The notes under the pieces: model-generated
The model's input: the letters and a program-made list of their open reading frames with translations, nothing else
The model's database searches: none
Told to the model about the DNA's origin: nothing
Made by a program: the position numbers and the translations under genes
Source of the DNA: Pocillopora verrucosa
Lineage: Eukaryota; Cnidaria; Anthozoa; Scleractinia; Pocilloporidae
Assembly: GCF_036669915.1 (NCBI RefSeq)
Contig: NC_089321.1
Coordinates: 19,528,770-19,592,769 of the forward strand
Length of the DNA stretch: 64,000 nucleotides
Direction of reading: 5' to 3'
Shown here: positions 1-64,000 of the stretch, piece after piece
Layout: every line of letters begins with the position of its first letter
Numbering within the stretch: position 1 is the first letter of the stretch

Positions 1-980
1 TTTGGGGTTTTACATTGGCCCATTAGCGACCACTCAATTGTCTTTGTGAAACTCAAAGTTAAGCCGTCAAGACTTCTTCCCTCCAATTTGTAAATGTCCG
101 CAGCCATTAAAACTATAGCCCTAACATCTTTATGGTGGACCTAACCAACAAGGCCGATAACCTTCTACCAATTTTTGGTGCTAGCGACGTGTACACTAAG
201 CTCAATACATGTAATGATACTCTACCGTCCGTTCTAGACATCCATGCTCCCATGAAATCCATTAAGATTCGTAGCAGATCTTTTCGTTTTGTCAACCAGG
301 AAATCAAGGATCTCATGAAATCTAGAGATGGCCTCCTCAAACGATTTCATCAAACACGGGACGCCGTTGACTGGGCTAATTTTAAAGAATCACGCAACTT
401 GGTCAAGAAAACCCTTCATGAAGCTGCGAGAAACCACACTTTCGAAGAAGTGACACTGCATCAGAAAAATCCCAATTCTCACGGGAAGATAATTAATCGC
501 GTTCTCCATTTCAAAATCAAGGAAAGGCAAATTTATTCAAAAGATCTGAAATACGTAGCAAATTAATTCAACCAGTTTTTTGCAGCTGTCGGTAGAAATG
601 CCGTAGAGGCCTCCTTATGCCTTGCTAAGAAGAACAACTTGGCTATCCCCGATGAGATAAGAGTCGACCTCCCTCCCAGCGATGAGCTTTTTAATCTCAG
701 GACCGTGACATGTGAAGAAGTACGCCAAGTTGCAATGTCTCTGCTACTTAACAAAGCGCCTGGTCCTGATAAATTGAGCACACGCTTAATCAAGGACTGC
801 CTACCCGTCATCTTAGGCCCTCTGACTGAGATCATAGATTGCTCCATTCTTACTGGTACATTCCCAAAGAAGTGGAAAGAAGGCGAGGTGATACCTATCC
901 TTAAAGACATAGATCATGAAGAAGCGGCCAATAACCGACCACTATCACTGTTAACAGTCGCGTCTAAGGTTTCAATTTAA
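1..980 (+). mobile_element. Truncated LINE retrotransposon (endonuclease end and start of reverse transcriptase)
   Basis: Frame 1 opens with an ISDHSIVFVKLK stretch (about 28-72), typical of the end of an apurinic-type LINE endonuclease, and meets a stop near 103. A second open stretch (132-566) has the charged linker found between endonuclease and reverse transcriptase. A third (639-980) carries the RT entry motif NKAPGPDKLSTRLIKD and ends in RPLSLLTVASKV. The pieces lie in different frames and the polymerase catalytic part is absent, so the copy is dead and cut off near 980, where unrelated sequence begins. The 5' end lies outside the window. The clade (CR1, L2 or Jockey-like) cannot be settled from this much protein. 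Confidence 0.8.
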
Positions 981-1502
981 ACTTTTTAAGGTTGACCCCA
1001 AATTATTGTTCTATCTTTCTCCTGTTTCTTAGAAAAGCGGAAGTGCACACGCGAATAATCTCGATTGGCTAGTTTTTATAGCCTCAGAACAAATGGATGT
1101 CTCTTGATAGAAATAATGGCCTGTAATTGGGAGCCAAGATTATGTGTGACTCAAGGTAAAAACCCCGACATAACGGTTGGAGCAGTTGTGGAATTTCACA
1201 CTGAAATTCAGAGTGCGCCACAAGTAGTTCGCAATCCTCAAAATCCGATGAGTCAAATGGCAAACTTTTGGAGGGATAAACAAGGAGCACAAAGGCGAAG
1301 AATTAATGAATACTGCACGAATGGATCGCATAAAGAAGATTTCATGAATGAGGCTTTGACAGAAGGATATGAATTATGGGTTCGTGTTAAGACCTCGGAA
1401 GGGAAGAAGGATGCTGAAGACATGGAGAACAAGCTGTTAGAGAAGTACGACTTCGCCTGGAACATCCAAAAAAACGGAGAGATCCAACATATACCGCCTT
1501 GA
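981..1502 (+). pseudogene. GIY-YIG-like protein relic, C-terminal half
   Basis: An open frame runs from 1065 to 1502. The start matching its paralogue is the ATG at 1257 (MANFWRDKQG). The body carries RRRINEYCTNGSHKEDFMNE, GYELWVRVKTSEGKKDAEDM and ENKLLEKYDFAWN, which I recognise as the distal half of a GIY-YIG-like family common in cnidarians; this is family recall, not a search. Bases 984-1262 align with 8578-8840, covering the 5' flank, the ATG and the first codons. After the third codon this copy jumps straight to the distal half, so the GIY-containing middle seems deleted. It could still be expressed as a short 81-residue protein. The LINE ends directly upstream. Confidence 0.5.
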
Positions 1503-2043
1503 GGAAAGAAAAGTTTAGTCATGCGTAGTTTATGATGACGATGCCTTTGTTGTTGACCATGATGCGTAACTTTATAAGTTAGTACTAGCTTGTTTCCTTT
1601 TTGCTCAAAAATGTTCAATTTCTGTTGGACAGGGCTCAGGCTGGTTCTACATTGGATAATTCAGCTTATGTATTGGTATGTCAATGAATAGAAGAAGAAA
1701 TATGGTATATTGTTACCATATTTTATTATATGGGTATGCTCTCTTTTTTAGGTCCAAAACTTTGTCACATTATCGTTAAATGTAAACGACGCGATTTTGA
1801 CATGGTACCACAAATTTAACAGTAAATTGTAAAACCTACGAAGGCTATGCATGCATATTGATGTTGCTGTAGAAGGCCTACATAGAAAACTAGCTTTCCT
1901 TCACTTTTCACTGCTTTCCTTCCGAGCCCAATGCGGCCAGTTCACGAGTTTTTTACATGAATAAACATCTTTGTTGAAAATAAAGTACATTATGTTCTCA
2001 TGAGTGCAGCACAAAATCCATCCCGTGGGTCAAAATTAAGCAT

Positions 2044-2562
2044 TTAAAGTATTTTACAAGTGGTCCCTCGATCACGCAATGGCCGTTTCGGACCTTCATC
2101 TTTCAACTGTTCGTCATCGACTAGGTTCTGACCGATGATGAGTGCTAGATCATAATATTCCTTCGCCTTTTCCGGATCACCAAGTTCGGTATGAACGTTA
2201 CCTAGGTTATTGTAAGTGGCTGCAACGTGGACATGCTCAGGTCCAAGTTTATCCAGATTAATGGCCAGTGCAAGATCAAAATAATCTTTAGCTTGCTCTA
2301 GTGAATTGGACATGAGATAAACAATACCCAAGTTATTGTATGTAGTTGCCACATCAATATGTTCAGGTCCGAGCTTCCTCGTTCGAATGGCCAGTGCACG
2401 ATCATAATAGTCTTTCGCTTGCTCTAGATTTCCCAATTGTCGAGATACGTTTCCTAGGCTGCCATAAGTAGCTGCGACATGAATATGATCAGGACCAAAT
2501 TGTTTTAGACGAATTCTCAGGGCATGATTGTAATATATCCTTGCCTGCTTTGGATGACCCAA
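2044..2562 (-). pseudogene. Severed C-terminal TPR block of the HEPN-STAND gene
   Basis: This reads as about three and a half TPR units spaced 42 residues apart, of the kinesin-light-chain type (repeated ATYNNLGNVHTELGDPEKAK-like units), then a basic tail ending in CKIL and a stop. The open frame begins at a TTG with no usable ATG nearby. It is the direct continuation of the gene upstream: the codons HS (784-785 of the upstream protein) should join ELGHPKQAR here, but a short insertion separates them. After the insertion this block is in another frame, so it is probably not translated. A splice that removes the insertion was tested and fails on frame. Confidence 0.8.
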
Positions 2563-2565
2563 TTC

Positions 2566-2655
2566 ACTAATTTAATTTAATTTAATAATAAGTTCTTATA
2601 TAGCGCATTAAAATTGAACTCTATGCGCTTTACAATTACAAAAGATTTCAGACTA
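2566..2655 (-). mobile_element. Short retroposon insertion with target-site duplication inside a TPR codon array
   Basis: About 82 bp of foreign sequence is bounded by the 4-bp direct repeat ACTA on the plus strand (2566-2569 and 2652-2655). Read on the minus strand it holds a GCGCTATATAAGAAC core, then TTATTATTA and an (AAATT)n tail. That resembles the 3' end of a truncated LINE or SINE. Insert plus one repeat copy is 86 bp, which shifts the frame and brings in a stop 24 codons later. Family identity is by recall only. Confidence 0.75.
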
Positions 2656-5006
2656 TGAACGTCTCCTAGATTATTGTAAGTAGTTGCTACATGAACATGC
2701 TCATGCTCGCCCATATCGTGAATAATAACCAGTGCAAGTTCATAATAGCTTTTCGCTTTCTCCAGATCTCCTAGGCCAAGGTGGATGTTACCTAAGTTCC
2801 CATAAGTGGCTGCAATATCGACATGCTTGCGTCCTTGTTTTTTCAGTCGAATAGATAATTCACATTCAAAGCACTTTTTTGCCCGATGAAACTCGCCAAA
2901 GTCTTGGTGAATGGTACCCATGTGAAAATTGGCGATTGCTGCATCAACACCTCTAAAACGCTTATCACATTTGGTGATTTCCAATGCTACATGAAAGTAC
3001 TTCTTCGCTGTATAAAAATCCAAATGGTTTTGGGCCACTTGCCCAAGATTTCCAAACATGCCTGGAAGACCCTGAATGTTAAACAATTCCTCTTTGAGGA
3101 TTTTGGGTAGTTTCTCTGTGCAGAAAAAGTCTTCAGTTTTCAAAATGAAGGATTTCAAATGGGGAACAACTTGCTTTCTACTAGAAATAGAATCATGTTC
3201 ATCAGAATTTATGCGTGAACTGTCGTTGATAAATTCGTTAAATGACCTTAATGCTCCACTCACGGCTTCAAGGCTCTTCTGCTCTGAAAGCTCGTTCATT
3301 AGGGCATTAATTACCTCATGTACAGCATAATGTGTGCGAATATAAACACCACTCTCCTCCTCGTCTAGCAACAGTAACGAGCACCTTTGAATTCTCAAAC
3401 TTATCACCTCACGTGTCTCCGTTTCTTTATCTGCAGCCAGAAGGTAATCGATCGCAAGGTCTAGATGCACGGGTTGCATTGCGCAAAGGGAGAGGAAAGT
3501 GAAAACATGACTAAGAATTCTGTCAGATGCCACCATCGTCTCAACGGCTAACGATATTGCTGTGGTCATGGACTTTTGGTAGCATGGGTTGGTCTCAGCA
3601 AGAATAGCCTCAGTGGTACGCCGTTGGCCTTTGCTCAGTTTCCCGAGGTAATCGTTCCAGCCAATCTCTGCAGTTGCTTTGTTACGTCGCACCTGCCTTA
3701 GATAGGTTGCAGCGCTTGCGAGGGCAAGTGGCTGATAGTTCAGAGCTTGGGCAACTTCATTCTCCATTCTATCGTCAGAGAATCCAGAGAGGTTGGCTAA
3801 TAATGAACAAGCATCACGAGGCTCCAAGCCCTCGCTTATAGAGACATGTTCAATAAAAGAGCTTGTGAAAGGGATGGATGCAGTGTCCTGCGTTGTGATT
3901 AATACCTGTCCTCGCACCCAACACTCATTTGCGGGAAAATGAGCATGCATAGAAGACATGCTCGTCACGTTGTCGATTATTAGAAGCCAAGAGGAAAAGA
4001 GCACCAGTTTTGGAGCTACTAACGTTTTTAGGTTAGCGATCTTCTCGTCCGTGTTAAAATCCCTGCAGTAGAGAGTGTTTGTAATCGCGTATTCCGGGCA
4101 CTTAAGTTGTCGAGCAAAAGTAACATACGACTCTAGAAGCGCGGGTGAGCTTTCAGCATTTACTGTCATAACAAATGAAGGAATGTCGGGAACTTTTTGG
4201 GCTTCATCGAAATATCGCCTAGCCACAAGACCAGCCAACTGAGATTTTCCACTTCCAGGGTTGCCTGATATGTACAAGTAAGTTAAACAGCTTTCATTAG
4301 TTTTCTTCAGCCATTTAAGTTTTTGCGTAATTTGAACAACTTCACGGTCACGATTGGCGAGGTCATGTGAGGGTTTTGGAGGGAGAAAACAAAAAGAAGA
4401 AATGTCTCTCTGTAACTGATCTTCCAGGACCCGTCGCTTTTCTTCTATCTCTTTCAGTTCCATTTCAAGGTCGTCGATTTTTGTGAGCACATTTCGTAAT
4501 TCGTCAGTACGAAAACTTGTCTGATTTCTGAGACCTTGAATCTGCAACGTAGAAAGACCGAGAGCTTGAAAAGCAGTTTGCACTTTGCTGATGGCACCCT
4601 GAAATTCCACGTCTGTGAGTTGACCTCGTGGCATGTGCGCAAACTGTTCGTTTCGAAAATTTTTGAGATCCTGTACATTTGAGTAGACAGTCGTGCTCAG
4701 ACTGTAGATACAGTCGGAGAAGAGGATGGCGTAAAAAAGCATTGTGCAGTCCCATTCAGCTGTATTCCCATCAATCATGGTGGCCAAAAGCCGGGAATTT
4801 CTTTTTTGGTTACGTGGGGATTCCCCATTATAAAAGTCCAATCCATTTTTGGGCTCATCTTTCCATTCTCCCTTTGTTGATTTATAGCGGTTGTCCCATT
4901 GTTGTTTAAAGACTGTTCGCAGACCATCTGCCAAAACATCAGTGGTTATGTAACAGATTCTGTAGTAATTAAGCTGTTCTGGGGAGTATTCTGTTACGCA
5001 CGCCAT
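2577..5006 (-). CDS. HEPN - P-loop STAND ATPase - TPR protein (NLR-like), truncated in its TPRs
   Basis: An 809-residue single-exon frame with ATG at 5006 in a good context. Residues about 10-150 form a DZIP3-like HEPN domain with the RNxxxxH motif (R118, H124), the RNase signature of HEPN folds. A coiled coil follows (about 165-205). The ATPase has Walker A GNPGSGKS (248-255), Walker B LLIIDN (341-346) and a QPLALASAATYL motif (425-436) like the NB-ARC GLPL element. TPRs begin near 650 and break at residue 785; the last 24 residues come from the inserted retroposon. The family is expected to be a cytosolic sensor: ligand binding by the TPRs, NTP-driven assembly, output through HEPN. This role is inferred from architecture. 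The truncated protein may be non-functional. Confidence 0.85.
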   Translation of the reverse strand: MACVTEYSPEQLNYYRICYITTDVLADGLRTVFKQQWDNRYKSTKGEWKDEPKNGLDFYNGESPRNQKRNSRLLATMIDGNTAEWDCTMLFYAILFSDCIYSLSTTVYSNVQDLKNFRNEQFAHMPRGQLTDVEFQGAISKVQTAFQALGLSTLQIQGLRNQTSFRTDELRNVLTKIDDLEMELKEIEEKRRVLEDQLQRDISSFCFLPPKPSHDLANRDREVVQITQKLKWLKKTNESCLTYLYISGNPGSGKSQLAGLVARRYFDEAQKVPDIPSFVMTVNAESSPALLESYVTFARQLKCPEYAITNTLYCRDFNTDEKIANLKTLVAPKLVLFSSWLLIIDNVTSMSSMHAHFPANECWVRGQVLITTQDTASIPFTSSFIEHVSISEGLEPRDACSLLANLSGFSDDRMENEVAQALNYQPLALASAATYLRQVRRNKATAEIGWNDYLGKLSKGQRRTTEAILAETNPCYQKSMTTAISLAVETMVASDRILSHVFTFLSLCAMQPVHLDLAIDYLLAADKETETREVISLRIQRCSLLLLDEEESGVYIRTHYAVHEVINALMNELSEQKSLEAVSGALRSFNEFINDSSRINSDEHDSISSRKQVVPHLKSFILKTEDFFCTEKLPKILKEELFNIQGLPGMFGNLGQVAQNHLDFYTAKKYFHVALEITKCDKRFRGVDAAIANFHMGTIHQDFGEFHRAKKCFECELSIRLKKQGRKHVDIAATYGNLGNIHLGLGDLEKAKSYYELALVIIHDMGEHEHVHVATTYNNLGDVHSLKSFVIVKRIEFNFNALYKNLLLN

Positions 5007-5191
5007 ATTTGGCTTGAAATGATCTTTTAATGAGTTGCAGGCCTGTAAATAATAAAAAAAATAAAAGTAACTTTCCTCGAAGTTTAACCCTGTTGTGATA
5101 TCTGGCGTGCATTAAAAAGCGTTTAATGGGACTAACACTTTGTGGGTTACTTGTTAGTTGTGCCAGGTAACTGAAGAAAACGAAAAAGTAA

Positions 5192-5443
5192 AGGTCAATA
5201 ACGCTATTGATAAAAAGGTAACTTGAAGCCAATTTAGATTTCACAAAAAAGTAATACGTATTATCATATAATCATCATTTGATCCTCCATCAAGCTCATC
5301 ATGTAAAAGGTAAATTTACAGGTCAATAACGCTGTAGACATAAAAGTAACTTGAAGCCAATTGCAATTTATATTCTACAAAAACAAGTGGTACGTATTAT
5401 CACGTTTTCAGCATTTCATCCTCCATCAAGTTGATAATCACAG
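5192..5443 (+). repeat. Diverged tandem duplication, unit about 128 bp
   Basis: Unit 1 (5192-5302) and unit 2 (5320-5443) share AGGTCAATAACGCT, GTAACTTGAAGCCAATT, ACGTATTATCA and ATCCTCCATCAAG in the same order. The offset is 128 bp at the start and 136 at the end. It lies just upstream of the HEPN-STAND gene and may be part of its 5' flank. Confidence 0.75.
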
Positions 5444-6119
5444 AAATCTTAGAATTATAAGATTCCCTAATTCCCTAGTTACTTTTCACCTTCCAATTTT
5501 CATATACAGATATCATAATATTCTACCGCCTTCTGCTTTCCTGTCTCACATCAAAAAGGTTTTATTAGCAGGTACACAGTCATAACACACTTAGTTAAAA
5601 AACGGACTTATTATCTCATAAAAGTCAAAACTAACAATGGAATTTTAAATAACTGATATCAAGGACCCAAAATGTGGAATATCCTTGAGGAAAATATGCT
5701 GAATTCTCCTCTCTCTACCTTTAAATTGAAACTAAAAAAAGTTTCATTTACAATTATTAAGGAAACAACATGGAGATATGATTATCCTGTCTTTTTTGTG
5801 TGATGTAACATGTATGTGTCGTGTCTACATTTGTGTGATGTCAGTGGTATGTGTAGTATACCGACCCTATAGTTTATATAAACCTAAATGTATACTGGCA
5901 CTCAGTTTCGTCAACCCCGTGCAGTGGTTATTTTGGGTGCCAGTACCCCTCACACATTTAGTGTAGAACAAAATTTATATATATTGTTGTAATAATATGT
6001 TTTGGGGTAAATAGTAAGAGTCTATTGTTGCTGATGTTGCTGTCTGCAGATCAACAAAACTTGATCAAAGTTGTCACTATAATACGGTTCATTAAATAGA
6101 GCGTAAAAAATACGGCTGT

Positions 6120-6310
6120 GCGAAGTGAATTGTAATAACTGTCCCAGGAAACACAAACACGAAGTACTTTTCAGTCCCTCAAAATAGTTTGATCTCGCCC
6201 ATTAAAATGTAATTTCTTAACAATTTATTGGGTTTATGCAGTAAATGAAGATGATGGCTGCCCTATCGACACACGGAATAATATGTGACAAATAATACAT
6301 TTATTTTCAA
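6120..6310 (+). repeat. Diverged duplicate of 9255-9465
   Basis: Both segments carry TAGTTTGATCTCGC, an AAATGAAGATGATGGCTGC block and CAAATAATAC followed by TTTATTTTCAAGA, in the same order and with several indels. No coding capacity is visible. The partner lies downstream of the second GIY-YIG-like relic, so both may be flanks of one duplicated locus. Confidence 0.6.
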
Positions 6311-6493
6311 GAATACAAATGATTTTCCTCAGACTAGTAAATTTAAGCCGTCTTAACGCAACGTCTGTTTATGCTACAAGCTTAGCAGAGGTCAAACGAA
6401 TTAAGAGGGTAACTTCTTTGAGTGGTAACAAGACTATTCGGTTTTAACAATTGAAATGATGATGCAATTTGACCACCGTAAAGAGTTTCTAAA

Positions 6494-6527
6494 GCTGATG
6501 TTTCGAGCCATAACCCTTCGTCAGAGC
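6494..6527 (-). ncRNA. Hammerhead-ribozyme-like motif (possible Penelope-like element remnant)
   Basis: On the minus strand the order is GCT, CTGACGA, A, GGGT, loop TATG, GCTC, GAAAC, ATC, AGC. CTGACGA and GAAA are the two conserved hammerhead core strands. GGGT with GCTC forms a 4-bp stem II (two G-C, two G-U pairs). GCT with AGC forms the start of stem I. The cleavage triplet, expected as GTC, is ATC here, which also removes one of the two stem III pairs, so this copy is probably weak or dead. Tiny stem III hammerheads are known from Penelope-like retroelements. No reverse transcriptase is visible nearby. Confidence 0.45.
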
Positions 6528-8314
6528 GAAATTCAAAAGTCGAAAGACGCCTTTGGCGTATTTTAATTCTTTCTATGTCACGTTGTGCGGGTACCTTTTA
6601 TAGCTTGTTACTTAACCCAGGCCCCCGGTGGGTAAACCTGCATCCAGGCTCCCGTGAGTCGAGAAAGTTGATCTTTTAATCCAGGAAGACCTCGTGTTTG
6701 TTTGTGGAAAAAAAATTTTTTGTCAAGTTTTAAGTGTCGTTTGCCTCTTCAATGCCACATAGTACTTTCAGATGTCACTTTTTGCTCTCAGTTTTTGATA
6801 TTTTTCCGCTGTATTGGAGAGAAACCATGTCCTCTAACTGCGAGCTTGTGTTCTTGAATGACTACAGTTGTATTTCTCATAAATTGATTTATATCGCTGA
6901 CCTGTCATGGTTACCTCGTCCAATGGATCGCTGAAAACAACTTTAACTAGAATGCTTCCATTAATAGCTGCGATAAAAAAAGACGCACCCTCTTCCTAAT
7001 TTCCTCCTTAACCTACCTGCAAATAATTGAATTTTATGTTTGAATTCAAGATAAAACAGAAGTCTTGCAGAGTTCTCATTCCAGATGGAATTCAGGTGAG
7101 AACATTTTTTCGTATTTTAATGCATAAAAATTACCAGTAATTGGCATCCACATAATCACAAAGCAAGAATGTAAAGCTTTAGCTTAATTGGTTAAAAAAT
7201 TAAAGTAAGAGAGTTTTGCAGACTGTGTCTGACTTTTTATCCTGGCTCTGGATATTTATATATTAAGTAACAAAGACACTTCAGTCTCATTCACTCTCAC
7301 TTTCCACTGAACTTGTGGAAAGATGATAACATCATTAATTCTCTAAATGAAGAAAGGAAAGCCTGCCCTCTCACAATGGATAGTTCTGTTGGGTATCATT
7401 AGTTCAAGATGATTGTTCCAGGTAGGCTAACCATAAAAATTAGTTGTGAAAATCTCTTGAACCTGTCACTGTACATCTTGAATGTTTGACTCAATTTTAC
7501 TTCACCAACCTAAACTGAATAAATAGAAACATGAAATTTATTTGTTCTCCTTTTGAGATGTGCATCAAAATTTCAAAGTCATCACAGGCTTAAACTATAG
7601 GTTTACAGGAAATCTGCATGTGCATGTGTTTTCAACATATGAAACTGGGATTATGACTACTTCAAAAGACTTTACTACATACCATATAGGTACAGGCAGG
7701 TGTTGTAAAAAAAGTTTGCATAGCTTTTTCATTCGTACACATTTCTTTTTCTAAGAACCTTGTTTATCCAGTCTGTGCTGAATTCTAATTTTTGGACCAA
7801 ATTTTATTATTTTTTAAAATTTTATTAGATCTCCTAGTATCAGTTAATATTCTTGTATTTAAAATAATTACATCAAATCTTGCAGATGTATGGCAGATTA
7901 TTTTTGCTCTGAACCTCCTAACATTTTTTCATTTGAAGGGACTGGTATTGGCTATAAAAGTATAGTCAAATTATAATGTTTTTTGCACAACCTATGCATT
8001 AAGTTTTTGTTATAAAATATTGTATCCTTCTCAAAACTAGTTTTTCAGAATAAGAATGAGTTACTGGGAACAAGTTTGGCTTTCATGATGATAGTTTCCA
8101 GATTTGAAAAAAAGTCACTGCCTACTAAAATCCTCAGTTCCTTTGCCTCGATAGCCCAACCTCATCAAAACATTGCCAACAGGAGTGATTAGCAAATTAT
8201 TGATACAGACAAGAGGGCCTATGATATGGATATGCCACAAGTTTTCGATTTCCCTGCTATTTACTTTGTAATAGTGTTTATATGTTGAGGAAATGGTTGG
8301 GTTGAAATATAATA

Positions 8315-8374
8315 CGAAGACTTGCCAGTAGATAGTTTTATTTCATAGACTTACCAGTAGATAGTTTTATTACA
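8315..8374 (+). repeat. Short tandem duplication, about 29 bp x 2
   Basis: Two adjacent units share the run CAGTAGATAGTTTTATT, each preceded by AGACTT(G/A)C. Confidence 0.7.
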
Positions 8375-8574
8375 GTTTTTATTCAGTGTAACGTAGGGCT
8401 GGAAAATAAACTAATAAGAGCTCCGCTTTTAGGCTTGGCTAAATCTATATATTAATCGCATGATGACATCGAAATCATTTGGAAAACATACCGTCCGATC
8501 TAAAGTTTTAAGGGGATGCTTAGGAAGATATCGTGTCATATCAGTTCCGTTTGACAGAGAATGACAAGGGAGCA

Positions 8575-9032
8575 AATTTTAAGGTTGACTCTAAATTATT
8601 ATTCTATATTTCTCCTGTTTCTTAGAAAAGCGGAAGTGTACACGAAAATAATCTCGAATGCCTAGTTTTTATAGCCTCAAAACAAATTGATGTCACTTGA
8701 AAGAAATAATGGCCTGTAATTGGGTGCCAAGATGACATAAAGCGCCACATAACGGTTGGAATGCTGGTGGAGTTTCAAACTGAAGTCAGAATCCGTCACA
8801 AGTAGTTCATAATCTGCAAAATTGGAGGAGTGGAATGGCAAACAATCTGCCTTTAAGAGAAGACACCCATCTTCCGAGAGAAGGTTGGACAAAACGGGTA
8901 ATAGCCATGGTCCCTACAGATGACGAAGGAAATAATCTTGAACGACGTGGAGGCGATCAAGTTGGTTTCATATGCACAAACATAAGATCTGCTTTCCCTG
9001 ACGGGGCCAGACGCTGTGGAATTTATGAGTGA
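8575..9032 (+). pseudogene. GIY-YIG-like protein relic, N-terminal half
   Basis: The 5' flank from 8578 and the ATG at 8835 align with 984-1262 of the other relic. The frame encodes 65 residues: MANNLPLREDTHLPREGW, a QVGFICTNIRSAFPDG stretch and CGIYE, then TGA at 9030-9032. In the family as I recall it the next residue is tryptophan (GIYEW), so TGG to TGA is a likely nonsense change; the same frame then runs open to 9075. The N-terminal half survives here and the C-terminal half survives in the relic near 1.2 kb, so each complements the other. Assignment to the GIY-YIG fold rests on the GIY element and recall. Confidence 0.5.
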
Positions 9033-9254
9033 CAGCTAGAGGAAAGTTATACTGAGCTCAAAAGTGCAGTTCATTAGCCAGCATTTTGAATAATGCTTTC
9101 CTTGTCCGATGACTCTTAGTCGCACTTTACCCTACACTTTACAAAATTATATTCGAGCGCTCCCCTTTTTTACTGTTTGTAGGTATTTTCGCTTATCATT
9201 TCATCCTTTTTCCAGCCGCAACAAAACATTTTCACGTAATTCAGAGCTTTGTCA

Positions 9255-9465
9255 TTTTATTTGGTACTGGACGGGAAATACACTCACGAAGTAATTTTCA
9301 ATCCCTCGAAATAGTTTGATCTCGCTCACTAAAATTTAATCTTTCAACAATTTACGGGAAAAATGAATGATGAATAAATGAAGATGATGGCTGCTATATC
9401 AACGCACGGAGACGAATTAATTAGAATAACATGTCACAAATAATACGTTTATTTTCAAGAGCGTT
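9255..9465 (+). repeat. Diverged duplicate of 6120-6310
   Basis: Shares TAGTTTGATCTCGC, AAATGAAGATGATGGCTGC and TTTATTTTCAAGA blocks with the upstream partner. Non-coding. Confidence 0.6.
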
Positions 9466-10707
9466 ATGAAATGCCTTTGGAGTACATTTGTATCTCAAAA
9501 TAAGTCCATGGCGGAGAGAACTACACCTAAAAGGCCGAAGGCGTTGAAAGCAATGAAGCCTTCGAAACTAAAACAATAATCACATGAAAATGCATCTACA
9601 AACACCAAATTAGCATTCGTTAGGACGCGGCTTCAAGAAATGGTTAGATCGGGCGAGACTGTAGTAAAACGAATGACCTTATCCGTCTGCTAAACATTGC
9701 AAGCGATTCCAAATCAAGAAACGAACAATTTATTCTTAGAAATCAATATTATAGTTCAAAGTGAAAATCTCCATCGACTCTAACATAAACAGGAAGCCAT
9801 TTCCCAGTCTAGGCCATGGTCAACGGTGCTATACGCACGAATATTGACTATGTATCATAAAACTCTCTGATAACGCTAATCTAACACTAGCAAGCCTTAC
9901 TTACTTTGAACGTTGAACAAGTTGCTCTCTTTGTGAACCAGTTCGATGATAACACAGTCTGGATTCACGGCAGTTACAACACATCCAAAAAGAGCGGAAG
10001 TCGACAGTGACCTACACTCCTTGTGTCACGCGACAAAAGAGCAGTATCTCGCTATTTTTACCTTCCCCAGTGATTGGCTCCCCTCCAAGCCGGGGAGTTC
10101 TTGGGGAAGTTATTCGCCCATCTCTTTTGTTTACTATTATTTCCGGAAAACCGACAAATTAACAATGAAATTCACCCCCCCTGGGGAAAACGAAGCACTT
10201 CTCATTATGCTGTTAAAATAATGAACTGTTGTGAAAACAATATTCGTTTATTACTGATGGTAAACGATGCTCGCAAAAAAAAACTTCACACAAACCAAAT
10301 ATTATCGTAAGTCAGCCAGTCACGCAACGCGTGACGAGATCAAGAGACGGCTCTGGAGGAGACTACGTGAACCCTAAACCCCTCAGAATGCAAATTCTCC
10401 ATACTGTTCGTATGCATCACCTAAGGTGAAGATAAGGAGAATCTGTTCAACCATCAAGAACTTCTTTCGTTGGTGATCATTAATTGCCATTATTCTCGAG
10501 ACATCAATGTCTGATTCAGGGTTATTATAGTGGAGAAATTAGATACTAGTCACTTTTAGGGGAGGACAAAACGATGCATCAAGCCGAATAAAAAAGTATA
10601 GAGTAAAACAGAGATAGCAGCCTAAATTGCCGTTTCTGTAGCTGTTACGATCAATAAATTAGTTTTCAATACCAACAAGAGGAACTCTTTACATTCTCTC
10701 GTATCGT
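9466..10707. other. Intergenic sequence and probable 3' UTR of the PLXDC-like gene
   Basis: No exon set is supported. A minus-strand AATAAA (plus-strand TTTATT at 10247-10252) lies about 455 bp past the proposed stop of the PLXDC-like gene and could be its poly(A) signal. Around 10310-10345 is a CACGCAACGCGTGAC palindrome that I associate with interspersed coral repeats. Confidence 0.4.
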
Positions 10708-13700
10708 TTAACCCGCTTCTGCGCAATAGACCTCTTTAGCTTGTAGAGGACTAATGCCGAGCGAAGCTATATTTTCATTGTCACACAGTGATAACAACTT
10801 TTCTGGCCAGAGACGAAATTCCTTATTGTCCTTAAGGGTTCGCCCGCCGACAAAAGACTCAGTCAAAGGTTGTATACATGTAGCAGCATGAAAATTCATA
10901 ACAAGGGCATTTGAGGCTGCTGGGCCAGTGGTGTAAAGCTTGCCTTGAACTTGACGAAGATTATGAACTCTTGATTTCTATCGAGTGATGATCAATGAGG
11001 GTAGAGCCCTAGAGGTAGAGCGGATAATGTACTCTTTTTAGCACAAACCAACCAGTCTTTGTAACTTTCACTAGATAGGCTCATGTTTTTATTTTATTCT
11101 AATTTTGTTTACAACTACACGCAGTAATTCTACTCTCTTCGCTCTCTATCACAGAATAGTTGGCGAGTAGGAAAGGCAATCAGATTGCAGCAATTGTGAT
11201 AGAACTCAAGTATATTTATACTTAACCATTAGTTTGGCGAGATGGAAAACGTATTGGACGTTGTATTTAACAGAGAGGACAAAAGCAGAACCAAGGTCGA
11301 AGATTTCTAGTCTTCCATTTTGAAAATGGATTTTTTCGAGAAGCGACCGGGCCTTTCAGTTTGGGGTTGCACCAATAAAACAACGTGCATCTGGCATTGA
11401 TGGAAATCAAGCTAGCACTCGTCCAAACTTACAGAGATTCGAGTTTGAGAAAGGATTGAATACTACTGAGACACTGGAATTCAAAGCAGTTCTTATTTTA
11501 CAACCACCTGGCCCTGTTAGAGTATAAGGTACCAGCAAGTTGTAGAATTGCGAATAATATTCTTGTGACTAGTGCAAACGTGTTGCATATATGCCTTGAA
11601 AATTCACAAAATTACTAGTAAAGTTTCAGTCAAAAAGTCAAGTTTCATGGATGACTGAAACAGAGGGACGCGTTTGAGGTTAAATAGATATTGACACAAT
11701 TTGGATATTGCTATTAACAAAAAGTGATGAACGAAATTGGTGCAACTGGAATTCGTCAAAGAGTCAACATGTTTCACACAAGCTTATAATTCACTGGCCT
11801 GTAATAAACCTGGATGCATAAAATTATCTATAAATTACTCTTAACAAATGGATGATAGGTAAAAAATACAGGTTAACAATAGACAATTTTTGATACGACT
11901 GCAAAGACTAGTGGAAAGCTAAAGCGGAGTAGAAGAGCTTTAACCAGATTTGAAAACAGTCAAAGCCAAATGCAATTCGCTCTTAAAGATTCAAAGAGCG
12001 AAAAGTAAATTGTTTTCGGTGCATTTATGAAAATCAAACTTAACGTTTTTCGTTTCATCGAAAGTGACCAGAAACGTGTCGTCTGGTTTGTTAAGACATT
12101 CAAACACTTTCCTAATGTAAAAGTCCAAAATTTCTTGGAAAGGATTAAAAGACGACCTTGTTATACACAGAAGAATTCGTTGGCGAGTGGTTTTCATTCC
12201 TATCCGGCGCTTTCTTGAAACACCTTCCAGGGCCGCACTGTAAGAGAGAGAAGCCTCTTTCAGAAACAGTAATGAATTGTAATATACATTATATTAATAA
12301 AGGATTTCCGTAGCGCCATATCCATTAGCCCATGGCGCTTTACAACAATTTGCAGGGGACTTTGCCTTCGACTGTGTTGAGCAGGAAATATTGGTAGATG
12401 CGCCTAATTTTGAGACCAAGATCACACCACAACACCAAAAGCTACGTTCCCTACTCTTTGCAAGAAGTGCGTGGGTTCTTAAACATCCCCTACTAACCGT
12501 TGCCAAAAGGATGCAGAAGACGGGGCCTATGGTTCATCGTCCCTATCCACTTGTGGATGTCATAGTAAAGGCAGCATATTCTCCTCAGTTTTTTTAAAAC
12601 CCTGAGTATCAGTCCGATCTTGGGCTTGAACTCTCGACCTTCTGCACGACAGGCCGGCGCACTGTTACCTGAGCTACCTGGCGGTTGGTTTGACCATAAC
12701 CCATGCTCTTAAAAACAATACGTGACAGCACTTAATGTTTGCCAAGCAATACAGCTGTAGCTTTAGATGGCTTTAAATTCCTTTCTTCTGAAGAGGTAAA
12801 TTTTTGTTGCAGTGGTGACACAGTGAGGGGAGTTTCTTCAATTTCTTTATTGCTACCCTCTTAGGGCTACAAACAACATTTCTCGCTTAGCCTTTACCCG
12901 TCTCGATCAACAAAGACGGGCAGCAGAACGAACGAACGGCGTTTGCCTCACGTCCTTTCTGACCAAAAAGCTAGGACAGGCTACCACTAGGTGGTCTGCA
13001 CATGATTCAGGATTAAATAAATCTATAACAGTGCATAATAGTAGCGATCTCCTTACCTGAATGAGACACAATCCTGATCTAGAGTTGGGATGAGTGAATG
13101 CATAAACCAGCCACGCCCCTAGAATAATCAGTGCTATTGCGCATGCAGAGATGACAGCTATAAGCCAAGGAGCGAGGCCTGAGGTCGACTCTTGCTCTTG
13201 CTCCTGCTCCTCCTTTTGAATGGCACAATTTTCTGCCTATGTAAAACAATAAAAGCCTATCAATACACTCTTTAAATTCATCTTTTAGAGAACAATCACA
13301 ACCCGTGTAAATCAGCTCTGGATAGACTAGCTGGGTGAAGTGGGCAGGTTTTTAAACGAAAGCGAAAGTAAAATTGATTGAGTCAAATGCATTCTCATAA
13401 CACAAAGCTTCTAACTCCATCAAATCTTAGCTCTCGAATGGAGAACAGAGAAGTTCAGAAAAAATAATGATCTCAACGCTGTTATTACTCGAGTAATGTC
13501 TGATTCGTTGCAGTCCGCTCCTAGCCACTCGCTGCGATAGCGATCAAAACCATCGGAGCATCTATAAAAAAAGCAAAAAATAGAAACAGATACAGTTAAA
13601 TGCAAGAAGAGCACAGGAAAACCTTTGATTCAATGTTACAGGCTTCTTAACAGGTTACAAGAGTCTCATATAAAATGAAGCGTGGTGAACTAGAACGATG

Positions 13701-16700
13701 AACGTGATGTACAGTGAATCTATAGATCGTTCTGATTTTTACGGCTCTATCCACGGTAATGAGTTAAATTGACCTTTACCAAAGCCTTCAAATATTCTCA
13801 TAGTATTTCTCCCAGGAGTAAAAACAGGGTAATGTACTAACTGTTTAAGGGTGCTACACCAGGTGCAATGGAACTCTGTGGTTTTTCTTGCTTCCATGCA
13901 TTCTGCACAAGTTTTGGCACCAACACAATCTGTGGCAAAAGAGAATGTGTTTATGATTCAGAGAGTGGATGTAAAAAAAAAAAAAAAAACATCCAAGACA
14001 ATCATAATCACGCTCCTCGTTAGACTTCAAACCCGGAGACCAAAACAAAAGGATTCAGAGATTATTTTTCCAGTGTTCTTAGAAATGAAAAAAATTTACA
14101 TCTATCATTACACTCACTTTTCTTGGGACGAAGAGCAATGGCAGTGTTATTAGCAACAAAACTTTTGTTGATGTGCACTGCATCGTACGTGTAAAAGGTG
14201 CGAAATATTTGCCCTGAGAAAAGAAAAGAAAGAAAGAAAAGGTACCCTCATAATGAATGTAACAAGTCTGCTTTTGAATAAGCTCACTGGACGATTGTCC
14301 AATTGTAAAGGATGATTACTTAGGATATGCATCCTTTTGAACTAAAGTTTCAAGCTCCACAATTTTACTGCTAAAACGATTTTGACGACACTGTTATATT
14401 GTCTAAGCTGCGACTATTTTGGTCAACATAGCAAGAGGCAAAAAAGTTTGGCGACTTCACTAGCAGTAAAAATTACCAATTTGGCAACTTGTGTTCAGTG
14501 ACCGTGCAGCAAGCTACATATACAACACCTATGTCTAACAAACTCAATTTGATGTTAGGTCGCCATATGGTGCCTTTCTGATCTCCCTCTTACATTCCTT
14601 CTCACTCAGATTCTGTTTCCATTCTTCTTATTGTCAACCTCCTCTTCCTCCTCCTATCCCATGATTCCTTCCTCCCACCCCTTCTCCTTATCTTCCTTAT
14701 TCTTTGATATGAATTGACTGTGGTACAAAATATGCTCCAGGAAACTTACAATTGGCACTCTGCATTATAATCATACAGCACTTACAAATGCCATAGTAGT
14801 GTCTCAGTTTGTCCACATAATAAGCATCTGATATCCCAATATTGACTGAGTGCTCAACACTGGAAATATTGGCCACTGGAATTGGAATCTAATGGTGGAA
14901 AAAAAAAACAACAACATACAACAGAGTGAAATCCTTTACCAATCTGTAAAGATATGATATTGTTCATATACATATGACATAGTCTCACATAGAAAGAGCA
15001 AGTGAAGTGGACTTGCTGTTCTATTACAGCAAAGGTACATTCAGCACCCTTGAGTGGAATACATTGGCTACAATTTATAACCTTTGAATTTACAAACCTC
15101 TATTCTACAGCCAAAGAATATAATATTATATAAAACTGTTTTGAAAAAGGGACCAGACCTTGAAATTTTGAGACTCAGGAACTTCATATCACATTACCAG
15201 CAAAACAAAAACAATAAATTTCAATATTAATTTTTGGTAAGAAAAGAAATGACACATGTTATCACCACATGCAAAAATAAGAATCTTAAATCAGGGCACT
15301 TGTTGCCCTTGCTAAATTGATTGTTATAATTGGCAATAAAGTATACATGATTAACTTTAAAACATGTAGCTCATTACTTTGTGATAGGAAAAAACAATTT
15401 CACCAGTCCTATTAAGCATGCACTGAAATGTGAAGCCCCCAGCTATAACAAAAAGAAAAAGAAAAAAGTTAACAAAATAGAGAGATTTTAATCTTTTTTC
15501 ATTCAAAGGTTTCATTTATTGTTTAGTGACACTCTAACATTCAGTGAGCAGTTAAAAGAATTGATTCAGCTCAAGAGGGAAGAAAAGCTCATCACCAGTT
15601 ACCCTTCAAGGTTCTTCACTTCACATTTGTACTCCTGGGCAGAGAGAGGTACATGTATGATGATGTAGGAGAGAGTTTGCTGAATAAAATATAAGCATGA
15701 CCCTATCAAGGGCCCAAATCTAGACATTTTGATCCAGAGCCCAATGAACTATTCAACACCATGCACCTGTTGGTTGCAAATACAGCTGTAAACAGCAGGG
15801 ATGAAATTGGTCAAAGGATTGTAATTTATTCAATTATTACCTTCAGGATTGTCATGAAGGAATACATTAGACCATTGTACAATGAATTCATTTCCTGAGG
15901 GACAAAAAAATAAAGATGCGTAGTTAGATTTCAAGGGAAAGCAGTCTCTCTCTGATAGGTAACCCATAACAATACAACTAAAATTACCCTAAAAAGCAAA
16001 CAAGTTGCAAACATAAACTAAAAAACAAACTTGATTTGGAGTTTTGAAAATAAAAGAAAAAAACAATGGGTCACAAATTCCATTCTACAATTAGCACTCT
16101 GCTGGCCAAGAAGCACAGATAATGAACTTGAGGCTGTGCACAGCCTTATTCCATGTAATAACTGTAAGTTAATAGTAAATAAACAAGTAACGATGACAAT
16201 AATAACAATAATAATAACAGTGCAAATGATAACAAAATTCCAGGAGGGAACTCAATTGCCAACCTGGTCACCATCGCAGTATATTCAAACAAGATGTATG
16301 TATCAAAGAAACCCCTTTAATATGTTTCCCTACATACTGTACATGATACATTATATGTTACCATTTTTTTTTCACGCTTTTTTAAATACAATCTATAATT
16401 ATACATACAGAAAGAAAGACCCACAAGAAGTTGATTGAAATAAAATGCACATTCGACAGTTTCCAAATAAAATCAACAAGGTTGTTTCTTGCTGCAAAGT
16501 CAACACAAGGCAACAACAAACATCTAAACATCTGTAAATTCTACAGGTTCAAATTACATGTATTTGCATCACAAAGTTAATGAATGTTATCCCACAAGTC
16601 TACATGTTCAAATTACATGTATTTACAAAAATACATGTATTTGCATCACAAATTTAATGATGTTATTCCACAATATCTACAGATTTGGCATAGAATAACA

Positions 16701-18734
16701 AGGATCAGGCATTGATTGCAAAGTCATATTTAGTCCCCTCAATAGCCTTGTAATAAAGACTTCTCACCATTTCTTTTTTAACATGACTTGTATAGAATCA
16801 AATGATTTGTATCCTACAATACATTTGTTCTAATGATTTTGACATTGTTTGCAATGGTCATAAAATGGAACAATCATCTAAAAGAGAAAAAATAAAGCTT
16901 TAGGAGCACAAAATCATAATGCAATACTTTAAGTGCCTAAAAGTATTTACAAGACTACTCACCATTATCAAAATGATAAACATGGCTTGTGTTTTTGAGG
17001 GAAGGATCAAAGAATGCCATGAGTGGAGCAACATATTGGAAGTTGGCTATTTGACGACTGTTTGATGTACCCAGATTAATAAAGCCTGGAACAAATGAAA
17101 ACACATTGAATTTAAAGCTTACATTAACATTTGCTAGTTAAAGAAAGGATAAAACTTCATGCTTTTGTCAAAATCAAGTGACTGCACAATGGATGAAACT
17201 TTTGAAACAAATGGTTTCAACCTACCTCCTGTGGTTAAAATTACATCTGTCACAATATGACCATAGTATGGAAACTCAAAGGAGAGTTCTATGTTCTTGA
17301 CAGCCAGTCTGTTGCCTGACAAATGTTCATCCAGAACAGTTTCTGCCCTCTCACTGAGATTAGACCACAAGTGCCGTCCCTCATGCAGGATCTCAACAGC
17401 ATAGTAAGCGTGATAGTCCTAAGTATGGTGTACATTTGCTAATTAGTGTGGTTACTAAATGTCAAGAATTTAAGCTGTAGAGTAATGCTAGTACTCTCTG
17501 TTTAAGGTCACTTAATTGCACTATTGTTTCATTCCTTTAGGTATTCCTCCAACACTTGGGCATTATGCTTTTGGCGGTTCTACATGGCCCCCAAAGTGAA
17601 TACCCAAAGGAGTAAATCAAGCCTTCTATGCACAAAATCCTGTGGTAACATCCATTTCTGAATGACACACTTAAATCATTGTGAAATTGTAATGAGGGAT
17701 CAAAAATAGTTGGAAATATGACAACCTTTTTTCTCATACACTTTACTTGGGCAGCAACTAAGAGATTTCCCTGGTTTCTTTGGAAGCTTTTACATATCAC
17801 TTTAATTGGTTGTTAACTAAGAGAAGACAACCACATAGGCAATGATGAGTGAATGCCTCACTTGATATCCCACATCTTTCTAGTTCAAAACTCTACCAAG
17901 ATCTCCTCTAACAAAGGAGCAGATTACTTCACATACCTGTATTGTTGTGTTTGAGACTACATTTATCTCTCGTTTCTCGCGAGTCTTGATGAAGTCTTCT
18001 ATTTTTCTGGGCAGAGTACTTCTAGTCAAACTACTGTCCTCTTGATTGTTATCAATTGGAAATCCTGCTATAAAAGGAAAACCCACTGATAGTCTCTACT
18101 ATGTTTATTTCTAACTCAAGTATTCCAATTGTACTCCTAATAAAATTTTGTGATGGAGGCTGCAAGGAGTTGTGATGCAGAGGATACGGAAAAACAAATT
18201 AACTTTAATTTAGTTACAGGTGTACATGTACATCACAAATTTGAATTTCAATTCATGCAAATACTGAAATATCATTACCAAAGTTTTGTTTGATTACCGT
18301 TGGATCTAACTCTAGTCAACTATTCTGCTGCAGGGCTCAGCCAACAACAAAGGGAAGGTAAATCAGTAAGATTAAAATTTTTGGATTATGACAGCGTCAT
18401 TTGAAGTGTAAACAGTGTTCTGCAGTGTATACTCTGAAGTGATTTGACTTTTCGAAATTCTAAAAATCACTTACTAAAAAGGAACTCTTTAATTTTTCTT
18501 AAAATAAGTCCTTCACGATGTTTGCCTCACTACAGTAACTGTAACAATAGCCCTTCATCCACGTGTAAGTACCCATGTCTTCAATTGTTACCCTTTGAAT
18601 CTAAAATAGTACGAAATAAACTTACCTTGAAGCTGACATCTTGAGCGAATTGACACATCGAACGTTGCTAGGAGAACCAAAACTCGGAAAAGAGAGACAA
18701 GTCTTCTTTCTAACCACAATAACAAAGGAAACAT
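10708..18734 (-). CDS. Plexin-domain-containing (PLXDC/TEM7-like) type I receptor
   Basis: Exons: 18734-18626, 18067-17937, 17418-17226, 17085-16963, 15894-15841, 15442-15378, 14888-14786, 14213-14118, 13929-13842, 13561-13489, 13236-13057 and probably 10857-10708. All have GT-AG edges and matching phases, giving about 454 residues. The start MFPLLLWLERRL looks like a signal peptide. The ectodomain shows GFINLGTSNSRQ, APLMAFFDPS, EFIVQWSNV, GFTFQCMLNRTGEIVFSY, IPIPVANISS and GISDAYYVDK. A PSI domain spans two exons (TCAECM, FHCTWCS, CSDGFDRYRSEWLGADC). A transmembrane helix (about 366-392) follows an E/Q-rich stretch; then HPNSRSGLCLI and a tail with LWPEKL, like the vertebrate HWPAMKF region. 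The family binds PEDF and cortactin or nidogen in vertebrates; its coral role is unknown. The last exon is the least certain part. Confidence 0.88.
12270..12692 (-). mobile_element. tRNA-derived SINE in the last intron of the PLXDC-like gene
   Basis: The minus-strand head looks like a tRNA: box A TAGCTCAGGTAACAGTG (plus 12660-12676) and box B within GGTCGAGAGTTCAAGCCC (12622-12639). A body of about 300 bp follows, ending in a GCGCCATGG ... ATGGCGC hairpin near 12306-12336 and an AT-rich tail. Short open frames on both strands here are by-products of the SINE. Confidence 0.7.
14580..14705 (+). repeat. Pyrimidine-rich low-complexity tract
   Basis: Dense CCTCCT, CTTCC and TTCTTA runs, inside an intron of the PLXDC-like gene. 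On the transcribed strand it is purine-rich. Confidence 0.7.
16543..16680 (+). repeat. Diverged tandem duplication, unit about 65-73 bp
   Basis: Two units share TTCAAATTACATGTATTT, TTTGCATCACAAA, TTAATGA and TGTTAT(C/T)CCACAA. A small palindrome (AATACATGTATTT) lies between them. Intronic. Confidence 0.7.
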
Positions 18735-20333
18735 CGATCATATAAGCTATTATTTCGAGCACAATGAGAGCCTACGACTTCTATAATCAGGGTAAACTGG
18801 GAATCTGTGCCGCGAGAATGTTTGTTAGCTTGGCCACAAACAGGAATCTACTAATTTCGTTCACAACATGCATGACTAAGCTGCAGTGAAGCGAGACAGT
18901 TCAATCGATATAGCAATTTCCACGCAATTTCAAATCATTACTTCCCAAAAACAGTTATTTATACCGTAAAGGCAGAAGAAATATTGGAAATCTGGACAGA
19001 ATTCGTTGCACTAGAGCAAATTAACCGGATATCGTGTACCTTTCTCGCGCCATGGTCTACCAGACTGGCTGGTTTGATACTGGGAGCCTGGACCCTTTAA
19101 AACTTGTTTGATGAGGAACTGGGGCAGAGTTGGAGGAGTAGTAGAGAGCCTTAGAAGAGGTTGAGAATATTTTGTTGTGACACAGGCAAACTCCTCTGAA
19201 GTCTTATCCCCCTCCTCTCCCCGACCTGTCCCTTGATACCATGTTGAAGATGGGCATAGCTTTTTCCTTAAATTAACATATGCTATCCAGCTGAGACTAC
19301 TAGCAAAGATGATTTTTCAGCCTGAGTGTTTTATTTCTTGGGGAATTCAAAGCGCATACATTGTAATCAACGGGAAGAGAACATCGACTAATCTGAAAGA
19401 TGGAATCCTTTAGACAACACTTTGATTTATAGAGAGAAACTTTCAACACCTTTAATTATCAAAAGATTTAGGTGGCTTTGAGCCCAAACTACAAATTGTT
19501 TTCAAATGTGCTGAAAAAAATTAATCTTTCACTGCTTGATTGTAATCCGAAAAAGCAAATCTGAAAAGTTTGAATAAGAGGCATATAAATCCAAAACTGA
19601 GGGGTATCTCCAGAGGATTTATTGTTTCTACAGAAATTGGTTGTGTCTCGGAGAACACCTTGAATTGACCAACCATTATGGTTTCTCTTCTATCATTATT
19701 GGAGAAAACGAAATCGAGTAATGAACTGGAAAACAAAAGGAAACTGTTGTGAGCCTCCGCGTGGAGAATTCATAACTTGCGCGGAAATAGCTACTGATAA
19801 CTTTCAATGTTTCATAATTCATACTGGTGGTTATTTGAAAGAAAAGTTTTGGGAAATAAATAAGAATGATGCACCAGCAAGTTTTGGAAACTTAGTCGTT
19901 TTGCTTACCACTTTGGTAGATGTTCTCTACAATGTCAAAGCGATCGATTTTTCAATTTGAATAAAATCCTATGACAACTGCAAATTTAATTACCACCATT
20001 CTTACTAGCCACTCTGTTGACTTGAAACCATGTTAAACTTCAAACTGCTGTTAGTTCCCATTAAGTGTATTTTCAAGTACGGCTTACTGCTCCGGCACTT
20101 TATAATTGCAACTTTAATACCTTCTTCCTTTGCGTTTGCACAAGCTTTTACAAAAATAATTACCTTCGTCTTAAATCATAACAACAAGTTCGAGTAAATA
20201 AATTAGCCACACACACATTTCGTAACCTTTGCACATACATGACCTGTGCACATAGTATATGTGTGTGATGGGCTAAATATGATTTATGACTTAGCACTGT
20301 TATATAACGAAGCCAGCTTTTAAATAATTTGCT
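18735..20333. other. Upstream flank of the PLXDC-like gene, no gene seen
   Basis: Open frames at 19521-19736 (minus) and 19721-19960 (plus) overlap on opposite strands, lack recognisable domains and lack convincing splice partners. The promoter of the PLXDC-like gene should lie just above 18734, but I see no clear core element. Confidence 0.5.
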
Positions 20334-20680
20334 GAGTTAGATCACTTTCATATTCATTTATCAATCCACAGTTCACATTCATGATTTTCACATATTCACA
20401 GTCACTTATTCTTGACTTAACGAGTTTATTACCAACCAGAAAAATGACCGGCTCTTAGTTGGCCTGTTTGCTCAGTTGGTAGAGCACTGCGCCGGTATCA
20501 AAGATGGTCATGGCTTCAACTCCCGTTCAAGCCTTAATATATATATATGCTTTATTTTGACATTGTTCAGAGTTCATTTCTGTGAAGATAACTCATATTC
20601 ATTTGTTACTACGTAGCTCACATTTACGTTTTTCATACATTCAAAGTCACTTAAATAAAAATTAACGATCATTAAAAGGT
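20334..20680 (+). mobile_element. tRNA-like SINE, decayed
   Basis: A tRNA-like block at 20461-20535 has GGCCTG at its 5' end, box A TTGCTCAGTTGGTAGAGCA and a degraded T arm. The flanking segments 20341-20410 and 20575-20655 are diverged copies of each other (TCATATTCATTT, TTCACAT or CTCACATT, CAAAGTCACTTA or CACAGTCACTTA). This fits a SINE array in which a tRNA-like monomer alternates with a spacer, a pattern I recall from coral genomes. Confidence 0.6.
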
Positions 20681-21153
20681 ATAGATAGAGATCTCTCGTT
20701 GTTGCAGTGTTGTTGGCTGGTAACAAAACAAAGCTTAGCTTCTGAAAATTAAATAAAGTTAAATAAATTGTGCGCATGATCTCTTAAATGACTAATTTTA
20801 GAAAAGCCAACTCCGTATACTTGTTTCTAACCTAGAATGACATCCCATACAGAGGCATCATTATCATCTAACATTCGCTCTATATTAATTATACTCGTAC
20901 CAAAATTTAAGAAACGTGCTCGGATATTCAGTTGAAGTACTGAGAAATAAGCACTTTTTTGATGCCAGCAGTAACGTAGTTCATCATCACCCCATGCATT
21001 TAAAGACAAACCAAAAACTCTAATTAACGATGGTTAATTTAAAACCAAATCCTTAAAATAGAGAACCACAGAAAACGTCACACTATTTTAATACTGATAT
21101 ACTAGCCTTACGGTAGTTATATAGAGAAGGACTAGAGAAAGCAGCGCTGCCTC

Positions 21154-22235
21154 TCACAGATTTGTTTCTTGCAGTATGTCTGTGAACTCGTCAAGATCGC
21201 TGTCATCATCAAATGTGGCCAGTGGTGCCTTTGGAGATTCTCGCCCTGAGGCTTCTGGGAAGTTGTCGTCCTTTTTGTCTTCTATTGGACAAAAGAAAAA
21301 ATTGGAAACGTTGGTCTCTTTCTGCGATTCAACAAATTAAAACTTTGTTTTAGGAATAAATGAATAAAGAATGATTAACGTTTCCTTTTTCAGAGGTGAC
21401 AGATAATGATCTAATTTATCTTTATATCAATGATTAGCTGCTCGCGTTCTTCTGGTTTATCAACCGTGCCTTCTTCAGTTTTCTGTTTAGATTCCCCTGT
21501 GTATTCGTCGGATTTTTTCTCTTCTTTAACTTCAACCTGCTGCTTTCCAAGTTTCCCGAGATCCCCTTGTGGGTCTTCTTTTCTGTTTAAGTTCAACTTT
21601 CTGCTGTTTGCATTCGTTAGGGTCTACCTTTGGTTTTCTTTGATCAATCTCAACGTGAAACTGATCACTTTGTTCATGATCTCACTTTTGTACTTCTTGA
21701 TCAGGTTTACCTTCCTTTTCTCTAGCCTCTTGGTGATCTTCTTTTGGTTCGTCGTTTCCTTCAGTTTCACCTCCCTTGTGTACAGAGGGTTCAGAGTGTT
21801 CACCACTTAGTTCTGCGTGTTTCTGAGGCTCTCCCTGCTCTTTTTCCGACTCTCCGTCATTGTAACCGCTTTCCACGTCTTCCTGGTTTCGGACTGTGGA
21901 AAAAAAGCCGAAACAACTTACGATGGTGTCATAAGACAAGCAGATATAAACTAATTCCCTTGGTGTTATTCACATGATATCAGTTGTGTCCAGAGGATTT
22001 CATCATAGTGTTTTGATGAACTTGTTTATTGCTGTGTAACAAGGGACCGAAAGAGAGAGCAACAATTTCCATCGTCGACTTTCACAGAAAACTTAATGCA
22101 AGTCAGTGCGACGTTTGGATCTTACTGCAATCTGACTCAAACGGCCTTACTCTAGTTCTACAAATTTTCATGTAATTTATAATGGCGAAACTTTTGCGTA
22201 CCTTCCTCAGTAACATTATTTTCCATGCCCAGATC
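21154..22235 (-). CDS. Acidic C-terminal exons, probable 3' end of the CW-PWWP-ARID gene
   Basis: Three phase-consistent exons: 22235-22202 (DLGMENNVTEE), 21893-21711 (RNQEDVESGYNDGESEKEQ, then E/K-rich sequence with GETEGNDEPKEDHQEA) and 21281-21154 (DKKDDNFPEASGRESP, then ATFDDDSDLDEFTDILQETN and TGA at 21156-21154). The last motif resembles the acidic SDLD-containing end of vertebrate ZCWPW1 as I remember it. The first exon starts in phase 0, whereas the last certain exon of the upstream gene (30011) ends in phase 1, so at least one linking exon is unseen. Alternatively this is a separate small gene starting at the ATG inside the first exon. No domain is recognised. Confidence 0.6.
21411..21710 (-). 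pseudogene. Coding-like sequence past an exon donor, broken by a stop and a frameshift
   Basis: Beyond the donor at 21710 the exon frame continues for 11 codons to a TGA, then runs on in the same frame as DHEQSDQFHVEIDQRKPKV and QQKVELKQK. It then shifts frame into KEDPQGDLGKLGKQQVEVKE and ends in a stop near 21411. The charged, repeat-like composition matches the exon. It may be a formerly longer exon now left in the intron, or an assembly error. Confidence 0.45.
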
Positions 22236-22499
22236 CTGACCATAGGGGAAGCAGAAATGAAATTTGTTAACTCAAAGAGATGAATAAAAATGTGTACCTT
22301 ACATTGCTATGCATTGGGAAAACTTGATTAAAATCGTTTAAAGCGATAATATGCATAAACAAATATGTTTTAAAAATAACACAGTTTTTCTGCAATTCCT
22401 TCAACTGCCGTTTACCTGTAAGTATCTGTTTTTTTTGTCGTATCATCCACAGGTCCAAACATGATTAATTCAATCAGTATATTTGAGATAAAACAAGCT

Positions 22500-24555
22500 A
22501 CATTTTTAAATGCGGGTTGATGCGCGTATTCATGACGTAGAAGCAAAGACAAGCCGTTTGACTTTGAAGGGAAGACAAGAATTAGAACTATGAAGTGAAG
22601 CTGGCTATGAGTAAACAGGACACGAGACTTTTCTCCCTAAATATGTGTTCTCTATGTGTATAACCAATTTATGTAAAGTATGTATAGAACTTAATCTGCT
22701 AGAAGTTGCGACTGAAGTCTTTACCCTTACTTTTGTGCGAGGGGAAGTCATTGATCTATGCCTCTTGGTACATGTGTTTTACAGAGTATCGAGTTTCTCC
22801 GTAATGTCGGTGGTCGAAATGTTCTCTAGAAAGGTAAAGTCAACTTACGAACCAGAAAGTTCATAATTTTGGAGCTTATCTCGGTTTTAACGGCATGAGG
22901 TAACGTAGAGTTTGCCACTTCCCCCTGAACGGAAAGCTAGTGCATAGCAGAGTTACCTTCCAGCTTCTCTTAAAGATTCCCTGAAAGCTATGCGGTACTC
23001 GTTTTTACTTCGGGGTGGAGATAGGAAATTTGAGAGTTTTTAAAAGTGTCAAGTTCCTGGACACCTCAAATCGAAATGGGAGCAGACGAAAATAATAGAT
23101 ATCACATTAAAGTACTAATCTTCTTTTTAATATACTCGTAATACTCAAAGAGTTGACTGTGTCATGTATTCGGTATCGAATTCAAGAAGAATTTTAAACC
23201 ATATGGCCTCTTTCTTTGTTATTGTAAGAAATGTGGATGGAGTTTTTTTCCTATGCACCTCATAAATCGACTATGCATTATCCGAAAGGAAGAGGTTATT
23301 TTGATTGCTTTGCACCTTTTCTGTGACCTAAAAAATAGCCTTAACTTTCATTACAGTGCACAGTCAAAGCAAGCCATTTATACAGACGTGTTTGACAATA
23401 AGTGGCTCTTGAAGAGCAACGAATACGGATAAGCGGCCAATAGTGCCTAAATGATCTTTCTTAGGCTTTATCAAAACACATTTGTTGATCATATTTTCAG
23501 TTACACGTTTTTCCTGATCCACTCATTCCACTCATATTTTATCGCTTTTACATTGATAAAGTAGAGCATTTAAAATTTTTTTCCATAAGTAATATCAGTC
23601 ATTGTAGAGTATAGGTGAAATTGCTTGATGTTCGGCTGAGAGACAATTGCTATCGAAAATTCTAATTTCATCACCACCACAAATAATTCAGCAGTCACTT
23701 GGCTTGCTTATACTCATATTTTGATGACTTTCACATCAAATGACTTCACTCATTTCAGTTTAAATATAAAAACTAAAAAAACCAAAAAGATTAAAATTAC
23801 CTGACTGCCGATTATCTCACTTTATCCTCCACTATTTTGTTATGCCACAGTTGCATCAACCAACACAAAAAATAAATTTCATTCACGCATACATATATGA
23901 ATCCCTCACAGATGTTTGAAGCTGGTAAGTTCCAACGAGTAAGAACGATTTCATTAATTTATTCAGGCAAATTATGAATTTGCAAGTTAGTTTTTCTGCA
24001 GGTTTCTGAGTGTCTCAGTTCAAATTTCTGTTTGTAAAAACATCATATAGTAGGTAAAAAAGGGAAGAAAACTTTGGAATTTAACTTTCCTCGAAAGAGA
24101 GTCCACACAGTGAAACTTTTCTTTTTATCTTTGCTTGGTGATCATACATACTTTTTCTATTTTCGGATAGAATTTTTTATGCCTAATGATTTTCAAGCTA
24201 CATGCAACATATGCATCCAGCTTTGGAAATTCAAGGTGCGATTTCAATAAGCGTCTTAGTTTGTGTATTCACTGGTAGATTTAATTCAGAACATTATGTC
24301 AGAAAGACGCTTCAAGGATGTTCCCGTTTGGTTTGAACATAATGCTCGTTGAACAGGTTTCTGGTGGATATAATGCAGTGGAATCCTGCACACAAATGAG
24401 GATATAATTTTGAATAAAATAAAAAAAAACTAGCAGAAACGCGTTTGTCATGGAACTATAACACTGCAGTCCAGATCAAGCGTTCCTGTCTCGAGTGGCG
24501 TCCAGGCCCTTTGTCTTGTTCGTCTTTCCACCCTGATGGTCATGCCACATCGTTA
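22500..24555. other. Intronic or intergenic sequence, no gene seen
   Basis: AT-rich, without a supported exon. Around 23510-23760 are CACTCATATTTT and TTTCACATCAAATGACTTCA runs that look like old relatives of the SINE spacer at 20.3-20.7 kb. Confidence 0.4.
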
Positions 24556-24825
24556 CATAGAGAATAATACATGGGCGCGCGTAGATATGGGATTTCTCTT
24601 CCACTCGTTCGCTGCACTCACTCGTGAGCTATCGAGTTGAACACGAGAAGAATATTTCCATATCTACAAGCAACCATGTATTATTCTGTTTATCATATAG
24701 ACACAATAGCTCTTTACTGACAAGAAAAGCCGACTTAATTGATGAATGAAAATAAAAGAATTGACAATCCCCGAATAAAAATCGCCAATGCGTTGGCGCT
24801 AAGGCTCAAGATGGAAAAATGCGTT
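24556..24825 (+). mobile_element. MITE family A, copy 1
   Basis: The first half is a long imperfect hairpin: AGAGAATAATACATGG and GTAGATATGG on one arm, CCATATCTAC and CCATGTATTATTCTG on the other. A conserved extension follows (AGAAAAGCCGACTT, GACAATCCCCGAAT, GCGCTAAGGCTCAAGATGG). Copies at 51838-52080 (same strand) and 57194-57441 (opposite strand) share all of these blocks. Confidence 0.75.
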
Positions 24826-25040
24826 TCGCTACTGTCCAGTTTATTTTAATGGTCTCTGTTTCCTTTTCGGCTTACTCGAATATTCAAGACGAATATCCTC
24901 TGCGTTGTCACTCTCTTTAGTTATCTTTAAGTGTTAACGCTCATTGTATATGCAAATTATGTTCAAACCTATATAACATATCTCGCCTATTCCTGTTCGA
25001 AACACAAGACTCTAAGTATCATACACCGGTATCAAGGCAG

Positions 25041-25229
25041 ATGTGTCTCTGGGGCAAGACTTGTAAGCATGCAGTTTTCTTAGTGTTATGCTACTGTTTT
25101 GTCCACGGTGCTGTCGCGTTTACCATTCAACAAACATTGTACAACTTCATCACACTTATTTCAACGAAACCTTCACAGATGTTCGAAGCAGGTTGGACTG
25201 CCCGGCAGTACATCCATTGGTCTAGATAA
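25041..25229 (+). CDS. Possible small secreted peptide
   Basis: A 62-codon frame begins MCLWGKTCKHAVFLVLCYCF, a plausible signal peptide with a hydrophobic core, and continues to GWTARQYIHWSR and a stop. A TATATAACATA stretch lies about 65 bp upstream. No family is recognised, and it sits tail-to-tail with the BTB-Kelch gene. It may be a chance frame. Confidence 0.2.
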   Translation: MCLWGKTCKHAVFLVLCYCFVHGAVAFTIQQTLYNFITLISTKPSQMFEAGWTARQYIHWSR

Positions 25230-25296
25230 GAAAAAAAATTATTTTGAAAGTTCATGCTAGAAAGGGGCCGGAAATATTGAGAAAAGCCATGATCAG

Positions 25297-25302
25297 TTTA
25301 TT
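25297..25302 (-). promoter_or_regulatory. Poly(A) signal of the BTB-Kelch gene
   Basis: Minus-strand AATAAA starts two bases after the TAA stop (TAACTAATAAA), which implies a very short 3' UTR if used. Confidence 0.6.
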
Positions 25303-25304
25303 AG

Positions 25305-27158
25305 TTACAAGACTGAGCATTTTTTCTTGTTCCCAGCAGGGGCTGAAGGCGCACCAGCAAGTTCATCATCACTCAAGTTTCCCTTCTTACAGTTGTTAAA
25401 AAATCCTCTGAACACCTTCACTGAAGGACTCTGAGCATAACAGCGAAATCTCGAAGATAAAATTGACCTTGTAATAAGACTCTGAGTATTGTTGTCAGAA
25501 TCATACAATTCAATCAGTTTGTGATCAAACCTCCTTCCATTGTGACGCTTTTCTTCTTTACAGAAAGCATGGATCTTCCCGTCAATGATTAAGAGCTTTG
25601 TGAAAGAACCAGGTCTAATTTTCAAAGTTTTGATGAAGTGCCATTCATTTGTTGTTTCATCGTACAATTCACACTGGCAGTTTTGTGACACCTGATGATA
25701 TTTGCTGATATCCCCTCCAAAAATAACAATTTTTCCACTTGTTGCAGCCCCCGAGGCCCACTCCCTAGCTACTTGAATATTTGCTAGTTTCCTCCACTGG
25801 TTTTTGTCAAAATCGTACCTGTCAACTTCATTAAGGTATTTGCGCTGGTCTCCATCCAACACAAAACCACTAACGAAGTAGATGAAGTTTCCTTGAGCCA
25901 CAAGGCAAAAACCTTGTCTTAAATCCAGATAATCAAATGACGCAATGTCATGCCATGAGTTTGATTCTGGTTTGTATTTGGTAATGTAGGAGAGATGTTT
26001 GTTCTTGGGACAAAGAGGGTGTGCTCCACTTACTCGTCCACAGCAAAGAGGTTCGTGGGACAGAAAGCATGGCACTGAAAGCAGAGCATATATTTCGTCT
26101 CCATTCGCAACAAATATTTCTCGGACGTATCTGTTTTCGTGGGTCGATACCGGTGATGTCCAAGTGTTACAGTATGGGTTGTAGCCGACGGTAACTAGTT
26201 CCCAGGAATCTTGTGCAGTCGGTCTGACTTTCGTGCTGTACAATTTATCATGGCAAGGAAAAAGATCACGCAAAGTGCCAAATTCTCCACAACGAATCTT
26301 GCCTAGCGTAACCCAGTCATTCTCAACAGGAAAATAACACATTAATTTGTTCTTATCACTTATCACTATAGCAGAAGTCTCAAGAGACTTTCTGGGCTTG
26401 AAAGGGAGATTCTCAAACTTTTTACAGTCAATCATATTGATAGCCTCATTAACCAGTTCTAAACAGTCTCTGTTGCTTTTCACCAAATCATGTGTCACTA
26501 CATCATTGCATAGAAAGTCACGTGATATGTAAACCAATCGAACGTGACGAAATATCTCAGCGAAATATCTTTCTCGATTACCTCTATCAAATTCGATCCA
26601 CGTCAGAACAAAGTTAAAAACATCTTCTTCGGCGTCAACGCAAAGCTCGTCACTTGAAAGCAAATTTGCAATTTCTGTGTGCGCCATACTCAAAACAACT
26701 TCACGTTTAGCATTGTAGATGGCGGGAAAGTTATTATGGATGAAATGCTTGGTTTTGGAAACAAGTTCGCCGCAGTGATATCCTTCAGCAAACCGAAGAG
26801 TTGAGATACAATTCGAAATATTCATTTCCGTTTTCTTTAGCAGAGCCCGCGCAGCAAATGTTTTCAGGTTCTCAAGGAATAAAAAATCTGCAATCACAAC
26901 CAGGTTTCGGGCATCGTCTTCCTTTAAAATCTGAACCCCACCGGTGTAAATAAACTTTAGTGTGTTTCTCATTACAGACTCGGTGAACATCTCCAACCGA
27001 ACTACTCCTTCTTTAGCCTCTTTCATGTCGCTATTCAGCAGCTTTTCAAAGAAAGGACTTGCTTTTGAAAGAATGTCTTTATGAGCTTCAAGCTCTCCAT
27101 CTTCGACTACCAAGACAACATCACACGCCTGATCCAATGTTTCTTTTGGCATAAACAT
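25305..27158 (-). CDS. Intronless BTB-BACK-Kelch protein with C-terminal CaaX-like motif
   Basis: The first ATG is at 27158 (MFMPKETLDQACDVVLVVED), giving 617 residues. The frame is open upstream to 27236, but only a GTG precedes it there. Residues about 5-110 are a BTB domain (DVVLVVEDGELEAHKDILS, SPFFEKLLNSDMKEA, LKFIYTGGV, ADFLFLENLK). BACK follows (about 115-215). A degenerate Kelch propeller spans about 270-575, with units around YNPYCNTW, YKPESNSWHDIA, YDFDKNQWRKLA, GKIVIFGGD and YDETTNEWHF. Such proteins are usually substrate adaptors of Cullin-3 ubiquitin ligases; the substrate is unknown. The end, GNKKKCSVL, is a basic stretch plus a CaaX box ending in leucine, which suggests geranylgeranylation and membrane anchoring. 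It lies on the same strand between two parts of the CW-PWWP-ARID gene. Confidence 0.9.
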   Translation of the reverse strand: MFMPKETLDQACDVVLVVEDGELEAHKDILSKASPFFEKLLNSDMKEAKEGVVRLEMFTESVMRNTLKFIYTGGVQILKEDDARNLVVIADFLFLENLKTFAARALLKKTEMNISNCISTLRFAEGYHCGELVSKTKHFIHNNFPAIYNAKREVVLSMAHTEIANLLSSDELCVDAEEDVFNFVLTWIEFDRGNRERYFAEIFRHVRLVYISRDFLCNDVVTHDLVKSNRDCLELVNEAINMIDCKKFENLPFKPRKSLETSAIVISDKNKLMCYFPVENDWVTLGKIRCGEFGTLRDLFPCHDKLYSTKVRPTAQDSWELVTVGYNPYCNTWTSPVSTHENRYVREIFVANGDEIYALLSVPCFLSHEPLCCGRVSGAHPLCPKNKHLSYITKYKPESNSWHDIASFDYLDLRQGFCLVAQGNFIYFVSGFVLDGDQRKYLNEVDRYDFDKNQWRKLANIQVAREWASGAATSGKIVIFGGDISKYHQVSQNCQCELYDETTNEWHFIKTLKIRPGSFTKLLIIDGKIHAFCKEEKRHNGRRFDHKLIELYDSDNNTQSLITRSILSSRFRCYAQSPSVKVFRGFFNNCKKGNLSDDELAGAPSAPAGNKKKCSVL

Positions 27159-27239
27159 TGTATTATTAGTACTTTCTTGATTTAAACGTACGCGCAGAAA
27201 TACATATATTCCCCAGAATGTAAAACAGTTTGCCACTTA

Positions 27240-30010
27240 AATATATTCACACCGAGCTCAGTATATGCTGACTAATTTTTACACTGCGGAATATTTGTGT
27301 CAGTAGCTTTCAGCTAATCAGAGAGGATTTTTTCAACTGAAACGACCCGTCGATCGCCTTCCTTTGTTCAAAAAAAAGACTCAGTAACACAAATTACTCA
27401 TGTTATTGTGACAAAGAATTGGATGAGAAGGTCAGGCTTCCCACCAAATCCGTATAGGTTCCCTTTTCGAGAAATTATTACAAAATCTAAAACTACCAAA
27501 CTGTGGTGGGGCTATTAAAGTTTTGTATTGTGACATATATGAATATCCTTTCAATTCTTTTCATGAATTCTACCGCAAGTCATTAGTAGTATCAATATGG
27601 CCAAGACGATGTGTAGTATTTTAACCTAGATTGAATATATATATAAAAGTAACAACCTGAAATACTGAGCATTAAATTTTAATTGAATGATCGTGCTCAT
27701 CCACAGCTTGATCAGTTGAGAAAAGCAGGAGATGCAGTTATACTGTCTGCCAATGCGGTTTTAAATAACTTCACTCTGGCGTTTTTTATGTTACGAATAG
27801 TGTTTAACGTGTTCTAAATTATGTTCGCAAAAACGTCGTCGTTGTTTTGTTGCTTGTGTATTCGATTCTTCGTGCTTCGAAGTATGTGTCTTCAGAAAGC
27901 TCGACAGCTATAGCGCATGTGATACATTAAGTGCCGCTCTCGCTGAGAGCAGTCCTCTTGGCCTCCTGTCGAAAAAAAGTTTTGCTTTACATTTTTATTT
28001 TACAAAGAGGGTTTAGGACACATGTTTCATAAATAGTTTGACTGTTCTTCAATCTTCCTCTTTTGCGTCGCTACAAGCCAATAATTATTTTTGGCTAAAC
28101 CACCTATGAACAGCGATCGAAAGTGGAAATTTCAAAGATTTTATCAAGCGCGCTGCGAACGCAATCATATAGCTCACGGCCAGTTCTCTCTTGCTACAAG
28201 TTACAAGATGTATTCAGTCAGTTCACCGACAAAATATGGAAACTTCATCGGAAATCTTATTCATATCAGCGTGATCAGGAGACTCTTCTCCTTGACCTTA
28301 TTTCGCAAATTAAAAATTCACCAATTTGTAAGAAAGAATTCTCAAGATGCAGGCGTAAATCGGGCTAAAAAAGGATATCATTGCATTATTTTTTTTTACA
28401 CCAAAGAGGTCACCGATTGCCCCTTGATTGTCTCAAACTCGCGGGTATCTCTCCAGCTTTCATCTACCAACATCTTGAATACAACGTAAATGATTGTGCA
28501 TGCTCGGTTTGCGCTCGAGTCGAAGTCATTTGCATTATTCTAAAAGCATTATCATTACAATCATTTGATGATATACTACGAGCAATAAATATCATCATTT
28601 AAATCATTTGCGGATTTATTTTATGCAATTAATATCGCCATTATCATCATTTGATGATTTATTGTGAGCAATCAATATCATCATAAAAATCATTTGAGGA
28701 TTTATTTTAAGCGACTGTCACCATTATCATCATTCGATGATTCATTGTGAGCAATAAATATCGCCATTAGAATCATTTGATGATTTGTTGCGACCATTAA
28801 TTTACTCTTGAAGAATCATCAATAAAATCATATGACGATCCGTTGAGAGCGCAACTTGAGATACCAAGAGGTGTTTTTATTTTTCTTTCAGCCAAAAAAT
28901 TATGTCATTCATCTAATAAAAGAAACTCGACGAAGAATAGCCAAAAAAACCCTCATGGAAACAGATTAAGGCTTGTGATTTAAGCAGTACTGATTCGCTG
29001 CTCGCACTCGATTAACAACCGTCAACGATTTCTCAGGTGAACCTACGCCGCTAAAAAACCTTGAAGTCGGAATAGAGTCAACTGAGACTACATGGAACGC
29101 CTCAGGGTTTCTATTGGCGGGTGGATTTCCAGTTTTCGAAGAGTCGATATAACATGACAAGTGGTCACTCGAAGGCGTGAATCGACAACTTTGGCAACAT
29201 ATGCATCAATTTGTCATAAAACTTCAACATGCCTCTTCAACAAATGATTTATTCAAAAAAATTGACAAAAACCATGATTTCTTTAGACACCAAAGGAAAA
29301 CAAATCAGTCTTGGAGATGGCTGCAAACTATGGCAGCTCGTCAAAATCGTCGAAAATAACGAGAACACTTCTTTTAAACCGCTATCTACAAATATTTCCG
29401 GGATCTGTTCGTTCCGAAAATACTCACTGAGGGAGTACAAGTTATAAGTCCGATACATGCATATCACAAATCACAGCTGCTCCATATCTAATGCAACCAA
29501 TGTATTCAAGTCTGCTATCGCTCCTAGAGAATGAAGAAAGGAATAGTCGGAATGAATATATATGTTATTTATCTGCCATTTAGATTTCACAGGGACGATT
29601 AAGTGCGACAGATTTTTTATTACAAAGTGCGACAAAACAGGGACGAGCTCGCTTAAAGCTTAATTTGACTAACCAAGGTAAATGACTTTCAAAATGGAGA
29701 CATCAAAGATAATAATTAAAAGGAACGTGCTTGGGGACAAAATTTCAACTGAATAAATCTTCGAATCATTAAGGGACCTAGCAATTTTTCGCGAAGCATG
29801 CAATAACTTGAAAATAAAATCTGATTAGTACGTCTTAATATTTGTTTGTTTCGTTGCAGAACAAGGGAGCATTACGACAACAATTCTCTTATGCGAAAGG
29901 CTTTGGTTTAAGTGGGCAGACGCCAGGTAACACGACGCGTTTGACAAAGAATCACAGTTCCTCGTTCAAGCAATGTAACGAGAGATTAAATGACACCCGC
30001 TAAACATTAC
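27240..30010. other. Intronic or intergenic sequence with unassigned open frames
   Basis: Plus-strand frames at 28123-28368 and 28381-28602 are adjacent and unusually long for this background, but show no domain. A minus-strand frame at 28966-29160 (ends NQYCLNHKP) has coding-like composition but no clear splice edges. If the CW-PWWP-ARID gene continues to 21154, a linking exon of phase 1 to 0 should lie between 22236 and 30010; I could not find it. Confidence 0.4.
28555..28850 (+). repeat. Degenerate tandem array around ATCATTTGATGATTTATT
   Basis: At least five units of about 50-70 bp carry ATCATTTGATGAT or ATCATTCGATGAT, followed by TATT or TTGTGAGCAAT and ATATC(A/G)CCATTA or ATATCATCAT. 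The units are partly self-complementary (ATCAT/ATGAT), so they can form small hairpins. Confidence 0.65.
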
Positions 30011-33000
30011 CTTCTATTCTGGCCATTTCATCTAAAGTTTTTGTAAGGTCTACTTCCTCGGCAGTTCCGTTTACACCTACAGGCTCTGCGTGAGGAAACT
30101 GTTTTACCTCTTGCTGCTCTCTATTTTATTGAAAAAAAAAAGTGACAGAATTTATGTGGCTGGAAACTTACCTATTAACGATAAGCTTGAATACGCGAAT
30201 AAACTAAGAAAGAAATCCCTTTTTCTGACAAGCAGTGAACCGTCCAGAATCGGGTGAATACGCCAGAAAGGACAGACCCATCCGAAATCTGACGTAAACG
30301 TTTCGAAATCGGACGGAACCGTCCGAAATCCGACGTAATCGGATCCCGTCCAAAATCAAACGGATCTCGTCCGGAATCAGACGGAACCATCTCACTGAAA
30401 AGTCAGAAATAAGATGGAACCGACTCGAAACGTTAGTCACACAGCGTATAAACTAGTTTGGACTGGAGGGAGCCGACTATTGTATAAGCACCGAACTCTG
30501 GCGACTTCATTTTTTGTTGCATAACTCTGGTAGCACTGTCACTGTCATTTATCTGATACCATTTACGTTTAAGCTGTAAAAGTAGTCTGCTTTACGGTGC
30601 GTTAAAAATAGTGCGAAAAGAAGACGTAGGACATTTACAGTAGTTTCGGAGAGCGCGAGGTGATAGAATGAGATTCTCTAGTATAATAAAAATACTTCTA
30701 ACCTGCTCTTAGAGAGTGCATCGCCTTCTTGAAGAGAAACAAAAAGGTACATAAGTTTAATCTTACAAACATCACTTTCTCGAAATTTTACAGCTGAGGC
30801 AAATTCTGTTCAACTACTTTTGTATGTAGTAATAACTTTTTGCATGTAGTAATAACTGCATGTAATATCTATTCCGTGTTTTACACTTAGCAAGGTCACA
30901 CATTGTAAATTATATTTAGCATGCAAATAAAATCTGTTTCTCTCTCGATCTTTTTTAGTTAATGCAGCTCGACTGGAACGCCTTCACCTCCAGGTGATGG
31001 ACGACGTTTCACCGAGCAATCGCTGTTAAAAAAAATAATAACTTTTGAAACTGGAGCACAATAATCGGCATAAGGTATCTTGCTCAAAAATAATATGGGC
31101 TTCGACAGAGAACGACGACATTAATTGTCATCATAATCGTTGAGACTGTTCCTATTTCCCTTCACCCCATCCTACCTCTCCCTACGTTATGCCAAGACAA
31201 CAACGAAATCACCATACCGTTCAATACTTTAAAATCATGCATGGCACGGGTGGGGTCAGTATACTTACCTGTCCGGGGGTAAAGTGAGGGCTCAAGAGTC
31301 AACACCCTTTGGTAATGGCGTATGTTTAAACGAGCTAATATACTGAAAATAAGACTAACGTTTGAAAATTGGGCGCAGTGTATGACATGGTGCTGCTTCG
31401 CCATGAGTAAAATGGAATTGGAGAGAACCAGAATATCAACTTTCACTATGGACTGTAGTTGACTGTCCTTATTTTCCCTTGCCCCTTCATACCTTCACTT
31501 ATGCTTTGGAACGACAACACCGTACAATGCTCATAACTCACGCATGACACGGGTAGGGGGAGTACACTGACCTGTCTGAGGGTAAAGGGAGGGTTCAAGC
31601 GACAACAGTAATCTCTCCAGCTGTTGAAGTTCTCGCTCCGCTGCTTCGCAAGTGGAACTTGTGCTTTCGTCATCTGTTTTTTAAATGTACAAATAGTCAG
31701 TTTACGATACACTATGAGAGTTGAACATTAAAATAATACACAACGCGGTCTCTCCTAACACCTGGGTTATCCACGGTCAGACCGAACTTTCTAGAAATAA
31801 AGGGAATCGTACAAAATTTGTCGGACCTATCCACGATCTTATAGCACCGACCGAGATTATACGGAACGATCAAAATTCGGATGGAACTATCCAAAGTCTA
31901 CTTATCTATCTAAAATTAAACGAAACCATTGAAACAATTTCACGCTTTACTGGGGTAAGCCTGGTTTCTATGAAATACCGGAAACAACAACAAAACTGGA
32001 ACATTTTGTATGGGTACAGTGCTTAGGGTTATTAATTTATTCAAGATATATTTTTGTTCATAACGACCACCGAGAGAAAAAAAAGAAAAAAACACAAAAG
32101 CAAAGTCTGCAAACAGACATAAATACAACAACTGACGTAAGTAACAACAGAAAACAAACAAACAAAAAAAGGAACAGACTTAACCTCGGAGAAAAGAGTG
32201 GCTGTATGGGAACTACGACCCAATGAACTTCAGAAGCATCTTTGTTTTATTATCCTCCAGAATCAGGAGATCTCGATTGTCATATCAGCCGAACAATTTT
32301 TTCCGTTTTTCTAATTAATACTTTCCATTTTTTATACAAAAAAATATCAACAAGAAAAGTGAATACAAAAATGGACCCCAAATGCACACTAGAAAAAAAA
32401 GCAAAACAAAGAAAGAGACAAAACCAACAGAAAATCGATAAGAGCAATGATCGATCGATCTCATAAATTATGACCACATTTTAACCGCGCTGGAAAAATC
32501 ATCCATCTAATGATTTATCTCGCAAACAAATTGCTTACCATCGCTATCAAAAGAACAGCCACCAAACGACTGGTGAGGGGAATCTGGGTTCGAACTGGGA
32601 ACCTCATCCCGACCCGCCTCCCTTGTTAAAAGTGTGCATGATTGGAAAGCTGCAAAGAATTAAAAAACAAAACAAAACAAAAAACAAAACAAAAAACAAA
32701 ACAAAAAACAAAACAAAAAACAAAAAAAACCAAAACCAAAAAAAACGAAAATGTAAGGATTACTATCAAACAAGATCATATCACGGCTTAACACAGGAAT
32801 AAATTCGCAAAATTCCTATCGGCAAGTAGTCCTTGTACAGGTCCTGAATGGGCATGTTGTTTTGGTTTTTGGTCCAGAAACTTCTCTCTCTTTTTTAACC
32901 GCCTCACCCAACGGAGAACTGTCAAGGAAACCTGATGAAATGCTGTGAGGTTTATCCCCTCAACCCGGGAGTGTAAATGGGTAACAGAGAACTGCCAGGG

Positions 33001-36000
33001 AAACCTGATGAAATGTCGTGGGGTTTATCCCCTCACCCCGGGATTGTAAATGGGTAACAGAGAACTGCCAAGGAAACCTGATGAAATGCTGTGAGGTTTA
33101 TCCACCTCAACCCGGGAGTGTAAATGGGTAACAGAGAACTGCCAGGGAAACCTGATGAAATGCCGTAAGGTTTATCCACCTCAACCCGGGAGTATAAATG
33201 AGTAACAGAGAACTGTCAGGGAAACCTGATGAAATGGCGTGGGGTTCATCCCCCTCAACCCGGGAGTATAAATGGGTAACAGAGGATTGTCAGGGAAACC
33301 TGATGAAATATCGTGGGGCTTATCCCCCTCAACCGAGGAGTGTAAATGGGTAACAGAGAACTGCCAGGGAAACCTGATGAAATGGCCTGGAGTTTATCCC
33401 CCTCAACCAGAGAATATAAATATGTAACAGAGAACTGTCTGGGAAACCTGATGAAATGGCGTGGCGTGGGGTTTATCCCCCTCGACTTGGGAGTATAAAT
33501 GGGTAACATAAAATATGGAATTGAAATCACTTACCCCTATTTACCATTGCGTCGTTCGCATTTTCACGATTGTCAAGATGTTTCGTCGAATCTGCGTTTT
33601 GTTTGTGAGTTGCATGGGAATTCTGAGGAACCATCTGTTCGCCTGGAGAGAGTAACAACAAATTGGATGTCACGGTTTTGAATCTTGAAAAAAATGAGTT
33701 CATCAATGGAAACCCGCTTTAATCTTTCCCATATTAGAATTAAGCCATCTCTTTTCTGTTTTGGTTCGTACTCAACTTCTTTTTTTCTTATAAGGTTATT
33801 GTAGAACTTTAGAGGCCGAATGAATAGCGCATCTTAATTTAACGGATCATTACAAAATTTAGCCAAAACGTTAATTGGTTATTAATGCGCCAAAATTAGT
33901 GAGGTTTTTTCGATATTCCAAGTACTTTTTCCTTTACGCCTCCTTAAGTAATGAAGATCGGGAAATGATTCATTCACAGAGTTTAAAGGAGATTCTCTAA
34001 GGGGAATATCGAAAAAGTCAAACTCCCTTTTGCAGAACAACAGCTGATTTCACTGCGCGGTTTATTGGTCGTGCGTGCAAACAGGAAGGCAGGTAATTCA
34101 ATTTAGTGCACAAATTTGTGTTTAAGGGCTTACGTGCGCTAACAAATCGTTAAAATAAGAATTAATTCTGATCATAAATTTATTTTCCTTTACCATGACA
34201 GACAATTTTCAAAAACATACCCCTAGTGGTCGACAGTAATCTTAACAAGAGACGAAAATTTACTCAAAATATGGTGTTGCAGTCCCTTCACAGCAACGTA
34301 CCTTCGTCCACAGCTGACGAGCAGGAAGTCCTTCTCCACTGGCAGACTGGTTTACAGGTTGGCCACTTAGCCTGAGATGGCGGTCTGGTTACATCGTCTA
34401 AGACAAATTGGAACTTTTGAGAAATTCAAACAGATAAGACAAAAACCGAACGTGGTGAATGGGCGTCAGTCGAAGTCAAGTTGATAAGAGGAGGTCAGAG
34501 TTGAATCACAAAACCAAAAACAAAAAAAAGAAAAGAAAAGAAAATGAAATAAATAAATTAAATGAGATGAGATAAAAATTTGCGTACCACTTGTCTTTTG
34601 ATTTCTAAGATGATGCTCAAAAGGCATCAGATATCTATAAACAAAAAAGATCTAGGTGTTAAAATCGTCAACGCAGTATTAACAACAGAAGTAGAGTCTA
34701 TTCCTTTATCAATCATGATAACATGTACATCTATTGTGTTTCCTCGTTGATTTGTGTGCTTGATCGCCTAATTTGGCTCGATCATCGTTCGGTCGTTTTT
34801 CGTATGTCCACCCTTTAGTTCCCTCGTTCCCGTCTTGCTGTTCGTGTGTTTTCGTTCGTCCATCCCCTGGTTCTTATTGAATAGACGAGGGAAAGAATTC
34901 AAGGATGGAAGGAAGACGAACAAAAAAATCAAGAACGGCGAACTGAGGGGGAGACAAAGATCGAATGAGCCAACGATCAAATAAATGAACGAAAGAATGG
35001 ACGTAAAAAATGCACAAGGGAAGGAGTGCGGGGAAACAAATGAATAAGAGCAAGAAGGAACGAAGTTTCGAATAGACAGACCGGCGGGGGGGGGGGCTGA
35101 CAAACTGTAGAACGAACGAAAGGTAAGTGGTCTAAGATTTCATTTACTTACTTTTGGTAGAAAACTTGTGTAGGCGTGCTTATTCCTTCATATATCTCAT
35201 TCAACTCTACCAACTCGTTATACAATTCGTCCCACAATCTGCGTTGACAGACCTGAATGTTATTGCAGATAATGAGTCATAAATACAAAACAGACAAACA
35301 GAACAAAAAAGCAACAATAAATCCCCTGACTTATTCCTGATCTCAAATAATTTTATCTTTCTCTGACTTTCTCCAGAACTGTGACAACCATGATTATTTT
35401 AAATTACGATCCTTAGTTTCCTCCTTGAGAAAAATGAAAAATAAATAAACCAATAAATTTATTACGTTCAATTGTAGGTTCTGAGCACTTTGCATGCATA
35501 GACGTGTCGTGTCACCTCGTCAACCGGGAGAAAAAAATCGCATGGTGCGAACCGATGACCTTATAAAAAGTGTTGGGAAGTGCAATTATTTTAAAGCCAC
35601 TTTCGTTTAAATGCGATTTCGCGCAACTGTTTCAATTTTTTAGAAAATCAATAATCGTGAGGAAAAAATGGGAAAATTCATATTGTTCAGAAATATTGCA
35701 ATTTAATCAGCATTAGTCGTCTCAAACTTGGAAATGTTGATCATTTGATCACGCTTACTCCACTTTTGGAGTCTTTTCGCATCACGACCCTTTCTTATCC
35801 GTTGAAAAGTAAACAAGGTGACATAACATGTTTATGCACACCGCCTGCTAGTTTACTTTTTCAAATCCACCACGTTGCTGAACCAAGTTGTAGAATCTAA
35901 ACAGATTGATGCTTTTTCCTCGCCAGACTGGTGCTCTGGGTAAAGTGACTCCTCGCTCTGATGAAAACGCCTGCAGACGCTCCAGGAATTCTTTTTCCTA

Positions 36001-39000
36001 CAGTCAGAAAACAGTAAAATTGAGAAAAAAATACTTTTTACCCAAAGACATCAGCTTACGAGCCAGAAGAAGCCATCTTGCTGGAGCTGCTCTCTCTACA
36101 TCTCCAGACTGCTCTATTTTTGTAGCAATGGCTGCTTCACTCCAGGTTCTTAACCCCTGCACCCCATTCTGTTTCTAGACTGTCCTTCACCACGTCTCGC
36201 GTGGTCGTCCTCATATTGATTCACTTCATAAGCGGTCACAAAAAGACAAGTCTCTTATCTCACATTACTTTCACGGGAAGTTTAGAAGTAAGCTTCGACT
36301 TGGAGTAATTGATTCACGTTTCCTGACTTCCGTTTTAAAATATGCAACAAGTGCCATTGCCCACAAGCGCCAGGTTTGAACTTTTAGGCGGGGTTGTTCG
36401 AAGCTGGATTAAGATAACCCAGGATTGGTGTGAAATCTGATCTCAGATCTGAAAGCTTTAACAACAAATTCAGTATAATTCTTTTTGTTTAGGATATTGT
36501 TATTGGATGCTCTTTAAAGAATAGAGAAAATTTTCCCAAAAAGGCTTTTGATCAAGGGAATAAAATGACCCGAAATTAAAATTTAACCTTGGGTTTGCGC
36601 TAATCGGCCTTCGAACAACTAGGCCTTAGGACTATTTCTTGATATTTTGTGGAAAAATATTTTGATATTTTCTGCAACGTGCAAAAATTCTTTCCCCGCA
36701 AGGGAATTCAAATATGTATTACATTTTTGAGATAGAAGAAAACAAAAGAGGAACGAAAAATTCATTGAAAGAGCAAGGGTGACTAAAAATGGAGAAAATT
36801 GGTATTACATTATTATAAATCTGTTATCCTTCGTCGCAATCATTACATACCTTCAACTCTGGATTTGCCAAGCATTCTTGCTCGACACCAAAGTGCTCAC
36901 TCGCCATTAAAGGAATCGTCGGAGAGTTCAACGGAGTATCGGTTTTACGGCGTGCGGGAATTTTGGCGGGTACCTTGACTCTTTCAGCTGGAGCTGTTCT
37001 CTCCAAGCTAACTGCAACAGGGCTGGGTTTGTCTTCCTCTGTAAAATGCGTTCAAGGAAAACGAAATATGAGATGAACTTTTACCTCGAGAGCCCTCAGT
37101 AATGCTCGAACCAACTAAGTTGCGAGTTCGTTTCCAACGTCCTCTCTCTTCTGCTGGAGAGATTGAACCCTGGAAACGAAGGATCGTTTCATCATCCCAC
37201 TAAATTGCTACAATTCATGTGGATTCCTCTATGTTCATGATTTTAATCATGATCAAGCCCAATTTTCTCTCTGCTGAATGTCATAACACGTTCAAAACTT
37301 ATTGCAAAAATTCAGATAATAAAAATATCTCTTAACTTAAAAGTATTGATTTCTCAAAAAGATTACAGAAAGAAAATCGTCACTACAATACGGTCTGGCA
37401 CATTAGTTTGAGATGCCTTTATGAGAAGATCGTCATTGAGGAGAAGTGTGCTCCAAAAATCACACAACTTTTATCCCCACCATTAAGTACAGCAAAAAGC
37501 GTACATGACACTGACCTTGTTTTGAGGGGTCCAAAGAGGAACCGAACCGTTAGAAAATTCTAATCAAATGTGTAAACATCCTGCTTTGGAGGCTAGTATG
37601 AAGAAATCAAGTCCCACTATTCCTTTTCCAAATCTTGACAAACTGTTTGAACAATAAGCTACTCAAAAAGGCATTCTGGACTCAAATGGCGTTTTTTGGC
37701 ACTAACCATAACGAAGGCTTTTGGTGAAGCACGCGTTAAAGTTTTGTTTTATGGTTTAAAGTTTTATGCAATCAGGTTACTGTGTAGTTTTTTTTTTTAA
37801 TGGTGGTATCTATAGCCGCATTTTTAGGAGATTTGACGACAATTTCCGATTGCCTAGGTTACTCTTTGAATTCTCACAAAGTTTTCACAGCGATGATAAA
37901 AATTGCTCCAGTCTACAGGTTCCTGGGTTGTATTCTCTCCTCAACATCAAAGCAAAATTTTAGGCATATCACTTCAATGACTCACCCTCAACATATTTGA
38001 AGTGACACGTCTCTATCCTCTCCTCTGCAGTCGTGTTAAGGGAGCTCTGTGCTTCCTTGAGCGCAAACTCGTACGACTTTTTGAGTTCAATTAATTGCCT
38101 TCCCTGAATCTTTCTGAATTGAGGAACCATCTTAGTCTCGTTCATGGAGCGCAGCGGATGCACGCGGGCTGGCACTAGCCATGCACGTGAACGAGGCTGA
38201 CCAAAAAATTCTACGTGATAATGGGTGATTTCATTCTCTTTGTCCAGCGGTGCGTCGTAGTACTCGCCGCAAGTTGGATCACGGGTTAGTATTCCTGGCC
38301 AACTTGTTAAAAAGAAAATTAAATAATGAGCTGGACGAACAAGAAATCTCCGAAAATTACGAAACAAAGAAAGGGTGATAGATATCATAGACAGGAACAA
38401 GAAGTTGGTTCACTCAAAGACTCTACACCAGGCCTCTAATACCACAACCTACTAGCCAGTGGCTCATTAACAACATTCAAATTTGTGAGAGCACTTCCTT
38501 CCGACCGCTGGGTCTAGATGTCGATTTCCCGACCTGGGGTTTGTATGTTTGAGAACACGTAGTCGTTGAATCTCGTCCTTGCTGAGAGAATTTCCACCAG
38601 GTTCTCTAGTTTTCCTTTCCCTGTTAAGAAAATCAGGTCCCAGTTGTTCGAAGGTTGGATAGCGCTATCCACTTGATAAAAGTCTATCCGGTGGATAACA
38701 CCATACGTTTTGCAATCACTTATCCGCTGGATAGCGATTGATTCGTTGGATAGCGTTAACTACCCTTTATACAAATGGGCCCAGAACTGGTACCAGAACA
38801 TTTCAATTCGACCTAGAATCAGGTACTAGGCTTTCGTCTAGTTGAAGCTTGCTCACTTCTCATCGCCTCTCGCTGAGCTTTTGCGTTCAATGCAAGTTCA
38901 ATCAGTTAAAGGAACAATAATAGTCGTAAGCAAATCAGTTAGACACTTACGGCGGGTAACCCGACAATTTAGCCATGACCACTTCTCCCTGGGGAAGCAG

Positions 39001-39288
39001 ACTGTATATGAATTTCATATGCTTGGGTTTCTTGGCTTTCTGTTCCACGGCGGAGCAGTTGTTATAACGCGTGTCACGATTGAGCCAGCAATACCACGCG
39101 CTGTCCCCTAAGCCCTCGGCTTCTTCGGCTGAAATTTGGCGCCATTTTTGACAGCTCTCGCTCTCGCACTGGACCCAGATGGACACCGCGTCTTCGTCGT
39201 CCCTAGGCTTCACAAAAGCAGTGGACGAGGGAACCCTATTTGGGTTACACGAAGACCGCTTCCACACTCCGCGCTTTCTTTTCGGCAT
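30011..39288 (-). CDS. CW zinc finger - PWWP - ARID chromatin reader (ZCWPW1-like)
   Basis: Exons: 39288-38951, 38302-37986, 37038-36851, 35997-35857, 35252-35152, 34634-34588, 34397-34302, 33642-33535, 32649-32539, 31673-31572, 31334-31269, 30727-30703 and 30120-30011. All have GT-AG edges and fitting phases, giving 583 codons; the 3' end is probably at 21154. The CW finger (about 37-82) has C41, C46, C67, C78 and W38, W49, W65; it should read H3K4 methylation. The PWWP (about 99-200) has SGYPPWPGIL and YHVEFFG and should read H3K36 methylation. An ARID (about 282-372) has FLERLQAFSSERGVTLPRAP, LFRFYNLVQQRGGFEKV, LWDELY and YLMPFE. The rest is polar and low in complexity, with a leucine-rich coiled segment. 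CW plus PWWP is the ZCWPW1 pattern, a PRDM9-linked meiotic reader in mammals; the ARID is not part of that protein as I know it. Confidence 0.88.
30230..30425 (+). repeat. Degenerate short tandem repeat around CCGTCCGAAATC
   Basis: Roughly 20-bp units of the form CGTCC(G/A)AAATC(A/C)GACG with heavy drift, intronic. A similar but more decayed array is at 31750-31930 in the same gene. Confidence 0.6.
31140..31675 (-). repeat. Tandem duplication carrying an exon
   Basis: The segment near 31450-31620 and the one near 31145-31320 align through an intronic part (ACGGGT(A/G)GGG, CACGGGT, TTTTCCCTTGCCCC-like runs) and through the exon ends, which encode LEPSLYPQTG and LEPSLYPRTG, each followed by a GT donor. 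Both exons are phase 1-1, so both can be spliced in without loss of frame. Confidence 0.75.
31750..31930 (+). repeat. Degenerate short tandem repeat, relative of 30230-30425
   Basis: Units of the form CGATCAAAATTCGGATGGAA and CTATCCA(A/C)(A/G), heavily drifted, in an intron next to the duplicated exon. Confidence 0.5.
32666..32745 (+). repeat. A-rich microsatellite (AAAACAAAAAAC-like)
   Basis: Repeated AAAACAAAACAAAAA units directly upstream, on the transcribed strand, of exon 32649-32539. There it gives a T-rich run that may serve as an extended polypyrimidine tract. Confidence 0.85.
32914..33508 (+). repeat. Minisatellite, 8 copies of a 73-75 bp unit
   Basis: Units start at about 32914, 32987, 33060, 33134, 33208, 33282, 33356 and 33430. 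Each carries GAGAACTG(C/T)C, GGAAACCTGATGAAATG, GGTTTATCCCC, CAACCCGGGAGT and TAAATGGGTAACA. The last unit has a 5-bp internal duplication (GTGGC). It fills most of the intron between exons 33642-33535 and 32649-32539 and stops about 25 bp short of the 5' splice site. Confidence 0.95.
34760..35100 (+). repeat. Low-complexity stretch rich in CGAACG and GAAGGAA-like words, with a G-run
   Basis: TCGTTCG and GTTCGT words on one side and GAACGAA, GAAAGAA and GGAAGG words on the other, ending with a run of about ten G near 35086-35096. The long minus-strand open frame here has biased, proline- and serine-rich composition and is rejected as a gene. Confidence 0.6.
36389..36625. mobile_element. MITE family B, 237 bp
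   Basis: Ends are inverted repeats GTTGTTCGAAG and CTTCGAACAAC, with GATAACCCAGG and ACCTTGGGTT just inside, flanked by the direct repeat TTAGG (36384-36388 and 36626-36630). I recall this family as abundant in coral genomes. It lies between exon 3 and the first ARID exon of the CW-PWWP-ARID gene. Confidence 0.7.
38636..38782. mobile_element. MITE family C, palindromic (GGATAGCGCTATCC core)
   Basis: Starts GGTCCCAGTTGTTCGAAGG and ends AAATGGGCCC. The interior alternates GGATAGCGCTATCC, TATCCGGTGGATAA and TATCCGCTGGATAGCG, so much of it can fold back. It lies in the first intron of the CW-PWWP-ARID gene. Confidence 0.7.
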
Positions 39289-42200
39289 TTCACCCAGGAG
39301 AGTTCAAGTTGTGCTGTAGGAAAAGAGCAAAGCTTGATCAGATTTTGGAGCAATTCGGGATTTCTGTGGTTTTGCTTGACTTAGTTCTTTGATGGGTCTC
39401 CAACCAATCAGATTCTTAAAATCAAATTTGGTCACCCGTATTTTCCCGCGCTTGTTTCTATTTTGAGTTCCTATTGGCTCCTTAAGACTTTTCTTTTACG
39501 ATGTCACGTATTCTAATTACCGCATAAATATAACAACTGGAATCTCGGACATTCCCTTATATTTGTCTCATCCTTCAATCTCTTGGTAAATTGTTAAAAA
39601 TAAGTTTCATTCGTGTTCAAGCTCATGGAATTGGTTCAGAGATTTTTCTGATCCGTCCCGAAAAGCTCATGAACTGCTCTCCGAACAGGTACCGAACTCA
39701 ATCCGAACAGTTTCCGACCTATTCCGAGGCAGTTAGTTATATGATGACCCTAAAAATTAATGTAGTATTGAATTTTTGGAATACGACAACGTGCAGGGGC
39801 AATTAAGAGGCCAATGATATTCATAAATACAGCGTAAAAGGAAAACGGCGCTATTTTAGCGGAAGAAAATACCAAACGCATGAGTCAAGTATCTGATAAC
39901 GTACCAGCAGGATACAGGTCGATACATGATTTGAATGCTAAACAAACTCTTGCAGAGCTCGTTAAGTATTAGAAAATTAAGCCCTTTCAGGAAGGGCCTT
40001 AACATCGCGTCACACATCTAGATTTAAATGTTAAAATAAACTCGATATTACTTCAGCGAAATCATACCTCAAAGCAATGTAATGTAGAGTAACATGATCA
40101 AAAGCCAATTTGCGTACCAGTTTGGTAAGATCAAAAACCTCCGTAATTGTTATGATATGACATAAAGGAGCGAAGGCGATTAAGGATGGAGAAATTTGAC
40201 ACAGATTGCGAATTGCAAATTTCAGAAACTTAGATGCACACTAAAGCCTTTGTTCCCTTGGTTTAGGAAGAATTATTCTGAGCTAAAGCTGACGGCATTC
40301 GAAAGGGAAAGGGCATCACGATATTTGATCAACAGGATTCATTTTCTCGTGCCACTAACAGACGTTTTGCCTGATGATCCAGTCAGAGCAATACTAAAGG
40401 TCACTCGCAAGATATCATGCCGCATTGTACATGACATTACGGAATCTAAGAGCGTCTTGATACAGCAAACGAACGTACAAATAACCGGGGTTTCAATTTG
40501 CACAAACAGGAACATCAATGCGGTTTCCGCTTTAAAACAATCTAATCCAAGCTCTAACCGGTAAATGCTTATTTTCCTGCCTTTTGCAAGAAATCTGAAA
40601 TCGAAACGCAAATGAACTTTATTGCCATTAATTATGTTCAGTTGTTCCTTCCTTGAAAGCAGGAACAGGACGTCGAATGTTTCTCCATTGTCCGTCGCCA
40701 GGCACTGTCACCAAGATTAGTTTGTTGAGGAACAAACTGCTATATTTAGATGATGGTACTATTTATAGAGATTTGGCGCACGAAACCTCTTAGTGAAAAC
40801 TTCAAGACATTCGAAACAAAAAATTGCAGTCAAGATTAATAACAAGATAAATGCAAACAGCCTCTTTCGCGGAAATTATTCAAGGGTACCCAAAGAGATT
40901 CAATTTCACCTCCGTAATATAAGCGGGTTACAGAAGAATCTATTTTCAAACTTAAAAATATCACAAAAAGGAGATTTTACTAATAATTAAAAACAAAGAT
41001 TAGCACATGAAGGAACTACTTGGCAGCTTTTATCTCAATGGTGACGCTGTATTTCACCCTCTGGAAAAACTCCTTGAAAAACCGCCCTGAACGGCATAAT
41101 AAAGATAAATATATCGACATTCAAAGTGATGCTCGCGGGGTTAAAGTTGACAATCCATGCAAGACAATAGTAATAAAGCGACAAATAAAAATGGATTTAA
41201 ATACAGGACCGCGGAATTCTGTCCACGAAAATAAGAAGAAAAAAAAAAACGAAAACAACACGCATTTTATAATGAAATTGACGTAAATATCTGTATGCAG
41301 CAGAACTTTGAGGCGTAGCGGACTCCCACGCAAAAGCCAAAGCCGTGTCACTCGCACACGTCGATAATAAATAACTAAATTACATCCCCCGTGAGTAGTG
41401 TGAGTAGTCAGTTTCTGAGCGAGCTTGCTTTAAAAGTGAATCGCAATATTTATTGCGACTACAGAATGAACATGTCAAGCACTTTTATTGTTATTCCCTG
41501 ACAGAAAACAAATAATACCGCATTGTACAGTCGTGATGAACTCGCTGAAGCGAAGCCGGCAGTAGTAGGTATATTTCACATTGGACGTGCTTCAGAGAGC
41601 AGATTACGTGTTTCCTGCGAAGGAGGATATTACGTCTTCCAAACTGAACGTGTTTTGAATTTTCTATACTTTACAGTAAAATTACTGCGACACAGATTAA
41701 CAAAAGAATGTGGGTTTTTTGACTTATGGATTTGAAAATATTTTCGAAAAGTTCTGCGTTAGGCAATGTCTTTTTAGTAGAGCAACAATTCAAAAGTTCT
41801 AAAAATATCTTGAGTAAAAATGTAGTAATACGAATTTTGAAGAAAACACTTTCGCGTTTCTGTTCAAAAGAATGGTTAAAAAATGAAGCTTTCGATCGTC
41901 ATAACAGTAATGAAATGGGATTAGACTCGATAAATTTCTATTGCTAACAAAAAGTCATGACAGTTTCCAACACGAGGTCATATTTACAGCGAGAATACAT
42001 TTTGCAAATGAGTAGCAGTTCATGCAATATACCGTGCAATCCTGTTGTCTAGGGCTCGCACCTGCAAATCATTCATTCTATACCCTTTAACATTTCAGTA
42101 GAACATACAATTAACCAAGCATTGTCAAACAACATTGTCTTCTAGTTCCATGGTTTTCATTTCCGCGACCGGAAACAACTATGTTCCCTTGGATCTCCGC

Positions 42201-42807
42201 GACGACAACAAAAGGTTCTCGACTTTCGTAACGAAAAAAATAAAACTTGTGCCTTTAAGAAGCTAGACGTAATCTTCCACATACACTGTCCCTCAGAAAA
42301 AAAACAGGCGATGCATTGACGCAGGAAATACTCGCTTTATCATCGTTGTATTCGGGAAACAATTGATTATGTTTTGGTTGTTATAAAACTTTTGTCTCGT
42401 CATCGTACCTACACGAGGTCTGAAGTGTTCGTAGACAGGAAGCCAACTTACTCAACTTCTCCGCCTCTAGTCGCGTATTTCCCATCGAAATCTAAAAAAT
42501 TATAACATAGGTGTACTTACCTTACATTCTGATAAACACGACGGGTATCCTGTGTTGTTCAAAGGTGCGAATAATCCTGAAGTGTCTCGCATGCAAATGT
42601 ACAAAGAGTGACAAGTTACACGTTATTTCCTCTTGATTTTCCCGCTTACTGGGGGCAGCCGCTGGACGGATACGCAGAAAGGGCTCATGAAACGCATGCT
42701 TTATGGTGTTAAAATGCTGACCGGACTAAGTTTGTTAGGTTAACTTTCTATCGTTATATTTTCAATTTTTATTGATGCAGATTTTTTGACATCTTTTTAT
42801 ATAAACT
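39289..42807. other. Head-to-head intergenic region between the CW-PWWP-ARID and aldo-keto reductase genes
   Basis: About 3.5 kb containing both promoters. No exon is supported. A short array of CCGAACAG and TTCCGACC-like words lies at 39650-39735. The frames at 40196-40564 (plus) and 40339-40611 (minus) overlap on opposite strands and show no domain. No core promoter element could be placed with confidence. Confidence 0.5.
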
Positions 42808-45800
42808 ATGTTGCCAGTTCATACTTTAAATAATGGACAACAAATACCGGGGATTGGATGTAAGTTTGTTACGTACATTAATGATGTAATATGAAATTCC
42901 ACCCATTTATTAATCCTTTAACCCCAAAGAATGACTAGCACCTAATTTCTCCTTACAATATCACCCCCATATTACACATTAAGGTCATGAGAATAAAGGA
43001 AATGTCAACAACCAGAGCAGTTCTGGATTATGAAACAAATTCTCCTCATCAGCACCTTAGGGATGTATAGGGAAGGGTATGAAGAATATGCAGGCTAATG
43101 TTAGTGTAGGAAGGGTTAAGTATTCATTTTAATGAACAAGGTAATTAAATAATCACACATTTGTAGAAGTTATTCAAAACATTTAGCGAGGGAATATGAA
43201 CCTAATTTGCTCAAGTTAAAATCTGTACATGAAACTTCATATTGTGTACTAAATGTTCAAACATGTTCACATGCAGTATAAGTATATCTCACAAATAACT
43301 TGCTGTACTGTTAAGTGGGAACATTTCAGATGAAACAAGTGTCAGGGGAAGATTTAATTCACAGAACTATTGATACAGCAATCCACTGTGGCTACAGGCT
43401 CATTGGTAAGATCAAAACAATCATGCATTCATTGTTAACCCTTTCATTCCCAAGATTTCTTTAGGAATTCTCTATACTGTCTGCCAACCAGTTCTTGTGA
43501 AGTTAGTTGGGAGAATTTTGGTGTTTAGACCTTTTGATGTCTTGTGGTAGATTGAGACACTTGACCCTTTCAGTTTGACTCACACACCTTTTACTGGTAT
43601 AGGTACCACAATGAACTATGAGAGAAACCTGTGGTGCACATTATATTCTGAAGGATTTGTCTTGACATTGTTTAGCATCCCATCCAGGGGAAATTGCAAT
43701 TCTCCTAATAATTAAATGCGGCTGAAATCATATTCACCCTTTAATCCCTTGGAGTGATGGCACCTCATTTCTCCTTACACCATCACCCTTGAATCAAACA
43801 TTAAGTCCATGAGAATGACAGAAGTGATCACCCACTGGAGAAGTTCTTGATTATACTCCATACTATACTCCATGTCAGTATCATAGGAAATGTATAGAGA
43901 ACAGTGTGGAGAATATGCAGAATGATCTTAGGTTTAAGCTGTTTCTGCTAGCGTGTGATTCAGTCACCAAACTATTGCTAATCATTTATCCCCATAATTC
44001 AGCATTGGTCTAAGGCTTGATAGCCCATCTTTGTTATTTTTTTTAATCAGATACTGCTGCTGTATACCAGAATGAGGCAGATATTGGGGAGTCACTGAAA
44101 AACATTTTGCCCAAGTATGGTCTCTCCAGATCTGATATTTTTCTGACAAGTAAACTGTGTAAGTGTTGTGCTGTTATTTAAGATGTAAGATTTTTGATCA
44201 GTGCTAACCTTTAGAATCTCATAATATTAAAAAATGCCAAATTTTTCTACAGATCCTCAAAAAACACCCACATATATGGAGTGCCAAACCATTCAATATT
44301 CCCTTTGTATTTCTGTGACCCAATTTACTTTTTATATGGTCAACTGTTTCCTTTTTATACAGTCAACTTTTTACTTTTATATTGGTCAGTGTAAAACGCA
44401 GACTGCAGACTTCAGACTGCAGACTGCAGACTGGAGGTAAAGTACAGACTGAGGGTAAAATGCAGACTGTAGACTGCAGACCAGGGGTAAAATGCAGACT
44501 TGGTTCCGTTTATGACCACAGTATTGACCTGATTGTGAAGCACAAGAGCAAAGTGTTGAACATCTTGAAGCTTCTGATACAAAGCACCATTCCAAGATCA
44601 CACTTACCTTTTCAGCACAAAACAAAGGTACGAGAAACAGGTTTTTATTGTCCAAGTAATCGAAATTGGCGATGTGTGATGAACGTCTGTCGCTACTACT
44701 TTTAAGGCTGAACAAAGTATGCATGAGCTACATGTATGTTAAAGCTACCTAATGTTGCTCAGCAGAACTCTTTATTTCTTATATGAATAAGGAAAATGTA
44801 TTTAGCTGGTTGTAAACTGCATATTCAAACAGTTACATTTCTAATTGTTCTTACCTTAAAACAATATGTTAATGCCAAGACCATCTGAGGACTTGAAGTT
44901 TGAAACATTAATCGCCATGATGATTATTGTCAGCCTCTCACAACTCACGCAGCCTCAATCCTAGGTCACTCTTGAAGTTTTTCTGGGGAAGCGGGTTGTT
45001 TTTGAACCGAGTCTGTCTTTTACCCCTGGCAGTCTTCAGTCTGCATTTTACCCTTGGTTTGCACTTAACTCCCAGTCTGCAGTCTGCAGTCTGAAATCTG
45101 CAGTCTGCCTTAACACTGACTGATATAAAAAGTAGAAAGTTGACCATATAAAAACTCAACTTGACCATATAAAAAGTAAAAAGTTGACCATATAAAAACT
45201 CGACTTGACCATATAAAAAGTAAAAATTTATCTTATTAAAAGAAAAGTTGACCATACAAAAAGTAAAAGTTGACCATATAAAAAATAAACTGGGTCACAG
45301 AAATACAAAGGGAATATTGACTGGTTTAATTTGGTGCCCCATACACATACCCAATTTGTTAATTTTTGTATTGGAGCCAGTCTTCATTAAAACTATACAG
45401 CTTTGATTGAAATTGATTTTACCCTGCACAATTTGTTCTTTTGTGATCAATGGTAGTGGCCAAAAAAAAAGAAAGATTATAAAAGGATAAATAACTGGAC
45501 ACTGAACATGACATCTGACAAAATGATTTTAAGAAGACCATTCAGCATTCAGTAATACCTCCATAGAGAAATTACATGTATCATTGAGCTTATGGGGATT
45601 TTCCTGTGATTGATTTGATGTGTTCATGTAATTTCCTTTTTGGTAGCCCCCAGAGATCATGGTTTTGATAGCACAGAAAAGGCTTTTATGAAGTCATTGA
45701 AGGCACTAGACTGTGCATATCTTGACCTGTATCTTATACATTGGCCTGGTGTTCAAAAACGCAAGAGCGATGATCCTAGGAATGCGGAGCTGAGACAAGG

Positions 45801-48800
45801 AAGTTGGAAAGCTTTAGAGAAACTTTACAGCACTGGTTGGTGACTTTTAAATATCACTTAAAGCCTTATCTTACAGAGCCTGACTGCAACTGTAGTATTT
45901 GCTAGGCTACCTGTGGCTGCCTGTTAGAAATATGACAGGATAGGCATCAGTATGGAACAAACATATGCGCATGACAATGGCTGAAAGGTGTTATTGCAGC
46001 TTGAATGCAAATAAAGAAAGTTTTACAACAACCACAAACAGAGGCACAATTATTTGGATTATGACAGTAGGAATGAGTGCAATTAATCGAGATTATTAAC
46101 TTTTCCAAATGAAGATGAAGAAGTACAAGGAGATACAGTGCAGCTGAGGCATAATCTTCTACAAAGACATAGCTTTGAATCAGAAATATTTGGCAAAGGA
46201 AAATGTTTTGTTGCCAGAAAAAAGAAATTGAGAAAGAGAGCTTTTGCAATATTTCATGAGTTCCCAGACTAGGATTTAAGCAAGATGGCCATAATGAATC
46301 AAAGTAATTGATAATGGAAGGTCATACAATGTTGTCTCATGGCCAGCAAAGGAGAAAAAAAAATGTATAAAAGTCAGCGACAGAACTTCAACTTTTTCAC
46401 ATTATTTTCTGTAGTCACCATGACACCCAAAACAGTTGCAGCTTGAGGCACAGTACAAGTATTCACAATGTGTCTGTACATTCTGTTTTACAGAAGGATC
46501 ATCAGTCAACTAGTTTTAAATGTGTGTTAATGTTTGCAGGTTTAGTCAAGTCAATTGGAGTATCAAACTACACTGTAGATCATCTGGAAGAACTTCTTCA
46601 GTATTCAACAGTCACACCTGCTGTTCTTCAGGTACTTAGCCCTTCACACCTTAACATCAGTATGCATCTTCTCTGTGCTGTTTTCCATACATTTCCAAGT
46701 GTGGTGATAAGGAGAAAATGTTCAACAAATCAAGAGCTTCTTAGTTAAAGATCGTTTCTCTATATTCTCAAAATTAGATGCAAGCCACTCTAAGGGTTAG
46801 GGGTTAAAGGGTAAAACTCATAGACTCCTAGGTCTGATGTAAATCATTAAAAACAATTTAGTGTCGCATTAAGATTACTCATTTTCTATCTAAAATATCC
46901 ATACCTTATCAAAGAAACTACAGAGTAGAAGATACTAACTGATCGTCTGGAATGAGTAATCTTAATGCGACACTAAATTGTTTTTAATGATTTACAACAA
47001 ATTATATTGAACAGCAAGAAGGGGAAATTACTGGTTATATCTTAGGAGTTGTCAAGGTTAAGCTTTGAGCTATGTGACAATGATTGTAGTAGGCATTATG
47101 TTTAATCTGATGCCTCGATCATATGCAACCAAATTTGTTGTTACTGAAATATATAATTATCATTATTTATTTTTTCTGGTCAACTCAATAGACTTTCCAT
47201 GTCACACTGTACGGAAAGAAAATTTGAAGGTTTGAATAACCTTTAAGACCTGCCCAAATTCTCTTAATCATGTGACATGATTGTGAACATGGTATAGCCC
47301 ACAAAGTGAGCCCAACTGGAGAAGTGGGTATGGGGGGGGGGGGGGGGGAACATGACCTTCTAGTGGTCTCAGAAGAAGTGTATGTGTTTCCTTAAATGAT
47401 GAGCATCATCCTAGTCACTGGTAGGTTGTAGCTGATAAACACATGGTATTTTACTTGACTGTGTAACTTGATTTATTTTCTGTTAACAAGACTACTTAGA
47501 ATTTGTCCTTCTGTACAGAGCTCCATTGCACCTTTGACACAATTTTAAAAGTTAACCAGAATTTTACATCCTTACCCCTACCACCACCCCCCCTCCAAAA
47601 AAAAAAAAACCAAAACAAAACAAAACAAAGGAAAATTAAAAACAGATTATGATGATAATTGTTAAAAATATTTTTACCTTTTTCAATAGTTTACCTCTTT
47701 TAATCTTCCAGAATTCTTGGACACTCTTTAGTATAATTGCCATGTCGCTTTTATTCTGTCTAAATTTCTTCAATGAAGAAATTAATGGTAATTAAAACAA
47801 CATGTTTTGATTTTACACAGGTTGAATTCCATCCCATGCTTTACCAGAAAGATTTGCTTGAATACTGCAAGAGTAAAGGAATTCAGTTGCAAGCATACAC
47901 CTCTTTGGGTCAAGGAAAAGTATATGAAGTGGTCTTATTTGTTCTGTCTCTAGGATGGCCCATCAGCCAACATAAACTTTGATGAACATCAATGGAAGAG
48001 CACCCTTCAACACCTTTCCTTTTGAATGCTCTGCTAATATAATATGAACACTTAGTGTTCACTCACCACACGTTCTATATGTTATTTTTTTGCCTTCTCT
48101 CTTTCCGTATAAATTCTAGCCCAAAATGATAATTCAGTTTTTAATTTGATAATTTAGTGAAGTTGGTTTTAAAACATCAGTTTTATTGACCAAATTTTTC
48201 ACTATTAATTGTTTTTAGCTTTTGGAGGAACCAACTGTGTGTACCCTGGCCGCAGAGTACAGAAAATCAACAGCTCAAGTGCTTCTGAAATGGGCTCTTC
48301 AGCACGATGTTGGTGAGCAACTAAAGTTTGTTTATTTATTTCGTACATACTGAGATTTACTACCGTTCGTGTCTATGATTGGACGAAGGATGTATTTTCA
48401 CAGCCTTTCGCTTCGTACTTCACAATTTAAATCTCAGTTTGTATGAAATAAAGACATCATACCATGGAAAGTGCTGGTGATGCTGGCGTTGGCAATGCAT
48501 CAAAATGCTCACTCGTTGGTTTTTTTGATGTATCGCAATTCGTGAATATAACTCTTTCGCGTGCCCTTTCCATGGAATGATCTCTACCGAGTAGTCTCAT
48601 TTGTTATCATTTGTTTACTGAACCACTTCCTAATAAGCGTAGCCGTTGGTTTTGTGTGCGGTTGAGATAGGCGAGCGAGGGAGCCTCGAAAAAGACCAAC
48701 GGACAAATGCGAAAAATACAGACGGAGCCGCGAAAGGGACTAGCGAGCCGAAAAAATGACCGGCGGAGTCGCGAAAACGAGTTACGAAGGTGCGATAGGC

Positions 48801-49427
48801 GTGAAACAGAAAATGCCTGTTTCTGCACTCGAAGCTTCGATGCCCGTTTCACGGCCTTACTGGCTTTCTTTTAACGAGCCATTCAGACTTATAAGCTCAT
48901 GTCGATGTCTTGATTTCTGAGGTCTAGAGAGGTTGGTTTTCAGGAATTATGAAACACATTCCTAAGAAAAATACGAGAAACTCCTTCGTAGACGGACTCT
49001 GAATTGATTTGTTTCAAAAAGGGAAATAACAATCCATTGCCACGCATAGGACAAATTAGAACTAACATATACACATGTCCTCAAGGATTCCATGTTCAGT
49101 CCTGTGAATTTAAATGCTTTTAGTGTTGAAAGCTTTTACGAAATACGAACGTCAAAAAGAGAAAAGGTCATTTCACTTAAAAAGAAAAAGACGAAAAAGC
49201 TAAGAAAATTTCCTTTTTCTCCAGAGGTTATTCCACTAATATAAAGAGACGAAAAAGCTAGGAAATTTGTTTTTTCTCCAGGGGTTATTCCAAAATCTGT
49301 TAAGGCTCAACATATTAAAGACAACATCTCCCTCACCGACTTTCATCTTTCTGAACATGACATGGAGGTGCTTGGCCGGATGCACTCCAACACCCGTTTC
49401 TGCTGGGATCCTACGAGAGTGAAATGA
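42808..49427 (+). CDS. Aldo-keto reductase (YtbE-like AKR)
   Basis: Exons: 42808-42859, 43316-43405, 44051-44158, 45647-45835, 46540-46631, 47821-47919, 48219-48312 and 49282-49427. All are phase-consistent and give a complete 289-residue protein of normal AKR length. The catalytic tetrad is visible: D48, Y53 (DTAAVYQNE), K82 (LTSKL) and H115 (LIHWPG). Substrate and cofactor signatures follow: KSIGVSNY (150-157), VEFHPMLYQ (178-186) and IPKS (244-247). The C-terminal FCWDPTRVK is typical of this single-domain branch. The enzyme should be a cytosolic NADPH-dependent reductase of aldehydes or ketones; its true substrate cannot be told. The donor after exon 4 (GTTGGT) is weak. The last acceptor has a decoy copy 57 bp upstream. 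Confidence 0.95.
42905..43130 (+). repeat. Interspersed repeat D, copy 1
   Basis: CTTTAACCCCAAAGAATGAC, then ATTTCTCCTTACAATATCACC, CATTAAGGTCATGAGAATAA and GAATATGCAG to GGGTTAAG. Copies at 43735-43960 (same strand) and 46640-46820 (opposite strand) lie in the same gene. I recall this family as very common in stony corals. The first intron of the AKR gene holds this copy. Confidence 0.75.
43735..43960 (+). repeat. Interspersed repeat D, copy 2
   Basis: Shares CCTTTAATCCC, CATTTCTCCTTACA, CATTAAGTCCATGAGAATGA, AATGTATAGAGAACAG and GAATATGCAGA with copy 1. It lies in the second intron. Confidence 0.75.
44276..45343. mobile_element. Foldback-like element with repeat-built inverted arms
   Basis: The left arm (44276-44500) and the reverse complement of the right arm (about 45020-45343) share, in order, AATATTCCCTTTGTATTTCT, GTGACCCA, several TTTTTATATGGTCAAC units, GGTCAGTGT and an array of CAGACTGCAGA units, then GGGTAAAATGCAGACT. 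The right arm holds more TTGACCATATAAAAA units than the left. About 500 bp of unique sequence separates the arms. It fills much of the third AKR intron. Ends and target duplication are not sharply defined. Confidence 0.75.
46640..46820 (-). repeat. Interspersed repeat D, copy 3, inverted
   Basis: On the minus strand it reads CCCTTTAACCCC, GCATCTAATTTTGAGAATAT, AAGAAGCTCTTGATT, AAATGTATGGAAAACAG and GATGCATACTGATGTTAAGG. It starts within ten bases of the 5' splice site at 46632. Confidence 0.7.
46839..46995. mobile_element. MITE with perfect 45-bp inverted arms
   Basis: The left arm (46839-46883) is exactly the reverse complement of the right arm (46951-46995). It begins GTAAATCATTAAAAACAATT and includes AGTGTCGCATTAAGATTAC. 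The loop is about 67 bp. Perfect arms suggest a recent insertion or a conserved hairpin. No clear target duplication is visible. It lies in the fifth AKR intron. Confidence 0.85.
47332..47348 (+). repeat. Run of 17 G residues
   Basis: Homopolymer tract in an AKR intron, able to form a G-quadruplex in the sense transcript. Its exact length is prone to sequencing error. Confidence 0.8.
48333..48453. mobile_element. Small hairpin MITE
   Basis: ATTTCGTACATACTGAGATTTA on the left pairs with TAAATCTCAGTTTGTATGAAAT on the right with a few mismatches. GGACGAAGG and CCTTTCGCTTCGT lie in the loop. It sits just after the 5' splice site of AKR exon 7. Confidence 0.65.
48610..48855 (+). repeat. Degenerate GCGAAA/CGGAG-word repeat
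   Basis: Repeated GCGAG(C/G), GAGCCGCGAAA and GGAGTCGCGAAAA words over about 240 bp. The minus-strand open frame here (rich in R, F, S and L) follows from this composition and is not a supported gene. Confidence 0.55.
49186..49294 (+). repeat. Tandem duplication of a 3' splice site
   Basis: Two units of about 57 bp share AAAAAGCTA, the pyrimidine run TTTTTCTCCAG and GGTTATTCCA. The second supplies the real acceptor of AKR exon 8 (AG at 49280-49281). The first offers a decoy AG at 49223-49224, after which the frame reads VIP and then meets TAA a few codons later. Confidence 0.85.
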
Positions 49428-49504
49428 CTTCGGTTAGACCTGGAGTTTGCAAATTTTGGTATAACTACGTTATACAATGGACTGTGAGCGGTTAGCTTGC
49501 ATTA

Positions 49505-49510
49505 AATAAA
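49505..49510 (+). promoter_or_regulatory. Poly(A) signal of the aldo-keto reductase gene
   Basis: AATAAA 78 bp past the TGA stop at 49425-49427. Confidence 0.65.
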
Positions 49511-51837
49511 GGCGGTACGGAGGACAGAAGGACCGAACTGAGCGAGGAAAAATTCATCCAATGCCAAGCCCCGGTGATCACCTTGCTACCATCGTGGGAT
49601 AATGTGCAGCAAGTGCCAAGCGCGGAGAAGCATTCAACAGGCGCTGTACAAGGGAAACGAACCTACTACCAACACGTTGCAGATACACAAGTACTCGGCG
49701 AAAAACGCAGGAAAACATTGAGCTTAAGGACATCTGGCGAAGTTGTAATAAGTCGCAAGAGTTAAAAATCAACAAATAACTAGGATATACAGTTTATCTG
49801 TTCCAACTTATAATGAGTTGAATGCAATGGTTTAACTTTTGAAGAAGAAGCTCTATTTCATAGTATGTTTTACCAGGTAATTAACTGAAATATCGCGCCA
49901 AGGAGAAAGCTGTTAATCGGGAGCAACTGGAAAAACGAAAAAAATCGCAGAGTGCTCCTTGACTAGGCAGTGGAAAGGCGAGAAAAGAGCTAAGAGCATT
50001 CCTTTCAATATTTTCCGGGATGTAAGTCTCTTAATCGACTAAAATAATTATGTCTGTCTACTGGCTTGGGACAATATTAACTGAGAACGTTTGCCTAAAT
50101 ATGTTATGCCAGATTTTTGATAAAAGTGAGTCAAGCGCCTCGGTGAATTTTGAAAGCTGGTGTTTCCGATCGCTAACTTTCTATTGGACTTAAAGAAAAG
50201 TTATTTTGTATTAACATCGTGATTACATGATTAGTGGGAACGTAAGCTTTTCAAATTTCGCTACCGTGGGTTACTTACTTTTATCGAAATATAGTAAACT
50301 GAAACAAACCTACTGTTTGACATGCCAGCCGACGCGGAATTACAGTTTACAGTTTCTCTAGAAACTATATTACAGTTTATAGTAGATTTGCAGTTTTTCT
50401 TTGGCCTTTAAAATATAAAAATTGTGGCGTTTCTTATAAAGTCAAAGGTTAAGATTAGTACACGTAATTCATTATTTTTTTACATGTGACATTTGCATGA
50501 TAGTTGTGTATCGTTTATTTACCTCAGCCTACAATATAGATTTAAAACTCCAATGATCAAAAAGCTTCATGGATTGCCGAGACAAACATAGGCTATTTTT
50601 ATGAATAACTTTAGGAATTTCAGGTGGCTGGAGACAGTTTTCCGTCTACCGACTGTATTAAAAGCGCTCAAAAACTAATTTTCCCTCTTCGCAGTCAAAG
50701 TAATTCCACACATGTGTTGACTAAAGGATGGAAGTTTGAAATAGTGGGCGGGCATAACAATCGATTCTATTATACCAATGTTATGGGAAAATCCCGTTAA
50801 ACAATTTTGGGACGGAAAATAAAAAGGCGAACGTGAGTTAGTTTTAAATCAAGAAGTCGTAGTTTGTCCTTCCCTTTTGGAGGCCTATTGTGTACAAATG
50901 GGGAACAACGAGCTTCTGTATACTTTTTAATCAGCAGGTTCTATGTGAAACACTTTCTAGAAAGAAAAGTCACTGAAAGCCTGTTCTAAAAAGGAAAAGC
51001 TCGGACAGGTGGAAGATGTGAGAAAGCCCATTGATAAAGCAGCTTCTTGGGCTTTTATGACAGCTTTCCAATTTTGTATTGTGGACTGAATGTTCATTTT
51101 CAAAAGAAGTACTTGAACTTCTTAGCATTTCCAGCATCAGAATAGTAAATCAACAAAAATCAATTGTGAAACCAGAAAGGACGCCAAAAAGATGTCAGAA
51201 GGGACTATGATTAAGCGGCTGGTAACTTTGCAATGAGAGCTTTGTACAGAATAGATTGAATGTCCATTCTTGTAATGAATACCTGAACCTCTTACTTTTC
51301 TGGCCCTTATATATCACTTCCTTTTCCTAATTGCTTTTTAAGAAGAATTATAATCATTACCATACGATCTTAATTGACGTTTAATCATTATCAAGATAAC
51401 TAAATAAGATCTACGAGGTACTGCTTTCCGAAAATCTTTGACTCTAAGGCTTGATTACCTTTGAAAGATTTTGGTTGGCCTCTGAAATATAAATGAAATT
51501 GATGGTCCGTTTCAGTGAGCACATTATTTTATTGCTATGACATTATGGAAAGGTCATTTTAACTTCAATTGACGACATGCGTGGTAGTGACACATGAAAA
51601 TTTGATGAAAGAGGGAAATTCACCGAAAGAAAAAAAAAAGCACACAGTGGAATATGAAAAGAAGGAAAACGATATATTGCCTCTTAACGTTGCTGAATAA
51701 GATAGTTTTAATTGTTTTTAATAGGACAGGCAAAAATTGCGAAGAAACTTCTTTAATGTCAGAAAAAGCTTTTGAAATAATTTTTACCAAGTGCTGTCAA
51801 GTGAATGTAAATGGCAACGTTGACAATCAAATAGTTA
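49511..51837. other. Gene-poor stretch with an old tandem duplication
   Basis: No exon set is supported. Segments near 50995-51130 and 51180-51305 are diverged copies of each other (GACTGAATGTTCATT or GATTGAATGTCCATT, then TACTTGAACTTCTTA or TACCTGAACCTCTTA). Confidence 0.45.
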
Positions 51838-52080
51838 AATAGAGAATAATACACGGCCGCTCGTAGATATGGGATTTCTGTTCGAGTTGAACACAAGAAG
51901 AGAAGTTCCATATCTAGAAGCAATCATGTATTATTTTGTTTGTCATATAAACACTATAGCTTTTAACTAACAAGAAAAGCCGACTTTATTAGTGAATGAA
52001 ACGAAAGAAATCGACAATTCCCGAATTAAAGTCGCACAGTGCATGGCTTGGCGCTAAGGCTCAAGATGGAAAAATGCGTT
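51838..52080 (+). mobile_element. MITE family A, copy 2
   Basis: Shares AGAGAATAATACA, GTAGATATGGGATTTCT, CCATATCTA, AAGCAA(T/C)CATGTATTATT, AGAAAAGCCGACTT and GCGCTAAGGCTCAAGATGG with copy 1. The inner loop is shorter because part of the hairpin is deleted. Confidence 0.75.
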
Positions 52081-52175
52081 GAATCATGATTACAAAAACA
52101 ATCGTGGGCGTAATTTTCAATTTACCAAATTCTCATTCACTGCCTTCGTCCTTACCGACAGAATAAATCTTTCAG

Positions 52176-52430
52176 TTAAACGGCCAAATTGGTCTGTGGC
52201 AAATCTTCCAGGTTTTCGTTCTCAGCCGTAAGAAATGCCATTACCGAAGCCACTGAATACGCAACTTTCGGTTTTTCTTTCGTATACTGGTTTTCTTTCC
52301 CTTCTAGGAAAGTTTGAACGTCACTGTCTGTAAGTGATACGGATTTTCGGATTTTTTGTGTTTTAGCCACCATAATCCAAGAAAATTCCGACAAACGACC
52401 TTGGATTGAGAATGGTGAATGGTGGTGTTT
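52176..52430 (-). pseudogene. Relic of a Crypton-like tyrosine-recombinase protein (N-terminal part)
   Basis: The minus-strand frame carries SVSLTDSDVQTFLEGKENQY, TKEKPKVAYSVASVMAFLTA and ENENLEDLPQTNLAV. This pattern (a short helix ending in L-x-G-x-E-N, then T-K-x-K, then E-DLP) is the N-terminal helical region of Crypton-derived recombinases (ZMYM/QRICH1/KCTD1-related, DUF3504 family) as I know it. The catalytic part is missing, so this is a fragment. It lies next to a MITE. Confidence 0.4.
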
Positions 52431-53634
52431 CCTTGAAATTGGTATCAAATAATGTCCATTTCTATCAAAAAGTAATGATTATCTAATTAACAGAAAAGGA
52501 GGGGAGTTACTGCAGACGTTTTTCAAAAATATTAATCATAATATGTAATTGATATTGAAGATTTAATTTCGTTTGTAAAGGAAGCAATAGCTTCTGGGTC
52601 GGCCACATACCACATTTCAAAATTTATGATTTGAAATTTGGAGTAAAATATTTTTTTTTTCCTAGACCTTTTTCAATATTTTTTTTGATCAATATTGCAA
52701 TCTTATATGTACTGAATACACGTGGTTGTACTTTGCTTTTGTGTATTTACTTAATCCATCTAAACGCGTGCATTACGATCACTGAATGCTGTTGAGGAAA
52801 ACTGTGACACGAAGCCATTTGCACAAGCCTTTAATTATATCGCCTTTCTCTCACAAGGAATTACTGAAAAATGAAGTTTTTGCTTGAATGGGGTGGCTGT
52901 TGGTGGCTTTTCCAAACCATCGCGGGGCCTCTTTAGCAGATTTTTTTGTTTTCCTATTTTTTAACCAAGATATGTTTAAGAAATTTTGAAGCTCACATTT
53001 TCCGAAAATCGTCGGGTTAAAATGTTTTTGTATTGGCAGACTGGTTTTCCAGAAAGTAGATCTTGTAACTCAGTAAACGTCGGTTGTCCAGCTGCCAAAC
53101 CTTTGAAGTTCGCGCTGTTTAATTTACCTTGTAACAGAAACTGCGGAAAGGTTTCCGCATAAACTTCCAATTTTGTTAAACAAAGCCTTAGCCTCCTAGA
53201 GAGTTAATTTATTTTTTCTTTTGTCAAAGAAGCATAGACATCGTGGGGTACGAGGTGAAAGAGAAATCTTGCCCAGATGGTCATTGTAATCCTGGCAAAA
53301 TTTAAGGAAGCAAACCACCCTTACTGAATAGCTAGCCTCTTATCGAACCACTGAAATAAACGCGTACTTTGTTCAAATAGATCCATTTGAAGTTTGCTTT
53401 CATTCATCGAACAACCAAAATTGACCATATTTTACCTCGAAATTCTAAAATAACTATTAAAACAATATTTCAAAAGCCAATATTTTGTAGTATTGGTGTC
53501 TCACAATTAGTTTATGAACAAACCTTATTCAACCACGGCAAACCAGAAAAAATTCCTGAAGTTAGAAAATGATGTCGTGAAAGGAAAAGTTCGGCAATTT
53601 GCACTATTTTTTCAGCACAGAACTACAAGTAAAT

Positions 53635-54150
53635 ATGCCTTTGAGGCCTAAGAGGTTAATCTTATAAATATATTTTACAACACGTACAAATTTTAGGTCA
53701 TTTGATGACCAGTTTTTCAATAACGTGGATGAAATGGCAAATTTGAGATTAATCCATTGTTCTTGCCAAAACGAACGCGTTAAGTGTAATAACATTATTG
53801 TTAGTTATTAAACAATTCTGAAACAATAAATCAACTGTTAAGAGAGGCTTGATCTGAATGTGAGAGGACATCAAGAGGAAACATTTGCAGATACATTTGA
53901 TAGGATTAATCTCAAAGGCCTTGAGGCCTATGAGATTAATCTTGTAAAATATGTCTTTGATCTATTCAAAATTTGGAGTAGCTTTATTTCTTTAACATCT
54001 GTGTTAAATAGAAGACTTCAAGAAGTACAATAATAGTTCTTGCCAACACGGAAGTTTAGAAGGTGATCAATTGTAGCTGTCTATTACTCAGTTGAGAGAG
54101 GATGTCTGACTTAAGTGGGAGAAAACGTCAAGATGATACATTTTCGTATC
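53635..54150 (+). repeat. Diverged tandem duplication, unit about 285 bp
   Basis: Both units start with CCTTGAGGCCTATGAGATTA or CTTTGAGGCCTAAGAGGTTA followed by ATCTT(A/G)TAAA. They continue through GTTCTTGCCAA and end near GTTGAGAGAGGATGTCTGA or GTTAAGAGAGGCTTGATCTGA and CATCAAGA or CGTCAAGA. Non-coding. Confidence 0.6.
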
Positions 54151-55500
54151 GAAGTCGGTTACGAGATAGATCAGTGTGAATCGCGTATCTCGCGAGCTCT
54201 AACAGTTGAAATTTTGTAGCGAACGAAGTGAGTTAGGTCAAATGTCGTCCGAGGCTATATACATTTTTCAGTCTCAGTATCTTTCGATGAATTTTCGAAA
54301 AATCATCCCATGAAGCCTTCGTTTCTGCATAATACTGGTGTATAAATGTATGTGCAACTTTCGGCAACTATATGAAGTCTAACTTATAACATAATGAGAT
54401 GATAGAATCGATGGTCAAACTGTGATAACCATTCAGTGAAAGCTGGCCTGTAATGATGTTCATCTTGTGGGAGTTACCTCCACTGCCCAGGAAAAATGCA
54501 ACGTCAGCGAATTGCCAAGAATGATAAGTTTTGGCATGGCTTACCAAAAACCCAGGTTTCTGATTCTTTTTATTAATCTGAAGACGGGAGTAATACAATG
54601 AAGGGCAGGAATCGGGAGGTAGGGGGGCCAAAAAAGGAAAAGCGGGAAAACTTAAGTAGTGGGAGGCTGTGACTCTCCCCCCCCCCCCTTTCCTAATGAT
54701 AAGTGACAAAGCTTTCAGTATGAAGTCGCGAATGGCTTCCAAATAAAAGATTCCGAAATAAAACTAGCCTCTGTGGGCTCCGTGATGAGAGCAGACTTTC
54801 TTCGGACATTTCTTTACCGCATTGTTCTTAAAATTTCTGTCGAGGACAACAACAACACTCGAGTATATATGGCCACGTTGAGATATGTTCTTTAAACCAA
54901 CACCAGCAACGTTGTTCACATGTGGCGCATCTTCAATACTTGTTGGAAAAATTCAGATTAGTCTGTTGAAAGCTTTGTCACGTCACTCGTCTATGGACTT
55001 CCGTATGAAACTGTATTTCTTACTGATTAATTAGTCCGCGATAGATTAGTCATTGCCAAGTATTGGAGAACTATTACTTGAAAACGAAATAAACATTTTT
55101 AGCGCGAAAAGAAGCTTCCAGCTTGTGGCATATTGATCTAGGCACCGAAAAGTCATGACCATGCTACTTTCGTCAAAAGATCTGGAGGAACCATAAATTC
55201 TCAAATTATTGCGATTATATTCGAGACGTTATGCTAAATCTGTTACCATCAGCTGTATGTTTGGTTTCTTGAACGTTGAGCAGAGCTGAGAACTACATGT
55301 ATATATAGTATATACCCAATTGAAAAAAATTAATACTATCGCATTTATTCGCTCTGAAAATCAAGTTTAATGCGGGATCGATTAGGAGTGGTTTTGTGCG
55401 CCAAAGAGGCTGGGGATTGTTAACTAAATATATAACCTCCTAGCTTGTGAATTGTCCTCTGTTCGAACGGGTTCCATTAAGAGCCAGGCCTCTCTAGTAG
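54151..55500. other. Intergenic sequence upstream of the GPCR cluster's 3' end
   Basis: Nothing with coding support. It contains a C-run near 54678-54690. The minus-strand frame at 54368-54742 spans that low-complexity run and has no domain. Confidence 0.5.
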
Positions 55501-56360
55501 TTAAAGTGCCACGACCTGCTTTCTTTTTCTAAATATAAACTTCCTCATTTCTCTTTGTCTAGAACAGTAAATCAGTGGATTAACAAGCGAGTTTATCGTG
55601 GCAAAGGTATGTCTCCATGGTTTCCAGCTTCTGCATTTATTCTCATGCCCTGCAAAAATCAGAAAAATACAAAAAACCAACAGGAAGAAGGCAGACAAGA
55701 ATAGCATCAGCTACAAGCACAGTTGTCTTAAGGGCCTTGTTCTCTTTGAAAATTTTTTCTACTTCCTCTTTGGGTAGTTGCTGTGCTCTTAGTCCTTTGG
55801 TAACGGAGGGTCTCATGATACAAAATAACATATGCGAAGGCAACGAAAACGATAAAAGAAATTGCGATAAGGCTCGCTAAAGGATGAAGTGCTTGATCTA
55901 ATTTTATCATCCTTAAAATTCCAATTGTTAAGGCAATGATCCCAACTACTAACACTGCTATTTTAAACATATTTTCAGTTATAACGTTTGAGTATTGCAT
56001 AGTAAATTTGATCGCTATGAGCCTCTCGGAAGTAACCAACATCAGATGAAGGCATGAAGCAGTCATTAATATGACCATAACATTAAGATGAACATTTTCA
56101 ACTGTTTTACTGCTACTAAGACCCAGTAGTTGGATTATCCTTCATAGAACATACGATGGCTGGCTAAGGACACCTGTCAATACGTCAATCACTGCTAGAC
56201 AGGCTAGGAAGATGTTGCTGTTGGTTGGGAGTCGAAGTCTTGTTTTCACGGCATGTATCACGAGGACGTTGAGCAGAACTGTGAAAGGACAAGTGATAAT
56301 GTTGATGATGTTAGTGATAATAAAACTAAGCTCAAGTGGGACATTTGCAGAACTAGTCAT
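55501..56360 (-). pseudogene. Class A GPCR pseudogene, copy 1
   Basis: It starts MTSSANVPLEL at 56360 and aligns along its length with the intact copy at 58811-59680. Lesions: a TGA at 56144-56142 at the position of W73 in the intact protein; a frameshift near 55800 just before the AQQLPKEEVE segment; and a second frameshift near 55680 between LLPVGF and the last helix. Landmarks remain: TERL-type DRY region (SERLIAIK), SLVNPLIYC and a basic tail. Poly-residue runs do not explain the frameshifts, so sequencing error in all three is unlikely. Confidence 0.85.
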
Positions 56361-56569
56361 CTTTGAAGCGTTTCCTTGCCAAGAAAAGTTTGATATTTTT
56401 AGTTAAATGACTCGCATATGAAGATCAATTGAAACTTTTGATCAATATTTGGATTTTTGGAGGCTTTGATCGTCTTGCTGGCGTGCAAGTGTTCCCTCTC
56501 AACTTTTTCTTGCACATTAAGTACAATAATTCCTAATTCATGAGGCTGTCACTTTTTTTCGCTATGGTG

Positions 56570-56790
56570 AGTTGAAGAGTAATTCAATTTCAGAGATCGA
56601 CCGGTTGGATATTATCTTTTATTCGGGCCATTTGATCGATCGCCACTTTCAAGTTCATATGCTTCCACTTGACTTTTTCTCGCGGATGTATCAATTGTTT
56701 AATTGTTGATCGTATTTAATTGGTTAGAAATCACAAAATCTAAAGTCTGAGTTGATTAGAAGAAAGATAAAGTAAGCAAAAGAAACGGAA
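56570..56790 (-). repeat. Duplicated upstream flank of GPCR copies
   Basis: CTTCCACTTGACTTTTTCTC, GC(G)GATGTATCAATTG and GAAATCACAAAAT, then TGATTAGA(A/G)GAAA, also found at 59900-60020. Part of it recurs near 60345-60400 (TTTCCACTTGCGTTTTTCTC). The position relative to each start codon suggests the promoter region was duplicated with the gene. Confidence 0.6.
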
Positions 56791-57193
56791 AGAAAAAGAG
56801 TTTTTGAACATCAAGTTATTGACTGATGGATACTAACGCGACTTTTCGGTTTGTTTCGTTCTAAATGATCTTAAATGAACTCTTAATTAGTGTTAAGCAT
56901 GTATGATGATTTTCTTTGAAATAATGAGATACCAAATGGAATTCTGCGGGATCTCTTCCAACATAACAGCTTTCGAATTTAGCTTACTTATGACTTTATA
57001 CAGTGTAACGCCAATCATCAAATCACACTTACATATATTCTGAAAATGTTATTTTCACCATCAACACTTCATAAACACTACAGCAATTTACAGTTTTTTT
57101 TACGTTAGCATTTCTCTCGGCTGAGAATGAAAATCGACAACTGGAAGATTTGCCACTGGCCGATTTTGGCCGATTACCTGAAAGACCTCCTCT

Positions 57194-57441
57194 GTCCATC
57201 TTAAGAGTTAGCGCTAACGCACTCTACTATTGTTATTCGGGGATTGTCGATTCCTTTATTTTCATTTATTAATGAAGTTGGGTTTTCTTCTCAGTGAAGG
57301 GCTATTGTGTTTATATGATAAACAAAATAATACACGGTTGATATGAATTTTCTCTTCTCTGCGCTCACTCATGAGCTATCGAGTTGAACACGAGAAGAGA
57401 AATTCCATATCTATACGCGCGCCCATGTATTATTCTCTATA
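57194..57441 (-). mobile_element. MITE family A, copy 3, inverted
   Basis: The reverse complement of the family A pattern: TCCATCTTAAGAGTTAGCGC, GGGGATTGTCGATTC, then a hairpin ending CATGTATTATTCTCTAT. It lies between GPCR copy 1 and the intact copy. Confidence 0.75.
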
Positions 57442-58549
57442 TAATAGACTTACTGTGAAGACTCTGACTCTGAGCATAAAGTCTTTAGACAAGTGTGTGT
57501 AAAGCAGACATTGGGTTATCATGTAGAGTTCAAAGTCTACTACTTTCTAAGCCCCTCGTCTATGAAGTGTTCTCAAAATTTTAGCAAACTCAGAGAGAAG
57601 AGTCTCCATTTGCTAACTGTTTTGAAAGAAAATTTATAATAGAACAATAATTTAATTCGGTTTCGCACGATATCGTAAATGATCAACCCTCGTGTCTGCG
57701 TTTCGTATTCCTCGGCCTTCGGCTTCGGCAGATACTTCAGACCTCGGCATTACTAATTCATGATATCATGCTAAAACTCATCCAATAATTGCTTATTATG
57801 TGAGTTACCAGCATGTCAGCTAGAAAAATTCCAGAGAGTTCTGAACTCGACTGCTCCTCTTGTGTTTAAAAAAGGAAAATTTTGCCATATGACACCTTAT
57901 TATGAAATTCTGCATTGGTTACCTGTTAAGATGGTAATAGATCTCAAGGTTTTATTGCTCTCGTTTAAGGCCACTCACCGCTTTGCTCTGACACACAAGA
58001 CTTTGTACATAGTATACCGAGTTGCTCATTAATTATCAGTATTAATACTTTTAAATATCATCTATTGTACTATTACTAAAATGGATAATTTTAACTAGCT
58101 CAGCTTTATTTTTTAACATTATGGTGCACAGCTGAAAATGGTAAAATGATATCTTCGCTTTGTAAATTAATAAATATAATTATATTATAATGATTTGGCT
58201 AACAAAGGGCATGTGCCTGTATCTGATGCTTTGGTCTTTTCCAACATTACAGCTTTCTAGTTTAACGTGCATATGACTTTAAACAATGCAACATCAATCA
58301 TCAAATTACACTTACAAAAATTGAGAATACAAGGTGATGTAACCAAACGAAAATTAAAGAAGCAAGAAGTCGGAAAGCGCATGTTTCAAATTAGTCATTT
58401 GCAGTCTGATACATGGAATAATAATCAGGCCTTTTGTTGTGCGAAACATTGACGATTGCTTCTCTATCACTCTAAAAATCTCACAAATTAGAGCTATCAT
58501 CTAAATTACTTTCCTTCATTTCTTTATGATAACATTTGTTTTAATTCTT

Positions 58550-58680
58550 AAGTTCTGCATCATAAATGTGATCGCCATGAGCCTCTAGAAAGTAACCAAC
58601 ATCTACTAAAGCGATGCAGCAATTATAGATACAAGTGCATGTGAAATGGAAATGTTCAAGTCTCTCAATACACGATAAGA
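58550..58680 (-). pseudogene. GPCR fragment (third-helix region only)
   Basis: On the minus strand MLVTF-stop-RLMAITFMMQN matches the LVTFERLIAIKFAMQY region of the intact copy, with E replaced by a stop. Only about 40 codons are recognisable. It lies just beyond the 3' end of the intact gene. Confidence 0.65.
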
Positions 58681-58810
58681 GGAATATTTACATGAAACGA
58701 TGAAAAAAGCGCATAGTTATTGAGATTTTTTTCATCGTATGACTTATTGTCCTATCAAATCAGTTTACAAGATTTATTAAGATTGATTTTCTCTGCCAAA
58801 TTATCCCCTT

Positions 58811-59680
58811 TTACTCAGAAGCTGGATGCACAAGCTGGGTTCTTATTCCAAATACAAACGTCCTCATTTCTCTTTGCCTGCAACAGTAAATAATTGGATT
58901 GACAAGAGAGTTTAACATTACGCACGTTTGCCTCGATCTTCTGCTGATGGGGCAATTATTAAGAATGCCTGAAATTGAACCGATAGAACAGAAACTAAGA
59001 GGAAGAAGGCAGATAATAACAGCACCAACCACTAGCACAGTTGTCTTTAGCGCCTTGTTCTCTTTGGTAAATCTTTCTACTTCTTCTTGGGGCAATTGCT
59101 GTGCTTTTATCTTCCTTTGGTGGCGACGGGTTTCATGATACAAAATCATATAGGTGAAGGCGACGAAAACGATACATGAAAAAATGACGAGGACTAACAT
59201 AGAAATGAAAACTACACGAAGTTTTACTGTTCTTAAAATTGCAATTGCAATAGCAGCTAACCAACATACTGTCACGGCTATCTTTATATTATTGTGAGTT
59301 ACTACGTTTGAGTATTGCATCGCAAACTTGATCGCTATGAGCCTCTCGAAAGTAACCAATATCAGATGAAGGCATGAGACAATCAGTAACACAGACATGA
59401 CATCGATATGGAAACCTTCCACTGTTTCGCTGCTTTTGAGATTAAATAACTCAAATAACCTCCACAGGATATACAAAGATTGGCCAAAGAGACCAGTCAA
59501 TGCGTCAGTCACCGCTAAACAGGCCAGCAAGATGTTGCTGTTGGTTTGGAGTCGAGGTCTTGTTTTCACGGCCTTTATTACGAGGACGTTAAGTAGAACT
59601 GTGAAGGGAACACTGATGCTGTTGATGATGATAATGATAATGTGACCAGCCTCCCATGAAAAATTTGCTGTACTAGCCAT
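58811..59680 (-). CDS. Class A (rhodopsin-like) orphan GPCR, intact
   Basis: An uninterrupted 289-residue single-exon receptor starting MASTANFSWEAG at 59680, with seven hydrophobic segments. Landmarks: N31 in TM1 (LLNVLVIKAV), D60 in TM2 (LAVTDAL), an ERL triplet at 112-114 in place of DRY, CLLP at 224-227 in place of CWxP, and NPIIY at 261-265. The second intracellular loop carries MQYSNVVTHNN; a short third loop carries IKAQQLPQEEVERF. N7 fits an N-glycosylation site (NFS). The ligand is unknown and the subfamily cannot be named from sequence alone. It belongs to a same-strand cluster with broken paralogues on both sides. Confidence 0.93.
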   Translation of the reverse strand: MASTANFSWEAGHIIIIIINSISVPFTVLLNVLVIKAVKTRPRLQTNSNILLACLAVTDALTGLFGQSLYILWRLFELFNLKSSETVEGFHIDVMSVLLIVSCLHLILVTFERLIAIKFAMQYSNVVTHNNIKIAVTVCWLAAIAIAILRTVKLRVVFISMLVLVIFSCIVFVAFTYMILYHETRRHQRKIKAQQLPQEEVERFTKENKALKTTVLVVGAVIICLLPLSFCSIGSISGILNNCPISRRSRQTCVMLNSLVNPIIYCCRQREMRTFVFGIRTQLVHPASE

Positions 59681-60030
59681 TGCTGGAGCGTTTGTAGCGT
59701 CTGTTTTGAGGCTCTGATCGACCCACTTTTATCTCGAATGCACATGTTAGCCATTATTGCGCCTGAAGTGCAGTAATTCCTAATTGAATGTTAGATTGGG
59801 TTGTCAAAGTTGTTTGACATGGCTAACTTAAAGTGTAATGAGAATCAACTCAAAAGCATAGATCGACTCTTTCAGAATTAGCTTGTTAAGTGCGATTTGA
59901 TGTTCATGTACATGTGTTTCCACTTGACTTTTTCTCGCGTATGTATCCATTGTATAGTTGACGAAGTTGTTCGTTTCGTTGGAAATCACAAAATATGAGT
60001 TTGGGTTGATTAGAGGAAAATGAAATAAGT

Positions 60031-62449
60031 AATATCAGGCAGACGAAGTTGCAATGGGAGAATATGAAGAAGAATCTTATCTATGATGAATTGCCTGAAT
60101 CTTTAAGATAATTCAATTGAATTGAACTGTGGTTGTTTTGTTTTCTTTTGTATGGCTTTTTAAAGTTTTTGTAGCCATTTAGTCTTCTCTGCGGGGAATT
60201 TTTTAACGATTTTGAAAGTTATCTTAAACTAAATTTGTCTTGTACCTGACATACTGAACCTGATAAGAAAGAACTCAATTTTTCGAATAACTTGTCAAAT
60301 TTTTTTTGTGATTACGACTTTGATGTACCGCTGAGACCATCAGTTGCTGATGTTTCCACTTGCGTTTTTCTCATGCATCAGGATAAAAATCAATTGAATC
60401 TTTATACAGTTATTCCCACAAGATACTTAAAAATAAACTTCTCATCAATGTCTTCCCCCTTTTCCAAAGTCAGTTCAACACACGCAAACCAGTAAACTCA
60501 TTTAGAAACAATCAAGCATAACCCTAACAGTGTATTCGGGTAAAAATTTTAAATAAAAATCTGTGAGTTCTATGCATTTTCTCAACAGCATTACAAGCGC
60601 TCTTTTTAAAAAGTGTTCCTTTTCCGACCCTTTCGCTCTAAATATGAACTAATCCTTCGAATACTTTGATATTGAGATCGGTTTCATTTCCATAAATTTT
60701 CTTGCTCTGAATATGCTGAGACTGCTATTGTTACTTCAACCGACGCTGAGGTGAATACTTAGCTCGATATAAAGCAAAGTTCATTATACCGTCGAGAAGT
60801 TTAAAAAAAAAACCTGAAAGGCGTCGAGAAGACTGATGTCAGCGGACAAACATCCGTGAATACTTTCGCGCCAAATAGAGGCTATTGTCTAGTGATCGCT
60901 TCTACAAAAATTGGGCTCGCGAAGGCTGTAAAGATTTTCGACTAATAAAAACACATTTGGCGAGATCTGTTATTTTTTTCACGATTTTACATTATGGGAT
61001 TAACTCCTAGCAGAGCTTGAAAGAAGTCCGTTTGATTATAATGCACTAATCATTTTCATGGCAGATTTGCTTTGTTTTATTGTTTCGTAAATATGGACTG
61101 AAAAGTTATTCTTAGGAAATGCTTAACTTTAAACCAAATGAAGCATCGGTTTTCCACCGCATATCCTCCCTCCGCTCTCGTGCATTTAATGGTTACACTC
61201 TTACGATTATTTAGGCGGGAGATCAAAGCCAAGAGAGCAATTAGAAATTGAGGTATTCCACAACACAGGGTTGACTTAAAGTATAGGAGAGAATGCTGGC
61301 TAAGAAGGCGTTTTTCGCACAATATTTTCTGAGAAAATTCTATTACTTTTCATAGTTGGCGAATCAAACTTGTTTTTGTGATGGCTGACAATCACTCACA
61401 CCTCCCCTTTTTCCTGGCTCACCGATATACGATCAGTAAGATTATAAGCTGACTGAAAAAAGGAAGGAAAAAAACCAAGAAAACAAAAAACAACAATAAC
61501 GCCATTCGGTTCTAAGTGTGCGGTGGATCGGACGCAAGAAACACACACTAAGCACAATCAAGATGACTTTTGTACCAGCCCTTTCGACAAGTTAGGTGTC
61601 AAATGCTAACTTTACAAGAACAGAAAAAATGTGACATAATATGACAATGGAATAGAGAAATTGTTCTAAAGGGAAAAAAACTTAATTGAATTTCCTGTAC
61701 TCTTCCGTGTTGACACCACAAGTTACCAATTTTAGAGTTGCCTATTAAAGAGATCGCGTTCCATAATTAATGATCTTCAAATGTCAAATTATTAAGTTTC
61801 CCTAAAAATTAATGTCATAAATGGAAGGCAATTAAAAGCGTTTAAAGGCGACGACAATAGCATGGAATAAACAAGATCACTTTCAAATATAAATAACATT
61901 CGTCATAAAAATTTGGGGAGGTTTGGAAAAATCATTCAAAGGTCTTTTAAGAAGTCAATTAAAATTTAAAATTAGGGAGGACTTCATAAATTTTGTTGAG
62001 GAGTGTAATTGGTTTTATAATCATATACTCGTATCAGAATTTCCTGGCCTTAAGCTTCATGAAACAAAAAACGAAATATTTTGTCGACAAAATAACACCT
62101 ATTTTGTATGGCGGCCATTAAACAGGAACTAATATTTCCATTTATATGATACAAACAAAGCGATAACATTCAGTTGCAAACATTGCTTACATAGAACTGT
62201 GAAGAACCGGATTCATGTAAGGTAGCTTTGTTTGATAAAAAAAGAAAGGTTGAGGAATATTACCAATCAAATACGTCAGAATTTATAGTACAGAACTTGT
62301 AGTAATACTTTCGAGAATGTGGCATGTGGTAAACGAATCAACTCTATTAAAATATAGTTTTCCTATGAAACGTCAACAAAGGAGATTATAAAATTAGTGA
62401 GCAAAGTGTGCAAATAAAATTATGAGGATTTTTAGTTCTTCTTTACTTC
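60031..62449. other. Intergenic sequence within the GPCR cluster
   Basis: No gene is supported. Near 60345-60400 lies a partial copy of the GPCR upstream flank. Other open frames (60292-60495, 61923-62132 on plus; 61077-61322 on minus) have no recognisable domain. Confidence 0.5.
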
Positions 62450-63318
62450 TCTTCTTTGCTGGATGGCTAGATTAACGATCTGGGTTCTTCTTCTAAATAC
62501 GAGCTCTCTCTCATTTCTTTTTGTTTCCAGCAGTAGATCCGTGAATAAGCAAGCGAGTTTAACATGCTGCAAGTTTGTATCACTTGTTCTTTGATGGGGC
62601 AAATACTACAAAGGCCCGTATCTAAAAAGAATAGACATAAAATGTTGGAAAAAGGCAGACAATAACAGCATCAACTACAGACACAGTTCGCCCTGTTCTC
62701 TTTGGTAAATCTTACCACTTCTCGAGTTCAGGCAGTTGCTGTGCTTTTACCTTTTTATGAAATCATACGAGTGAAAGCAACGAAAACAATACACAAAATA
62801 GTGGCAAAGCCAGCCATAGAAAGTAGAATTAAATACATCATTAACGCATGAAAATGCCATATGTGAAATTGGTTATCCAAACTACAATTCGGCTCTGCCA
62901 TCCATATGTTATCATCAATGAATAAGTTTGAGCATTGCATAATAATTTTGATGGTAAAAAGTCTCTCAAGAGTAACCAACCAACCAACATTATGTGAATT
63001 CATAAAACTATCACTAATGTAGCCATAACACTGAAATGCAAAATTTGAACTGTTTCACTGCTGTTGAGACCTGATGATTGGAGTATTCTCCTCAGAATAT
63101 ACGATAGCTGACCAAGAGGAGCATTTCATGCGTCAGTCACCGCTTAAGAGGCCAGCAAAATGTTGCTGTTAGTTTGGAGTCGAGGTCTTGTTTTCACGGG
63201 CAATATGACCAGCACGTTCAGGGGAACTGTGAGGGAGAAAACGACGATGATAATGATGATACTGATCAGTACAAACGTCCAGAGGAATATTTGCTGTGTC
63301 GCCTTTTGCGCTGGCCAT
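62450..63318 (-). pseudogene. Class A GPCR pseudogene, copy 3
   Basis: It starts at an ATG at 63318 (MASAKGDTANIPLDV). Within 100 codons it shows a frame break in helix 1, then AS-stop-AVTDA-stop, where the intact copy has AC-L-AVTDA-L. GQLSYILRRI, SGLNSSETVQ and a VTLERLFTIK region remain. Large pieces of helices 4-6 are rearranged or missing. The 3' end is recognisable as the last-helix and tail region near 62480-62560. Confidence 0.8.
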
Positions 63319-63599
63319 CTTTTTTCAGTATGACATATCGCGGGTGCAATTCCTATCTATTTCCTTAGGAGCTTCTATGCTTAAAATTCTCATGTACGCA
63401 AGGCTGAGCATCCATAACATTCTTCGCTATAAATGGCCATGTTTGCTTTTCTTTTTCGTTTATCTAAAGCTCAGTCGAAATGCATACAAGTTAGAAGCTA
63501 TTGCCATAATGATAACATAAGCAATAACAAACGAGTTTCGTTTATCGGGTCAATTTCAATGCATAAGTTTACATAAATGATAAGCAAGAATGTCGGTCT

Positions 63600-64000
63600 T
63601 TCTCTTCTTCACTGGATAGGTGGATACACAACCTGTTTCCTTACTTTCAATATAAGCTTTTCACTTCTTTTTGTCTCCAGCAGTAAATTAGCGGATTAAC
63701 CAGCGAGTTCAACATCGCAAAGGTTTGCCAGAGTGGCTCGTTGATGGGGCAAATATCAGAAAGGCCTGTTGTTAAAACGACCAGACAGAAACCAAGTGGG
63801 AGAAGGCAGACAATAACAGCACCAACTACAAACACAGTTGTTTTGAGTGCTTTGTTCTCTTTGGAAAATCTTTCCACTTCCTCTTGGGGCAGTTGCTGTG
63901 CTTTTATCTTCCTTTGTTGACGTCAGGTCTCACAATACAAAATCACATATGAGAAGACGACGAAAAAGATGCATGATGTTGTGATAAGACTTCCTATCGA
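63600..64000 (-). pseudogene. Class A GPCR, copy 4, 3' part (runs off the window)
   Basis: The frame from the window edge reads SIGSLITTSCIFFVVFSYV, then ET-stop-RQQRKIKAQQLPQEEVE. The TGA at 63925-63923 sits where the intact copy has arginine (ETRRHQRK), consistent with a CGA to TGA change. It continues through KENKALKTTVFVVGAV, CLLPLGF and NSLVNPLIYCW. The tail is shortened by a frameshift (KEVKSLY-stop). The N-terminal half is outside the window, so more lesions may exist. Confidence 0.75.

Follow-up and report, generated by a model that had tools for sequence, protein, structure and literature searches.

ZCWPW1 is a dual reader of H3K4me3 and H3K36me3, and ZCWPW2 is a vertebrate CW-PWWP protein that is coupled to PRDM9. 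A locus of the coral Pocillopora verrucosa raises the question whether a protein of this kind can also carry an ARID domain, and, if so, which of the two proteins it resembles and what the additional domain might contribute. We analyzed the window, i.e. the whole stretch of 64,000 nucleotides that contains the locus, and searched the same genome for related genes.

Gene model and domain content

The minus strand contains a chain of six exons (39288-34588), all of them open and flanked by GT-AG borders, with matching phases at every junction; joined, they encode 377 aa. The exons of the preliminary description, including 35997-35857, 35252-35152, and 34634-34588, were recovered at the positions given there. 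Seven additional exons past 34588 stay in frame up to a stop at 29471 and yield a full product of 578 aa; the gene probably extends beyond the six-exon stretch. Exons 7-13 were selected by eye, based on open frame, GT-AG borders, and phase, and their phase match is no independent evidence because they were picked to keep the frame. The whole model has 13 exons and 12 GT-AG introns with compatible phases and a terminal stop, and we infer that all exons would be present on one transcript. The features are as follows:

Exon 1, 38951..39288, minus strand: ATG, basic N-terminus, CW finger (aa 38-83), and first part of the PWWP
Exon 2, 37986..38302, minus strand: remaining PWWP (domain aa 101-197) and the region beyond it
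Exon 2b, possible and optional, 37085..37153, minus strand: 69 bases, entered and left in phase 1, AEERGRWKRTRNLVGSSITEGSR
Exon 3, 36851..37038, minus strand: linker, phase 1 to phase 0
Exon 4, 35857..35997, minus strand: first half of the ARID, in-frame TAG at the acceptor, without Met
Exon 5, 35152..35252, minus strand: middle of the ARID
Exon 6, 34588..34634, minus strand: end of the ARID (YLMPFE) and tail
Exon 7, 34302..34397, minus strand: C-terminal region, phase 1, chosen by eye
Exon 8, 33535..33642, minus strand: phase 1-1, chosen by eye
Exon 9, 32539..32649, minus strand: phase 1-1, chosen by eye
Exon 10, 31572..31673, minus strand: phase 1-1, Leu-rich stretch ELQQLERLLLSLEP, chosen by eye
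Exon 11, tentative, 30703..30727, minus strand: 25 bases, chosen by eye
Exon 12, 30011..30120, minus strand: chosen by eye
Exon 13, tentative, 29471..29523, minus strand: stop codon TGA, chosen by eye

An in-frame stop lies just 5′ of the ATG of exon 1 (frame 38947-39303), and an AATAAA starts at 29253, past the stop of exon 13. An extended exon 2b starting from an earlier AG was rejected, as it runs into a stop in phase 1. Phase agreement between exons 3 and 4 has, by itself, a chance of one in three.

The profile search proposed in the preliminary description placed zf-CW, PWWP, and ARID above their curated Pfam cut-offs. In the joined 377 aa, zf-CW reached 46.3 bits (cut-off 27.5, E 4e-12), the PWWP straight after it (aa 101-197) 51.6 bits (cut-off 25.6, E 1e-13), and the ARID, 85 residues beyond the PWWP, 69.8 bits (cut-off 24.1, E 3e-19). 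The ARID match spans positions 2-89 of the 89 profile positions, and a full ARID fold had indeed been claimed. The order in the predicted protein is CW, PWWP, ARID. The CW finger carries the four Cys (41, 46, 67, and 78) and three Trp (38, 49, and 65) noted before, followed by the PWWP, and a fourth Trp, W68, is also present. In the PWWP, the aromatic positions Y111, W114, and F145/F146 are retained; the role of the PWWP aromatic cage is established and is covered in the available text of PMC8892340. The C-terminal tail gave nothing significant in Pfam or PDB.

For comparison, we estimated the codon signal of the exons. Its training set consisted of one gene of the window plus the longest open frames at six loci, two of which (L003 and L005) overlap, and the null windows were mutually overlapping and taken from both strands of 11 introns, leaving out the exon 6/7 intron. 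The signal of exon 3 exceeds that of all 423 stop-free intron windows of equal length. The values for ARID exons 4-6 are weak (equalled or exceeded by 7%, 29%, and 37% of the stop-free intron windows, respectively), and those for exon 2b (28%) and exon 13 are not distinctive; in exons 4, 2b, and 13, another frame outscores the chosen one. Exons 4-6 are supported by the HMM match, not by codon signal. In all five N-terminal ARID exons found in the genome, including that of the window, GG-x-x-[EK] is followed by a GT at an identical codon boundary; in one of them, at locus L002, this GT is a weak donor.

The junction between exons 3 and 4

A single gene (39288-29471, minus strand) that comprises CW, PWWP, and ARID is very probable. 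Exon 3 switches from phase 1 to phase 0 and thereby joins the PWWP to the ARID. The alternative of two neighboring genes, i.e. a short CW-PWWP gene that would end past exon 3, followed by an ARID gene with its start in intron 3, appears improbable. It is compatible with a stop about 30 bases into intron 3 upon read-through of exon 3 (frame end 36824) and with a single possible first exon (ATG 36214), which has a moderate phase-0 donor (GTG|GTGAAG). However, exon 3 ends with a good donor (gtatgt) in the phase needed by exon 4, and exon 4 cannot start on its own, because its acceptor carries an in-frame TAG and the exon contains no Met. An own start of the ARID exon was rejected on these grounds and because intron 3 lacks a consensus-like first exon: none of its 13 ATGs leads to a phase-0 GTRAGT-type donor, the above-mentioned donor being the best. 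The 853 bases of intron 3 also contain neither AATAAA nor ATTAAA, which is weak evidence because AATAAA occurs seven times elsewhere inside the gene span.

One gene with alternative products, i.e. a short ZCWPW-like protein from transcripts that retain intron 3 and a long protein with CW, PWWP, and ARID, perhaps with or without exon 2b, is unlikely, albeit worth considering. Because the stop follows so soon after exon 3, retention of intron 3 would terminate a CW-PWWP protein, and exon 2b preserves the frame; in contrast, the lack of a polyadenylation signal in intron 3 argues against a short product.

Relation to ZCWPW2, ZCWPW1, and PRDM9

The CW finger was compared with CW proteins of solved structure. 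It is nearest to ZCWPW2 (4o62, 54 bits), with 25 identities in 48 aligned residues, while the value for ZCWPW1 (2e61) is 25.3 bits. Contig C9 contains a second CW-PWWP gene, which has a CW nearest to ZCWPW1 (43.5 versus 20.4 bits) and a PWWP intron that matches that of the window gene in position and phase (GYP-X, phase 2); an ARID was looked for in this gene and not found. The preliminary description had assigned the locus to the ZCWPW1 layout. CW, PWWP, and ARID do occur in order in one predicted protein, but the ZCWPW1 name was dropped, because the CW is nearer to ZCWPW2 and the C9 gene, with its ZCWPW1-like CW and no detected ARID, is the better ZCWPW1 candidate. That the window gene is nevertheless a true ZCWPW1 orthologue is highly improbable, although its CW-PWWP order is equal and, in the available text of PMC3457860, a Nematostella CW-PWWP protein was grouped with human ZCWPW1 by its PWWP. 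If both assignments hold, the split of ZCWPW1 and ZCWPW2 would be older than the separation of corals and vertebrates.

A search of the genome with the whole protein yielded 12 matches at E <= 0.01, i.e. ten in the window gene and two weak PWWP matches elsewhere. It revealed no second copy, but is not exhaustive, because the C9 gene is absent from the matches. In the prokaryotic (17 pattern matches) and viral (7) contig collections no relative was confirmed, as expected.

Contig C13 contains a PR/SET exon with PRDM9 as best match (91 bits) and a zinc-finger array downstream. KRAB and SSXRD had no match in the genome, nor in any control genome, and Pfam gave nothing above cut-off for two pieces from the N-terminal part of the C13 gene. 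With a PRDM9-type, a ZCWPW1-like, and a ZCWPW2-type gene in one genome, a writer and two readers co-occur, and of the two CW-PWWP readers found only the ZCWPW2-type one has an ARID. It had been proposed that the architecture bears on how ZCWPW1-type readers found their sites before or alongside PRDM9. The "before" is weakened by the PRDM9-type gene in this genome and by the Prdm9 reported for a sea anemone (PMC2779102, available text), whereas "alongside" is possible.

A putative chromatin reader and comparison with known systems

Our preferred reading, which we regard as likely, is that the gene encodes a chromatin reader of the ZCWPW2 type, about 578 aa long and extended by an ARID, which would dock on PRDM9-type marks in the germ line. 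Judging from the domains, the CW finger would hold H3K4me3, the PWWP would hold H3K36me3, and the ARID, 85 residues on, would contact nucleosomal or linker DNA. The protein would dock on dual-marked nucleosomes, i.e. those with PRDM9's marks, and gain grip or DNA preference, while the acidic, leucine-containing C-terminal tail may recruit partners. The gene most likely acts in the germ line, together with the PRDM9-type gene of the same genome. A meiotic role is conceivable, but we rate it slightly below an even chance. Available parts of the respective reports describe Hydractinia Zcwpw1 as germ-exclusive (PMC12172373) and oyster Zcwpw2 and Prdm9 as high in the male gonad (PMC12111275); in contrast, according to Mahgoub et al., the writer-reader system of PRDM9 and ZCWPW1 belongs to vertebrates (PMC7237205, available text), which counts against our reading.

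ARID3 and ARID5 share an Arg in the TLR/CTRR segment, where the coral ARID reads TQV. DNA binding by the coral ARID may be weaker because this Arg is replaced. DNA binding that lacks sequence preference is known for several ARID families, and nearly half of our expectation goes to an ARID that contacts proteins, or DNA non-specifically, and does not serve for sequence-specific targeting. The loss of the common Arg is compatible with such a module; the coverage of nearly the entire profile (positions 2-89 of 89) argues against it.

The CW-PWWP-ARID architecture was present in no title or abstract start of the papers found, including those for ARID combined with CW, PWWP, or ZCWPW terms. The AnimalTFDB families presumably include ARID, but not zf-CW; the main text of the AnimalTFDB paper contains neither term. 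Oyster Zcwpw2 was kept among genes with a DNA-binding domain predicted by AnimalTFDB 4.0 (PMC12111275) and may thus have an ARID as well; the word ARID is absent from the available main text of that study. Term searches of the accessible text of PMC8892340 (ZCWPW2), PMC7494361, and PMC7237205 (ZCWPW1) likewise did not find the word. We tentatively consider that ZCWPW2 had the CW-PWWP-ARID architecture in ancestral animals and that corals, and perhaps molluscs, retained it whereas vertebrates lost the ARID, a possibility to which we give somewhat less than even weight. If true, the reader of the PRDM9 marks in such animals would read DNA as well, and break-site handling would combine marks with local sequence. 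ZCWPW2 has been named as a candidate that links PRDM9-marked chromatin to the break and repair machinery, its molecular function being unknown (PMC8892340, available text). A coral ZCWPW2-type protein with an ARID poses the question whether such a reader needs its own DNA contact or sequence choice.

Among solved structures, the best ARID matches are ARID3 (Dead ringer), ARID5, and ARID4 (52, 44, and 43 bits), which to our knowledge are not CW proteins. Membership in ARID4 was rejected, as no Tudor or chromobarrel Pfam match was found in aa 1-377 (E <= 1) or 376-578 (E <= 5). The nearest PWWP of solved structure is the first PWWP of NSD2/NSD3, with the common stretches SGYP-WP, HV-FFG, and RAW; unlike NSD2/NSD3, the coral protein has no SET, AWS, or PHD match in Pfam (aa 1-377). 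With ZCWPW1 it shares the order of CW and PWWP, but the CW is clearly less similar. ZCWPW2 is matched by the CW finger (25/48 identical), by the PWWP at once after the CW, and by the presence of a PRDM9-type gene in the coral genome, and differs in that the coral protein has an added ARID and a tail of about 200 aa.

Gene model and domain content

The genome searched comprises 353 Mb in 52 contigs, with the window on contig C10 of the source genome (G000). The preliminary description had claimed six exons encoding CW, PWWP, and ARID domains in one predicted protein. All six are present, with GT-AG borders and compatible phases. When they are joined, a product of 377 aa is obtained in which all three domains exceed the curated Pfam cut-offs, i.e. 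zf-CW (aa 38-83, E 4.2e-12), PWWP (aa 101-197, E 1.4e-13), and ARID (aa 282-368, E 2.8e-19). The genome search found no second copy of the gene. The gene probably extends beyond exon 6, as seven further exons preserve the phase up to a TGA and bring the product to 578 aa. They were selected by eye, the criteria being an open frame, GT-AG borders, and matching phase; the phase match is therefore not independent evidence.

Exons of the window gene (window positions)
39288-38951, minus, exon 1; GT-AG, phase-joined
38302-37986, minus, exon 2; GT-AG, ends in phase 1
37153-37085, minus, exon 2b, optional; 69 bases, in phase, codon signal not distinctive (28%)
37038-36851, minus, exon 3; GT-AG, connects phase 1 to phase 0
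35997-35857, minus, exon 4; GT-AG, begins in phase 0, first ARID exon
35252-35152, minus, exon 5; GT-AG, phase-joined
34634-34588, minus, exon 6; GT-AG, phase-joined
34397-34302, minus, exon 7; by eye
33642-33535, minus, exon 8; by eye
32649-32539, minus, exon 9; by eye
31673-31572, minus, exon 10; by eye
30727-30703, minus, exon 11; by eye, 25 bases
30120-30011, minus, exon 12; by eye
29523-29471, minus, exon 13; by eye, TGA stop

For each exon, a codon-use score was compared with those of stop-free intron windows of the same length, and the percentage of windows scoring as high was determined. The values are 0.2% to 4.4% for exons 7, 8, 9, 10, and 12, 10% for the short exon 11, and 43% for exon 13; codon use thus supports most of the extension. 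The 471 bases scanned 3′ of the stop contain a single AATAAA, starting at 29253. The tail (aa 378-578) is acidic (D+E 37 versus K+R 18) and has no significant match in Pfam or PDB. A 74-base unit is arrayed in 8.1 copies at 32910-33508, inside intron 8.

Elsewhere in the window, all on the minus strand, lie a BTB-BACK-Kelch gene in a single open frame directly downstream (25305-27158), TPR-repeat frames with a weak, below-cut-off nephrocystin-3-like N-terminal match (2047-5111), and a rhodopsin-type GPCR (58814-59728). The 74 GFP-family matches of the genome form two clusters (~0.67-0.88 Mb and 28.36-28.79 Mb), both located on contig C1, as would be expected of an anthozoan.

One gene or two, and the ARID exons

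Exon 4 contains no Met, and the TAG of its own acceptor is in frame just upstream, so that it must splice onto something upstream. Exon 3 is required as the connector because the phase-1 end of exon 2 does not fit the phase-0 start of exon 4; the codon score of exon 3 exceeds those of all 423 stop-free intron windows of equal length. The phase agreement of exons 3 and 4 by itself is expected by chance in one of three cases. None of the 13 ATGs in intron 3 (853 bases) leads to a consensus-like phase-0 donor, the best being GTG/GTGAAG. The intron also lacks AATAAA and ATTAAA, but the absence of AATAAA counts for little because the rest of the gene span has seven copies of this motif. The codon signal of exons 4, 5, and 6 is not pronounced (7%, 29%, and 37% of intron windows score as high), and in exon 4 another frame scores slightly higher; the support for these three exons is the domain match. 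Taken together, the features of exon 4, the exon 3 linker, and the content of intron 3 favour a single gene, short of proof.

The ARID spans profile positions 2-89 of 89 (Pfam), and the nearest solved ARIDs are Dead ringer (52 bits), then ARID3A, ARID5B, and ARID4A. Its first intron lies at the codon boundary after GG-x-x-[EK]. All five N-terminal ARID exons found in the genome (window gene and loci L002, L003, L004, and L006) have GT at this boundary, which reads GTA except in L002, where it is a weak GTT. Because of this shared boundary, the exon layout of the window ARID seems to be that of its family.

Two CW-PWWP genes and a PRDM9-type gene

The gene had initially been assigned to ZCWPW1. 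This assignment has to be changed, since the CW finger scores 54 bits to ZCWPW2 structures versus 25.3 bits to ZCWPW1, and shares 25 of 48 aligned residues with ZCWPW2. This placement derives from comparison of the CW finger with solved structures rather than from a tree. The zf-CW scan of the genome gave six matches from 12 scored candidates, five of them above the cut-off. The match on contig C9 near 11.0002 Mb has the opposite preference (43.5 bits to ZCWPW1 versus 20.4 to ZCWPW2).

Genes on C9 and C13 (G000)
C9:10,995,000-11,000,356, minus, second CW-PWWP gene, CW nearest ZCWPW1 (L020, L024, L025)
C13:4,105,446-4,111,843, minus, PRDM9-type gene, PR/SET exons nearest PRDM9 (L026, L034, L035)

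The next exons of the C9 gene, read by eye, encode a PWWP, and the intron that interrupts this domain matches that of the window gene in codon and phase (GYP-X, phase 2); the C9 gene probably has a long charged C-terminal exon. A small home-made profile, positive on the window, found no ARID in 19.5 kb around it, and the genome-wide ARID scan (six matches from nine scored candidates) had no match in this region. One genome is thus predicted to contain a ZCWPW1-like gene without detected ARID as well as a ZCWPW2-like gene with ARID.

The PR/SET scan yielded 45 matches, of which the highest-scoring lies near 4.107 Mb on C13 (91 bits to PRDM9 structures, 70 to PRDM14). Downstream are frames with 12 C2H2 motifs (11 + 1), the fingers being closely similar; more finger-like stretches occur in other frames. 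KRAB and SSXRD searches gave no match in this genome or in any control genome, and so carry little weight for or against a complete PRDM9. A stretch of ~79 kb on C4 (30,487,317-30,566,119) contains ten PR/SET C-terminal exon matches, distributed over the two strands, which represent a tandem expansion of PRDM-type genes.

Proposed action and comparison with known systems

CW fingers of the ZCWPW2/ZCWPW1 type hold H3K4me3, and the PWWP class of the window gene holds H3K36me3. The three domains lie in order within an open exon chain, and the ARID would contribute DNA contact; with this contact added, the protein could be held on nucleosomes that PRDM9 has marked, by the marks and the DNA jointly, in germ cells. 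ARID3 (TLR) and ARID5B (CTRR) carry Arg in a segment that reads TQV in the window gene, which would argue against strong sequence-specific binding. The best ligand of ZCWPW1 is a doubly marked H3 peptide (Kd 1.7 uM; PMC7237205). A germ-cell role would be in line, circumstantially, with Hydractinia, in which a gene named Zcwpw1 is reported to mark germ i-cells and to be confined to germ tissue (PMC12172373), and with oyster, whose mature male gonad shows high levels of Zcwpw2 and Prdm9 (PMC12111275).

Nematostella was reported to have a Prdm9 whose fingers evolve rapidly (PMC2779102), and a 2026 review repeats the report for cnidarians and sponges (PMC13186367). In contrast, Mahgoub et al. view the PRDM9/ZCWPW1 system as having originated in vertebrates (PMC7237205). 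A 2012 survey of PWWP genes grouped a Nematostella CW-PWWP protein with human ZCWPW1; the word ARID is absent from its main text (PMC3457860) and from the searched texts of PMC7494361, PMC7237205, and PMC8892340. The titles and abstract openings covered by a literature search present no CW-PWWP-ARID architecture, and it may well be unremarked in automatic annotation. The oyster study, whose main text never mentions ARID, counts Zcwpw2 as a DNA-binding-domain gene (PMC12111275). If AnimalTFDB has ARID but not zf-CW among its domain families, this classification hints that the ARID form may be older than corals.
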